Of a DNA stretch of 52,655 nucleotides, positions 1 to 52,655 are shown in pieces. The notes under the pieces are model-generated. The model was not told the origin of the DNA and did not search any database. It saw only the letters and a list, made by a program, of their open reading frames with translations. The translations under genes were made by a program, and so were the position numbers. Source of the DNA: Aquimarina litoralis (GTDB lineage: Bacteria; Bacteroidota; Bacteroidia; Flavobacteriales; Flavobacteriaceae); assembly GCF_019295435.1 (NCBI RefSeq), contig NZ_WEKL01000012.1, positions 67,124-119,778 of the forward strand. Reading direction: 5' to 3'. Numbering within the stretch: position 1 is the stretch's first letter; every line of letters starts with the position of its first letter.

Positions 1-233
1 GCAGCAAAATATCCTGGCACTGTATAACTTGCGTTACTTCCTTGATGCGTAAAAGTTACGTCTAAACGATAATCTGAAAATGGATTTGGGTTTGCGGTCT
101 CCGACGTATTCGGACCGTTAAATGTCAATGTGACTTTGTGCCACCTTCTTAATTCTCCTTCTGGTGTTTGTGCTTGAAGCAAAAAACCAAAAAACAGTAA
201 TGCTACTAAAGCATTGAGTTTGGTTAGTTTCAT
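1..233 (-). CDS. DUF5060-type secreted glycosidase, N-terminal fragment
   Basis: Reading the minus strand from an ATG at 231-233 gives 77 codons open to the window edge, so only the N-terminus is seen. It begins [20 protein letters not shown] and is followed by AQTPEG, a clear Sec signal peptide with cleavage near residue 23. The next part ([16 protein letters not shown], then [12 protein letters not shown] and YTVPGYFA) looks like the DUF5060 beta-sandwich found at the N-terminus of many Bacteroidetes glycoside hydrolases, often before a DUF4038 or GH5-like barrel. The catalytic part is outside the window, so substrate cannot be told. It is the last gene seen of the polysaccharide locus and lies 455 bp after the beta-helix gene, behind a terminator hairpin. 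Confidence 0.75.
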
Positions 234-688
234 AATTTTGAATTGTTTTTTGTGTGTGTAGTTTTAAGATGTTAATAGTCTTAGTTAAGCAGTTCAAAGA
301 ACGTATTTTATTATGTTAAATTCCAGTATCAAAAACAACATAACCCACTAGTTAACAGCTTTTAACAAGTATTAAACATTTTAAAAAGTTCTTGAATTAA
401 AGGGTCAAAAATCTATATCGTTTCTAAAGATTTATTAAACGATATTTAGTAAATAGAATTCGTTAATCATTATTGAGAATTCGGTTTTGGAAGACTGTGT
501 TATTCTATTCTATTTTTTAAAAAAGAAGATCACGGAGTCACAAAATCCTACTAACTCAAATTATTTTTTAACTTTTATTTAACTGTTTTGTTTCATTTTT
601 CTGAAAGTTTTTAACGCTTTTTAAAAGGCTGCAAGAAGGAAGGTTTTACAGCCTTTTTCATATATGTTTTTAAATTAATTTATCAAGT
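234..688. other. 455-bp intergenic gap
   Basis: No credible ORF on either strand. It contains the probable terminator of the upstream beta-helix gene near 619-658. It also carries, at 260-268, the minus-strand CTTAAAACT element seen before the other polysaccharide genes. No TAnnTTTG box was found on the minus strand, so the promoter of the DUF5060 gene is not identified. Confidence 0.6.
619..658 (-). terminator. Rho-independent terminator after the beta-helix gene
   Basis: AAAAGGCTG at 623-631 pairs with CAGCCTTTT at 649-657. Read on the minus strand the stem ends in CCTTTT followed by AAAAAGCG. It lies about 30 bp after the stop of the beta-helix gene. Confidence 0.6.
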
Positions 689-3600
689 CTACTCCTTTAC
701 AAACTGAGTTTTACTTTTTCCAAATACAGAAAGGATATAAACTCCAGATTCTATTTCTGAAACAGATATCAATTCATTCGCAGAATTCAGTTTCGTTTTC
801 TTAATAGTTTTACCTGTGATATCATAAATTGTTATAATATCATTGACCTCAGCACCTAGAATTGAAATCGATTCTTTTGAAGGATTTGGATACACTCTTA
901 ATAATGAATCTGATGTAGGGTCTTGTCTGTTTCCTAAAGAGGTGATTTTCCATTTCTGATTGGCATTTGTACTACTATAATTCCAAATGATTACATTAGC
1001 ACCTACCGCTCCTCCTGCTCTATCCAGCGCTCTAGAAAGACAATGCGTGGGTTGTAAAGCGTAAATATCGTTTCCATTTTTAACGATTTTCCATTTTTTA
1101 TGTGAGTCTACATCATCAATCCAAGTGGCAACATTGGTTCCATTCTCGCAACGAGCATAAGGCACTTCTAAATATCTATTAGTTCCTAAATTTCTAATAG
1201 TGTACACATTATCATCAATATGTTTGATCTCCCATTTCTGATCATCAAAATTAGCCGGCTTATGCATTCTAGCACTGTGGTTTTCTAATGCTCTAGCTAA
1301 TAACCGCTCATTATTTTGAGGTGATTCTATATGATAAACTCCATTTGAGATTAATTGAGAAAAACGAGCAGTAACAGTAACATTATTTATTTGGTCTCGA
1401 TCTAAGGCATCTTGCCAAGATGTGTTTAAAGGTCTGATATGAACTTTGTAAACATATCCTGATCCTGGTTCTGGCAGATTTGGTAAATTAACTGTGATAG
1501 TTTTTGTCCCCGTTCCTTTAGCAACCTGCTCGTTCTGCTGTGCTATCCAACCTGTTGACGACCAAAATTCTACTATGATATCTCTAGTAGTTGAGGCTTC
1601 ATAACTAATATCAAATGAATAAGATGTGGCTTGCACTACACTAGTTGGCGCATTATTAAAAGAAACCTTATCGGCAAATGTTTGATTCGCAACTGTTACA
1701 TTATCAACTTGATCTCTATCTATAGCTTCTTGCCAGGTTGTTCCAACCGGTCTTATATGTGCCTTGTATATATATCCTGAACCAGGTGCTGGAGCTGTTG
1801 GTAAATCTACCGTAACATTTGCTACACCAGTTCCTGCTTCTACCCTAACCATCTTTTGACCTAACCAATTGGTTGATGACCAAAATTCTACTACAATTTC
1901 TCTATTTGTTGATGCGCTATAATTCACTTTAAAATCATAAGAAGTTTGTGGTTGAATAGTTGTTGCTGGATTTATAAAGGCAACCTCATCAGGAGTGGTA
2001 CTTACATTACAATCCTCACCTGGTAGTCCATAACATCCGTTTCCTGTGGGACCAAGATCTGGATTCCAGTTGATTCCTGGAACCCAATTTGTTCCTCCAA
2101 ATTCATAGGCGCCTGCATCTGGTGCAGATCCAACAAAACCATCCGTTATTCCAGATATTCTTCTACCAGCATTTACAGCAGGAGAATTTGACCTTAGTGT
2201 AAAATCATTACCGTTGTAGTTAGTATATCCTAATTTAGTAATTACGTTATTTTGTTTATCCGCATCTCTTTCGAAAGTACCTTCATCTTCTTGTGTAGAA
2301 GGGTCATCTTCAGTTTTAACATCAGCTATATTATTCCAAACTTTTACATTTGAAAAGGCTGTTCCTGGTTTATGCCAAGCTCCCATGGCTCCTCCCTCTG
2401 TCTTGACCAAAGTATTATTAAAAATATCAATGTCTTTACCATTCCAATTAATCTGAACTCCGGTCCACTCGACATTCCACACAACATTATGATGTACCGA
2501 AAATGCTTCTGCATCATTATCTAAATATATGGCCGCAGCTTTTCTTAGCTTCCCTCTCCCTTCACTATCATGAAACCAATTATGATGAATCTCACCATAA
2601 TGCGGTCCACCTACTGTGTACAATAAGGCACAATCATCATTAATTAAGTTTGACCTGTATACATCGTTATAGGCAAATTCACTTCTATTATTAAAAAATT
2701 GAATACCATCTCTTCCGGCTCTAAAAATTGTATTTCCTTTGAAAAGTGTATTTTTTCCACCTCTAGCATTTATAGGTGCGTCATAAGAACCGATATAATT
2801 AAAATCGTGAATTCTAGAGTTAAGAATTCTATTTTTATCTCCGCTTACTTTAATACCATTAGCAGCACCGAAAGCTATTTCACAGTGTTCTACAGTATTA
2901 TTATTCCCCTCCATTAAAACACTTTGTTTATTAGCGGAAAAACCTTTCTGAACTCCAAGCGTATGATTCCCGTAAAAAGAAGAAACGCCATAAATCACAT
3001 TGTTGTTTGAATTTCTGGGCATATTGATAGATCCCCCAAAAACAGCTAGGTTTCTGATATGAATAAAACTTCTACCACTTAAATCTACAGTGGTTGTTCT
3101 TCTTCTCATTTGTACAACTCCATTAACTGGAGCCTGCCCACCAGGCATTTGTACAAATAATTCTTTTGTCTGTTTATTAAACCACCATTCGTTTTGATAA
3201 TCTAATGCTCCTTTTACTCCTTCCAAATAAAAATCCCCTTTATCTGCAGGTGCATGAAAGGTTCTTATCCAAGCAGGATTTTTGTCTAATTTAAAATTAA
3301 CTCTTCCTGATGAACTGCTAGTGATAAATGCTTTCCAGGCAATCCATCCTGATCCAGGTTTATCTCCATAAAAGAAAACTGATCCTCCTGACCAATTGAT
3401 ATTGGGTATCTGTGAAGAAGTTAAGAAAGCACCATTAACTACATTACTTCCACTACCTCCATCATTTCTACGAGAATTTAATGTAAAAGGATCACCATCT
3501 GTATTATTGGGCCACCTAGCTAGATCCATGGCCGTATTACCATTTAAGACAAAGTTTTCTTGTCCTAAATCCCAGTTGACCTTGATTTTGTAAATAGCAC

Positions 3601-3931
3601 CATTATCTTTTTGCCATCCACTAAGGGCTTGCATAGCACTAATTATTACTTTCTCTCCTTGTTTAGAAGTATAAGTAATTGGTTGTCCGCCTTGACCTGA
3701 TCTGGCAGGTCTAATTATTTCCTCATAAGTTCCTCCTCCAATAATGATAACATCACCAGGCTGGGCTACCGAAGAAGCTTTTGAAATCGTTTTGTAAGGT
3801 TTGGTTTGCGTTCCGGGATTTGAATCATTCCCGTTTTTTGCTACGTAAATGTCTTTAGCATTTATAAATGATACAATGGTCATTAAAAAGACCAAAATAC
3901 ATCTCCGTAAAAGAGTTTTAAAATTTTTCAT
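689..3931 (-). CDS. Secreted right-handed beta-helix protein with ricin-type lectin and T9SS domain
   Basis: 1080 residues. A signal peptide (about 1-25) is followed by a right-handed parallel beta-helix region (about 27-610) that starts DIYVAKNGNDSNPGT, the usual opening of pectate-lyase-like/DUF1565 helices, with many short H/N-rich turns. Then come two tandem ~100-residue beta-sandwich modules (about 644-750 and 752-855), each with EFWSST, PGSGY and DRDQ..NVTV. A ricin B-like beta-trefoil (about 857-1000) has three QxW-type repeats (DQKWEI, HKKWKI, NQKWKI). A T9SS sorting domain starts YPNPSKESI near 1015. It is probably an extracellular or surface-bound polysaccharide lyase or hydrolase. 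The helix gives no substrate and I cannot place it in a CAZy family. It lies downstream of the GH5 mannanase gene on the same strand. Confidence 0.8.
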   Translation of the reverse strand: MKNFKTLLRRCILVFLMTIVSFINAKDIYVAKNGNDSNPGTQTKPYKTISKASSVAQPGDVIIIGGGTYEEIIRPARSGQGGQPITYTSKQGEKVIISAMQALSGWQKDNGAIYKIKVNWDLGQENFVLNGNTAMDLARWPNNTDGDPFTLNSRRNDGGSGSNVVNGAFLTSSQIPNINWSGGSVFFYGDKPGSGWIAWKAFITSSSSGRVNFKLDKNPAWIRTFHAPADKGDFYLEGVKGALDYQNEWWFNKQTKELFVQMPGGQAPVNGVVQMRRRTTTVDLSGRSFIHIRNLAVFGGSINMPRNSNNNVIYGVSSFYGNHTLGVQKGFSANKQSVLMEGNNNTVEHCEIAFGAANGIKVSGDKNRILNSRIHDFNYIGSYDAPINARGGKNTLFKGNTIFRAGRDGIQFFNNRSEFAYNDVYRSNLINDDCALLYTVGGPHYGEIHHNWFHDSEGRGKLRKAAAIYLDNDAEAFSVHHNVVWNVEWTGVQINWNGKDIDIFNNTLVKTEGGAMGAWHKPGTAFSNVKVWNNIADVKTEDDPSTQEDEGTFERDADKQNNVITKLGYTNYNGNDFTLRSNSPAVNAGRRISGITDGFVGSAPDAGAYEFGGTNWVPGINWNPDLGPTGNGCYGLPGEDCNVSTTPDEVAFINPATTIQPQTSYDFKVNYSASTNREIVVEFWSSTNWLGQKMVRVEAGTGVANVTVDLPTAPAPGSGYIYKAHIRPVGTTWQEAIDRDQVDNVTVANQTFADKVSFNNAPTSVVQATSYSFDISYEASTTRDIIVEFWSSTGWIAQQNEQVAKGTGTKTITVNLPNLPEPGSGYVYKVHIRPLNTSWQDALDRDQINNVTVTARFSQLISNGVYHIESPQNNERLLARALENHSARMHKPANFDDQKWEIKHIDDNVYTIRNLGTNRYLEVPYARCENGTNVATWIDDVDSHKKWKIVKNGNDIYALQPTHCLSRALDRAGGAVGANVIIWNYSSTNANQKWKITSLGNRQDPTSDSLLRVYPNPSKESISILGAEVNDIITIYDITGKTIKKTKLNSANELISVSEIESGVYILSVFGKSKTQFVKE

Positions 3932-4041
3932 GATTGTTAGTTGAGTTTAGTTTTTAAAAGTAAATTTTACATTTATTATTTATGTTTTCGTTTTAGTATT
4001 CGTATTCTTTTGTAGAGAATCCGTTAGATATTTCGAGGAAA

Positions 4042-4088
4042 TTTAGAATAAGAGAAAATTATACGAAGAAGCTTTCTCTTATTCTAAA
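4042..4088 (-). terminator. 16-bp perfect hairpin between mannanase and beta-helix genes
   Basis: TTTAGAATAAGAGAAA at 4042-4057 is perfectly complementary to 4073-4088, with a 15-nt loop. It lies 33 bp after the mannanase stop. Read on the minus strand no T-run follows, so it may be a transcript-stabilising or processing stem rather than a classic terminator. Confidence 0.55.
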
Positions 4089-4120
4089 TAGAGGTTATTT
4101 CCCCAAACATTTTACTTAAG

Positions 4121-7100
4121 CTATCTATTCACAAAGATTTTCTTGCGTGTTATTTGATTGCTTTCGATATCTTTTATTTCTAAAACATAAATTCCCTGAT
4201 GTAATCCCTGAAATGAAATTGAAACTTGTTTTTGTTGGTCTTTTAATTTTTCGCGTTTGATTACATTTCCAACAAAATCAGTCAACTTGATCTCAGGATT
4301 TTTAAGTGTTTCAAAACCAGAAAGGTTAACAAAATCCTTGGTTGGATTTGGAAACACTTTAATTTCATCAAAGATTCTTGATGCGATAAACGATGAAGAT
4401 GGTTCAGTACCCCAAACCAAACTATTATTAATGTACAGCGTAATATTTTGATTTGGTGAGAATGCTGTCCCTATGGATTTATATGAATAATCATCTGTTT
4501 CATCAAAAGCACTCCAATTTGTTTTGGCAAATCGAGTTTGAATAGGCCCTGAATTTTGAGATGTATCTAATATTCCAGCTCCAGTAGCAAAAGTTACTTC
4601 TAAATAATCCATACCATTATCTTGTCCAAAAGTACCATTGACAAGATTAGTTCCTAATTGTGCCCAATCACACCAAAAATTAAGATTACTATTATCTTCT
4701 GAAGTAAACCAATATCTGATACTTAGGTCTTCATAAGAAACTGTTTGAGTTCCATTATTTACAATTCTGATATGTGGATTGATCATATTATCAGCAGCAT
4801 TTCCACGTCCTCCATCCAGATATTCTAGAGTTAAATCACCACTAGGTTGATCCATCACGGAAATTTCTAATGATTTTGTAGCGGTTTGTCCCGCTCCATT
4901 ATCAATGGTAAGTGTAACTAGATATGTTCCTACACTATTAAAAGTATGACTAGTTGTAATACCTGATCCTACAGTTCCATCACCAAAATCCCATGAAAAT
5001 GAAAGTGGATTTCCTAATGGATCAGAAGATCCAGAAGCATCAAAATTCACTACCAAAGGAGCAGTTCCGGACTGATTATCCGCTGTAAAATCAACAATAA
5101 GGCTTCCATCGGATACAGTGATTGTTTTTGTAATCATATCCTCTAGCTTTCCGTCACTTACTGTGAGTTTTACATCATAAATCCCTTGATTTGTAAATTC
5201 ATAATCTGTAGTTATTCCTATAGCCGAATCGCCATTTCCAAAATCCCAGAAATATGTTAATACATCATTATCGGGATCTGAAGATGTAGACGCATCAAAG
5301 CTTACCAATAGCGGAGCTATTCCTAAATCAACATTTGAAGTAAATTGAGCTATTGGTGGTTGATTAGGATCTTGTACTTCGATAGCTATTGTAGTGCTAT
5401 CTGTATTTCCATCAGCATCAGTTACTGTAAGAGTAACTATTTGATCTCCTATTTGAGTAAACTCATATGACGTGGTAACTCCTATAGCCGTGTCTCCATT
5501 TCCAAAATCCCAAGCAAATGATAATACATCTCCATTAGGATCACTAGAAGCTGAAGCATCAAAATCCACTAGTAAAGGAGAGAAACCTGACATTGGAGTT
5601 GCAATTGCTCTTGCTATAGGAACATTACTACCTCCTGGTTCAATCCCGCTTACTAATTGTCCATTGAGGTACAATCCCACTCGATCCCAAGGGGCAAATT
5701 CTTTTTTGGTTCCGTCATACGAATAATCATTGGATTGATCAGTTTCTGACCAATTACTATTGGCTATTTTGGGTTCCATTCTACCTGAACCAGCACTTCT
5801 TCCTAACATGCCGGCAGCGGGATCAAATGTAATCTCCAGATAATGATTATTTCCTTCTGTATTTACTATTTGACCTTTTACATTAGTACTACCGATCATC
5901 GCATAATCCATAAAGAAATTAAGCGGTAAATCCGTTTCTGTTTCAAACCAATAACGAATACTTAAATCTGCATAAGCCACATCTTCTGATGAGTTATTAA
6001 AAATTCTAAAATGTGGTTTGATAATATTGGTAATTGCACCTTCTGAAGCATCTTTATACTCTAATGTTAAGATTCCATCTCCACCTATTTGGATATTTCG
6101 AGGAGTTGATGTTTTGATCACGCCATTGATTCCTGTAGCAACCGATGTAATCTGGTAGTTTCCATCTGGCAATCCTGAAACATCCAATTCATATGGAGCG
6201 GTGGTATCTTCACCAACTAATTCTCCATTACTAAAAAATTCTACTTTAAGTACCGTATTATTCTCATTCAAGAGATTAGCTTCCATATGTACAGTACTTC
6301 CTGAGACATATTTATCACCAGATTTTGGAGACATCAATGATAAATAAATTGCTTCTCCACCAGACATTTCTTCCATGCGGAGTGAATGTTCTTTGTAGAT
6401 CGCAACTTCTATATCTCCTTCAAAAACTCCGAATTTATCTCTTGGAGTATTGTTGTCTGGAAACCACCAAAACGCACTAGCTCCAATCTTTTTTTGTTCG
6501 ATAAATCCATACATTTCTTCCCACCACTCATATCGCTCTTGAATTTCTACATTAAATTCTCCAATATAGAGCGGTTTCTTTAAGATCTGATGGGATTCAT
6601 CAGCCCAGTCACAAACAAGTTTCAAAGTCTCTTCTAATGTAAAATTGGACCAGCTCTCCCGAATATAGGGATGTGCTGAAGCAAAGTCTATATAAGGAGA
6701 TTGGTGTATTTTGATAAAATCATTTCCTTCATCTCCACCAAATCCATAGCGCGTTCCATGAGCTTCTAAACCAGTACTTAGTAAATGATTGGAATCAATT
6801 GCTTTGATAAAAGCTCCCATATCATCTACCCAAGCTCTTAATACATCTGAAGTTACATCATCTCCAAATCCCTGATATCTTGGTTCGTTCATCAACTCCC
6901 AAGCAAGAATTGTAGGATCATTTCTATATTCTACACCATCATAATGATTGACACGGGTAAGAAAATATTCTACATAATCCTTATATCCTTGAATAGCAGA
7001 AGCGTTTGTAAAGAACTGACCTTGATCGTGTGTTCCTGCACCTTCAACTTCAATACCTTCCCATTTAAGGCGATCTTTGATCCCTCCATAATCATTCCAA

Positions 7101-7516
7101 TAATTTTCTAAAGCAACGATCAGTTTAATTCCATTTGCTTCTGCTGATTTGATTACATAATCAAATAAGGAAAATTGACCTTCACTATAAACTCCTTTTT
7201 GAGGTTCAAATCCATGCCAATCTTCATGGCTAAATCCCCATAGGCGGACTACTCTCACGCCGTTTTTATATAATCTTCGCATATGTTCATCAATGCGATC
7301 TTTATCCATAAACTGTGTTTCTATATCTCCACTGGAAGAACCATAGGTAAAAAAATCATACACGTTAGTACCTGAAAAATAATAAGGCCTACCGTCTAGC
7401 ATAAATTTCTCTCCATCCGTATAGACAAAGTCTGAAGATGGCATTTTCTGGGAAAATAACTGCATACTAAAAAACAGTAAGCATAGAAATACTAAAGGTT
7501 TGATGTTAGTTTTCAT
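4121..7516 (-). CDS. GH5 (subfamily 7-like) beta-mannanase with two CBM3s, PKD domains and T9SS domain
   Basis: 1131 residues. Signal peptide about 1-23. The GH5 barrel (about 27-385) resembles endo-beta-1,4-mannanases of subfamily 7: GTNVYDFFTYG near 49, ENYWNDYGG near 137, and WELMNEPR with the acid/base Glu211. The nucleophile is Glu320 in LYIGEFNVE. After the barrel come an Ig-like domain (about 394-475), a CBM3 (about 482-628), three PKD domains (about 632-714, 718-802, 804-888), a second CBM3 (about 893-1038, with a CDWAQLG segment) and a T9SS domain from FPNPTKDF near 1055. CBM3 modules bind crystalline cellulose, so the enzyme may act on mannan lying on cellulose fibres in plant or algal walls. 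CBM3 is more usual in Firmicutes cellulases, which hints at domain acquisition. A GH5 glucanase is the main alternative. Confidence 0.88.
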   Translation of the reverse strand: MKTNIKPLVFLCLLFFSMQLFSQKMPSSDFVYTDGEKFMLDGRPYYFSGTNVYDFFTYGSSSGDIETQFMDKDRIDEHMRRLYKNGVRVVRLWGFSHEDWHGFEPQKGVYSEGQFSLFDYVIKSAEANGIKLIVALENYWNDYGGIKDRLKWEGIEVEGAGTHDQGQFFTNASAIQGYKDYVEYFLTRVNHYDGVEYRNDPTILAWELMNEPRYQGFGDDVTSDVLRAWVDDMGAFIKAIDSNHLLSTGLEAHGTRYGFGGDEGNDFIKIHQSPYIDFASAHPYIRESWSNFTLEETLKLVCDWADESHQILKKPLYIGEFNVEIQERYEWWEEMYGFIEQKKIGASAFWWFPDNNTPRDKFGVFEGDIEVAIYKEHSLRMEEMSGGEAIYLSLMSPKSGDKYVSGSTVHMEANLLNENNTVLKVEFFSNGELVGEDTTAPYELDVSGLPDGNYQITSVATGINGVIKTSTPRNIQIGGDGILTLEYKDASEGAITNIIKPHFRIFNNSSEDVAYADLSIRYWFETETDLPLNFFMDYAMIGSTNVKGQIVNTEGNNHYLEITFDPAAGMLGRSAGSGRMEPKIANSNWSETDQSNDYSYDGTKKEFAPWDRVGLYLNGQLVSGIEPGGSNVPIARAIATPMSGFSPLLVDFDASASSDPNGDVLSFAWDFGNGDTAIGVTTSYEFTQIGDQIVTLTVTDADGNTDSTTIAIEVQDPNQPPIAQFTSNVDLGIAPLLVSFDASTSSDPDNDVLTYFWDFGNGDSAIGITTDYEFTNQGIYDVKLTVSDGKLEDMITKTITVSDGSLIVDFTADNQSGTAPLVVNFDASGSSDPLGNPLSFSWDFGDGTVGSGITTSHTFNSVGTYLVTLTIDNGAGQTATKSLEISVMDQPSGDLTLEYLDGGRGNAADNMINPHIRIVNNGTQTVSYEDLSIRYWFTSEDNSNLNFWCDWAQLGTNLVNGTFGQDNGMDYLEVTFATGAGILDTSQNSGPIQTRFAKTNWSAFDETDDYSYKSIGTAFSPNQNITLYINNSLVWGTEPSSSFIASRIFDEIKVFPNPTKDFVNLSGFETLKNPEIKLTDFVGNVIKREKLKDQQKQVSISFQGLHQGIYVLEIKDIESNQITRKKIFVNR

Positions 7517-7534
7517 TTTAAAATAGATTAGTTG

Positions 7535-7548
7535 AGTTTTTAAATTGT
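7535..7548 (-). promoter_or_regulatory. Shared leader element (ACAATT..AAAACT type) before the mannanase gene
   Basis: The minus strand reads ACAATTTAAAAACT here, 18 nt before the ATG. Near-identical elements precede the cytochrome, GH5 and GH9/GH48 genes. Role unknown; it may be part of an A-rich translation enhancer or a regulator site. Confidence 0.35.
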
Positions 7549-7657
7549 TTTTTTAATACTCCAACTATTCCCAAACGATATCACTACAATACAAGACATT
7601 CCCCATCAGTCTTTATACGTGATAAAACTTTACTTTTTGAATTCGATGTTTTAGATA

Positions 7658-7696
7658 ACTGTTGAACACCTTTGAAGAATTTGGCGCCCAACAGTT
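7658..7696 (-). terminator. Possible weak terminator after the cytochrome gene
   Basis: AACTGTTG at 7658-7665 is complementary to CAACAGTT at 7689-7696, just after the stop at 7703. The stem is only 8 bp and the downstream T-run is poor. Confidence 0.3.
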
Positions 7697-7702
7697 TCAC
7701 AT

Positions 7703-10700
7703 TTACTTGGCAATCTGTTTAATTATAGTTTTCTTGTCTACTTGAATCTGAATAAAATATACACCAGATGGAACTGTGGCCATATCTAGTTTCATTCCTT
7801 TTACATCTTCTTGAACATATCTTGATGCTATTGTTTTTCCACTGATATCCACTATTCGGATAAAAGCTTCTTGCAAACTAGAATTACTTTCCAAGCTGAG
7901 ATAATCTGTAACCGGATTTGGAAATGCTTTGATAGCTATAACACCTTCAAGAGTAGAAGGATCATTTTCCTTATTTTGACAATCAGGAATACTATTTTGA
8001 TTTGTAAAGTAAATAGTATAAGCTCCACTTTTAGAGACCAGTGCAAAATTGTCACCATCCATTGTTACAAGGTAGGCACCATCAAAATTTGATATTCCAG
8101 TTCCAGACAAAACAATATCAGGTGCTATTTGTCCAAAAGTTTGACTAACAATAGAAGCTTTCAAATCAATCCACCATCCTGGGTTTCCGTTATTTGTGCT
8201 CATGGAAAGTTGCCATAATCCATTATTTTGCAAATCCCAATTGACTGTCAGATTGGTTACATTACTCAAATCTGGACCATTTTGACCTAAAACATGTACA
8301 TTATCGTATGAAATATTAGCTAAGGTTGGTAATGCAGTATTTAATGGAGCTCCAAAACTACAGTCATTTCCAGATGATGGTTGGGTTACGGTAATCGTTT
8401 GTGTTACATTATCTGACAAAGAACCATCACTTACTGTTAGTGTAATGGTATATATTCCTTCTATCGTATATGTATGACTCTCAGTTTCACCATTTCCGGT
8501 AGTACCATCTCCAAAATCCCATAAATACTCTAATATATCTCCATTAGCATCTGAAGATGCTGATGCGTCCATACTTATTACAAGTGGAGCTATTCCTGTA
8601 GCTACAGAAGTACTAAAACTCGCTACTGGAGCTACATTTCCTTCCAAAACAGTAATAGTTATTGGTGAAGATACATCCGATTGAATTCCATCACTAATTG
8701 TTAAAGTAACAGCATAGGACCCTGCTATAGTATACGTATGTGAAGGGTTTTCTAAATTACTAGTATTTCCATCTCCAAAATCCCATAAATAATCAATGCT
8801 AGATCCAACAGGAAAAATAGAACTCGATGGATCAAAACTTACCAGTAACGGAGCATCTCCAGAAACTGGAGTTGCGGTAAAGTTTGCTTCTAAGCCTGGT
8901 AATGTATTTTGCACCTCAACTGTGAGCATATCTGTATCCGTTTTCCCATTACCGTCATCTACTGTTAGCATTACTTCATAGGTTCCAAGCTGTTGATATG
9001 TATAAGAAGTTGTGATTCCCGTAGCGGTATCTCCATTTCCAAAATCCCAACTATAGGATAGTGTATCGCCATCTGGATCAGTAGAATTGCTTGCATCAAA
9101 ATTTATAGCTAACGGAGCTTCACCAGAACTAACATCACTCGTTATCACAGCATTTGGACTTCTGTTGGTATTATCACCTTGAATAGGTTCTAATCCCCAA
9201 ACTAATACTCCTTGATAATAGAGAGTTACTAATACATGTGATTTTAATGACGTTTTAGAAGCATCATACGAAAAATCATTGCTTTGATTATGTGTTTGAA
9301 ATCCTGCATGATGTAATCGAGTTTGTATTTGACCGGATTTACTATTCGCATTTATATTTCCTGATGATGTAGAAAAGCCAACTTCTAAATAATGTTCATT
9401 ATCCTGAACTCCATAATTGCCATTGACACCTGTAGGTTGTGAATAGTCAATATTAAAGTTCATCGGAATATCATGTTCTGGAGTAAACCAATATCGTATT
9501 TTGAAATCATCCAATGAAACACTTTGATTAGACTCATTCACAATTTGAAATACTGGTTTTAATTCTACAGTAGAAACTCCTGAACTATTGTCGCGATATT
9601 CTAAACTGAAATCTGTATCTGGTAAGTCTCCAAATCTTTCATCTACAGTAATCGTGATCTCTGTTGGATCACCTACAATTTCTCCATTAGAATTAGCTCT
9701 TATCAATTTTATAGTATGTTCTCCTTCAGAAAGGTTTGTAACTGCAATTGGCGCAACGTTATAAACCGAACCTTGTTCAACATTATCAATAAAATATTTG
9801 ATATGCTGACCATTTGGAGTGATATCCCATAAGAATGTGGTAAATTCTATTTCAAAATCAGGACCTACCAATCCTCCATCAGAAGGGGATTGTATGATTA
9901 CTGTAGGATCTTGAGGCAACTGATCCTTAGTTACAATAACTGTTATTGTTTCTCCCAAATCTGTAACAGAGTTATCACTACGCTCCATTTGCAGTGTCAA
10001 TTCATGAGGCCCTTCGGCTAAAGCTGTTCCATCTGCGTGAGGTCCTTCAGCATCAATCAGTCCTCTGTCCTGACCATCTATTTTAAATCGAAGTTTGTAT
10101 TGTTGCGACGGCAATTCCCATCCTTCAGTTTCAAAATTGATCGTTATTGGAGCATTCACCATTTGTCCGTCTACCGGAGATGTAAAAAAGATATCTGGTA
10201 ATGGTCCAATTGGTGTAATAGCATCACCACCATGTAATGTCCAGATAACCGCTGCATCAAACATTTTGAGTCCTTGCTCTGTCAACAAATGCATGAACTG
10301 ATCACGTAATGGAAATGCTGTTCTTCTGGATGGGATTGAAATACTAGATTCATATCCAAACAAAATTGGTTGTGTTCCTGCTTTTGCAACAATTATAGCT
10401 TCTTCAAATGGATTTCCAAATGGTAAACTCTGAGTGATTCCGTATAATGCTGTTTGTGCATCAGCGCCAGCTGCCATTGGATGATCCGTATCAGCGATGG
10501 TCACTTTTGAAAATCCTTCAGAGGTAATTCCAAAACCAGAATTCAATGGTCCTGAAGTCATTCTAAGTTTACCGTACATAAATGGATTCCATGTCATTAA
10601 TGGCACACGAGCTCCCTCAAGATCATTCCCCAGTTCTCTCGGATCGACAGAAGAGGAAATTAATACTAAATCAAATGGATTAGCAGATTGAGGACTGGTA

Positions 10701-13700
10701 GCTTCTTCATCAGAGAATAATGTAATTGCAAATCCTAATTTTTGCTCTAATCTGGATTTTATACGTTGATCTTCATTTGAAAGATTATCCTTATCTCCAA
10801 CTACGAACATCACTTTGATCGTATTCTTATAATTCACCTGAATTTCTGGGGTAATTGAAGCTGTTTTAGCGGCATTATAAAATACTTTTGCTGTAATTCT
10901 ATATGCTTTCCAAATTACCGGATTCCAATTCATTTCATAAGGAGAAGTGGTCACCGTTCCTATTAAATCATCATCCACATAATACTCGATCTTAGAAACA
11001 TCAGTAATATCTGTATTGACGGATAGCTTTACCGGATCTGAAGTATCAATTTGAGCTCCATCAACTGGAGATGCCATCTCTAATAATTGAGTTCCTGTTA
11101 TTTCGGATTCTGATCCATCAATTTGTTTGATATATGCTTCTAGTTGGTCAATTTCACTTGCACTCAATGTTGATATAGCTCCATGTGCATCATTTGGATT
11201 ATAAGTTGTTAATACCTCCCTAATGGTTTTAGCTGATCCATCATGAAGATATGGTGCAGTTGCCCAAACATCTTTTAAGGTAGGCACATCGATTCCTAAC
11301 AATGGTTTTTCGAGACGATTTCCACTAGTAGTAACAATAGTCCCAACATCGTGTAATTTTCCTGATGGACTATCCGTAAAGCCATCTCCTCCATGACATG
11401 ACATGCATTGAAGATCGGTAAAAATTGATTTTCCAGCTACTGCATCAGCGGTTAAGGAACCATCTTGGTTTCGGTATGGACTTGGGTCAAACTGATTCAA
11501 AGATTCGATATACGCTGTTAAAGCATCTAGATCAGCAGATTTTCCTGCTTTTGGACTTCCTAAAGTTAATGCTGTAGTACCCTCGTTAAAAGTTGCATTA
11601 TCCATAAAACCTTGTCCTTTGAAATGAAAACGAATATCATTTTCAAAATCCTGAATTTCATCAAAATTAGCACTCCAATGAACTCTACCATGTCCTGTTC
11701 CTTCACGACCAACTAATGAAATAGTATTACGTAATCCCTCACCGCGGTCTGTAAAGTCCCATATTCTTCCATCTTGTGTTCCATCGATATGACAACTGGC
11801 ACAACTTACATAACCATCTGTTCCCATTCTGATATCGGCAGCATCATAAAATATCTGCTTTCCTTTCAAAACCTCAGCACTTAATAACTCCTGATTAACG
11901 GTATTTATAGTTGTTACTTCTTCTAACAATGTTGTTCCTTGGGTAACGATTTGATCGGCATCAAATACCGTAATCGAACGATCCATAAAGTTCTTTACAA
12001 ACAATCGATTGGTTGCTTGGTCAAAAGCCATTCCTTGAGGTGCTTTACCCACATCTTTTTTGACAAGTTCCAAACCTGTTTTAGGATCAATAACCACGAT
12101 TCGGTTATTCCCTTGCATTGTGATGAAAAGGTAATTCCCTGTAGGACTAAACAAAGCAGAAGAAGGCTGACCATGATTATCAATATCTAACCTATTTTGA
12201 AGCATCTCGCTACTCGTAGTGATATTAATAGGAGATATTGCAGTCCGTACTACATTATCAAAAGTTAATGTTTTTCCATCTCTTGCTAAACCTCTTAATG
12301 TATTGTCTTTTTTGGCTACAGACCATGCGGTTTGACTATCAGGATGAATACTAATGCCAGCGATATAATTAGGTAACCCTCTTCCTTCATTACCGTTATC
12401 CACTGTAAAATCATCCAGTGCTAATCCGATCGTATTTTTAAGAGTAAAGGTAGATAAATCTACTTCCCAAATTTGACCTTCCTGATTTGGAGATATAAAT
12501 CGAGTTACTAACAATTTTTCTCCATCTCCAGTTATAGCAAGTGCTCTAGGAGTACCTCCTATAGGTAATAAAGATACAACAGTATTTGTCGCTGAGTTAA
12601 CCTCTATCAATTCTCCCGATCCAAACGCTGAAACAAAACCACGAGCTCCATCAGGTGTAAATACAATACCATAAGGTCTGGAACCTCTATCTAAGGAAAT
12701 TTTCTTCACAAAAACACCTAGATTATTTAAAATATAGAGTTCATCAGAATCTCTACATGTGATCCAAACATTATCATTGACATCCAAAGCTATATTTACA
12801 GGATCCTTTCCTACAGCAACCTCATCGATAATAGTGAAATTATCTGCGTTTATAAGGGTAACTGAGTTATTATCAGGATTTACTGACCAAACAACTCTGT
12901 TATTTTCGTCCACTACTATTGGACCAGATTGTTTAGGAGCATTTTCAGATATATTATTAGTAACTACTATTGATTGAGAAGCTACCGCAAATCCTCCATT
13001 ATTATCAGAAACCTGTACCTGAACCGTGTAGTTTCCTGCTTCCGTAAAAATGTGATTAGTAGTATTACCGATCCAATCTGTTTTTGGAGAACCATCACCA
13101 AAATCCCATCGGTAATTCAGCGAATTACCGTCGGGATCTGTGGCATTTGCAATAAACTCTAAATTAGTGCCCACAATTATTGGCGATGGAGTATTCAATT
13201 CTATTTTGGTAACTTCTGGAGATTGATTAGATGAATCTCCCCCAGTAGTGAAATAAAAAATGTATTCTTCCATTCCATTTCCAACAGCATCCTTGATTCC
13301 ATCTTCAACAAATTTTACTTCATAGGTTGTATTGGGTAATAATTTTTCTTTGGGAGCATAATTAATCACTTGATACGAAGTAGTTGTTACATCACCCTTA
13401 ATAGGTTGGCCACCTAAAGGGCTCACCTGAATTGTTTGATCATTTAAGGTAAGATCATTTAAAGTTTCATTAATCACAAAACCTATAGTTGTAGTAATAG
13501 GTTGATTAATAGCACCAGATATCGGGAAATGATGTCCTACGGAAGGTGGTTTTATATCCAAGCCTTCTTGGTGTGCAAAAATGGACGTTTTATCATCCCC
13601 ACTGGCAACCAAAATATGTCCAATAGGCATCCATTGATTATCTATGAACTGTAGCGTTTCATCACTGGATGGAGGAATAAACTCTTGTTCAACTTCCATG

Positions 13701-14653
13701 GTTTCAAAATTGAACTTTACTCCTCTATCAAACCTTCCAGAAAATCCATATTCATCTTGGAAGATCATATATCTCCCTAATGTAATTTGATCAGAATGTA
13801 GACTGAATCCTCTTTTTACATTAGTAGGATCACTTATATCAAAACCTACCAAGGCATCAGGCCCTTGATTTCCACTCATGAAAACCAAGTAATTTCGCCA
13901 AAGCTGAATTCCTGTACTATATTGTTCGTGCGGAATATCTCCACCAAAAGATCCTAAAAATTTAATATCATCAGGATTCCCAAAATCGAAAACACTGATA
14001 TCGCCGGTTTGAGGTGCATAAAAAACATAATTCCCAACACGGACTACTACATCTGGTAGCGATACTGAAGCAGGTATATCATCTACTTGCTCTCCTGATC
14101 GCATGTCGTATACACGATTTCCATTAATCGTATGCGGAAATGTTTCTAAGTTATCATAATTAGATTGCCCATCTTGAACCGTATATAATATATCAGAAGT
14201 AGTAACTGGTTTACGATCTAGCATATCAGAAAGATCTAAATATTTATATCCAGTACCTTCTACTTCTGGCACAGAATATTCTCTATAAAACAGATCTCCA
14301 TCTAATTTCCACCATCGATGTCCATTATTCGCGGCGTCACTGAATTGAACTCTTTTTGGAGCAGTAGGATTAGAAATATCCCAAACTCCTGTTCCTGCTT
14401 GACCATTGATCATTAAATAATTACGATGGTAGGTATTAATTCTATCTCCTTCTGGAAAATTTGCAAGAAATGTTCCTGCAGGCCAAGTTTGTGTTGTCAT
14501 TTCTGGACCGGCAGTTCCGTCATACATCATATTAAATGAAGATAACGCTACCAGACCAAATAAAGTTAGAACTCCTATTGTGTAAAAAAGCGTTTTACGT
14601 ATGTTTTTAAAATACGAAAGCCATCCACACTTATTTTGTGGTGTTGGTCCCAT
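7703..14653 (-). CDS. Giant secreted beta-propeller / di-heme cytochrome c protein with CBM3 and T9SS domain
   Basis: 2316 residues. The N-terminus has a long signal peptide or signal anchor (hydrophobic about 22-40). Then follow an LVIVD-like repeat region (about 70-350), a Big_5-type Ig domain (about 372-475), a PKD (about 480-575) and a YVTN/NHL-like beta-propeller (about 580-925). A cytochrome part (about 930-1200) has two c-heme sites, CASCH at 951-955 and CMSCH at 1083-1087, in a context (RNTISLVGREG, APYLHDGSA) like MauG/di-heme peroxidase-related proteins. Next are an Ig-like domain, an alpha/beta domain resembling ThuA/class-I amidotransferase folds (about 1273-1476), two Ig-like domains, a CBM3 (about 1681-1828), three PKDs, the unknown Cys-bounded module (2098-2225) and a T9SS domain (about 2240-2316). 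It is probably an exported redox protein held on cellulose. An electron-transfer or oxidising role beside the hydrolases is inferred; no LPMO gene is visible here. Confidence 0.8.
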   Translation of the reverse strand: MGPTPQNKCGWLSYFKNIRKTLFYTIGVLTLFGLVALSSFNMMYDGTAGPEMTTQTWPAGTFLANFPEGDRINTYHRNYLMINGQAGTGVWDISNPTAPKRVQFSDAANNGHRWWKLDGDLFYREYSVPEVEGTGYKYLDLSDMLDRKPVTTSDILYTVQDGQSNYDNLETFPHTINGNRVYDMRSGEQVDDIPASVSLPDVVVRVGNYVFYAPQTGDISVFDFGNPDDIKFLGSFGGDIPHEQYSTGIQLWRNYLVFMSGNQGPDALVGFDISDPTNVKRGFSLHSDQITLGRYMIFQDEYGFSGRFDRGVKFNFETMEVEQEFIPPSSDETLQFIDNQWMPIGHILVASGDDKTSIFAHQEGLDIKPPSVGHHFPISGAINQPITTTIGFVINETLNDLTLNDQTIQVSPLGGQPIKGDVTTTSYQVINYAPKEKLLPNTTYEVKFVEDGIKDAVGNGMEEYIFYFTTGGDSSNQSPEVTKIELNTPSPIIVGTNLEFIANATDPDGNSLNYRWDFGDGSPKTDWIGNTTNHIFTEAGNYTVQVQVSDNNGGFAVASQSIVVTNNISENAPKQSGPIVVDENNRVVWSVNPDNNSVTLINADNFTIIDEVAVGKDPVNIALDVNDNVWITCRDSDELYILNNLGVFVKKISLDRGSRPYGIVFTPDGARGFVSAFGSGELIEVNSATNTVVSLLPIGGTPRALAITGDGEKLLVTRFISPNQEGQIWEVDLSTFTLKNTIGLALDDFTVDNGNEGRGLPNYIAGISIHPDSQTAWSVAKKDNTLRGLARDGKTLTFDNVVRTAISPINITTSSEMLQNRLDIDNHGQPSSALFSPTGNYLFITMQGNNRIVVIDPKTGLELVKKDVGKAPQGMAFDQATNRLFVKNFMDRSITVFDADQIVTQGTTLLEEVTTINTVNQELLSAEVLKGKQIFYDAADIRMGTDGYVSCASCHIDGTQDGRIWDFTDRGEGLRNTISLVGREGTGHGRVHWSANFDEIQDFENDIRFHFKGQGFMDNATFNEGTTALTLGSPKAGKSADLDALTAYIESLNQFDPSPYRNQDGSLTADAVAGKSIFTDLQCMSCHGGDGFTDSPSGKLHDVGTIVTTSGNRLEKPLLGIDVPTLKDVWATAPYLHDGSAKTIREVLTTYNPNDAHGAISTLSASEIDQLEAYIKQIDGSESEITGTQLLEMASPVDGAQIDTSDPVKLSVNTDITDVSKIEYYVDDDLIGTVTTSPYEMNWNPVIWKAYRITAKVFYNAAKTASITPEIQVNYKNTIKVMFVVGDKDNLSNEDQRIKSRLEQKLGFAITLFSDEEATSPQSANPFDLVLISSSVDPRELGNDLEGARVPLMTWNPFMYGKLRMTSGPLNSGFGITSEGFSKVTIADTDHPMAAGADAQTALYGITQSLPFGNPFEEAIIVAKAGTQPILFGYESSISIPSRRTAFPLRDQFMHLLTEQGLKMFDAAVIWTLHGGDAITPIGPLPDIFFTSPVDGQMVNAPITINFETEGWELPSQQYKLRFKIDGQDRGLIDAEGPHADGTALAEGPHELTLQMERSDNSVTDLGETITVIVTKDQLPQDPTVIIQSPSDGGLVGPDFEIEFTTFLWDITPNGQHIKYFIDNVEQGSVYNVAPIAVTNLSEGEHTIKLIRANSNGEIVGDPTEITITVDERFGDLPDTDFSLEYRDNSSGVSTVELKPVFQIVNESNQSVSLDDFKIRYWFTPEHDIPMNFNIDYSQPTGVNGNYGVQDNEHYLEVGFSTSSGNINANSKSGQIQTRLHHAGFQTHNQSNDFSYDASKTSLKSHVLVTLYYQGVLVWGLEPIQGDNTNRSPNAVITSDVSSGEAPLAINFDASNSTDPDGDTLSYSWDFGNGDTATGITTSYTYQQLGTYEVMLTVDDGNGKTDTDMLTVEVQNTLPGLEANFTATPVSGDAPLLVSFDPSSSIFPVGSSIDYLWDFGDGNTSNLENPSHTYTIAGSYAVTLTISDGIQSDVSSPITITVLEGNVAPVASFSTSVATGIAPLVISMDASASSDANGDILEYLWDFGDGTTGNGETESHTYTIEGIYTITLTVSDGSLSDNVTQTITVTQPSSGNDCSFGAPLNTALPTLANISYDNVHVLGQNGPDLSNVTNLTVNWDLQNNGLWQLSMSTNNGNPGWWIDLKASIVSQTFGQIAPDIVLSGTGISNFDGAYLVTMDGDNFALVSKSGAYTIYFTNQNSIPDCQNKENDPSTLEGVIAIKAFPNPVTDYLSLESNSSLQEAFIRIVDISGKTIASRYVQEDVKGMKLDMATVPSGVYFIQIQVDKKTIIKQIAK

Positions 14654-14664
14654 AATAAGTTGTG

Positions 14665-14679
14665 AGTTTTTTGAATTGT
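14665..14679 (-). promoter_or_regulatory. Shared leader element before the cytochrome gene
   Basis: The minus strand reads ACAATTCAAAAAACT, 11 nt before the ATG at 14653. It matches the elements before the other three large polysaccharide genes. Confidence 0.35.
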
Positions 14680-14716
14680 TTTGTTGTACTTTTAAAAAAA
14701 GCTGTTTTTGAATGTT

Positions 14717-14768
14717 ATAAAAAGGAAAGAGACTAAGGAGTTAAGGAAGGTAGTAATCTCTTTCCTTT
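14717..14768 (-). terminator. Rho-independent terminator after the GH5 endoglucanase gene
   Basis: AAAGGAAAGAGA at 14721-14732 pairs with TCTCTTTCCTTT at 14757-14768. On the minus strand the stem runs into CCTTTTTATAAC, a good T-tract. It starts about 10 bp after the stop at 14778. Confidence 0.8.
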
Positions 14769-14777
14769 GTCATTTTG

Positions 14778-17159
14778 TTATTGTTTTACAATTTGCTTAG
14801 TAATTGTTTCATTTTGACTTCTGACTTTCACAAAGTATATTCCTGATTTCACATCTGAAAAATCTACTTCTATACTATTAGAATCGACATTCTTAGTAAC
14901 TAAAATTCTTTTTAGTACTTTTCCTGTTACATCAACAATATCTACTTGGTTAGTTTCAAAAGTATTGTTAGTTGTAATTACTAATCTATCCAAAACGGGA
15001 TTTGGAAAAGCTTTTAGTTGAATACTAGTATCTTCAGGTTTTTTTAGCTGATCTGAGCAATTAGGAGCTGTATTGCTATTACTGAAATAAATGGTATAGG
15101 TTTTATTTTTGGCCACTAAAGCAAAGTTCTGACCATCTTGTGTTGCGTAATACGCTCCATCAAGATTTGCAAATCCAGTTCCAGAAAGGGTTATGCTCGG
15201 TTGTGCAGCATTAAAATTTTGACTAGTTATATTGTTTTTAAGATCATTCCACCAACTTGGCACTCCATTATTGGTATTCATGGATAACTGCCACAAACCA
15301 TTATTTTGTAAATCCCAATTGATTGTAAAATTAGTTACATTGCTTAAATCTGGGCCACCAGAACCAAATACATAAATATTACTGTAGGATGCATTTGCAA
15401 TTGTAGGCAATGAATTGGCTAATGGAGCTCCGAAGGTACAATCTCCTCCGTTACCTGATCCCGTTATTGTAATTGTTAATTGCTCTGTATCTGAAATTCC
15501 ATCAGCGTTTGTTACCGTTAGTACTGCTATATAGCTTCCTTCTGTTGTATATTCATGGTCTACTATAGCTCCCGAACCGGAAGTACCATCCCCAAAATCC
15601 CAATTATATAACAAAGCACTTCCATCTGACGATGCAGAGCTTGATCCATCAAAACTAATTGTAGCTGGTGCTACTCCGGAATTAGTATCTACTGAAATAC
15701 TAGCCGTTACTGTAGGAACAGTATCATCGTTTACTGTTATTGTTTTGCTTACTGTATCATTCAATGAACCGTCACTTACTGTTAAGCTTACTTGATAACT
15801 ACCAGGTGCATCAAAAAGATGCGAAATGCTTACTCCTGTTGCCGTAGTTCCATCTCCAAAATTCCAAGAATATGATAAAGCATCTCCATCAGGATCTGAA
15901 GATTGAGAAGCATCAAATTGCACCGTTAAAGGAGCATTACCAGAACTAGGATTGTTTGTAAAACTTGCTGATGGAGGTAAATTTCCGGTTCCCCCTACAA
16001 CGTTAGGTATAAATGGAGCGAAATGCGGTCTAAGCACGTCCATTTTCCATTCATTTACAGTAGTCCAATCATCTTGTAATATTCCGCCAGTATCTCCAGA
16101 ATTTGGATTCATAGTCCAAAACGTCCATGAATAAATGCTTCCCATAAAATCTACCCATTCTGTAAACCAAGTAAAAGCTACACCTCCAAATGCATCCTGA
16201 TCTTTAATACCAAACTCCCCAATAAATAGTGGAGATGTTTCCTCTTCATATAGATAATGAAAATTCTCTGTCCATATTGGTGGCATGTTTTGAGGAAAAG
16301 AAGCAGCTTCAAACCAATCTTGTGGTGCGACTTCTGGTCCATATTCATGAGCTGAATACATTAATTTTGAAGGATTTGATAATTGAACCGGATATTGTCT
16401 AGCTCCCATTAATTGTCCTCCCCACCAATAGGAATTCCCTTCGAATTCTCCCACTCCTTCAACAATAATCAATACATTGGGATTTACTTCTAAAATGGCA
16501 TTCCCACATCGTTCTGCTGCTTTATTCCAATCGGTAGCTGGATTGCTATTACCCCAAGAAGATCCATGAGGTTCATTATTTAAATCCATACCTACAACAG
16601 CTGAATAATTTTTATAACGTTCGGTCATAAATAACCAGTCATTGATCCACCTTTGTTCTGAATATTCATTGGTATACCAAAGATCTTCTGCTAAATATCC
16701 ATCAGCAGCTCTGGAATGATTGTCTAATACAATTTTGATATCATTATCCTGACACCATTGTACCAAAATATCCATCAGTTCAATAGGTTTTGTAATCTGC
16801 GACTCTTCTTCATTCATTGGCGAAATACCAGTGTAGGCATCTGTTCCGTACGAATTAATACTAATGGTTGAGCTTGGGTTTAGCATTTCATTGGACCATG
16901 GTACTCTGATGGTATTAAATCCTAAATCTTTGATCTGCTGAAGTACACTTTTCATATCTCGACTCCAAATTCCATGTGGGAAATACGTTTGTGTTTCAAA
17001 ACCAAACCAGTTTACTCCAGTTAATCTTACTTCCTTTCCTGTAGAATCAAATAACTTGTTCCCGGAAACTGAAAGCCAGTTTTGCTGTTGAGCAAAAGCA
17101 CTAGATACATTTCCTAAAAGAAATAATAGCACTATTGCAAAGTTTATGAATTGTTTCAT
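14778..17159 (-). CDS. GH5 (subfamily 1-like) endoglucanase with PKDs and T9SS domain
   Basis: 793 residues from the ATG at 17157-17159. An in-frame ATG 45 bp upstream (17204) would add a hydrophilic MMKFYPKSK stretch before the signal peptide, so the downstream start (MKQFINFAIVLLFLLGN) is preferred; it also has the shared leader element. The GH5 barrel (about 27-385) has GVNWFGFET, HGIWSRD and NTIRVPWS, closely recalling the E1 endoglucanase of Acidothermus (GH5_1). Acid/base Glu196 is in DLNNEPHG and nucleophile Glu315 in LFIGEFGIKD. Two PKDs follow (about 394-479 and 481-565), then the unknown Cys-bounded module (574-701) and a T9SS domain from FPNPVLDR near 718. It should cut internal beta-1,4-glucan bonds outside the cell and work with the GH9/GH48 enzyme encoded just upstream. 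No CBM of a known family is present, so the unknown module may supply binding. Confidence 0.9.
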   Translation of the reverse strand: MKQFINFAIVLLFLLGNVSSAFAQQQNWLSVSGNKLFDSTGKEVRLTGVNWFGFETQTYFPHGIWSRDMKSVLQQIKDLGFNTIRVPWSNEMLNPSSTISINSYGTDAYTGISPMNEEESQITKPIELMDILVQWCQDNDIKIVLDNHSRAADGYLAEDLWYTNEYSEQRWINDWLFMTERYKNYSAVVGMDLNNEPHGSSWGNSNPATDWNKAAERCGNAILEVNPNVLIIVEGVGEFEGNSYWWGGQLMGARQYPVQLSNPSKLMYSAHEYGPEVAPQDWFEAASFPQNMPPIWTENFHYLYEEETSPLFIGEFGIKDQDAFGGVAFTWFTEWVDFMGSIYSWTFWTMNPNSGDTGGILQDDWTTVNEWKMDVLRPHFAPFIPNVVGGTGNLPPSASFTNNPSSGNAPLTVQFDASQSSDPDGDALSYSWNFGDGTTATGVSISHLFDAPGSYQVSLTVSDGSLNDTVSKTITVNDDTVPTVTASISVDTNSGVAPATISFDGSSSASSDGSALLYNWDFGDGTSGSGAIVDHEYTTEGSYIAVLTVTNADGISDTEQLTITITGSGNGGDCTFGAPLANSLPTIANASYSNIYVFGSGGPDLSNVTNFTINWDLQNNGLWQLSMNTNNGVPSWWNDLKNNITSQNFNAAQPSITLSGTGFANLDGAYYATQDGQNFALVAKNKTYTIYFSNSNTAPNCSDQLKKPEDTSIQLKAFPNPVLDRLVITTNNTFETNQVDIVDVTGKVLKRILVTKNVDSNSIEVDFSDVKSGIYFVKVRSQNETITKQIVKQ

Positions 17160-17163
17160 TTGT

Positions 17164-17177
17164 AGTTTTTTAATTGT
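17164..17177 (-). promoter_or_regulatory. Shared leader element before the GH5 endoglucanase gene
   Basis: The minus strand reads ACAATTAAAAAACT, ending 4 nt before the chosen ATG at 17159. If the upstream ATG at 17204 were used, the element would fall inside the coding sequence; its position supports the downstream start. Confidence 0.35.
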
Positions 17178-17423
17178 TTTTGATTTTGGATAAAATTTCA
17201 TCATCCAATGTTGTTTTCAGAATAATTCAACTCTTTCATCAATCCTCTGCACTTCATATTAAAAGATAAAGCATTGCCCTTATGAATGCACATTATATTC
17301 TGAAATATCATATTTATTGGGTATTAGGTAATAGAAGCAGCAATGTGAGCACACCATGTTTATCAATCCTAATTGATTAGATAAACAGATCAATCCACAA
17401 ATCCACTAGGTTTATTTAACGGG

Positions 17424-17459
17424 CAAAAAAAGTGGAGAGAGGCAATGCTGCCTCTCTCC
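17424..17459 (-). terminator. Rho-independent terminator after the GH9/GH48 gene
   Basis: GGAGAGAGGCA at 17434-17444 pairs with TGCCTCTCTCC at 17449-17459 across a 4-nt loop. On the minus strand it is followed by ACTTTTTTTGCCC. It starts 10 bp after the stop at 17469, so the giant cellulase is probably transcribed alone. Confidence 0.88.
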
Positions 17460-17468
17460 TGTATTAAT

Positions 17469-20400
17469 TTACTTCTTGATAATTTTATCTCTAAACTTAT
17501 CTCCTGTGGTAATGTCATAAATTTCTAAAATGTACATTCCCGTAGGTAACTCATTTACTGAAAGTCTTGTTGATTTTTGTTTATTAACAAGAGATTCAGT
17601 TCTTACTACATTTCCAGCAATATCTATTACTCTAATTCTGGTATTTTTCATATCAAAATTTGTAGTAATATTGATATAATCAGAAGCTGGATTTGGAGTA
17701 GCTGTTACTTCAAATATTTTATCTGGTGCTTTTGTGCTAGGTTCTTGATCTGAGAAGAAGTATCCAAATTCAGCATTTGCTAAAGCTACTTCTATCTGCG
17801 CCCAACTTCTGTGGTAGCGTTGAGTATATTCTGCTCCAGCATTATAAGCTGTTTCCAATCTATCGAACTCAGGATCATTTCTATATCCAGATCTAATATC
17901 TAAGAATGTAACTCCAGGCTCAATTGCATCTCCATTTGGCATCGTTCCTGTGAAACCATTTGGAACATATACCTCTTCTTCAAAGATTCTTGAAAAATCT
18001 CCTCTGTCTTCTGGAGAAGAAACTCCTTTATCATCTCTATAGGTATTCCACATTCTGTCAAGCACTTCTTTAGCAAGATCTCTTGCATCTGTATCGAAAG
18101 TACTATGCTTTTGAGTAGCTGCTGCGTAATAAATTAATGCTTTGGCCATAGAAGCTGCAACTCCTAAATCTTTTCCATAATCTGTAACCGTTACACTTAG
18201 ATTTGTATTACTACCTGGATTAGTTGGATCCCAAGTATCTGGTTCTCCTGTCCACTCTAATGTTGCAGGAATTTCAAAGTCATCAGTACCAATAAGTTGT
18301 ACTTCACTTTTTACCCAAGCTACCCATTTATCCATTAAAGCTTTTGCCATTGGGTCGTTAGTAATATAATAATACTCTGCAACTCTTTCCATAGACCAAG
18401 CTTGCCATCCAAACCAAGTTCCACTTCCTGGATCGTGATATACTGGATCTTTATCATATGCCATTCCATAGAATGTAGATTTTCCTGCAGGATAAACACT
18501 ATAATCTCCATTCCAACTATTTGTCGCTCCACCAGCAATTGCTCCTTCTTTAGACTGTAACCAGGTGTAGAATTCCATTTGTCTTTTCAGACTTTCATTC
18601 CAATCTCTTTCTCCATTCTGAGATATTGGCTTTAACTCATCTACTTGGGTCAATGCATAGGCTGCCATTGGATTTTGATATCCAAAGTGACAATGACTAG
18701 AGCTTATTCTAAATGCCCATTGCGAAGCAGGATCTGCCGAACCACCCCAAGACATGTACCACGACATTAAGTAATGTGCACTGTCATATCCAGATCCCGC
18801 TCCACTAGAAGCACTTTGCACTCCTAAGGGCTTAAAATATTTATCAAACATGGCTATTCTCAAATAGTCACCCATTTTAGTTGCCTTGTCTAGGTCAAGA
18901 TTTCCTAAACTAGCTCCTTGTTCTTTTGCATAAATTTGTGCCCAATACATTGCTTGAACTGCTCTAGCATCAGCATCTGGTGCACTTGTATACCTCCATT
19001 GTCTTGCATAGTTTTGATCTTCAACAAATAATGGTAAGAATCCGCTTGATCCTCCCCAATCAAAGCTTTCCCAAGACGGATGAGGTATTGTTTCATAAAC
19101 TGATTCTTGTTCTCCTCTTTGGAACGTATTGATATAAGATGGTGTACTAACTCCATCACCTCTATTACCATATCCATAGAAATTATCATTATCCAGTAAC
19201 CAATGCATCTGATATACATCCGGACCATATGTTGCTGTTAAATCTGCAGAAACAGGATCTACTCCTACGGGAGCATTAAACTCTAACGGTGCAGGATAAT
19301 CACTAGGCAGTGGGAATTCTGCTGCAAAAGCTGCAGGTGAAGAAGGGTTATAAGCTGCATTACTTGGTTGATCTGCTTTTGTAGGGATTATAAATTGCTC
19401 TATTTTATCCCAAACGTTACTCAATGGAGCCCAATCTTGGGTAACTCTTCCATTCATTACCTCTAACCATAACCAGTATGAATATAATTCACTTGTAGAT
19501 TCATGTCCATAATCTGGAGCCTCTACAATTAACGTTTCAATAGAATGATGTGGAGATCCGTCTGCACTAAAATATCCATTAGCAGGGTCATAGAACTCAT
19601 TTCTCAGCTCTATAAAGCGATTGATATATGCATTATCTGTTGGAGGAGTTATAATAATATCTCCATCTGTCACATTAATTGTAATAACCGCTTGATCAGT
19701 TCCTCCATTCCCATCATCAACGGTTAATGTAGTCGAATAAGTTCCTAAAGAAGTAAATGTATTTTCTACAGTAACTCCATTTGCAGTGTTTCCATCTCCA
19801 AAATCCCAAGTATACGTTAATGCATCTCCATCAGCATCGGAAGAAGCTGATGCATCAAAATTAACTAATAATGGAGCATCTCCAGAAATAGGAGTTGCAG
19901 AAATATCCGCAACTGGATCGGTATTACCTCCAGTATTATCACAATCTGGAGCTATAGCAGAGTTACTAAAATATATAGTAAACCCTCCTGTTTTAGAAAC
20001 CATTACAAAATCAGTTTCATTTACTGTTACCCAATAATCTCCATCCAAACCAGGAATTCCTGTTCCTGATAGACTAGCTTCAGGGTTTGCTGTGCTAAAA
20101 TTATATGTAAGATTAGGTCTTAGATCTACGTACCAATTCGGTTGTCCATCATTTGTATTCATTGCAAATACATAGAGCCCTGTATTTTGTAGATCCCAAT
20201 TAATAGAGAATTCTCTAAAATTACTTAGACTTGGTCCTCCATTTCCTAAGACATGTACTTGAGAGTATCTATTATCTACACTTGGTAGTGCTGTTGAAAT
20301 TGGTGTTTCGAAAGAACAATCACTTCCATTAGAAGCTGGATTTCTAGTAACAGTAATAGAGTTTGAAAGATCAAAGTCTCCTACTAAATCAGCTGCGTTG

Positions 20401-23400
20401 TTACCAACAGCTGCTCCTTGTAATCCATCTTCAAAACTCAAATGCCATATCAAGCAAACTCCTGTTCCGGCTCCATCAAAATCAACTCCTTCGACATCTG
20501 CTATAGTTGGTGGTAATCCTAAGATATTATTTAGATCATCAGTAATTACCCAAGTACTATTGGTTCCTTCGGCACCGGTTAAACTTATGCCCGAAACATT
20601 ATCTGCAATACCATCTCCAACGGTAAAGGTAAATGGTCCTCCCGAGATGGTACCTCCATCTACTACTGGAGTAGCAACTGGATTTCTAGTAACAGTTATT
20701 GAATTTGAAAGATCAAAATCTCCAACTAAATCTGCCGCGTTATTACCAACAGCTGCTCCTTGCAATCCGTCTTCAAAACTCAAATGCCATATTAAGCAAA
20801 CTCCTGTTCCAGCTCCATCAAAATCTACTCCTTCAACATCAGCTATCGTTGGTGGTAATCCTAAGATATTGTTTAAATCATCTGTAATTACCCAAGTACT
20901 ATTCGTTCCTTCGGCTCCTGTTAAGTTTATGCCTGAAACATTATCAGCAATACCATCTCCAACAATAAAGGTAAATGGTCCTCCTGAAATTGTTCCTCCA
21001 TCCACTACTGGGGTAGCAACTGGATTTCTAGTAACGGTTATTGAATTTGAAAGATCAAAATCTCCAACTAAATCTGCTGCGTTATTACCAACAGCTGCTC
21101 CTTGCAATCCGTCTTCAAAACTCAAATGCCATATTAAACAAACTCCTGTTCCAGCTCCATCAAAATCTACTCCTTCAACATCAGCTATAGTCGGTGGTAA
21201 TCCTAAAATATTATTTTGATCATCAGTGATAACCCAAGTACTATTTGTTCCTTCGGCACCAGACAAACTTATTCCTGATACATTATCCACTATTCCATCT
21301 CCAACAGTAAAGGTAAACGGTCCTCCTGAAATTGTTCCACCGTCAACTACAACTGGAGTAATAGTACCACATTGTGGTTCGACATCTGAATTTGAAAAGT
21401 AAATTGTATATCCACCGGTCTTAGAAACCATTACAAAATTACCTTCATCAATTGTCACCCAATAAGATCCGTCAAAACCTGGTATTCCGGTTCCAGTAAG
21501 AACAGCATCTGGACTAGCAGCGTTAAAGGTTTGTGTAAGATTATCTCTAAGATCTACATACCAATTTGGTTGCCCATCTGTAGTATTCATAGCGAATACA
21601 TAAAGACCGTTGTTTTGTAAATCCCAATTAATTGAAAACTCTCTAAAATTACTTAAACTTGGACCTCCATCTCCTAATACATAAACATTTGTGTATCTAT
21701 CATTAATATTTTGTAGAGGAGTAGCGATAGGTGTATCAAAAGTACAGCTTGTACTTCCATCAGTAACATTAATTATTTGGGTAGCAACATCTGTATCACC
21801 AGCTACATTTGTAACCGTTAAAGTAACGGTAACCTGTCCTATCTGTGTGTATGTTGCCGCAGTACTTACCGTAGAAGCTGTTTGTCCATTTCCTAAGTCC
21901 CAGCTATATGTTAAATTACCACCTGTAGGATCCACCGATCCTGAAGCGTCAAAAGTAACATCTAAAGGAGCTATTCCTGAGTCAGTACTTACTGTAAACG
22001 AAGCAATTGGACTACCGTCTGTTACTGTTATTTTTATGGTTTTACTATCTTCTTTACTTCCGTCACTAACCGTCAATTTGGCATCATATTCTCCAATTGC
22101 AGTATATTCATGAGTAACCGTAACGCCAGCACCGGATTCTCCATCTCCAAAATCCCATATGTAGGTTAAAGAATCTCCATTTTCATCTGTAGATACTGAG
22201 GCATCAAAACTAACAGTCACTGGAGCAACTCCGGATGTTGGTGTAGCACTAAAGTCCGCTACTGGTGCTATGTTTCCATCCAAAACTGTTATAGTTCTTG
22301 TAAATTCTGAAGAAGTATTTTGTCCATCACTTACAGTAAGTGTTACCAAGTAAGAACCGATTGCCGTGTAGGTAATTAAAGGATCCACCACTGATGAAGT
22401 CTGTCCATTTCCAAAATCCCAATTATATGTCAATGCATCTCCATTAGGGTCTGAGGAAGCTGATGCATCAAATGAAACCTCTAATGGTGCTGTTCCAGAT
22501 ACGGGAGTAGCTGTAAAAGATGCAGTTGGTACTTCTCCTCCATTAGGTTCATTACCTCCTACCAATACTCCATCTGCATAAATTGGTACATTATCTGCAA
22601 TTTTTAATGTATTATTTAATCCTTGGTAAGAAAAATCATTTGAAGCATCCCAAGCACTTTCTGGAGCACTTGTGGGCAATGAAATTCTTAGCTGTATTTC
22701 ACTTCTGTATTCTCCTTGACCTCCAGGAAATGGCATTTGATTCTGATCTACTTCAATTTCCGCATAATAAATATTGCTAGAAGCATCCCATTCTTGGAGA
22801 CCATTAATAGTTGTTCCTCCTGCTCCTCTTGCTGTTAGTTCATAATCGCTAGCACTATACCCTGCTGCAATACCTTCTGAAATATCAACAAAATAGCGAG
22901 CTTTTAACGTATTGGGAACTCTAGCTGGCCATCCAGAACGGTTATTAAGCCAAATAGCTACTTCTGTAAATTTCGCTTGATCGTTATTTAGTTTTACTTC
23001 ATTAGCAAATTCTAATCCAGGAGTCTCTGGTTGTGGAAAATTAGGTAGTGGTGATCCACCAAATTCCATAATCATTCTAGCCAAAACTCCTTGATAACAT
23101 GCATTGTAATCAGTTGCTACTTCATTTGCTTGAAAATCATCTCTGTCTTCTTCAAAAAAGTCATCTGGTTTAGCCGGACCTCCCATCAATGCTCCATACA
23201 TAGTATGTCTTGACTCTACTGGGTTAGCACTGCTTCTAGACCAACTAGAATGTTGTCCTCTATGGTGAGGTTTTGTAGGTGGATTAACACCAAATCCGGT
23301 TACTAAACTTCTATTGTTTGGGTTATCTCCGAGTGCATAATTCACTTGATTGATAGCGAAGTTTTTATATTGATTACTTTTTGGAGTATTTACATTATCA

Positions 23401-24437
23401 CTATAAATTAAAGCGGTCAGCGATGCATTCATTGCATGACGTAAAGAACCCCACTGTGTTAAATGTGCCTGACCTCCAGGAGAATAGTTCACACCACCAT
23501 TACCTTCTTGCCACCAATCTAAATGGCGTTCTGCATCAGCTTTATATATGTCTTTTCCAGTAATTATAGATAATAATACCATATTACCATAAGATTTATC
23601 TTCCCACACTAGGCTCCATAAAAAATCTGGTTGGGTATATTCTGCCTCCGCTTTATCAAGATATTTCTGATCACCAGTAGCCTTGTATAACCAAAGTGCT
23701 CCCCAAGTTAATTCATCTTGAAAATTTCCTGAAGTATACGTTCCTACTGCAGGAATATTTCCTTCAGAAGTATAAAGTCCTCTATACGTATCACCAAAAT
23801 TATATAATTCAATAGCGTGACTTAATAAAGTTGCACTATAAGCAGGATCACTATCTTTAAATATTATACTCGCTGAAGCTAAGGCAGCCGCAGTCTCACA
23901 AGCTACCTCAGTACCGGGATTACTAGTGGTTAATGCATAAGATTTTCGCTGTCCATACATAGGATGCACATCTACCATTTCAGCAGGCATCCAGAAGTTA
24001 TGATCCTGAGATTTACTATCTGCAACCTGTGCATAAAAAACATTAGGTGATGGGTGACACTTTATAAAGTAATCTGTAACCCATTTAATATTTCGTTTAA
24101 AATGTTCTGTCTGATTTGCGGCATCATATCCGTCTTTATACTCTAAGAATCCCCAATTAAGAGCTGTTACGGAAAACGCCATTGGAAAACCAAATTTTAC
24201 ATGGTCTCCCGCATCATTCCATCCACCAGTTAGATCGAGCCCAACATCAGCTCCATCATTAATCCCAGAATCGGACCTCCAACTTATTCTATTCCAATCT
24301 GGTAGAATTCCAGATTGCTGTGTTTCATAGAAAAGCAAGGACTTTTGCAATGCTTCTCCGTAATTAAATTGTGCATACGATGTAGCACATAATAAGCACG
24401 CTATGAGCATTGTGCTTATTCTAATAAAGTTTCTCAT
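17469..24437 (-). CDS. CelA-like GH9-CBM3c-GH48 bifunctional cellulase with T9SS domain
   Basis: 2322 residues. Signal peptide 1-22. The GH9 domain (about 24-460) has WNDAGDH (Asp75/Asp78, base/nucleophile site), HHRGQHSSW at 391-399 and the proton donor Glu439 in [14 protein letters not shown]3c (about 472-632) follows, as in processive GH9 enzymes. Then come three PKDs (about 635-895), unknown module A (898-1023), three 114-residue tandem repeats (1030-1367), unknown module B (1374-1499), a fourth PKD (about 1507-1592) and a GH48 domain (about 1603-2228). The GH48 region carries [16 protein letters not shown]; Glu1639 and Glu1650 are spaced 11 apart like Glu44 and Glu55 of CelF. A T9SS domain starts near 2247. 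GH9 (endo/processive) and GH48 (reducing-end cellobiohydrolase) in one chain is the plan of Caldicellulosiruptor CelA, but with a different middle part and T9SS export. Confidence 0.93.
20337..21350 (-). repeat. Three tandem ~342-bp repeats inside the GH9/GH48 gene
   Basis: Units of 114 residues (1030-1143, 1144-1257, and 1258-1367 without the linker) start [10 protein letters not shown], hold [12 protein letters not shown] and end NSITVTRNP. The proteins differ at only a few sites, while the DNA differs at more positions, mostly third bases. The units resemble tandem repeats I recall from large surface proteins of marine Flavobacteriia; that resemblance is unchecked. Each has one Cys. They probably form extended Ig-like spacers or adhesive units. 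Confidence 0.9.
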
Positions 24438-24446
24438 TGTAAGTGT

Positions 24447-24461
24447 AGTTTTAAGAATTGT
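24447..24461 (-). promoter_or_regulatory. Shared leader element before the GH9/GH48 gene
   Basis: The minus strand reads ACAATTCTTAAAACT, followed by ACACTTACA and the ATG at 24437. The CTTAAAACT core also occurs before the DUF5060 gene and the possible small ORF. Confidence 0.35.
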
Positions 24462-24599
24462 GTTTTTAGATTAGGTTTTAAGTTTTTTGGTTAAGTAAAT
24501 TAAGACGTCGAAATTAACTGTTAAGCCTTTATACCTGTAAGACCAATTACTAAGCGATATGAATTAGAAAGAATTCGTAATATATATTGTATTGTTCGC

Positions 24600-24623
24600 T
24601 ATAAATTGGTCAACCAATTTATA
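24600..24623. promoter_or_regulatory. 24-bp palindrome, candidate operator
   Basis: TATAAATTGGT at 24600-24610 and ACCAATTTATA at 24613-24623 are perfect 11-bp inverted arms around a 2-nt centre. The site lies about 163 bp upstream of the cellulase ATG. The loop is too short for a stable terminator hairpin, which favours a dimeric protein-binding site. The regulator is not identified. Confidence 0.5.
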
Positions 24624-24692
24624 ATGCAAAAACATTACCTGAACAACATCTGTTCTACAATATTTTAATCAGTCTTTTTGTACTTTGGAAAA

Positions 24693-24788
24693 TCAGCTAA
24701 AAAAGTGCCTTATTTCGGAATTCAAAGCTTTCTTTAAATAAAATAGCTTTGGAGATGTCAGTATCTCCTTGTTTGTGAGTTTGCGCAT
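24693..24788 (-). CDS. Possible 31-residue small ORF upstream of the cellulase
   Basis: The minus strand from the ATG at 24786-24788 encodes a 31-residue, Lys/Leu-rich peptide beginning MRKLTNKEILTSPKL and ending in RHFFS before TGA. It is preceded by CTTAAAACTAAACTAACT, very like the leader of the cellulase gene, which starts CTTAAAACTACACTTACA. There is no signal peptide or known motif. GGAGAT and ATCTCC at 24751-24768 form a small hairpin inside it. It may be a small protein, a leader peptide, the remnant of a lost gene, or chance. Confidence 0.25.
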   Translation of the reverse strand: MRKLTNKEILTSPKLFYLKKALNSEIRHFFS

Positions 24789-25654
24789 AGTTAGTTTAGT
24801 TTTAAGTTCACTGTCATTAAGATCTATCATTCATTAATTAGGGAAAATGTATGATATGTTGTGTGTGTTATTTTAATTCATGCGTTTATCGATATTTTCA
24901 ATTAATAGATATGGTATTTATTTTTCTACAATTAAAAGTAAGTAACAAATAAACCGATATTCAAAGTTATAACAACTTGGATGTAAAAAAAGACTCATCC
25001 ATACCTTTACTACCTCTTAACATTTTTATTATCTACACCTATAAATCAAGGCACAACGGTTCCATCGTATAATGTTTTTAAGGGGAAAAATAAATTTGAA
25101 CTACCAAACTCTTAACCAAGAAAAAAAATGAAAAAAAACCATTTGTTAAGAAGATACTAAGAAAATATGGTAAGAAAAAAAATAAAAAAGTATCAATTTT
25201 ATATAAAAATATAACTTTCTTAATGGTAAAACCATAAACGAATTTAACAAAAAATCATTTTATAAAGTAATTTCTTATAAAAATTTTCTTAAAAACGTTA
25301 AAATTTTAAACAAGAAACAACTTACAGGATTTTTTAATCTTTAAGTAATATATAGACTAAATACTTATCATAAATACAAGTTTTATTAATTAATAGTAAC
25401 TCATATATACAATTCAGCCTGACTTATTGAGTATATTTTAATACAAAGAGAAAATTATATTAATATTTAAAAACCCTATGTATCATAGGAACATTTTAGT
25501 CTAAAATAATAGATCAACTAACAATAGATTATCATAAATCTATGTATTCTGAATATATTGATCATTATATCAGGAAGATAATTTGGTTTTAAAAACTGAA
25601 GCTAATTTAAGTTGATGTTTTTACGAAACACTCCTTTGAAAATAGATTTTACTC

Positions 25655-27049
25655 TTATTTTTTTATTCCATATTTATCAAAAAGATACACTAAACTTGCC
25701 ATTGTTGCTGCTCCTAGCTCTAATTCCCTTTTATTGATAGCATCGAAAGTATCATTCTTAGCGTGGTGATGATCAAAATATCGTTGAGAATCTGGGCGAA
25801 GTCCTGCCAAAACAATTCCATCTTTTTTTAATGGATTAATATCTGCTCCACTTCCTCCTTTGACAAAATAATGAATAAGATAAGGCTCAAAAAGGGGTTT
25901 CCAACTTTCAATCTGGGTAAAATTATTGTCATCACAGTCAAAAGAAAATCCTCTTGGTGTAAAAGCTCCTGCATCACTCTCTAAAGCGAAAACATGATTT
26001 TCTCCTTTCTTCTTTGCTACTTCTGCATATTTCTTACCTCCACGTAATCCATTTTCTTCATTCATAAACAATACAACTCTTATGGATCTTTTTGGTTTAT
26101 ATCCAGTTTCTTTGAATAACCTCAACACTTCCATAGATTGTACTACTCCGGCTCCATCGTCATGTGAACCATCTCCTAAATCCCAAGAATCCAAATGTCC
26201 TCCAACAATTATATACTCATCAGGAAATTCACTTCCTTTAATTTCACCAATTACATTAAAGGATTCCACATCTTTCCAAGTTCTACAGTTCATATTAAGT
26301 AAAAACTTGATCTTAGGATTAAGTGCTAACATTGAATGTAATAATTCTGCACCATTTGTACTTATGGCTGCAGCTGGAATTTTTTCTAAATCTGTCAAAT
26401 TACCATAACTCATTGCTCCAGTATGAGGAAAATCGTCTAACCTCAAATTCATAGAACGTACAATAACTCCAACTGCACCAAACTTAGCTGCTTCAGCTGC
26501 TCCAGAATATCTTTGATCTACACAACCAGAATAGGCTTCGAAAGTATTAATTACATCTGCTTGCATAGGTCGATTAAAGAAAACTATCTTCCCTTCTATT
26601 TTATCAGTTCCTAATTTACGAAGATCTTCCAACCCCTGTACTTCAATCACTTCCGCCTTTACACCTCCTATAGGTGTTGGTACAGAACCACCAAGAGCAC
26701 AAACAGGAACATTTGTAGTTTGTCCTGGTTGTGTTTCTATATACGCAAACTCAGTTACTCCTCTTGTCCATTTCGGAACCATGACTGATTGAAGCCATAC
26801 TTTATCCAATCCTATCTCTTTTAATTCCGTTTCCGTCCATTCTACAGCTTTTTGGGCATTGAGAGAACCCGATAGTCTCGCCCCTATTTGATTAGACAAA
26901 TGATCTAACCAAGAATAACTCTTCCCTTTTAGTAATGAAGAGCTATAGAAGTTTTTAATCGTAACGGAATCTTCTTTATTGATTTTCTTTTGCCCAAAAG
27001 AGGTATAGAAAAAAAACATACAGAAAATAATAAGGACTATCTTTTTCAC
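25655..27049 (-). CDS. Secreted M28-family zinc aminopeptidase/carboxypeptidase
   Basis: 464 residues with a signal peptide (about 1-20) and no T9SS domain, so probably periplasmic. The layout matches M28 peptidases of the PGCP/glutamate-carboxypeptidase-like type, with a PA-like insert (about 110-260). Zinc ligands can be seen: His285 and the adjacent Asp287 in VGGHLDSWDLG, Asp297 or Asp298 in SHDDGAG, the catalytic Glu pair in MNEENG (331-332), Asp359 in LESDAG, and a late His in DHHHAKNDTFD. It would remove residues from small peptides. The next gene (PPK2) lies 44 bp upstream on the same strand, so the two could be co-transcribed, but no functional link is evident. Confidence 0.9.
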   Translation of the reverse strand: MKKIVLIIFCMFFFYTSFGQKKINKEDSVTIKNFYSSSLLKGKSYSWLDHLSNQIGARLSGSLNAQKAVEWTETELKEIGLDKVWLQSVMVPKWTRGVTEFAYIETQPGQTTNVPVCALGGSVPTPIGGVKAEVIEVQGLEDLRKLGTDKIEGKIVFFNRPMQADVINTFEAYSGCVDQRYSGAAEAAKFGAVGVIVRSMNLRLDDFPHTGAMSYGNLTDLEKIPAAAISTNGAELLHSMLALNPKIKFLLNMNCRTWKDVESFNVIGEIKGSEFPDEYIIVGGHLDSWDLGDGSHDDGAGVVQSMEVLRLFKETGYKPKRSIRVVLFMNEENGLRGGKKYAEVAKKKGENHVFALESDAGAFTPRGFSFDCDDNNFTQIESWKPLFEPYLIHYFVKGGSGADINPLKKDGIVLAGLRPDSQRYFDHHHAKNDTFDAINKRELELGAATMASLVYLFDKYGIKK

Positions 27050-27093
27050 TTAGGTATTTTTATTTATAATTATTTATCAATCTATTAGAACAA

Positions 27094-27972
27094 TTATTCG
27101 TTCTCTAACTGTTCCTTGTATGATGCTAAATTTGATTTTGTTTCTTCATCTAATTCTGGTTCTTTGATATCATCAAACTTTACAAGGGTATCATAAAGAA
27201 TCTTCGCAACGATATATCTTGCAGTTGGCTTATCATCTGCGGGAATTATATACCAAGGTGCGTGAGGTAATGATGTCTTATTAATTGCATCTTGATAACA
27301 ATCCTGATATTGATCCCATAGTTTTCGTTCTTTAAGATCTCCAGCAGAAAATTTCCAATTTTTTTCTTTCTTCGCTAATCTACGTAATAATCGATTTTTT
27401 TGCTCATCTTTTGATAAATGCAGATAAAACTTATAAATCAATGTTCCATTTTCAGCAATATGTTTTTCAAAATTTCTAATCTGCTCAAAACGTCGTTCCC
27501 AAAACTCCTCATTTATATCTTCTACCGAATTGATATTAGGAAGTTTTTCACTCATTATATATTCTGGGTGTACTCTTGTCACCAATACATTCTCGTAATG
27601 AGTCCTATTAAAGACGGAAAACTTACCTCTTTGTGGCAATGCTATATAATGTCTCCATAAATAATCATGTCCAAGTTCTAAATCGGTTGGTACTTTAAAG
27701 CTATGGACTACAATCCCTCTAGTATTAAAATCTTTAAAAACTTCACGAATCAAACTATCTTTTCCTGCAGTATCCATACCTTGTAAACATATAAGGATAG
27801 CATATTTATCGTGCGCATAAATAGTATCTTGAAATTCGCCTAGTTTCTCTCTGACTTTTTCTAGTTCTTTTTCTATCTGTTTTTTATCCTCACCAAGATC
27901 ATAAGTGGTTGAAACATTTGACAATTCGATTGATTGAGAAACCTTAAAATCTTCGTCATTGATTGTATTCAT
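27094..27972 (-). CDS. PPK2-family polyphosphate kinase (polyphosphate:nucleotide phosphotransferase)
   Basis: 292 residues, the normal length for a one-domain PPK2. The Walker A-type loop GMDTAGK is at 65-71. The lid and active-site segment reads WRHYIALPQRGKFSVFNR followed by HYENVLVTRVHPE, which resembles class III PPK2 enzymes that phosphorylate AMP and ADP. WERRFEQIRNFEKHI and an Arg/Lys-rich RLLRRLAKKEKNWKFS complete the family pattern. It is a cytosolic enzyme that uses polyphosphate to make nucleoside di- or triphosphates. The subclass is inferred from short motifs only. It is followed by the M28 peptidase gene. Confidence 0.9.
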   Translation of the reverse strand: MNTINDEDFKVSQSIELSNVSTTYDLGEDKKQIEKELEKVREKLGEFQDTIYAHDKYAILICLQGMDTAGKDSLIREVFKDFNTRGIVVHSFKVPTDLELGHDYLWRHYIALPQRGKFSVFNRTHYENVLVTRVHPEYIMSEKLPNINSVEDINEEFWERRFEQIRNFEKHIAENGTLIYKFYLHLSKDEQKNRLLRRLAKKEKNWKFSAGDLKERKLWDQYQDCYQDAINKTSLPHAPWYIIPADDKPTARYIVAKILYDTLVKFDDIKEPELDEETKSNLASYKEQLENE

Positions 27973-28186
27973 AGTATAAATTGTATTATTCTTGGTAAGA
28001 TACTAAAGTTTTAGATTGCTAAAAAAAGAAAAACACGAGTATAATTCGAAGAAAAAGAAAAGATAAATATTATTTTTTATTAATTTTTTCTATTATCCAA
28101 TTGTCAAATTTCTATGTATTCGTTCTTATCATGTGCAATTTGTAGAGAGTAAGAGTATAAATTATTCTAATTATAAAGCATCAGAT

Positions 28187-28705
28187 TCACCTTGCATCAA
28201 AATCATAGCTAAATCCGATAAGAAATGTATCATATCTCCTTCCAAGGCTTTTAATATTAAATTCGGCAAAAATATGTACAGGAATAGAAATTTGATGTAA
28301 AGCTCTCAACTTTATCTGCGCTCCATGATTAAAATCTCCGCTTCTAAATGCTATGAGCGCATCATCTTCGATTTCTTCGAAAACACTAGAATCATTCCCT
28401 ATATATCCAAAACCGGCTGTTATTGTCGTAGGATACCAATTAAATAAGATAAGATTTACCCCAATTGCCAGTTCATTATATCCCTCTACTTCATTACTTG
28501 CACCAACAGAAAATAATCGATTATATTCTCCCATATAGGTAGTATAACAATTGGGAGCATATTCTATTCTTGCTCCGAGTCCTACTTCTTCGGCAGATTC
28601 AAAACTCTTAATGGCTACAAGTCCATAATTTATAGCACTGGGTTCATATTGAGCATTCGCAACAAAACCAATACTGATTAAAATAATAAAAAAAGCTCTC
28701 TTCAT
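28187..28705 (-). CDS. Small outer-membrane beta-barrel-like protein, function unknown
   Basis: 172 residues from the ATG at 28703-28705. A TTG nine bases upstream would add only three residues and overlaps the promoter box, so it was not used. The start MKRAFFIILISIGFVANAQ is a good signal peptide. The rest alternates polar and hydrophobic residues, with Gly/Tyr/Phe-rich strands and an ending GFSYDFDAR that fits a membrane strand, so a small outer-membrane barrel is likely. It is the last gene after the NtrC-type regulator, 45 bp downstream, and has its own promoter-like box at 28712-28719. I do not recognise the family. Confidence 0.65.
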   Translation of the reverse strand: MKRAFFIILISIGFVANAQYEPSAINYGLVAIKSFESAEEVGLGARIEYAPNCYTTYMGEYNRLFSVGASNEVEGYNELAIGVNLILFNWYPTTITAGFGYIGNDSSVFEEIEDDALIAFRSGDFNHGAQIKLRALHQISIPVHIFAEFNIKSLGRRYDTFLIGFSYDFDAR

Positions 28706-28711
28706 TAGGGG

Positions 28712-28719
28712 CAAATATA
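28712..28719 (-). promoter_or_regulatory. -7-type promoter box (TATATTTG)
   Basis: The minus strand reads TATATTTG, matching the Bacteroidetes TAnnTTTG. It ends 6 nt before the ATG of the small outer-membrane protein gene, so a transcript made from it would be nearly leaderless. No clear -33 TTG was seen. Confidence 0.35.
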
Positions 28720-28750
28720 TTAGAGATAGGTCGAAAGATAAGAATTCTCC

Positions 28751-29914
28751 TTACTTAGCAGCAAAAAGTTTAACATCTTCCTCACTTACTTCATTTCCTC
28801 CTAGTATAATTAAACGCTCTACAACATTACGCAATTCTCTGATGTTACCAGTCCAATCATATTGTTGTAATTGCTTAATTGCTTTTTCAGAAAATGTTTT
28901 GGCAGGAGATCCTTGCTCTCCAGCAATTTTCTTTGTAAAATAATCAACTAATAATGGAATATCTTCTCTTCTATCATTTAGGGCAGGTACTTTGATAAGA
29001 ATTACTGCTAATCGATGGTATAGATCTTCTCTAAATCTGTTTTCGGCGATCTCCTTTTTAAGATCTTTATTCGTAGCTGCTACCACTCTAACATCTACTT
29101 TTATATCTTTATCGCTTCCAACTCTTTGAATTTTATTTTCTTGTAACGCTCTTAAAACCTTGGCTTGAGCTGAAAGACTCATATCACCAATTTCATCTAA
29201 AAAAATGGTTCCACCATTTGCCGCTTCGAACTTACCGGCTCTATCTTTATTAGCTGATGTAAACGCACCTTTCACATGACCAAACAACTCACTTTCAATT
29301 AATTCTCCTGGTATAGCTGCGCAATTTACTTCAATCATCTGACCTTTAGAGCGATCACTTTTTTGATGTATCCAGTGTGCTACTAATTCCTTTCCAGTTC
29401 CATTGGGTCCCGTAATCAAAACTCTAGCATCTGTTGCTGCTACTTTTTCTATGATATTTTTAATGTCAGAAATAGCTTCAGATTCTCCGATCATTTCATA
29501 ATTCTTAGACACTTTCTTTTTAAGCATCTTATTCTCTACTACTAATTCTTTACGATCCAGTGCATTTCGAACAGTATTCAGCAATCTATTAAGATCAGGT
29601 GGTTTTGAAATATAATCGAAAGCTCCTAAACGCATTGTATTTACAGCAGTATCTAAATCTCCATGACCTGAGATCATTACCATTGGCACTTCGGGCTTTA
29701 TTTTTTTTGCTGCTTCTAGCACTTCTACCCCATCCATTTTTGGCATTTTTATATCACAAAGTACTAGGTCATAATCGTCATTTTTGATCATGTCAATACC
29801 TACTAATCCATCTTCAGCTTCAAAAACTTCATACTTATCATTTTCTTCAGATAATATTTTAACGAGAACTCTTCTGATTGCAGCTTCGTCTTCAATAACT
29901 AATATTTTTGCCAT
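28751..29914 (-). CDS. NtrC-type sigma-54 response regulator lacking a DNA-binding domain
   Basis: 387 residues. The receiver domain (1-120) has the phosphoacceptor Asp54 (VLCDIKMPKMDG), acidic residues near 8-9 and the late Lys in YISKPP. The AAA+ domain (about 140-370) has Walker A GPNGTGKE (169-176), Walker B GGTIFLDE (234-241) and the sigma-54 contact loop as GAFTSA (216-221) rather than GAFTGA. The protein ends soon after the AAA+ lid (ELRNVVERLIILGGNE) with no Fis-type helix-turn-helix. It may act on sigma-54 promoters from solution or through a partner. Its start overlaps the stop of the upstream outer-membrane protein gene by one base (TAATG). No cognate histidine kinase is adjacent. 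Confidence 0.92.
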   Translation of the reverse strand: MAKILVIEDEAAIRRVLVKILSEENDKYEVFEAEDGLVGIDMIKNDDYDLVLCDIKMPKMDGVEVLEAAKKIKPEVPMVMISGHGDLDTAVNTMRLGAFDYISKPPDLNRLLNTVRNALDRKELVVENKMLKKKVSKNYEMIGESEAISDIKNIIEKVAATDARVLITGPNGTGKELVAHWIHQKSDRSKGQMIEVNCAAIPGELIESELFGHVKGAFTSANKDRAGKFEAANGGTIFLDEIGDMSLSAQAKVLRALQENKIQRVGSDKDIKVDVRVVAATNKDLKKEIAENRFREDLYHRLAVILIKVPALNDRREDIPLLVDYFTKKIAGEQGSPAKTFSEKAIKQLQQYDWTGNIRELRNVVERLIILGGNEVSEEDVKLFAAK

Positions 29915-30813
29915 TATAATTTTAATTTAATTCCTCCTCTCATATAGAATGTATTTCTATCATTGAGAATTAAAACATTTTCTTGATTTTTATCTCTTAA
30001 TCGGATTTCATTACTCAATGTATATCCTCCATAAGCAAATAACAATAAGTGTTCCGTAAAGTAGTATTCATATCCCAAAGCACTATTAATAAGTAACATC
30101 GAGGCATTTTCAGCGATTTTGGTATCTCCATTTTCATCTACAAAAGCTCTGTTGTTCTGGATATTACCATAAAAACGATCCAACCCTACAAATGCTTGCA
30201 AGGTATTTTTATCATTAAAAAAATATTTTATACTTGTTTTTGGTGTACCCAATGAATATGACCAATTAGGATGAAAACGTTTGGAATAATTGATAATTGG
30301 TAAAGGGAAATTAATACTTGCTGGAACGGCATATCTAAGTCCCAAAACCAATCTAGCTGAATTGATGGCCTTTTTATCACCATAACTCTTAACAAAATAA
30401 GCAGATACTACATATCTAAAATCATCACTTTCAATTCCAGAAGCTTCTAAATTTGAAGAAAGTCTTGTTCCTAATTTGGCCCCAAACCTCCAATCATTTT
30501 TCATTTTAAATGTATATCCTAACTCAAATCCAATGGTATGAAAGTCCTGTAAACCTTCTTTATCCACAACAACCTCATCATTTAGTTGTAGATTGTTTAA
30601 TCGATATTGAAAAGCCATAACAAGATAGGTTCCTTTCTCATCCATTTTTATAGGGTAGTTTCCTGAAACTCGAAGACTACTATAATTATTATCACTTTTA
30701 GATTGCGGAATATATGCATATTCTACCCTTGCCAAATTAGTATCTTGAGATCGCACCATAGAAATGGCGCAACAGATTGTTATAAAAGGCATGAGTAGAC
30801 GGATATTTTTCAT
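29914..30813 (-). CDS. DUF6268-like outer-membrane protein
   Basis: 299 residues with a signal peptide (about 1-22, ending VRSQ). The mature part consists of short amphipathic strands (SLRVSGNYPI, WRFGAKLGTRL, LLLFAYGGYTL) and ends RGGIKLKL, typical of an outer-membrane beta-barrel. I match it tentatively to the DUF6268 family. Its stop codon overlaps the ATG of the response-regulator gene and the MscS gene lies 25 bp upstream, so it is inside a co-transcribed run. Its transport or structural role cannot be told. Confidence 0.7.
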   Translation of the reverse strand: MKNIRLLMPFITICCAISMVRSQDTNLARVEYAYIPQSKSDNNYSSLRVSGNYPIKMDEKGTYLVMAFQYRLNNLQLNDEVVVDKEGLQDFHTIGFELGYTFKMKNDWRFGAKLGTRLSSNLEASGIESDDFRYVVSAYFVKSYGDKKAINSARLVLGLRYAVPASINFPLPIINYSKRFHPNWSYSLGTPKTSIKYFFNDKNTLQAFVGLDRFYGNIQNNRAFVDENGDTKIAENASMLLINSALGYEYYFTEHLLLFAYGGYTLSNEIRLRDKNQENVLILNDRNTFYMRGGIKLKL

Positions 30814-30838
30814 TTTTTTACCTCATAAAATCTTTAGA

Positions 30839-31738
30839 TTATTCTTTATTCGGGTTTAAGATAGTTACTTCTCGTTGAGGGAACGGAATATTTATATTAT
30901 TTTCTCTAAACAAACGATCAATTTCAAATCTTATTTCACTTTTAGGAATACCAGCTTGAAAACTATCATTCATAGTAAAAACAAGTTTAAAATTCAAAGC
31001 GCTATCTCCAAAACTAGTAAATAACACTAATGGTTCCGGATGTTGAAGAATCTTATCATTCTTAGTAGCTATTTTAAGTAGTAATTCTTTTACCAAATTC
31101 ACATCGCTCCCATAAGCTACACCAATCTCTACTGATTCTCTAGTTATTTTACCATTCTGTGTCCAGTTGTATAAGGTAGAGGTAAGATATTTATGATTTG
31201 GAATAATCAATACCTTATTATCAATTGTAACTGCTCTTGTAGTTCTTAATTTGATTTCTTCTACCCTTCCGACCTTACCATCTAATTCTACGATATCACC
31301 AACCGAAACAGTCTGATCAATAAGAATAAAAATACCAGAAATCACATCTTGAATTAAGGTTTGTAACGCAAGACCAACTCCTACCAATAATGCAGCCGAA
31401 GCAGCAAAAATAGCAGTAATATTAAAACCTATACTATCTAAAGCGATCAGGATAACGATTACGTAAATAAAATATTTGGAGAAAGAAAAAACGGATTCAA
31501 ATTTTAATTTATCTTCATTTCGCAATTTTCTCGTTACAATTCTTCTAATAAATCTTAATGATAGAGTAGTAACTATAAGAATAAAAACTACAAAAAGTAA
31601 TAGACCAACAGTAAGTATAATAGAATGATTATCTGGACCAAAATGGAATATTTCATAATCCAAAAATTTCTTGATGTTACCCCAAACATCTTCGTGGATT
31701 ACTTCCTTAACCTGTTCTGTAATTTTTTCCTGAATCAT
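30839..31738 (-). CDS. MscS-family small-conductance mechanosensitive channel
   Basis: 299 residues. A short helical N-terminus is followed by membrane helices at about 39-65, 84-105 and 108-140. The third has the Ala/Gly-rich pore pattern AASAALLVGVGLALQ and runs into the MscS beta domain (GDIVELDGKVGRVEEIKLR, IIPNHKY) and the C-terminal alpha/beta domain. It releases solutes from the cytoplasm under hypo-osmotic shock. It lies one base after the ABC permease gene and 25 bp before the outer-membrane protein gene, which suggests an operon for envelope stress; that role is inferred. Confidence 0.93.
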   Translation of the reverse strand: MIQEKITEQVKEVIHEDVWGNIKKFLDYEIFHFGPDNHSIILTVGLLLFVVFILIVTTLSLRFIRRIVTRKLRNEDKLKFESVFSFSKYFIYVIVILIALDSIGFNITAIFAASAALLVGVGLALQTLIQDVISGIFILIDQTVSVGDIVELDGKVGRVEEIKLRTTRAVTIDNKVLIIPNHKYLTSTLYNWTQNGKITRESVEIGVAYGSDVNLVKELLLKIATKNDKILQHPEPLVLFTSFGDSALNFKLVFTMNDSFQAGIPKSEIRFEIDRLFRENNINIPFPQREVTILNPNKE

Positions 31739-31739
31739 A

Positions 31740-33041
31740 TTAATACTTCAACCATTTAAATAATTCCTTATAACTGGGTTTTTTACCATACATTAATATA
31801 CCGATTCTATAAATTTTTCCTGCAAACCATACCATAAATACTATACTTCCAATTAAAAGGGAGATAGAAATAAGAATTTGCCACCATGGAACTCCGAAAG
31901 GAATTCGCATTAACATTACGATTGGAGAAGTTAACGGAATCATTGAGAATACCGTTGAAACGGTTCCATGCGGATTTTCAATCACTGCAAAAAAGCCAAC
32001 ATATATACCTAACATTAATGGTAAAATAATAGGCAACATAAATTGTTGAGAATCTGTCTCGCTATCTACTGCCGCTCCTATCGCAGCATAGATAGAGCTA
32101 TACAAAAAGTATCCTCCAACAAAATAAACAAAAAATGATAACACTAAAGTAAGTAAAGGAAGTTTCAAAATATCCTGAATCAATAACTGAATCTCTTCTG
32201 GATTATTCTCTTCTAACGCAACAGAAGGATCGACTCCAACAGGCTGAGCATCAATCCCAAATAAAGATGTTGCAATTATCAATAATACTCCACCTAAAAG
32301 TACCCAAACTAAAAATTGTACAATACCTGCAAAAGAAGTTCCCAAAATCTTACCTAACATTAATTGCATAGGTTTAACCGATGAAATAATGATTTCAATT
32401 ATTCTATTGGTCTTTTCCTCTATTACAGATCGCATTACCATATTACCATATATAATGATAAACATCATTAATAAATACCCTGCCAATCCACCAAAAGCCA
32501 TTTTTACATAATTCGACATTTTGGAAGTTTTCTCTCCTGAAAAATTCTCTATTTGGATATTTACCTTAGCTTTAGCTTTTTGGATTACCTCTAGATTTAG
32601 ACCTTCATCCTTATAATTTTGTTCGGTTAATTTATTTGCAATTATTCTCTCAATTCTATTTAAAACGGAAAAATTCGGAGACTCTTCTGCATAAAACTGA
32701 ATAGATTTTGCCAAATTTTTATTAGTAGATTTCTCTGGAATATATAATAATCCATAGAGTTTTTGAGAAATAACAGAGTCCTTTGCAGTTTCTAAACCTA
32801 CCTTGCTGTAATTTAAATAAGTGACTTCTTTTGTGTCTTCAAAATCGGATACAAAAAGCTCTGTCTCGTCTACAACAACCACTTTTTTGACTTCATCACT
32901 ATTTAATGTAGTAAGCCAAGCTATTAGCGCTACCATACCTACAGCAATTAATGGGCTTAAAAACGTCATAATTACGAACGTTCTATTACGAATACGAGAT
33001 ATAAATTCTCTTCTAATGATTAACTGTAAATTACTACTCAT
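31740..33041 (-). CDS. ABC-2 type transporter permease (NatB-like)
   Basis: 433 residues. A first membrane helix (about 23-43) is followed by a large extracytoplasmic domain (about 45-185) and then five or six helices in the C-terminal half (about 188-415), including MVMRSVIEEKTNRIIEII, the usual ABC-2 membrane signature. This is the layout of sodium- or drug-efflux permeases of the NatB/YhaP type. It overlaps the ATPase gene by 8 bp, so the two form one transporter. Substrate unknown. Confidence 0.92.
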   Translation of the reverse strand: MSSNLQLIIRREFISRIRNRTFVIMTFLSPLIAVGMVALIAWLTTLNSDEVKKVVVVDETELFVSDFEDTKEVTYLNYSKVGLETAKDSVISQKLYGLLYIPEKSTNKNLAKSIQFYAEESPNFSVLNRIERIIANKLTEQNYKDEGLNLEVIQKAKAKVNIQIENFSGEKTSKMSNYVKMAFGGLAGYLLMMFIIIYGNMVMRSVIEEKTNRIIEIIISSVKPMQLMLGKILGTSFAGIVQFLVWVLLGGVLLIIATSLFGIDAQPVGVDPSVALEENNPEEIQLLIQDILKLPLLTLVLSFFVYFVGGYFLYSSIYAAIGAAVDSETDSQQFMLPIILPLMLGIYVGFFAVIENPHGTVSTVFSMIPLTSPIVMLMRIPFGVPWWQILISISLLIGSIVFMVWFAGKIYRIGILMYGKKPSYKELFKWLKY

Positions 33042-33963
33042 TTTCGGTAATGGTTTTAATGAATATTTCGTTTACACTTGGTATCACTTCATTAAATCTA
33101 ACTACTTGTGCTTTATCTGATAAGAAGCCTAATAGTTCATTAGGTTGCGTTTTGGTATCTAATGAGATTTTAAGTTTTAACTGCTCATCTATAGCCTTAA
33201 AATGCGCGGGCTCTATTTGGAATGTATCTCTCAAAACCTTTTCCAATTCCATATTATTATCAGACAATAATCCTACCTCAAACGTATTAGATTTATACTC
33301 TTTTTTAATATCTGTTACCTTTCCTTCTAATATTTTATTTGATTTATGAATCAAAGCCATATGATCACATAACTCTTCTACACTTTCCATTCTATGAGTA
33401 GAAAAAATAACAGTTGCTCCTTCATCACGTAATTGAAGAATCTCATCTTTAATAACATTTGCATTTATAGGATCAAATCCACTAAAAGGCTCATCAAATA
33501 TTAATAATTTTGGTCGATGTAATACCGTTACGATAAATTGCACCTTTTGCGCCATTCCTTTAGAAAGTTCTTGTATTTTTTTATTCCACCAATGTGAAAT
33601 ATCAAACTTATCGAACCAGTACTTTAATCTTTCTTTGGCTTCTTTTTTACTTAAACCTTTTAACTGTGCAAGATACAAAGCCTGTTCACCAACTTTCATT
33701 GATTTATAAAGACCTCTTTCCTCTGGCAAATAGCCTATATCTTTTATATGATGAGACTGTAAAGGTTCTCCATCTAAAAAAACATTTCCTGTATCTGGTA
33801 AAGTAATTTGATTAATAATCCTAATAAGAGTAGTCTTGCCAGCTCCGTTCGGCCCAAGCAAACCAAAAATACTTCCTTTTGGTACTTTGATAGAAACGTT
33901 GTTAAGAGCTATAAAATTTCCAAATCGTTTGGATGCTTCTTCTACCTCTAAAAGATTGGACAT
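33034..33963 (-). CDS. ABC transporter ATP-binding protein (NatA-like)
   Basis: 309 residues. One nucleotide-binding domain with Walker A GPNGAGKTT (37-45), signature LSKGM (133-137), Walker B LLIFDEP (153-159) and the switch His in FSTHRM. A C-terminal DUF4162-like extension covers about 215-305. It is the energy subunit for the permease encoded by the overlapping downstream gene and opens the six-gene minus-strand run 33963-28187. Confidence 0.94.
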   Translation of the reverse strand: MSNLLEVEEASKRFGNFIALNNVSIKVPKGSIFGLLGPNGAGKTTLIRIINQITLPDTGNVFLDGEPLQSHHIKDIGYLPEERGLYKSMKVGEQALYLAQLKGLSKKEAKERLKYWFDKFDISHWWNKKIQELSKGMAQKVQFIVTVLHRPKLLIFDEPFSGFDPINANVIKDEILQLRDEGATVIFSTHRMESVEELCDHMALIHKSNKILEGKVTDIKKEYKSNTFEVGLLSDNNMELEKVLRDTFQIEPAHFKAIDEQLKLKISLDTKTQPNELLGFLSDKAQVVRFNEVIPSVNEIFIKTITENE

Positions 33964-34302
33964 ATAAAAAGTTTGATTTGTTAAAAAATAAAAACTAGTG
34001 CTAATTAAATCAAAATATTGATGAAATGAAATAAATCTCCTGCATAAACTGATGGTATATGTTAAGAAATTTATGATCGTGGCATGACAACAACAAATTC
34101 AAAACTAGTCATGATCTTAGAATTCATGTTCTCATAAAAACAAAACCCACCCTGAATACAAGTATTAAGGATGGGAAAAAAATTGCTATGAAAAAGAAAA
34201 ATTATCACTAAATGCGCTAGTGATGTCTCAAATATACAAATTTTTATTAAACAAAAATTAGCATTTTGAAATGATTCTTATCTTATTTTTTGAATTTTCT
34301 TA
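33964..34302. other. 339-bp intergenic gap
   Basis: Lies between the end of dnaJ and the start of the ABC ATPase gene, both on the minus strand. It holds the hairpin at 34146-34175 that probably ends the grpE-dnaJ transcript. A minus-strand TAGTTTTG at 34100-34107 could be the -7 box of the ABC operon, but it is far from the start and has no -33 partner. No ORF or RNA gene was seen. Confidence 0.55.
34140..34175 (-). terminator. Probable terminator of grpE-dnaJ
   Basis: On the minus strand CCCATCCTTAATAC (34162-34175) pairs with GTATTCAGGGTGGG (34146-34159) at 13 of 14 positions, counting one G-U pair, across a 2-nt loop. In vivo the loop would be wider. GTTTTGTTTTTATG follows. Confidence 0.65.
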
Positions 34303-35418
34303 TTATGAAAACATATCTTTTACTTTTTCAAAAAACGACTTGTCCTTACTATCTGGACTAGGTTTGAAATGATCATCCTGTGCCATTTTCTCGAAAAATT
34401 CCCTTTGTTCTTTATTCAGTGTCTTAGGGGTCCAAACGTTTACATGCACTAGTAAATCACCTTTACCATAACCATTTATACTTGGAATTCCTTTTCCTCG
34501 TAGTCGTAAGATTTTACCGCTTTGTACACCTTCTTCAATCTTAATTCTCACTTTTCCAGAAACCGTATCAATCTCTCTGGACGCACCAAGTGCTGCTTCG
34601 GAGAAACTGATATAAAGATCATAATGAAGATTATCTCCTTCACGCTGCAATTGAGGGTGCTCTAGTTCTTCGATAGCCACTAATAAATCTCCAGCGATTC
34701 CATTACCAGGAGCTTCATTTCCTTTTCCTGTAACTTTAAGCTGCATCCCATCTTCTACTCCAGCAGGAATCTTAATACTTACTGTTTCTTCTGACACTTT
34801 AAGCCCTTGTCCATCAGCATCTGAAGGTCTATGATCAATTATTTGTCCTGATCCACCACAGGTAGAACAGGTAGTAGACGTTTGCATTCTACCTAATATC
34901 GTGTTGGTAATTCTTGTAACTTGACCGCTACCATTACAAGTAGAACAAGTTTTATAGGTAACTCCTGGTGCTTGAATTTTTCGTTTTACTTTGATTTTTT
35001 TCTCTACACCATTGGCAATTTCTTCTAAAGTAAGTTTTACTCTAATACGAAGATTACTTCCTTTTACTCGACGTTGTCTTCCACCGCCACCTCCGAAACC
35101 ACCGAAGCCACCAAAACCTCCGCCACCGAAGATATCTCCGAACTGACTGAATATATCATCCATATTCATTCCGCCACCGCCGAAACCACCGCCACCTTCA
35201 AAGGCTTGGTGTCCGAACTGATCATAACGGGCTTTCTTATCAGGATCGCTTAGCACTTCATATGCTTCTGCAGCTTTTTTGAACTTTTCTTCGGCCGAAG
35301 AATCTCCAGGGTTTTTATCAGGATGATATTCTATCGCTTTTTTACGGTATGCCTTCTTTATCTCAGCCTCCGTAGCATTTTTGCTAACACCTAAAATATC
35401 ATAAAAGTCTTCTTTCAT
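34303..35418 (-). CDS. dnaJ: Chaperone DnaJ with one zinc site missing
   Basis: 371 residues. The J domain (1-68) has HPD at 32-34. A Gly/Phe-rich stretch (about 74-113) follows, then the substrate-binding C-terminal domains (about 120-350). The zinc region has only two CxxCxGxG motifs, at 158-165 and 184-191, instead of four. By position they are the second and third motifs, which form zinc site II; the first and fourth, forming site I, are absent. I recall a similar pattern in other Flavobacterium-type DnaJ proteins, so this may be a lineage trait. It stimulates DnaK ATPase in protein folding. grpE lies 7 bp upstream. Confidence 0.95.
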
Positions 35419-35425
35419 CTCTTTA

Positions 35426-35977
35426 TTATTGTCCAGTTACCACCTTAGGAAAACGTATTACTTTATCTCCTAATTTATATCCTTTTTCTATGACATCAAC
35501 AATCTTGCCTTTTAGCTCATCGCTAGGTGCAGGAATTTGAGTAATTGCTTCATGATCATCTGCATTAAAAGCATCTCCAGCACCAACTTCTACTTCTGTT
35601 AATCCTTTTCCTTTTAAAGTTTCTTTTAACTTATTATGTATAAGCTCTACTCCCTTTAGCAAGTCTTTATCTTCCGATTTTTCTATTTCTTTCATAGCCC
35701 GATCAAAATCGTCCAATACTGGAAGCATAGATTGCATAATCTCCTGACCAGCAGTCTTAAATAACTCTACTCGCTCTTTAGAAGTACGCTTCTTATAGTT
35801 TTCAAATTCTGCGAAAAGCCTTAGAAATTTATCCTTTTCTTTTTCAAGATCTTCCTTCAACTGCGTTTCTGTATCTTTTTCTTCTACCTCTTCTACTGCT
35901 GCTTCCTCTATTGTTGTATCAAGTACATCTTCTACCTGATCTTTTACCTCTTCCGTATTTTTATTTTTCTTACTCAT
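35426..35977 (-). CDS. grpE: Nucleotide exchange factor GrpE
   Basis: 183 residues. A long acidic N-terminal tail (about 1-45) is followed by a coiled coil (about 45-105, [18 protein letters not shown]) and a C-terminal beta domain ending [18 protein letters not shown], which contains the GrpE signature ([14 protein letters not shown] type). It releases ADP from DnaK. It precedes dnaJ by 7 bp. A -7-like TACTTTTG box lies upstream at 36016-36023. dnaK is not in the window. Confidence 0.95.
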
Positions 35978-36015
35978 GTAACCAGTACCTATTATAAGTT
36001 TATTTTCTGAAGCTG

Positions 36016-36023
36016 CAAAAGTA
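36016..36023 (-). promoter_or_regulatory. -7-type promoter box of grpE-dnaJ (TACTTTTG)
   Basis: Minus-strand TACTTTTG fits TAnnTTTG and would start a transcript about 33 nt before the grpE ATG. No clear -33 TTG and no CIRCE-type inverted repeat was seen. Confidence 0.4.
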
Positions 36024-36101
36024 CTGCCATTTTTGAATTAATGTCATAATGTCACAGGAATATTTTAGTATATATTTAAGAGTATTCATTTTCTAAAAAA
36101 A

Positions 36102-36109
36102 TAATTTTG
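36102..36109 (+). promoter_or_regulatory. -7-type promoter box of the YceI gene (TAATTTTG)
   Basis: TAATTTTG fits TAnnTTTG and lies 28 nt before the ATG at 36138. No -33 TTG at the usual distance. Confidence 0.4.
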
Positions 36110-36137
36110 ATGTCTGAAACTATAAACTAACATTATT

Positions 36138-36809
36138 ATGAAATTTAAATTAGTGAATCTACTTGCTATTGCTGTGATTATTGTTTCAGCGATATCTTGT
36201 AAAGGTGAGAAAAAAAATGAAACTGAAGCTACTGCTGCAGAAGAAGTAAAAGAAGCTCCGGCAGAAGCAATCACTTTTATCGTAGATAATGCTGCTAGTA
36301 CTATTGATTGGGTTGGTAAAAAACCTACAGAAAACCATACCGGAACTATAAGCATTGCTAAAGGAAAAGTAAAAACACAAGATGGAAAAATCCAGAGTGG
36401 TTCTTTTGTAATTGATATGGCTTCTATTAATGTAACCGATTTAGAAGGAGATCAAAAGGCAGGTTTAGAAGGTCATCTTAAAGGAGAAGGTGAAGGTAAA
36501 GAAGATCACTTTTTCAATGTAGCAAAGTTTCCTAATGCTTCTTTTGAAGTAACAGGTATTTCAGAAAAAGATGGTAAATCTATGATCGAAGGAAATTTAA
36601 CGATCAAAGGGATTAAGAAAAACATATCTTTCCCTGCTACAACATCTATAGAAGGAGATACAATGACACTAAATAGTGAAGTATTTACTATTAATAGAAC
36701 TGATTGGGGTGTGAATTATGGATCTAAATCTGTTTTTGAGAACTTAGGAGATAAATTTATTATGGATGATATAGAATTAAAGGTAAGTTTAAAAGCAAAC
36801 AAAGCTTAA
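36138..36809 (+). CDS. YceI-family lipoprotein
   Basis: 223 residues. The lipoprotein signal peptide has the lipobox SAISC, with Cys21 as the lipidated residue. A charged, Ala/Glu-rich linker (about 25-45) precedes the YceI lipocalin-like domain (about 47-220), with STIDWVGKKP, HTGTISIAKGKV and the closing GDKFIMDDIELKVSLKA. YceI domains bind long-chain isoprenoid or fatty-acid-like ligands; the ligand here is unknown. It stands alone between a promoter box and a bidirectional terminator. Confidence 0.92.
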   Translation: MKFKLVNLLAIAVIIVSAISCKGEKKNETEATAAEEVKEAPAEAITFIVDNAASTIDWVGKKPTENHTGTISIAKGKVKTQDGKIQSGSFVIDMASINVTDLEGDQKAGLEGHLKGEGEGKEDHFFNVAKFPNASFEVTGISEKDGKSMIEGNLTIKGIKKNISFPATTSIEGDTMTLNSEVFTINRTDWGVNYGSKSVFENLGDKFIMDDIELKVSLKANKA

Positions 36810-36832
36810 TTCTATTCTTTATCTTAAAAGAT

Positions 36833-36870
36833 AAAAAAAGGCTAGCGATTTAATGTTGCTAGCCTTTTTT
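36833..36870. terminator. Bidirectional terminator between YceI and epimerase genes
   Basis: GGCTAGC (36840-36846) pairs with GCTAGCC (36858-36864), flanked by an A-run and a T-run, so it can work on both strands. It separates the convergent genes at 36809 and 36888. Confidence 0.85.
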
Positions 36871-36887
36871 ATATTTCACACTATTAT

Positions 36888-37790
36888 CTAAATCAGATCT
36901 TCAACAGCATGAGTAATATTATCATATTTGAAATTAAAGCCTGTTTTCATAATTTTATCACAGCACACTCTTTGACTACTAAACAATAACATGTGCATCT
37001 CACCAAGAATAAGTTTCATCATAAAACGTGGAATCCCTGGCAACAATATTTTCTTATGTAAAGCCTCTGCAATTGCATGAGTTAATTTATGGTTTGAAAT
37101 AGGGTTTGGTGCCACTGCATTATACAAACCATATATTTCTTCTTGCACCACGTGTAAAAACATTCCTACTAAATCTTCTACATGTATCCAGCTTTGCCAT
37201 TGTTTTCCATTACCAAAAACAGCTCCGATTCCTTTTTTAATAGGGTTGATAATTTTAGGAAATGCGCCTCCTTTATGCGAAAGCACTAAACCAATTCTAA
37301 GAAGGGTAACTTCGATATCTAAGGTTTGGAATTCCAAAACAGATGATTCCCATTTTTGAACTACTTGACCTAAAAATCCATTATCAACTTCTTCAGAATC
37401 TTCCATATAATAATTCTGAAAAGAATCTGGATAAATACCAATTGCACTTGCTGATACTATTTGGCGAACAGAATGTTTTATTGTTTTTAAAGATTCGACA
37501 AGCAATGAAGTTGTTATGATGCGACTATCAATTATTTCTTGTTTATAACGATTCGTCCATCGTTTCGCTACTGTAGCCCCTACCAAATGAATAATTATTT
37601 CAACATCCTGAAAACAATCTAGGTCTATTTCTCCTGAACTCGGATTCCAATAATATCCTTTATAATTATTTTGAGATATCAGTTTGTTTTTACTTGTTGT
37701 TAGATAATTGACATCGATGTTAGATTGATGACATAATCTTACAATTTCCTGACCAATAAGTCCAGTAGCCCCAGTAATTAAAACTTTCAT
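36888..37790 (-). CDS. TIGR01777-family NAD(P)-dependent epimerase (YfcH/SDR39U1-like)
   Basis: 300 residues, the usual family length. The N-terminal Rossmann motif is TGATGLIGQEIV (about 6-17). IIHLVGATVAKRWTNRYK is the family signature, followed by SASAIGIYPD. The C-terminal DUF1731-like part includes LLFSSQRVCCDKIMKTGF. A cytosolic SDR protein of unknown substrate; some relatives affect cell division or heme-linked processes, which cannot be applied here. Confidence 0.9.
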   Translation of the reverse strand: MKVLITGATGLIGQEIVRLCHQSNIDVNYLTTSKNKLISQNNYKGYYWNPSSGEIDLDCFQDVEIIIHLVGATVAKRWTNRYKQEIIDSRIITTSLLVESLKTIKHSVRQIVSASAIGIYPDSFQNYYMEDSEEVDNGFLGQVVQKWESSVLEFQTLDIEVTLLRIGLVLSHKGGAFPKIINPIKKGIGAVFGNGKQWQSWIHVEDLVGMFLHVVQEEIYGLYNAVAPNPISNHKLTHAIAEALHKKILLPGIPRFMMKLILGEMHMLLFSSQRVCCDKIMKTGFNFKYDNITHAVEDLI

Positions 37791-37985
37791 TAGTAATTTT
37801 AGTTATTCCTAGTTATAAAATTAAAATGGTCTTTAAGATATGAAGAAAAATCTTCATAAAACAGATCAAATGACAATCTTATAAAATGCAAAATAATACG
37901 TGATATTAACAAAACCTATCGCTTTATTATAGGTTTAACAATGTAATTATAAGCTCTTCATTTTTTTGAGCAATCATTAAAGTGT

Positions 37986-38675
37986 TTATAAAATTTTAGA
38001 AGCTCTAAGCATTTCTCTTTTACCAGGTGGTCCTGGAAGCCTTTCTACCATAAAACCAACTTCTTGCATTGCTCTTCGTACACTTCCTTTTGCAGCATAG
38101 GTGACTAAAATTCCATTAGGTAACAAAGCATTGTACATTTTTTTAAAGATAGATACTTCCCATAAAGAGGGCTGAACTCTTGCTCCAAAAGCATCAAAAT
38201 AAATTAAATCATAAGAATTTTCATCTTCAATATCTTCAAAGAGTTGTTCTCGCTTCAAAAGTAAAAATGTATCTGAAATAGCATGAAGATTCTCCCAAGG
38301 TTTTTGATGCAAGTCTTCAAAAATAGTTTGATGATCTGTCGCCTCAAGTTCCTTTACATAATTGAGCAGTTTTATCTCATTCGCCAAAACAGGATATGCT
38401 TCTACCCCTACATATTTAATTTTCTGATCAGCTCTAATTCCTTCTAAAAAGGTGATAAAAGCATTTAATCCAGTGCCGAAGCCTATTTCCAGAATTTTCA
38501 GTTCGTCAAGCTTTTTTGAAGTCAAAATATATTCAAATCCGTTTTTTATAAAAACGTGTTTCGCTTCATTAATAGCTCCATGTTTGGAATGGTAATGCTC
38601 ATTCAATTCCGGAAAGTGAATCGTTGTAGAACCATCAGATGTGGTAATAACTTCTCTTTTCAGCCCCTTTTTCAT
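37986..38675 (-). CDS. mnmD: MnmD-like tRNA (5-methylaminomethyl-2-thiouridine)-methyltransferase
   Basis: 229 residues. This is a stand-alone methyltransferase equivalent to the MnmC C1-type (DUF752/Methyltransf_30) domain. It has the SAM motif EIGFGTGLNAF (about 61-71), DLIYFDAFGARVQPSLWE and the closing PGPPGKREMLRA, typical of MnmC/MnmD. It would make the last methylation of mnm5s2U34 in tRNA wobble positions, with no fused FAD-oxidase domain. Its ATG overlaps the stop of the DUF4920 gene (TAATG, one base), so the two are co-translated. Confidence 0.88.
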   Translation of the reverse strand: MKKGLKREVITTSDGSTTIHFPELNEHYHSKHGAINEAKHVFIKNGFEYILTSKKLDELKILEIGFGTGLNAFITFLEGIRADQKIKYVGVEAYPVLANEIKLLNYVKELEATDHQTIFEDLHQKPWENLHAISDTFLLLKREQLFEDIEDENSYDLIYFDAFGARVQPSLWEVSIFKKMYNALLPNGILVTYAAKGSVRRAMQEVGFMVERLPGPPGKREMLRASKIL

Positions 38676-39181
38676 TACTGCTTTACTAAAACCCCGTCTG
38701 CCATAAAAGAAAAGGTTTTCTTAGGACTTGTAATAGCTGCAATTTCAGCTTCAGATTTTCCTGCATCCGATGCTAAGTGTTTCAGTTCTTCTACCGAAGT
38801 CTCAGAAACATATGCTTTACCTTGTACTATGATTGTATCATTTTCGATATCTTTTGGAACAAAAAACCCATAGTTTTTAAACTTTACCATAGTTTCTTGA
38901 TCATCATTTAGGGCTACTTTCATCCAGCAACCTTTAGCTTTACAAACATCATTTACAGTACTAGAAAAGGATATATCAATCGTATCTCCTTCTTTAAGAT
39001 TTTCATACTTTTCAGTAATGGCATTTTTATAAAAAATGGCATCAGAAGACACTGCCTCTCCAAAATTGTTATACTCACTTATTTTTATATCCTTAACAGC
39101 AAAAGATTCTTTTTCATTTTGAACAGAATTACAAGCTACTAAACATGATAATCCTGCAAAAATTAGTGCAATTTTTTTCAT
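38675..39181 (-). CDS. DUF4920 lipoprotein
   Basis: 168 residues. The lipoprotein signal has the lipobox CLVAC (Cys17). The mature domain contains YENLKEGDTIDISFSSTVNDV, then CKAKGCWM with two close Cys residues, and GYGFFVPKD-like strands (NYGFFVPKDIEND), as in DUF4920 proteins of Bacteroidetes, which resemble OB-fold domains. The function of the family is not known. It has a -7-like box at 39208-39215 and is translationally coupled to mnmD. Confidence 0.88.
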   Translation of the reverse strand: MKKIALIFAGLSCLVACNSVQNEKESFAVKDIKISEYNNFGEAVSSDAIFYKNAITEKYENLKEGDTIDISFSSTVNDVCKAKGCWMKVALNDDQETMVKFKNYGFFVPKDIENDTIIVQGKAYVSETSVEELKHLASDAGKSEAEIAAITSPKKTFSFMADGVLVKQ

Positions 39182-39207
39182 AATACATGATTCTTAATAA
39201 TGTTTGA

Positions 39208-39215
39208 CAAAATTA
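39208..39215 (-). promoter_or_regulatory. -7-type promoter box of the DUF4920-mnmD pair (TAATTTTG)
   Basis: Minus-strand TAATTTTG fits TAnnTTTG, 27 nt before the ATG at 39181. Confidence 0.35.
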
Positions 39216-39363
39216 AACATTTTTAAAATTCTTAATTTATAAGAAAAGGGTATTTTTGTTGAAAATATAAACTATTGTAAGATTTTCGAAAAGTTAAAGA
39301 CTATTTAGTAGACCTTATTGAAGTTTATAATCAAACTTTCACAACCTTATAAATAATTATCGG

Positions 39364-40431
39364 ATGAGAAATGCAGTTCCGCAGGAGATTGAAATCACCA
39401 AAGTACAAGAATCAAAAATTGGACAAGTAGATTTTAAAAACTTAGCTTTTGGTAAAGTTTTTACAGATCATATGTTTATTTGCGATTACGTCAATGGAGA
39501 ATGGCAAACCCCTAAAATTGTTCCTTATGGACCTCTAACACTAGATCCTTCTGCGCGCGTATTTCATTATGGACAAGCAGTCTTTGAAGGAATGAAAGCG
39601 TACAAAGATGATCAAGGTGACACATATTTGTTCAGGCCAGATGAAAATTTTAAAAGAATTAATAAATCTGCTGAACGATTAGCAATGCCTGAGTTTCCAT
39701 CAGCATTCTTTTTTGATGGATTACATACATTATTACGTATGGATAATGAGTGGATACAACCAGGTTTTGGAAATTCATTATATATACGTCCATTCGTAAT
39801 CGCAACACAGCCAAGTGTTTCCGCTTCTGAAGCAGATGAATATCGTTTTATGATCATTTGTTCTCCAGCACAATCCTATTATAGTGGAGATGTAAGTGTA
39901 TTGGTAGCTGAAGAATTTAGTCGTTCCGCCAATGGTGGATTTGGATATGCCAAAGCAGCAGGGAATTATGCTGGACAATTCTATCCTACTAAATTAGCAA
40001 AAGAACAAGGGTATCAGCAAATAATCTGGACAGATTCTAATACGCATGAATATGTTGAAGAAGCTGGAACCATGAATGTTTTCTTTAGAATAAATGACAC
40101 CTTATTAACAGCACCTACTAGTGATAGAATATTAGATGGCATTACTCGTAAGAGTTTAATCGCTTTAGCCGAAAAGCAAGGATATAATGTAGAAGTACGA
40201 CCTATAAAAGTGAGTGAAATTGTAGACGCTTTCAAAAATGGCAGCTTAAAAGAGATTTTTGGAGCAGGTACCGCTGCAGTGGTGAGCCCTGTCAAAGCTT
40301 TTGGATATAAAGGGGAGCATTATGAATTGGAAAAACAAGAAAACTCATATGCATCATATTTCAAGAAAGCTTTGATGGATATTCAGTATAACCAAGCTGA
40401 AGATCCATTTGGATGGAGAGCAAAAGTATAA
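39364..40431 (+). CDS. ilvE: Branched-chain amino acid aminotransferase
   Basis: 355 residues, matching the longer (fold type IV, BCAT group II) enzymes. Features include FHYGQAVFEGMKAYK, the PLP-binding Lys197 in GFGYAKAAGNYA, EEAGTMNVFF and GAGTAAVVSPV. It transfers the amino group between glutamate and the 2-oxo acids of Leu, Ile and Val in the cytosol. It is a single gene followed by a strong terminator. Confidence 0.95.
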   Translation: MRNAVPQEIEITKVQESKIGQVDFKNLAFGKVFTDHMFICDYVNGEWQTPKIVPYGPLTLDPSARVFHYGQAVFEGMKAYKDDQGDTYLFRPDENFKRINKSAERLAMPEFPSAFFFDGLHTLLRMDNEWIQPGFGNSLYIRPFVIATQPSVSASEADEYRFMIICSPAQSYYSGDVSVLVAEEFSRSANGGFGYAKAAGNYAGQFYPTKLAKEQGYQQIIWTDSNTHEYVEEAGTMNVFFRINDTLLTAPTSDRILDGITRKSLIALAEKQGYNVEVRPIKVSEIVDAFKNGSLKEIFGAGTAAVVSPVKAFGYKGEHYELEKQENSYASYFKKALMDIQYNQAEDPFGWRAKV

Positions 40432-40453
40432 TGAAAAACAATAACCATATTAT

Positions 40454-40486
40454 AAAAAAATCCGGAATCGTTTTCCGGATTTTTTT
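40454..40486 (+). terminator. Rho-independent terminator after ilvE
   Basis: ATCCGGAA pairs with TTCCGGAT across a 5-nt loop (40460-40480), preceded by an A-run and followed by seven T residues. Confidence 0.9.
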
Positions 40487-40612
40487 ATGATTTCGATTTG
40501 TCATATGGTAGCTATCTGATTAAAAAACGATAGATTTAAAGTAATGACACATACTATATGAATCATAAAACGTTACTAAAGTAACAACTATTGAAACCTA
40601 AAAAATACCCAA

Positions 40613-41701
40613 ATGACAAAATCACAACTCTTATATAAATTCCAAACCTTTATTTTACTTTGTTCGTTTCAGATTCTGATAGCTCAAATACCAGATGGAT
40701 ATTATGATACTGCAATTAATCAAGGAGGTGCTGATCTTAAATTAAAATTAAATCAAATCATAGATAACCATGTAGAATTTCCATACACAGCTTCAGAAAC
40801 CGATGTTTGGGACATTCTAAAAGAGACCGACAAAGACCCAAATAATCCCGATAATGTAATCTTGATCTATTCTGGAGTAAGTATGGATGGAGATGATAGA
40901 TTTAACCCTTTTAATACAAACGGATGGATTCGAGAACACGTTTGGGCTAAATCTAGAGGAGATTTTGGAACTGAAATAGGTCCAGGAACAGATGTTCACG
41001 CATTGAGACCACTAGATATAGTAACCAATGTTAGCCGTAATAATAGAGCCTTTAACAATTGTACTAATTGTGAAATAGTAGAAGATCAGTCAGGAAACGA
41101 TACGGGATCTAAAAGAGATACAAATGAATATTCTTTTGAGCCAAGAGATGCTGTAAAAGGAGATGTTGCCAGAATGTTATTTTATATGGCTGTTCGTTAT
41201 GAAGGATTAGACGGTTATGTAGATCTCGAACTGACAGAAACGGTACTTCCCCTTGGTGACAATACTCCTTTTCTGGGAGTGCAATCTACTTTGTTACAAT
41301 GGCATCGAGATGATCCTGTAGATGATTTCGAACGCAACAGAAATGATGTCATTTATTACTCATTCCAACAAAACAGAAATCCCTTTATCGATCATCCGGA
41401 ATTGGCTGAATATCTTTGGGGAAATAATGTGGGAGAGGTCTGGGGGAACACACTTAGTACCTCAGAATTTGAAACTAACACAATTCATTTATTCCCAAAT
41501 CCCACACAAGATGTATTGACTATTAGGGGATTGACCACTAATACTACAATTTCGATATATGATACATTAGGAAAAAATGTTATGTCTTTTAGTGCCAAAA
41601 ATGATCAGAACACTATAAATCTATCTACGTTAAAAGGTCTTTATATCTTAAAACTAACAACAAACGATTATACAATAACCAAAAAAATTGTTGTACAATA
41701 A
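40613..41701 (+). CDS. Secreted endonuclease I-family nuclease with T9SS domain
   Basis: 362 residues. Signal peptide about 1-25. The nuclease domain (about 27-280) belongs to the EndA/Vvn endonuclease I family (PF04231): YYDTAINQ, IYSGVSMDGD, and the active-site WIREHVWAKSRGDFG with His109, then DVHALRPLD and RNNRAF. A T9SS domain (about 291-362) begins HLFPNPTQDVL. It degrades DNA or RNA outside the cell, probably for nutrient recovery. It is a single gene with a large hairpin after it. Confidence 0.93.
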   Translation: MTKSQLLYKFQTFILLCSFQILIAQIPDGYYDTAINQGGADLKLKLNQIIDNHVEFPYTASETDVWDILKETDKDPNNPDNVILIYSGVSMDGDDRFNPFNTNGWIREHVWAKSRGDFGTEIGPGTDVHALRPLDIVTNVSRNNRAFNNCTNCEIVEDQSGNDTGSKRDTNEYSFEPRDAVKGDVARMLFYMAVRYEGLDGYVDLELTETVLPLGDNTPFLGVQSTLLQWHRDDPVDDFERNRNDVIYYSFQQNRNPFIDHPELAEYLWGNNVGEVWGNTLSTSEFETNTIHLFPNPTQDVLTIRGLTTNTTISIYDTLGKNVMSFSAKNDQNTINLSTLKGLYILKLTTNDYTITKKIVVQ

Positions 41702-41710
41702 AGTCGTATT

Positions 41711-41765
41711 ACTGTTACTCTAAACCTATTAAACAACACTGTTGAGTCTATTTTAGAGTAACAGT
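41711..41765. terminator. Hairpin between convergent nuclease and MazG-like genes
   Basis: ACTGTTACTCTAAA (41711-41724) is perfectly complementary to 41752-41765, a 14-bp stem with a 27-nt loop. T-tracts on both sides are weak, but the position between two convergent stops fits a bidirectional terminator. Confidence 0.6.
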
Positions 41766-41771
41766 TATATT

Positions 41772-42158
41772 TTATCTATCTAAAATCTCTCGAATATTCG
41801 GTTTAAAATAATTAGGGCCTTTGAGTACTTTACCATCTTCTCTATAGATAGGTTTTCCGTCTTCTCCTAATTTACTCATATTACTACGTTGAATTTCTTC
41901 GAAAACCTCTTCGATTTTATGTTGCATTCCATGTTCAATGATAGTACCACATAAGATATACAACATATCGCCCAAAGCATCGGCCACTTCTACCAAATCA
42001 TTATTTTGAGCTGCCTCAAAATACTCTTCGTTTTCTTCTTTCATTAAATTAAAACGAAGTGTGTTTTTAGCTTCTCCTAAATCTGCCATTGGTTCATTTT
42101 TATATCCAATCTCGAATGCAGTATGAAATTCTTGTACGGCAGCAATTTTATTTTTCAT
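41772..42158 (-). CDS. MazG-like nucleotide pyrophosphohydrolase
   Basis: 128 residues, all-alpha. The metal-binding pattern is visible as KEENEEYFEAA (EExxE type) and VEVADALGDMLYILCG (ExxxD type), as in MazG/HisE-like NTP pyrophosphohydrolases. A short C-terminal tail (about 90-128) carries GEDGKPIYREDGKVLKGPNY, often seen in Bacteroidetes members. It probably hydrolyses a non-canonical nucleoside triphosphate to the monophosphate. The substrate is unknown. Confidence 0.88.
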   Translation of the reverse strand: MKNKIAAVQEFHTAFEIGYKNEPMADLGEAKNTLRFNLMKEENEEYFEAAQNNDLVEVADALGDMLYILCGTIIEHGMQHKIEEVFEEIQRSNMSKLGEDGKPIYREDGKVLKGPNYFKPNIREILDR

Positions 42159-42300
42159 GTATTTTATTTATTTGATTTTAATTTGTTCTAGCCTTACTGT
42201 CAGTCTGAGCCTGTCCAAGACTTTATGAACCCAATACTTGGTATCACTTTGACAAGCTTAGTACGACAAAATAATGCGTGATTTTATGATCTTATCTTCA

Positions 42301-42308
42301 TATCTTTG
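42301..42308 (+). promoter_or_regulatory. -7-type promoter box (TATCTTTG)
   Basis: TATCTTTG fits TAnnTTTG and lies 18 nt before the ATG of the 63-residue membrane protein gene, giving a very short leader. Confidence 0.45.
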
Positions 42309-42326
42309 CGGTAAAAATAACAATTT

Positions 42327-42518
42327 ATGTTCAGTACTGGTCAGTTGATTTTTGCAGGGTGTTTTGTAGTAGCTTTTGTGGTATTAATGATTATTAGCTA
42401 CAGAAAAGACCTGAAATTACATCGCAAATATTACAAGGGCAGTATTTTTATTCTCATCGGTTTTATTATCTTTATTTTCATGTTATTCGCATTAAAAGTG
42501 TATTTAAGGCCAGAATAA
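42327..42518 (+). CDS. 63-residue membrane protein, function unknown
   Basis: Two predicted membrane helices (about 5-24 and 41-58) separated by a basic loop (SYRKDLKLHRKYYKG), with a short charged C-terminus. It has its own promoter-like box and is convergent with the caspase gene, which ends three bases downstream. No domain is recognised. The clean start, promoter and hydrophobic pattern make it a believable gene. Confidence 0.75.
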   Translation: MFSTGQLIFAGCFVVAFVVLMIISYRKDLKLHRKYYKGSIFILIGFIIFIFMLFALKVYLRPE

Positions 42519-42521
42519 ATT

Positions 42522-43316
42522 TTAGAGTAGTATCGGTTTATTTCCTATTAAATCTGCGCCAAAGACCTTCATTTTTTGAAATTTATTACTTCCGGTATTC
42601 AAATATAAATTTACTTTTTCTTCTAAATCGTTATAACTTATATTTCTATTAGCGTTTATTACTTCATTGGAGTAATGACTAAAAGCTCCTCTAGCCTCAA
42701 ACTTATCTCCAATTTGATAAACATATTCCCAAGCATCTCTTGATATTCCATTAACAGCACTAATGAAAATTCTTTCTTTATTTTGAGTTCTATTTTTAAC
42801 AATACTATTAAATGATAAAGGCTCATTCTTTAGTTGAAATTTTGATTGTCTTGGTAGATATTTTATTGTTGGATACTCTTTTGATAATTCCTTTTCGTCC
42901 ATCCTTTTCCATGGTCTTTCTAATCCATATGAAGAACAAGCATCGAAAACCAGGATAAGTCTGGTATTTTCTTTTTGATAAGAATCAAACAAAGTATGTA
43001 ATTCATGATCATATAAAATACCTTCACTAAAACAAATATATTCAGCAGAAGAGGTACTACTATACTGTTCATTTGCTCCATGACCAGAAAAAAAGATGAG
43101 ACCTGTATCTCCTTCTTTGATATCTGATACAAGAAATTCTTTAATTCTTTCTTTACCTTTACTCTCCTTTACATCAAAAAACTCTTCAACTTGATAATTG
43201 AATGGGGGTTTAGTAATTATAGAAGACCAAATTCGTACATCATTATGACTCCCTTCGAGATGTTTAGAATAATTAATACTATTATTAATTCCAAATAAAA
43301 TAGCTTTTCTACTCAT
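42522..43316 (-). CDS. Caspase-like (peptidase C14, metacaspase-type) protease
   Basis: 264 residues. The caspase p20-like core begins KAILFGINNSINY and DVRIWSSIIT. It holds the catalytic His79 in IFFSGHGAN and Cys127 in LVFDACSSYG, each after a hydrophobic strand, the exact C14 arrangement. There is no signal peptide, so it should be cytosolic. No effector domain is fused, unlike many bacterial caspase-like defence proteins. It diverges from the unknown-protein/histidine-kinase/regulator run with 130 bp between the starts, so shared regulation is possible. Its target is unknown. Confidence 0.85.
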   Translation of the reverse strand: MSRKAILFGINNSINYSKHLEGSHNDVRIWSSIITKPPFNYQVEEFFDVKESKGKERIKEFLVSDIKEGDTGLIFFSGHGANEQYSSTSSAEYICFSEGILYDHELHTLFDSYQKENTRLILVFDACSSYGLERPWKRMDEKELSKEYPTIKYLPRQSKFQLKNEPLSFNSIVKNRTQNKERIFISAVNGISRDAWEYVYQIGDKFEARGAFSHYSNEVINANRNISYNDLEEKVNLYLNTGSNKFQKMKVFGADLIGNKPILL

Positions 43317-43405
43317 GATAATATCCTGTTATAAATTATTAATCTAAATTACGATTACAGTATAATTAATAATATACCCATTAATCGGTATTTTCCCGTT
43401 ACAAG

Positions 43406-43413
43406 TAGATTTG
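43406..43413 (+). promoter_or_regulatory. -7-type promoter box of the unknown-kinase-regulator operon (TAGATTTG)
   Basis: TAGATTTG fits TAnnTTTG and lies 33 nt before the ATG at 43447. No -33 TTG at the usual spacing. It is in the 130-bp divergent region shared with the caspase gene. Confidence 0.4.
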
Positions 43414-43446
43414 TAGCTTTACAAAAATTAATTAATCCAATAAACT

Positions 43447-44190
43447 ATGAAAGATTCTATTTCCAAAACTTCTGATCTATTAAATACTTTTTCTACTATA
43501 TCCTTTAACCAAAAACATAAAGATGTCTGGCAACCTGTATATATGAGCCAACTATATGGTACTTTTTTTGGAGTATATGGTAAATTCAATTTTGATAAGG
43601 AAAGTAATTCAATTGAAGTAGATTTTAAAACAATTAATTACAAAGGAATCATTAATATTGGAATAAAAAAGGCTGAGTTATCCAAACCTAATAGAAATAG
43701 AATACGAGTAAAGGAGTCAAAACTAGATGATCCAAAACATATTAATGTTATATCTTTCACTTTAAAGGTTGCTGGGCTTGTAGTGGAAAAAGAAAAAAAC
43801 GACCAAAATCCTTATTTAAATAACCCTTTCCCCAAAAGTGATTTTTCTAAAAGAAAAGCCACCTATACCATTCCTGAAGAAATTGATATTTCAAAAGATA
43901 ACTTATATTTAGAAATAATTAGAGAATTAGAGCCATTAGATGAAGGGCATTGGTCTATTCATGGAATTTTTGACAACGAACATTATTATCGTGATGGACA
44001 AAGAGATCCTTTTGCGTGGGAAGAAAATTCTGACTACATGAAATATACATCTGCAAAAACGATAAACCCAAGAGTAGACGCAAATAATCGATTAATAGAT
44101 AAAATAACCCAGACTGTACAAGATGAAACTGGCAGACCGAAAGGACCTGGAGGAATTTGTCCAAGAGGTTATAATTTAATTACAACTTAA
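43447..44190 (+). CDS. Unknown 247-residue protein in a caspase/two-component cassette
   Basis: I do not recognise this protein. It has no signal peptide or membrane helix, is rich in Lys, Asp and Asn, and has alternating strand-like segments (FFGVYGKFNFD, NSIEVDFKTINYKGIINIGI, NVISFTLKVAGLVVE). A His/Trp-rich segment EGHWSIHGIFDNEHYYRDG lies at about 172-190. The C-terminal tail changes character to GRPKGPGGICPRGYNL, with the protein's only Cys. Its stop overlaps the ATG of the histidine kinase gene by one base (TAATG), so it is translationally coupled to the kinase and may be its partner or input. It could also be linked with the divergent caspase; nothing in the sequence proves this. Confidence 0.75.
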   Translation: MKDSISKTSDLLNTFSTISFNQKHKDVWQPVYMSQLYGTFFGVYGKFNFDKESNSIEVDFKTINYKGIINIGIKKAELSKPNRNRIRVKESKLDDPKHINVISFTLKVAGLVVEKEKNDQNPYLNNPFPKSDFSKRKATYTIPEEIDISKDNLYLEIIRELEPLDEGHWSIHGIFDNEHYYRDGQRDPFAWEENSDYMKYTSAKTINPRVDANNRLIDKITQTVQDETGRPKGPGGICPRGYNLITT

Positions 44191-46088
44191 TGGCTAGGAT
44201 TTTTATATACTTATTTATCTTTTTTCCTTTTTATTACTCTCTCTCTTTTGAGAAAGACACAAAAACCTTAGATGAATATTATTATTTATTATCGAATTTA
44301 GAATACGAAAAATCTATAAATAAAATCTCCGAATTAACATCGTTAGAACTAAAGGAAGGTTTGACAACTTTATCAAACCTTCTTTATTATAATGGTCAAA
44401 AGGAAATTAACTTTTCAGTTATTAAAGAAATTAAAAGCATTGATCCATTAGTTATAAGCACCATCAAACTATGTAATGGATATTATAAACTTTATCATAA
44501 TATTGAAAATGAAATAATATTAAAAGATTTTTTTGAAGCCTATAGTGCTGCGAAAGAGACGGAAAATTTACTTCTAATTAAATTTTGTCTATTAAGTATT
44601 TTAGAATTTTATCATTATGAGTTCTCACAGACCAATGATCAGTTCAAAAAATATTTGGATGAATATAAAGAACTAGCATCAAGTCCTATAGAAAAAACTT
44701 GGACTAACATTTATGAAATTTATTTCTCATCTCAAAGTATATTTAAAGACAAACGAAAAGCATTGAATGCTCTAAACAATCTGGAAAATCATATTAAAAA
44801 ACTTCCCCAAAATCATAAAATAAGACCTCTCTTCTTATCATTAAAAGCAGTACAATTAGAGTTTATTGGAGAAAATAAACAAGCAGAAAAATATCATTTT
44901 CAAGCCTTAAACGAAAGCTCGAACTACCCGTTTTTGAAATATATTAAATTCAGAACCTGTATAAGACTAGCAGATCTCTACTATAAAACTAAAGAATACT
45001 CAAAAGGTTTAAAATATGCAGAAGAAGCAGTCAAGTTTATTGATGCTTCTGACACTCTCAGAAGTAAAATTTACATTTATAAATATAAATCTCTAAACAA
45101 TAAAGGGCTAAAGAATTATAAAAAAGCGTATGAGCAACTCGAAAAATCAAAAGAATTAGAATACAAACAAGATTTTAGAAAAAACTCTTTAGAAAACTCT
45201 AAATTAGAAATACAACTTCAAACCTTAGAAAAAGAAAAAAAGATAGTTCAACTTTTAAACACAAATCTTAAAAGTGAAGCTGAACGAATTAAGAATCGAA
45301 ATTGGTTAATTGGTTCTTTAGCTCTTTTACTTTTTGGCTCTATTACCACTTTTCTAATACAAAAAAACACCAAACGCAAACAACGTATTGCTGAACAAGA
45401 ACGAGAAATAGAAATTCAAAAAACTGAAAAACTATTAAAAAACCAAGAATTAACCGCGATTGATGCCATGATTTCTGGTCAAGAAAAAGAGCGACAGCGA
45501 TTGGCAAATGACCTTCACGACAACTTAGGTAGTACGTTAGCTACTGTAAAATTACATTTTGATCATCTAAAGAACAATCACAACAATCCAAAAGCAGAAA
45601 ATATCGAAGAGCTTTATAGTAAAACCAATAATTTACTAGATGAAGCTTATCAAAAAGTTCGTAGTATTGCTCACGAAAAAAATAGCGGAGTGATGGCTAA
45701 TCAAGGACTACTGCCAGCCATCAAAAAATTAGCCGCAAAAGCTTCTAACGGTAATCAATTACAAATAGACGTACAAGACTACGGATTAGATGAACGCCTG
45801 GATAACGCGCTGGAGATCTCTATTTTCAGGATGATTCAGGAATTGATTACAAATGTTATTAAACATGCCAATGCTTCCGAAATTAATATTTCATTAACCA
45901 ATCACGATTCTTTATTAAACATTATTATTGAGGATAATGGAAAAGGATTTAATGCTAAAGTATTACCAGAAAAAGACGGAATGGGATTAAAAAGTATCGA
46001 AAAACGTGTAGAACATATGGAAGGTACTTTTGAAATAGATTCTACCATCGGAAAAGGAACCAATATTATCATAAACATCCCGATATGA
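44190..46088 (+). CDS. TPR-containing sensor histidine kinase (HisKA_3 type)
   Basis: 632 residues. A signal-like hydrophobic N-terminus (about 4-18) leads to a helical TPR-like sensor region (about 25-340) outside the membrane, a coiled coil (about 335-365) and one membrane helix (about 371-391). The kinase follows: HisKA_3 with His443 in RLANDLHDNLGSTLA, then HATPase_c with the N box ELITNVIKHANA and the G boxes EDNGKGF and GMGLKSI. This is the NarX/DesK-like kinase type paired with LuxR-type regulators in Bacteroidetes. It is coupled to the upstream unknown gene (TAATG) and overlaps the downstream regulator by four bases (ATGA). Confidence 0.93.
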   Translation: MARIFIYLFIFFPFYYSLSFEKDTKTLDEYYYLLSNLEYEKSINKISELTSLELKEGLTTLSNLLYYNGQKEINFSVIKEIKSIDPLVISTIKLCNGYYKLYHNIENEIILKDFFEAYSAAKETENLLLIKFCLLSILEFYHYEFSQTNDQFKKYLDEYKELASSPIEKTWTNIYEIYFSSQSIFKDKRKALNALNNLENHIKKLPQNHKIRPLFLSLKAVQLEFIGENKQAEKYHFQALNESSNYPFLKYIKFRTCIRLADLYYKTKEYSKGLKYAEEAVKFIDASDTLRSKIYIYKYKSLNNKGLKNYKKAYEQLEKSKELEYKQDFRKNSLENSKLEIQLQTLEKEKKIVQLLNTNLKSEAERIKNRNWLIGSLALLLFGSITTFLIQKNTKRKQRIAEQEREIEIQKTEKLLKNQELTAIDAMISGQEKERQRLANDLHDNLGSTLATVKLHFDHLKNNHNNPKAENIEELYSKTNNLLDEAYQKVRSIAHEKNSGVMANQGLLPAIKKLAAKASNGNQLQIDVQDYGLDERLDNALEISIFRMIQELITNVIKHANASEINISLTNHDSLLNIIIEDNGKGFNAKVLPEKDGMGLKSIEKRVEHMEGTFEIDSTIGKGTNIIINIPI

Positions 46089-46711
46089 TCACAGTAGCAA
46101 TTGCAGAAGACCACCAATCCTTAATAGATGGAATTGATTTGTTACTCAAATATGAAGAAGAAATCAGTATCATTGGTATGGCTAATGATGGCGAAGAATT
46201 ATTATCCATCGTGAGAAGAAAACAACCTAAAGTCGTTTTAATGGATATTCGTATGCCAAAAATTGATGGTATTGCAGCCACAAAAATTATTAAAAAAGAA
46301 TTACCGTATATTAAAATTATTGCCTTTTCTATGTTTGATCAGGAAGATGCTGTACGACAAATGGTAGCGGCTGGAGCTTCTGGATATTTATTAAAAAACT
46401 CACCTTTAGAAGAAGTCCTTACCGCAATTCATGAAGTAATTAAAGGAAACACTTATTACGATGCTTCAATCGATCCTTCCTTTTTCTCTGAAGACACCAA
46501 TCAACAGGTAAAAAAACAAGTGTTATCCAAAAGTGAGCGTGAAATACTTACACTCATCGGGCAAGGAAAAACCTCCTCTGAGATAGCAGCCATTCGTTTT
46601 AATTCTGTCTCTACCATAGAAACACACCGAAAAAATATTATTCGCAAATTAGGACTAAAAGGAAAAGGAGAATTATTACGATATGCAATTGAGAAAAAAT
46701 ATGATTTTTAA
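46085..46711 (+). CDS. NarL/LuxR-family response regulator
   Basis: 208 residues. The receiver domain (1-120) has acidic residues at 8-9, the phosphoacceptor Asp54 (VLMDIRMPKIDG) and the late Lys in YLLKNS. A LuxR-type helix-turn-helix (about 146-203) has LSKSEREILTLIGQGKTSSE and STIETHRKNIIRKLG. It is the partner of the histidine kinase encoded just upstream with a four-base overlap. Target genes are unknown; the divergent caspase and the operon itself are natural candidates. A terminator follows. Confidence 0.95.
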   Translation: MITVAIAEDHQSLIDGIDLLLKYEEEISIIGMANDGEELLSIVRRKQPKVVLMDIRMPKIDGIAATKIIKKELPYIKIIAFSMFDQEDAVRQMVAAGASGYLLKNSPLEEVLTAIHEVIKGNTYYDASIDPSFFSEDTNQQVKKQVLSKSEREILTLIGQGKTSSEIAAIRFNSVSTIETHRKNIIRKLGLKGKGELLRYAIEKKYDF

Positions 46712-46819
46712 TATTTAAGATATTCTCTATCTAAATATTAAAAATGCAGTTAGCAAAATATTTTTATATACTTATTAAAATTGGAGTACTAGACATTGCT
46801 TCTTAAAAAAGTTGCATAA

Positions 46820-46849
46820 AAAAACGCCTTCTGAGGAGAAGGCGTTTTT
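46820..46849. terminator. Bidirectional terminator between regulator and M49 peptidase genes
   Basis: AAAAACGCCTTCT pairs with AGAAGGCGTTTTT across a GAGG loop. It ends in T-runs on both strands and sits between convergent genes. Confidence 0.9.
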
Positions 46850-46867
46850 ATTCTATAAAATAATTCG

Positions 46868-48922
46868 TTAATTCACTTCAGGTAAAAACCCATAAGACTT
46901 GCTATATTCGAGCATCTGACTTACAAAATCTTTAGGCTGAGTAACATTGATTTTAGTTATTTCTCCATTTTCATCCATTTCTGGCACTAAAACAGGATTC
47001 ACAAAACCACTGTAAGGTGCAGAAGTGAATTGCTCATTTCTTTTAAGAACTTCTGCATGAATTGTTTGATCCACTTTTACTCCATAACCTTCTACCAAAT
47101 CTTCTGCCGCTTTAAAATCTCCTTCTGATTTAATACGCTGTGTTTCTTTAAGCAGCTCACCAAAGATTTCTCGCAACTTGGCATAGTCGTTAATATTAAA
47201 ATATGTTTTTCCGTCTTTGCTAACTTTTTCAATTACATTGTCCTTAGCTCCTTGTTCAAACGCCCATGCACTTACCCATTGACGATTACGCATATGTGCT
47301 TCTTCCACATCATCTCCTAAGTTAAGACGTATTAACTGTGTCATCAATCCATTTCTTATGTATCCATCATAAGCAGCTTTTCCTACTTTTTCCCAATCCT
47401 CAACCAATCCAAGTTCTTGTAATTTTGGATCCATAAGATAATATAGACCTACCAAATCTGCACGTCCTTCTTCCATCGTAGACGCATAATTCTTTAATGT
47501 TTCTTTAGTCTCTCCCACTCCAGGATTTAATTGACCAGATGCATGACCTATTACTTCATGCAAAGCCGTATGCAGTTTATCTGCCAACTGTCCATATTTT
47601 TCTTCTAACTCATACTCTTCTTCATCATGAACAAATTCTTTTAATCGACCTGAACCTCCTGCATTGTTATAGGCATTAATAATATTACCTAAGGATACAG
47701 ACTTTGATCCCACTGCTGCTCGAATCCAATTAGCATTTGGAAGATTTACCCCTATTGGAGTACTTGGAGATGCATCTCCAGCTTCACCAGCAACAGTAAC
47801 TACTTTATAGGTTACGCCTACTACACTATCTTTTTTGTGTTCTTTCATTAATGGAGAATTATCCTCAAACCATTGTGCATTTTCGGATAAAACGGCCATT
47901 TTTTGAGACATATCAAAATCTTTAATTTGTACAATCGTTTCGTAAGAACCTCTATATCCAAGTGGATCGTTGTATACTTCTATAAAACTATTGATATAAT
48001 CAATATTCCCTTCGGTAGCAGCGGTCCACGCTACATTATAATCATCCCAAATTTGTAAGTCTCCAGTTTTATAATATTCTATAAGTAACGCTAATGCATC
48101 ACCTTGAGCCTTATTTTCTGCTACACCTTGCGCTTTTTCTAACCACTTAACAATTTCGTCAATAGCTGCTCCATATAAACCTCCAGATTTATAAACTCTT
48201 TCCTTCAGTTCTCCATTTTCTTTTATCAATTGAGAGTTTAGTCCATACGATAATGGTTTATCTGGATTAGGAGACTTGATTTTTCCATAAAAAGAAGTGA
48301 CATCATCATTGGTCACATTAGGCCCATAAAAGTTAACTGCCGATAACGCTACATTGTCTACTCCTTTTGCTTGGTTCACTTTTTTAACATCAGCATCATT
48401 AAAAATAACAATAAGAGCATCCTCATTCAATTGCGTTTTGGTTTCTTTTAAAAGTGAAGCCAAATATTCTTTATTGAATTCTGGTGATATCTTATCATTA
48501 CTATAGTGATGATGAATTCCATTCGAAAACCAAACTCTCTTCAAATAAGTTTCAAAAGATTTCCAATCTTTGCTACTTTTGTCTCCATTATAAGACGTAT
48601 AAATATTCTCTAAAGCTTTACGGATTTGTAGATTGTAACGATAATTTTGATCCCACATAATATCTCTTCCACTCAACCCTGCTTGTGTAAGGTAATACAC
48701 TAATTTTTGTTCTTTTAAAGTAAGATTTTCCCATCCTGGAATTTGATACCTTAAAATCTTAAGATCAGCAAATTGCTCTACAACATAATTAAAATCTTCT
48801 TCTACAACCTCTTCTTTTTCTGATTCTTGTTGACTGATCTGATCTTGTATACTTGGATCTTTTTTACAAGCAATTAGAAAAGCACTAATTGCTATAAAAT
48901 ACATTATACGATTAATTTTCAT
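46868..48922 (-). CDS. M49-family dipeptidyl-peptidase III-like lipoprotein
   Basis: 684 residues. The lipoprotein signal has the lipobox FLIAC (about Cys19). The metallopeptidase part has HEVIGHASG (zinc ligands His455 and His460, catalytic Glu456) and EEGRADLVGLY with the third ligand in the Glu484-Glu485 pair, the M49 pattern HExxGH...EExRAE/D. M49 enzymes release dipeptides from the N-terminus of oligopeptides. The length fits bacterial DPP III. As a lipoprotein it acts in the periplasm or at the cell surface. It stands alone with a promoter-like box. Confidence 0.92.
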   Translation of the reverse strand: MKINRIMYFIAISAFLIACKKDPSIQDQISQQESEKEEVVEEDFNYVVEQFADLKILRYQIPGWENLTLKEQKLVYYLTQAGLSGRDIMWDQNYRYNLQIRKALENIYTSYNGDKSSKDWKSFETYLKRVWFSNGIHHHYSNDKISPEFNKEYLASLLKETKTQLNEDALIVIFNDADVKKVNQAKGVDNVALSAVNFYGPNVTNDDVTSFYGKIKSPNPDKPLSYGLNSQLIKENGELKERVYKSGGLYGAAIDEIVKWLEKAQGVAENKAQGDALALLIEYYKTGDLQIWDDYNVAWTAATEGNIDYINSFIEVYNDPLGYRGSYETIVQIKDFDMSQKMAVLSENAQWFEDNSPLMKEHKKDSVVGVTYKVVTVAGEAGDASPSTPIGVNLPNANWIRAAVGSKSVSLGNIINAYNNAGGSGRLKEFVHDEEEYELEEKYGQLADKLHTALHEVIGHASGQLNPGVGETKETLKNYASTMEEGRADLVGLYYLMDPKLQELGLVEDWEKVGKAAYDGYIRNGLMTQLIRLNLGDDVEEAHMRNRQWVSAWAFEQGAKDNVIEKVSKDGKTYFNINDYAKLREIFGELLKETQRIKSEGDFKAAEDLVEGYGVKVDQTIHAEVLKRNEQFTSAPYSGFVNPVLVPEMDENGEITKINVTQPKDFVSQMLEYSKSYGFLPEVN

Positions 48923-48945
48923 TTGTTTATGTTTATTATTTCCAG

Positions 48946-48953
48946 CAAATGTA
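48946..48953 (-). promoter_or_regulatory. -7-type promoter box of the M49 peptidase gene (TACATTTG)
   Basis: Minus-strand TACATTTG fits TAnnTTTG, 24 nt before the ATG at 48922. Confidence 0.4.
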
Positions 48954-49110
48954 ACGAAATAAAAAAAATGTTAATTTTTAATCATTTGGAAAGTATTAAT
49001 TAACATCTCAAAAAAAACAAAAAAGACCTCAACAGCCTGAAAATCTTTAAACTAAAAGCCATTTTAAAAATTGATTATCTTAGCTACTCAAATTTTCTAA
49101 ACTAACTAAC

Positions 49111-50148
49111 ATGAAAATCATAAAATATTTATTTTTCCTTCTTTTAATTGCGGTTGTAGGTGGAGCTGCTTATGTAGCAATGACTGATGGCACGTTCCAA
49201 TTAGAAGAAAGTAAAGTAATGGATGCACCTGATGAATTACTCTTTAATACCGTAAATGATTATAAAACTTGGGAACAATGGAATCCTTGGATGGCAGATT
49301 CTGATGATTTGATTCTAGAATACTCATCCCAAACTAGTGGCGAAGGATCTTCTTATAGCTGGAAGAGCGAATCACAAGAAGATGGAAGTATGAAAACTGT
49401 AAAAGCTGCACCTTTTTCTAGTATCGAACAAAAACTTTCTATTATAGTTCCTGTGGTTGATGAAATTAAAAATGATGTTTACTGGAAGTTTGAAAAATTA
49501 GAAGACAAAAAAACCAAAGTAACTTGGGGAATTAAAGGAGAACAAGGCTTTATGGAAAAGCTGTTTTGGATGACAAAAGATAGTACTGTAACAGAAAGCT
49601 TGAGACCAATGTACAAAAAGGGATTAGTGAAGCTTGACACTTATACTCAAGAAAAAATGAAAGAATATTCTGTTAATGTTGACGGCATAACAGAACACAG
49701 AGGAGGTTTTTATATGTATAGTGCTACCGCCTCGTCTATAAAAGAAATTCCTGAAAAAACAGCACAAATGCTACCTTCTGTTTTGTCTTATGTAAAACAA
49801 AACAACTTACCACAAACAGGAATGCCGCTTACTATATTTAATGAGTATAATGAAACCCTTGGAACAGCTATTTACTCTTCTGGAGTTCCTGTAAGAGAAG
49901 AAGTGATCACGCCATCAGATAGTAATATTTTGTGCGGTTCATTACCAAAACAAAGAGTGGTAAAAACAACCTTAAAAGGTGATTATATTAATTTAAAAGA
50001 AGCTTGGGAAGCTGGATATCAGTATATTGAAAAAAATGGTTTAGTATTAGCAACCGAATCTCCCGCATTTGAAGTCTACAGATCTGGGCCTGATGTACAA
50101 CCTAATCCAGCAGAATGGATTACTGAAATCTACATACCAATACAATAA
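49111..50148 (+). CDS. SRPBCC (START-like) plus GyrI-like effector-binding protein
   Basis: 345 residues. One N-terminal membrane helix (about 4-24) is followed by a SRPBCC/polyketide-cyclase-like lipid-cavity domain (about 30-175; TWEQWNPWMADSDD, SYSWKSESQEDG). A GyrI-like small-molecule-binding domain (about 188-345) then contains FNEYNETLGTAIYSSGVPV, LKGDYINLKEAWEAGYQYIE and PAEWITEIYIPI. This membrane-anchored two-domain plan occurs in Bacteroidetes with unknown ligand. It precedes crcB by 41 bp. Confidence 0.85.
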   Translation: MKIIKYLFFLLLIAVVGGAAYVAMTDGTFQLEESKVMDAPDELLFNTVNDYKTWEQWNPWMADSDDLILEYSSQTSGEGSSYSWKSESQEDGSMKTVKAAPFSSIEQKLSIIVPVVDEIKNDVYWKFEKLEDKKTKVTWGIKGEQGFMEKLFWMTKDSTVTESLRPMYKKGLVKLDTYTQEKMKEYSVNVDGITEHRGGFYMYSATASSIKEIPEKTAQMLPSVLSYVKQNNLPQTGMPLTIFNEYNETLGTAIYSSGVPVREEVITPSDSNILCGSLPKQRVVKTTLKGDYINLKEAWEAGYQYIEKNGLVLATESPAFEVYRSGPDVQPNPAEWITEIYIPIQ

Positions 50149-50189
50149 TTATATAACCAACCTAACTAAAAGTCTAAGACCATTACAAA

Positions 50190-50555
50190 ATGAAACAAAT
50201 ACTTCTTGTATTTATTGGTGGCGGTACAGGTAGCGTTGCAAGATTTCTTATTAGTAAATACCTAAATAGCGAAACTAGTGGTATTCCTTATGGTACGTTA
50301 ACTGCAAATATATTAGGGAGTTTTCTTATCGGAATTATTCTTGGGCTCGCATTGAAAAACAATGTATTATCCCAAAATGCTGTTTTATTACTTGCTACAG
50401 GTTTCTGCGGAGGATTTACAACCTTCTCTACTTTTGCTTATGAAAACCATATGTTATTAAGGTCTGGAGATTTTATCAACTTTGCGATATATACTCTTTG
50501 TTCTTTTGTTATAGGGTTTCTTTTAGTATTTTTAGGTATGTGGCTAGTAAAATAA
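50190..50555 (+). CDS. crcB: CrcB/Fluc fluoride channel
   Basis: 121 residues, four membrane helices. Family motifs are GGGTGSVARF (about 10-19), GTLTANILGSFLIG and the pore/Na+ segment GFCGGFTTFSTFAYE. It forms a dual-topology dimer that exports fluoride from the cytoplasm. The 41-bp upstream gap is too short for a fluoride riboswitch, so expression probably follows the upstream gene or a constitutive promoter. Confidence 0.95.
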   Translation: MKQILLVFIGGGTGSVARFLISKYLNSETSGIPYGTLTANILGSFLIGIILGLALKNNVLSQNAVLLLATGFCGGFTTFSTFAYENHMLLRSGDFINFAIYTLCSFVIGFLLVFLGMWLVK

Positions 50556-50624
50556 TATGTACAGAAGGCTACAATAGGACTTTAAATCAAAAATTAAAAT
50601 AATAACCAATAACCACAACAACCC

Positions 50625-50963
50625 ATGAAAAAAATAGAAGCAATAATTCGCAAAGCACGATTTAAAGAAGTTAGAGATGCATTGCATGAAATAGAAGTTA
50701 ATTTTTTCACTTATTGGGATGTTACTGGTGTAGGCAATGAAAAAAAAGGACACCTATATAGAGGTATTAGTTATAGTACTTCGGATATTCAAAGAAGATA
50801 TCTTTCTATAGTGGTGTCTGATGAATTTGCTGAAAGGACGGTACAAACAATTATTGATGCCGCTAAAACTGGAGAGATTGGTGATGGAAAAATATTCATT
50901 TCTGAAATACAAAACACCTACAGAATTCGTACAGGTGAACATGGGAATCAGGCATTGAATTAA
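50625..50963 (+). CDS. P-II family nitrogen-regulatory protein
   Basis: 112 residues, the usual P-II size. It has the N-terminal KKIEAIIRKARFKEVRDAL strand-helix, a T-loop region (GVGNEKKGHLYRGISYS), GDGKIFISEI (B-loop) and RIRTGEHG at the C-loop. The T-loop Tyr equivalent to Tyr51 of GlnB appears to be kept in ISY. P-II proteins bind ATP/ADP and 2-oxoglutarate and control ammonium uptake. No amt gene is next to it; an OmpL-like porin follows instead. A strong terminator ends the gene. Confidence 0.93.
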   Translation: MKKIEAIIRKARFKEVRDALHEIEVNFFTYWDVTGVGNEKKGHLYRGISYSTSDIQRRYLSIVVSDEFAERTVQTIIDAAKTGEIGDGKIFISEIQNTYRIRTGEHGNQALN

Positions 50964-50983
50964 CAACTTTATTGAGAGATATT

Positions 50984-51016
50984 AAAAAGCTTATCAGATA
51001 TTGATAAGCTTTTTTT
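50984..51016 (+). terminator. Rho-independent terminator after the P-II gene
   Basis: AAAAAGCTTATCA pairs with TGATAAGCTTTTT across a 5-nt loop and is followed by further T residues. Confidence 0.9.
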
Positions 51017-51211
51017 ATGACTTATGAATTAACTTTTACATAACTTAATTTAACAAATAATACGTATTATTTAGTTATTTAACACTCTCTTAGAAAACTA
51101 CACTTTCAAATTCTTAAAAAATCGACCTTCAAACGATAATGTCTAATTTTTTAAGGGTATAAAATAATAAAACCGTAAAAATTACACTGCATACCCCTTT
51201 TTTTATTGGGA

Positions 51212-51219
51212 TAAATTTG
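51212..51219 (+). promoter_or_regulatory. -7-type promoter box of the porin gene (TAAATTTG)
   Basis: TAAATTTG fits TAnnTTTG, about 58 nt before the chosen porin ATG. Confidence 0.35.
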
Positions 51220-51277
51220 TTTTAACATAGTTTTACAGCACCAATTAAAAACAAATTAATACCAATTAATGTTTATT

Positions 51278-52375
51278 ATGAAAACAAAAACCGTAACAAA
51301 ACTTTTCAAAAAAGTATGTCTTTTTTCTCTTGCATTATTGAGCTTTTCTGCAATTGCACAGGAAGAAGAAAAAAAATGGTTCGATAACTTTTCTGTTAAT
51401 GGATCTGTAGATGGCTATTTCAGATATAATTTTGGAGCACAAAATGACAATTCTACAGCACCTGCTACTTCTTTTGCAAATCAATCGGGATTTGCTTTAG
51501 GTATGGCTAACTTAATCGTTGGATACGAAGGTGAAAAAGTAGGATTCGTGGCTGATCTTGTATTTGGCCCAAGAGGTGAAGACGCAGTATTTCTTTCTGA
51601 TGGATCTTCTCAAATAGTTAATCAATTATATGCGTACTGGAATGTAACTGAATCTTTCAAGCTTACTTTTGGTAATTTCAATACTTTTCTAGGATATGAA
51701 GTAATTTCTCCTACAGGAAACTTCAACTATTCTACTTCTTATATGTTTTCTTACGGTCCTTTTTCACATACTGGATTGAAAGCAGATTTTACACTTAGTG
51801 ATAAATGGTCTGCAATGGTTGCTATAATGAACCCAACTGATTACACAGAAAACAATCCTTTCGACACTTATATTTTTGGTGCACAGGTAGGATATGCAGT
51901 TGACAATGGTAGTGCATATCTTAATTTTAGATACGGAAATGAAGGTGAACCAGGATTAGTAGGACCTACTTTCCAAGTAGATTTAACAACTGGATGGGAT
52001 CTTACCGAGAATTTTTACTTAGGTCTTAATACTACCTATTTAACTACAGAAGATCAAGGAGATGCTGATGCTTCTGGATTCTATGGAGTTGCACTATATC
52101 CTCAATTAAAGACAAGTGACAATTTCAGTCTTGGATTAAGAGGAGAATATTTTTCTGTATTTAACGGAGGTTTAGTAGATGTGATTGGTTTAGATGGTGA
52201 AGGTGATGGAAATGTTATTGCTGCTACACTTACGGGAAGTTATGATATTGGTGACCTAACTCTTAAGCCAGAATTAAGATTAGATTCAACATCTGAAGAT
52301 TTCTTCGCTGACAATGATGGTGACTTAACAAAAAGTCTTTCCTCGTTTGTTTTAGGAGCAATCTATAAGTTCTAA
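51278..52375 (+). CDS. OmpL-like beta-barrel porin (BBP2 family)
   Basis: 365 residues from the ATG at 51278. An ATG nine bases upstream would add MFI before MKTKTV and is less typical. The signal peptide ends SAIAQ near 25. The mature protein has regular amphipathic strands and the segment FGNFNTFLGYEVISPTGNFNYS... (shown here only in part), with SYGPFSHTG, typical of the putative beta-barrel porin-2 family. It closes in SSFVLGAIYKF with a C-terminal Phe, as expected for an outer-membrane barrel. It follows the P-II gene and probably passes small solutes, possibly nitrogen sources (inferred). Confidence 0.88.
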   Translation: MKTKTVTKLFKKVCLFSLALLSFSAIAQEEEKKWFDNFSVNGSVDGYFRYNFGAQNDNSTAPATSFANQSGFALGMANLIVGYEGEKVGFVADLVFGPRGEDAVFLSDGSSQIVNQLYAYWNVTESFKLTFGNFNTFLGYEVISPTGNFNYSTSYMFSYGPFSHTGLKADFTLSDKWSAMVAIMNPTDYTENNPFDTYIFGAQVGYAVDNGSAYLNFRYGNEGEPGLVGPTFQVDLTTGWDLTENFYLGLNTTYLTTEDQGDADASGFYGVALYPQLKTSDNFSLGLRGEYFSVFNGGLVDVIGLDGEGDGNVIAATLTGSYDIGDLTLKPELRLDSTSEDFFADNDGDLTKSLSSFVLGAIYKF

Positions 52376-52408
52376 TATATTATAGTTTAATATATTGTTT
52401 GTTTATGC

Positions 52409-52438
52409 AAAAAGCACTCTGATTTCGGAGTGCTTTTT
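52409..52438. terminator. Bidirectional terminator between porin and DUF1684 genes
   Basis: AAAAAGCACTC pairs with GAGTGCTTTTT across an 8-nt loop. It sits between the convergent stops at 52375 and 52437 and overlaps the DUF1684 stop codon by two bases. Confidence 0.88.
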
Positions 52439-52655
52439 ATTTATTCTTCTCGTACTTATCATACTTTTTAACTCCAACAGGAATCTCTAAGTCCAAGTGA
52501 TTTTCCTCTGGTGGTATTGGACAAGAATAACGAGGGCTATAAGCGCAATATGGGTTATAAGCAGTATTAAAATCAATGATAATTACATCTCCTTCTGGGA
52601 TGGTGAGATCTATAAAACGACCTCCTTCATATGAGGTTGTTCCGTTTGTTAAATC
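52437..52655 (-). CDS. DUF1684 protein, C-terminal fragment
   Basis: The minus strand is open from the window edge to a TAA at 52437-52439, 72 residues. The segments GGRFIDLTIPEGD, IIDFNTAYNPYCAYSPRYSC and PIPPEENHLDLEIPVGVK are the conserved C-terminal part of DUF1684 proteins, with the usual two Cys residues. The family's function is unknown; related proteins are often small and secreted. The N-terminus lies outside the window. Confidence 0.85.
   Translation of the reverse strand, partial: DLTNGTTSYEGGRFIDLTIPEGDVIIIDFNTAYNPYCAYSPRYSCPIPPEENHLDLEIPVGVKKYDKYEKNK

Follow-up and report, generated by a model that had tools for sequence, protein, structure and literature searches.

What would a heme protein do inside a cellulase cluster? 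The question is raised by a gene of Aquimarina litoralis whose product, a multidomain di-heme protein, combines a redox core with cellulose-binding modules and may be a so far unstudied redox partner in cellulose breakdown. The gene was analysed in a window of 52,655 nucleotides (NZ_WEKL01000012.1, positions 67,124 to 119,778), which is the whole stretch of DNA considered here and to which the coordinates given without a prefix refer. The genome has a size of 6.3 Mb, and the closest named relative of the gene, among the best 80 of 327 relatives, is from an uncultured Aquimarina (91%).

Domain organization and gene neighbourhood

An initial annotation, made from the sequence alone, had given the limits and strand of the reading frame exactly (Table 1). 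From the N-terminus, the protein has a hydrophobic helix (in the AlphaFold model, a presumed export signal), a first propeller, Big_5, PKD, a YVTN propeller and the di-heme domain; the second half comprises Big_7, a ThuA/GATase-like fold, an unnamed-domain stretch, CBM3, PKDs, CBM113 and a T9SS tail. Por_Secre_tail and PKD exceed their Pfam cut-offs, as does the YVTN repeat profile, and CBM_3 scores 41.1 bits against a cut-off of 22.4, so that the YVTN-like propeller, the CBM3 and the T9SS tail first read from the letters are all confirmed; the N-terminal second propeller, Big_5 and the C-terminal CBM113 are additions to that reading. No dehydrogenase domain was found in Pfam and NCBIfam profile scans of the 2316 residues.

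Table 1. Features of the di-heme gene and its neighbours in the window
Feature	Residues	Position	Strand	Evidence
Whole gene, multidomain di-heme protein	2316 aa	7703..14653	-	intact ORF
N-terminal hydrophobic helix	12-40	14534..14620	-	AlphaFold model
First beta-propeller	~41-365	13559..14533	-	AlphaFold model; profile match to separate partner genes
Big_5 domain	366-470	13244..13558	-	profile, 2.1e-12
PKD domain	490-554	12992..13186	-	profile over cut-off
YVTN propeller, hydrazine-synthase-beta-like	566-905	11939..12958	-	profile; fold match 5c2v_B, TMt 0.77
Di-heme c domain, HZS-gamma/CCP/MauG superfamily	915-1185	11099..11911	-	profile and sequence matches
CxxCH heme site 1 (CASCH)	951-955	11789..11803	-	sequence
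CxxCH heme site 2 (CMSCH)	1083-1087	11393..11407	-	sequence
Big_7	1192-1246	10916..11080	-	profile
ThuA/class-I-GATase-like alpha/beta domain	~1275-1465	10259..10831	-	fold only
CBM3	1685-1758	9380..9601	-	profile, 2.4e-10
Further PKD domains	~1830-2090	8384..9166	-	profile
CBM113 (UKD); W2147, W2160, W2161	2098-2223	7985..8362	-	homology to 9kvn, 1.1e-32
T9SS C-terminal sorting domain		7712..7924	-	profile
GH5 with two CBM3, T9SS tail		4121..7516	-	profile
GH5 with CBM113, T9SS tail		14778..17204	-	profile
GH9-CBM3-PKD-CBM113-GH48 fusion, T9SS tail		17469..24437	-	profile
Beta-helix/ricin-B-lectin protein, T9SS tail, cluster end		689..3931	-	profile

Profiles also confirm that the gene lies between two GH5 genes, as had been noted, and the GH9...GH48 gene is one further upstream. 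The fuller order of the latter product is GH9-CBM3-PKD-CBM113-three repeats-CBM113-PKD-GH48-T9SS tail, the repeats being near-identical and of about 110 aa each when read by eye; the protein resembles CelA in being a cellulase with a catalytic domain at each end, here from a Bacteroidota, and GH9 and GH48 are encoded by separate genes in the loci L029/L030. Upstream of the cluster, 1.2 kb (24438-25654) have no ORF of at least 60 aa and are perhaps its control region; at the other end, the beta-helix/ricin-B lectin gene has a homologue downstream in several Aquimarina loci. As for the bacterial LPMO family, AA10, its presence in the window was rejected: the search of the genome suggested at the outset found two such genes, both on other contigs.

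The di-heme core

Regarding the redox core, the two CxxCH sites and their MauG/peroxidase-like context, both part of the first reading, are real: Cytochrom_C exceeds its cut-off (33.4 against 21.3 bits), CCP_MauG stays slightly below it (24.2 against 25.6 bits), and two c-heme CxxCH motifs lie within one domain of related sequence, as in the MauG/CCP di-heme superfamily. Both motifs are kept in 81 of 81 aligned sequences (the window protein and 80 relatives, no relative having been excluded for absence of the pair), and therefore the pair is not due to chance. H992, W993, N996-F-D-E, D1002-F-E and H1137 are equally unvarying, H1157 occurs in 72 of the 81 sequences and in all 41 of a smaller alignment, and the surroundings of the heme pocket, HW..NFDEIQDFE and PYLHDG, are near-invariant between phyla. 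Such conservation would go beyond the needs of a scaffold, and it argues against a non-catalytic protein, that is, an extracellular electron conduit, adhesin or scaffold with hemes for wiring or structure; the many PKD, Big and propeller modules and the two CBMs would suit this reading, and no relative with a tested activity was seen, but we regard it as improbable.

A profile of 41 di-heme domains, compared with solved structures, matched first the gamma subunit of hydrazine synthase (HZS; 4.8e-32), followed by cytochrome c peroxidases, a di-heme enzyme and MauG; a search with the single sequence also matched HZS beta. The AlphaFold model of residues 1-1185 is good in the propellers and poor near the hemes (pLDDT about 40-60); its Foldseek matches were mostly eukaryotic tandem WD40 chains, and only HZS beta (5c2v_B, rank 3, the top single-propeller match) and 1l0q (rank 11) were used. 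The Aquimarina protein thus has the architecture of HZS beta-gamma, known from Kuenenia (5c2v) and fused in Scalindua, with a propeller, a di-heme domain of MauG/CCP type and an HG motif in common; it differs in the added first propeller and the CBMs, and in lacking the third heme-linking Cys that hydrazine synthase requires (PMC12758564, excerpt), for which no candidate exists among the Cys of residues 1-1185 (9, 633, 951, 954, 1083 and 1086). The NCBIfam models of HZS beta-gamma score far below their equivalog cut-offs (82.5 against 625 and 74.6 against 1250 bits); therefore, the protein is not a hydrazine synthase.

In cytochrome c peroxidase (CCP) a Met is the distal ligand of the second heme, and in MauG a Tyr is its axial ligand; we take the corresponding position to be column 14 after H1137 (1151 here). 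The five commonest residues of this column in the family alignment are A, Y, R, K and N, so that neither ligand is a family trait: the CCP-type Met is not seen in the sequence, and the MauG-type Tyr was rejected as a family feature because, although Y1151 is present here, only 19 of the 81 sequences have it. The conserved candidate is H1157, placed at the HG motif common with HZS gamma. In hydrazine synthase, heme gammaII is bis-His and gammaI is the active site (PMC12758564, PMC12607021, excerpts). Judged by its ligand pattern, the core family is predicted to differ from typical peroxidases and from MauG alike, and the core, if an enzyme, should work more like HZS gamma.

These ligands also bear on peroxide defence, in which the protein, as a di-heme peroxidase bound to the fibre, would shield the secreted enzymes from H2O2. 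This would agree with the CCP/MauG superfamily, whose PY-H-DG motif is shared, with the invariant Trp (W993, whose placement relative to the catalytic Trp of CCP/MauG is uncertain, the profile alignment to the peroxidase of the same genome being off by two residues), and with the CBM-less copies that exist outside a polysaccharide context. However, the His candidate as in HZS gamma, in place of the Met of CCP, and the separate 350-aa di-heme peroxidase-like protein that the genome already encodes make it doubtful.

CBM113 and the ThuA-like domain

The UKD module of CelAly, classed as CBM113, is reported to bind insoluble cellulose and alginate, with three planar Tyr serving cellulose binding (PMC13235733, excerpt). 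The C-terminal module of the di-heme protein is homologous to its structure, 9kvn, and has Trp at the positions of the three planar Tyr (2147, 2160 and 2161), so that it belongs to CBM113 with Trp replacing Tyr; two of the three reported alginate-binding residues of UKD are missing. Because the aromatic face is kept as Trp and two of three alginate residues are gone, cellulose is the likelier target. According to the authors of the CelAly study, AA10 are the only auxiliary-activity enzymes with UKD (PMC13235733, excerpt), and both AA10 LPMOs of the A. litoralis genome bear CBM113, in one and two copies (L037:13938-15563, L038:7201-9480). In the same genome, five frames of 170-1375 aa with CBM113-like C-termini lie in one stretch (C42:96110-108683), possibly an alginate/cellulose cluster like one known from other Aquimarina.

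As for the ThuA-like domain of the initial annotation, it stands as a fold and falls as a sequence family. The AlphaFold model of this region (pLDDT 78) matches the ThuA-like structure 1t0b (TMq 0.49, E 4e-4), and also the glutamine amidotransferase 2d7j (TMq 0.46); Pfam ThuA matched 0 of 29 homologous segments, even at E<=1, and ThuA identity by sequence was rejected.

Relatives and exchange of binding modules

Relatives were sought in one genome per species, and of the 327 found the best 80 by similarity to the window protein were kept, so that the counts lean to its kin; flanks covered at most 10 kb per side, several ending at contig ends, and the library used for neighbours was built partly from the same loci, and CAZyme families outside it would go undetected. 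Within these 80, the core is joined to a CBM in the same protein in 39: CBM3 in 30, CBM2 in three (Endozoicomonas and two Exilibacterium), CBM6 in four (weakly assigned in L122, a 33% match), CBM5/12 in one and CBM96 in one. GH5, GH6, GH9 or GH48 occurs in the flank of 26 of the 39 CBM-bearing loci, the other 13 having no tested hydrolase family within the flank; of the 41 CBM-less loci, three have a tested hydrolase family there. These three are the truncated L066, beside GH9/GH48, and the split-gene loci L077 and L079, where CBM6 is on the partner gene. In Endozoicomonas the order is GH6-CBM2, GH5-CBM2, core-CBM2, and in Exilibacterium GH5-CBM2, core-CBM2, GH6-CBM2, with GH48 too in L089. 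In the locus L044, a 1298-aa protein with DUF5060, GH115_C, CBM6 and CBM96 lies between GH5 and the di-heme gene (4261-8154).

The union of a redox-type protein, cellulose-binding modules and neighbouring hydrolases is therefore real and conserved in the CBM-bearing part of the family; homologues mainly away from CAZyme loci, which had been named as speaking against it, are the case in the CBM-less part. The control scan took in 98 neighbours from 33 CBM-less loci (within two genes, at least 200 aa, cut to 480 aa); the matches listed, which cover 25 of 91 families, contain one CAZyme, a rhamnosidase domain, and the idea that all members of the family are linked to CAZymes was rejected. Since the core is often far from CAZymes, the reaction at its base may be unrelated to cellulose, and given its kinship with hydrazine synthase, NO could be a substrate of CBM-less members; in a Cellvibrionaceae bin (L112:6191-8802), the genes for the LVIVD propeller and the di-heme protein come after a flavohemoglobin-like gene. 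Two relatives are on plasmid records, whose annotation names no cellulase in the neighbourhood, and a phage search gave no match. One distant homologue (28%) is on an Anoxybacillus amylolyticus plasmid (L125:4705-8839), directly behind a hypothetical protein of ~690 aa.

A quick tree was built from the 81 cores. It unites the rows with CBM2 in a single clade (SH-aLRT 98) and requires three changes for CBM6 and two for CBM3, a single change being possible as well for the latter; CBM5/12 and CBM96 are each represented by one row. The Tenacibaculum rows are nested inside Aquimarina, which suggests transfer and would suit a passenger, a hydrazine-synthase-like redox protein travelling on a transferable cellulase cassette with no role on cellulose. 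Separate clades have joined the core to different CBMs, though, which is unexpected for a passenger and renders this explanation very improbable. Overall, the core belongs to the kin of hydrazine synthase beta-gamma and is widespread, with CBM3, CBM2, CBM6 or CBM5/12 attached according to the clade. Fused propeller-di-heme homologues of HZS beta-gamma are highly prevalent in environmental bacteria, including Bacteroidota (Hagglund et al. 2025, PMC12758564, excerpt); a tie to CBMs, cellulases or cellulose was not met in the excerpt of that paper.

The two-gene form

Two bins, one of Sporocytophaga (L077) and one of Cytophagales (L079), encode the first propeller separately from the YVTN-di-heme part, on adjacent genes; the propeller gene carries LVIVD, Big_5, NPCBM, CBM6 and T9SS, and the surroundings contain GH10/GH43/esterase or GH9/GH43/GH95 genes. 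The profile of the fused propeller (aa 41-365) matched the partner genes of L077, L079, L092, L111, L112 and L131 at 8e-55 to 1e-74, the seventh gene tested, which precedes the Anoxybacillus relative (L125), giving no match; therefore, the two-propeller unit is old. Pfam LVIVD repeats are found in the partner genes of L077, L079, L092 and L112.

The di-heme protein is present in 5 of the 19 genomes of the family to which the Sporocytophaga genome belongs (this genome included), and four of the five have GH43 as the next gene. The fifth, G527, is putatively Cytophaga hutchinsonii ATCC 33406, an unproven identity; its pair (L131, 5465-11832) consists of a propeller-Big_5-NPCBM-CBM6-T9SS protein and a lactonase-type propeller-di-heme-T9SS protein, and the two other neighbours scanned contain no CAZyme. 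C. hutchinsonii and Sporocytophaga myxococcoides use crystalline cellulose without known exoglucanases or LPMOs, by mechanisms called "enigmatic" (PMC6247017, excerpt); the words cytochrome and propeller do not occur in PMC6247017.

Co-occurrence with GH48 and AA10

The genus sample comprised 52 Aquimarina genomes, of which 19 have the near-full-length protein, 28 GH48 and 33 AA10. GH48 is present in 19/19 carriers and 9/33 others (Fisher, p 1.4e-7, kinship ignored) and AA10 in 18/19 and 15/33 (p 3e-4, likewise without kinship correction); within the GH48-positive genomes, AA10 is in 18/19 carriers and 7/9 others (p 0.23, kinship again ignored). In the nine genomes with GH48 and without the near-full protein, G036 and G041 have a core relative of 43-44% instead. 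A 244-aa frame beside GH48 (G041:C38:13813-14391) matches the di-heme protein over its first 194 residues alone, at 74% identity; it may be what is left of the gene, the frame may be broken, or the contig may end there. In the 18 carrier regions besides that of the window (20 kb), GH48 is found in 17, the first GH5 in 15 and the second GH5 in 14; in G040, the di-heme gene is distant from GH48. In a phylum sample of 395 genomes, GH48 is over the cut-off in three, and exactly these three have the near-full core; a fourth, more distant core (46%) occurs without GH48.

Outside Aquimarina and Tenacibaculum, 17 genomes have a CBM on the core or CBM6 on the partner; 6 of them possess AA10 and 8 GH48, compared to 3 and 3 of the other 26 (p 0.12 for AA10, 0.014 for GH48, without kinship correction). 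Of the 80 loci, 45 entered the AA10 search and 44 the GH48 search, from 44 genomes in each case; the searches left out L043-L063, L070 and L072 (Aquimarina/Tenacibaculum) together with L081, L083, L087, L096, L104, L106, L107, L108, L110, L114, L117 and L119, and the comparison omits L066, a truncated locus, and L074, which shares its genome with L064, and places L092 (partner gene with NPCBM, no CBM6) among the 26. No AA10 over the cut-off was found in 11 of the 17 CBM genomes, or in 6 of the 7 with CBM3; GH48 occurs with no AA10 match over the cut-off in L065, L067, L068, L069, L075 and, within the genus, G025, and the genomes of the CBM3-bearing L071 and the CBM2-bearing L076 have no GH48. 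An absent AA10 or GH48 can be a gap, since several outside genomes are metagenome bins and L075 is small (2.7 Mb). By these counts, the protein tracks GH48-type cellulose breakdown more than LPMOs.

These counts weigh on the proposal that the protein feeds an oxidative attack, as a counterpart of cellobiose dehydrogenase that would pass electrons to AA10 LPMOs on the same fibre, or make or tune H2O2 for them. The two CBM113-bearing AA10 LPMOs of the genome and the association of AA10 with carriers in the whole genus agree with it, and the X183 cytochrome of Cbp2D, from Cellvibrio japonicus, reduces LPMOs, although slowly (PMC12542752, PMC8981238, PMC10916295, excerpts). However, the six carriers with GH48 and no detected AA10 make it unlikely as a general function; the loss of significance in GH48-positive genomes, the CBM genomes with no AA10 over the cut-off, the position of the AA10 genes outside the window and a protein with no detected dehydrogenase domain also count against it, and we regard it as improbable.

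Comparison with known systems and proposed role

The initial annotation knew of no cellulase system with a partner of this kind, which overstated the case. Cbp2D and Cbp2E of C. japonicus bear CBM2 and, in part, cytochromes, and growth on insoluble cellulose needs them (PMC12542752, PMC8981238, PMC10916295, excerpts); together with TERTU_2913 and TERTU_3803 of Teredinibacter they are, like the Aquimarina protein as predicted from its domains, secreted redox proteins with, or related to, cellulose-binding modules. Cbp2D/Cbp2E are the nearest analogues in role, with different domains: theirs, in the excerpts available, are X158 (YceI), X183, X132, FN3 and CBM2, whereas the Aquimarina protein has others by Pfam and NCBIfam. 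The SMP-30-like domain pf08450 is a propeller. In this group of three papers, excerpts of which were available, pf08450 is named for a Teredinibacter protein; the word propeller is absent from the texts of PMC12542752, PMC8981238 and PMC10916295. In the same excerpts, the Teredinibacter X183 domains failed to serve its AA10, the authors of the 2024 paper know of no proteins other than Cbp2D/E that have been suggested as redox partners of bacterial LPMOs, and the 2025 paper proposes direct cutting of cellulose by Cbp2D/E through a novel mechanism. A search of the open-access full-text literature, with subscription papers and preprints outside its scope, found no description of a CBM-bearing propeller-di-heme protein.

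The reading that we prefer, with about an even chance of being right, is that of a di-heme oxidoreductase of the cellulose surface that would aid the cellulases in its own right and without being an obligate LPMO donor. T9SS export and folding would follow heme attachment in the periplasm, and CBM3 and CBM113 would hold the protein at the fibre surface, beside the GH48, GH9 and GH5 cellulases. By homology, heme 1 (His955) would be the reactive site for O2, H2O2 or another small oxidant and heme 2 (His1087, with His1157 as its likely second ligand) would pass electrons on, while the propellers would serve as a docking and access platform. As for the activity of this oxidoreductase, the oxidation of material of the cellulose surface and other redox chemistry at the surface, such as peroxide tuning for the hydrolases, appear equally probable. 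A bolder version, which we hold only tentatively and consider unlikely, is an oxidative attack on cellulose independent of LPMOs, by a propeller-docked di-heme enzyme with clade-specific CBMs, the two-gene form being part of the Cytophaga/Sporocytophaga machinery.

In conclusion, extracellular redox proteins with CBMs are already known, and the unrelated redox module is the new part; with this protein, the few redox partners of bacterial cellulose breakdown would gain a second architecture, which is unrelated to the first and offers a clear candidate for the active site. Its presence without a detected LPMO, together with the two-gene form of Cytophaga/Sporocytophaga, would make a part in the opening of crystalline cellulose testable by the deletion of one or two genes.
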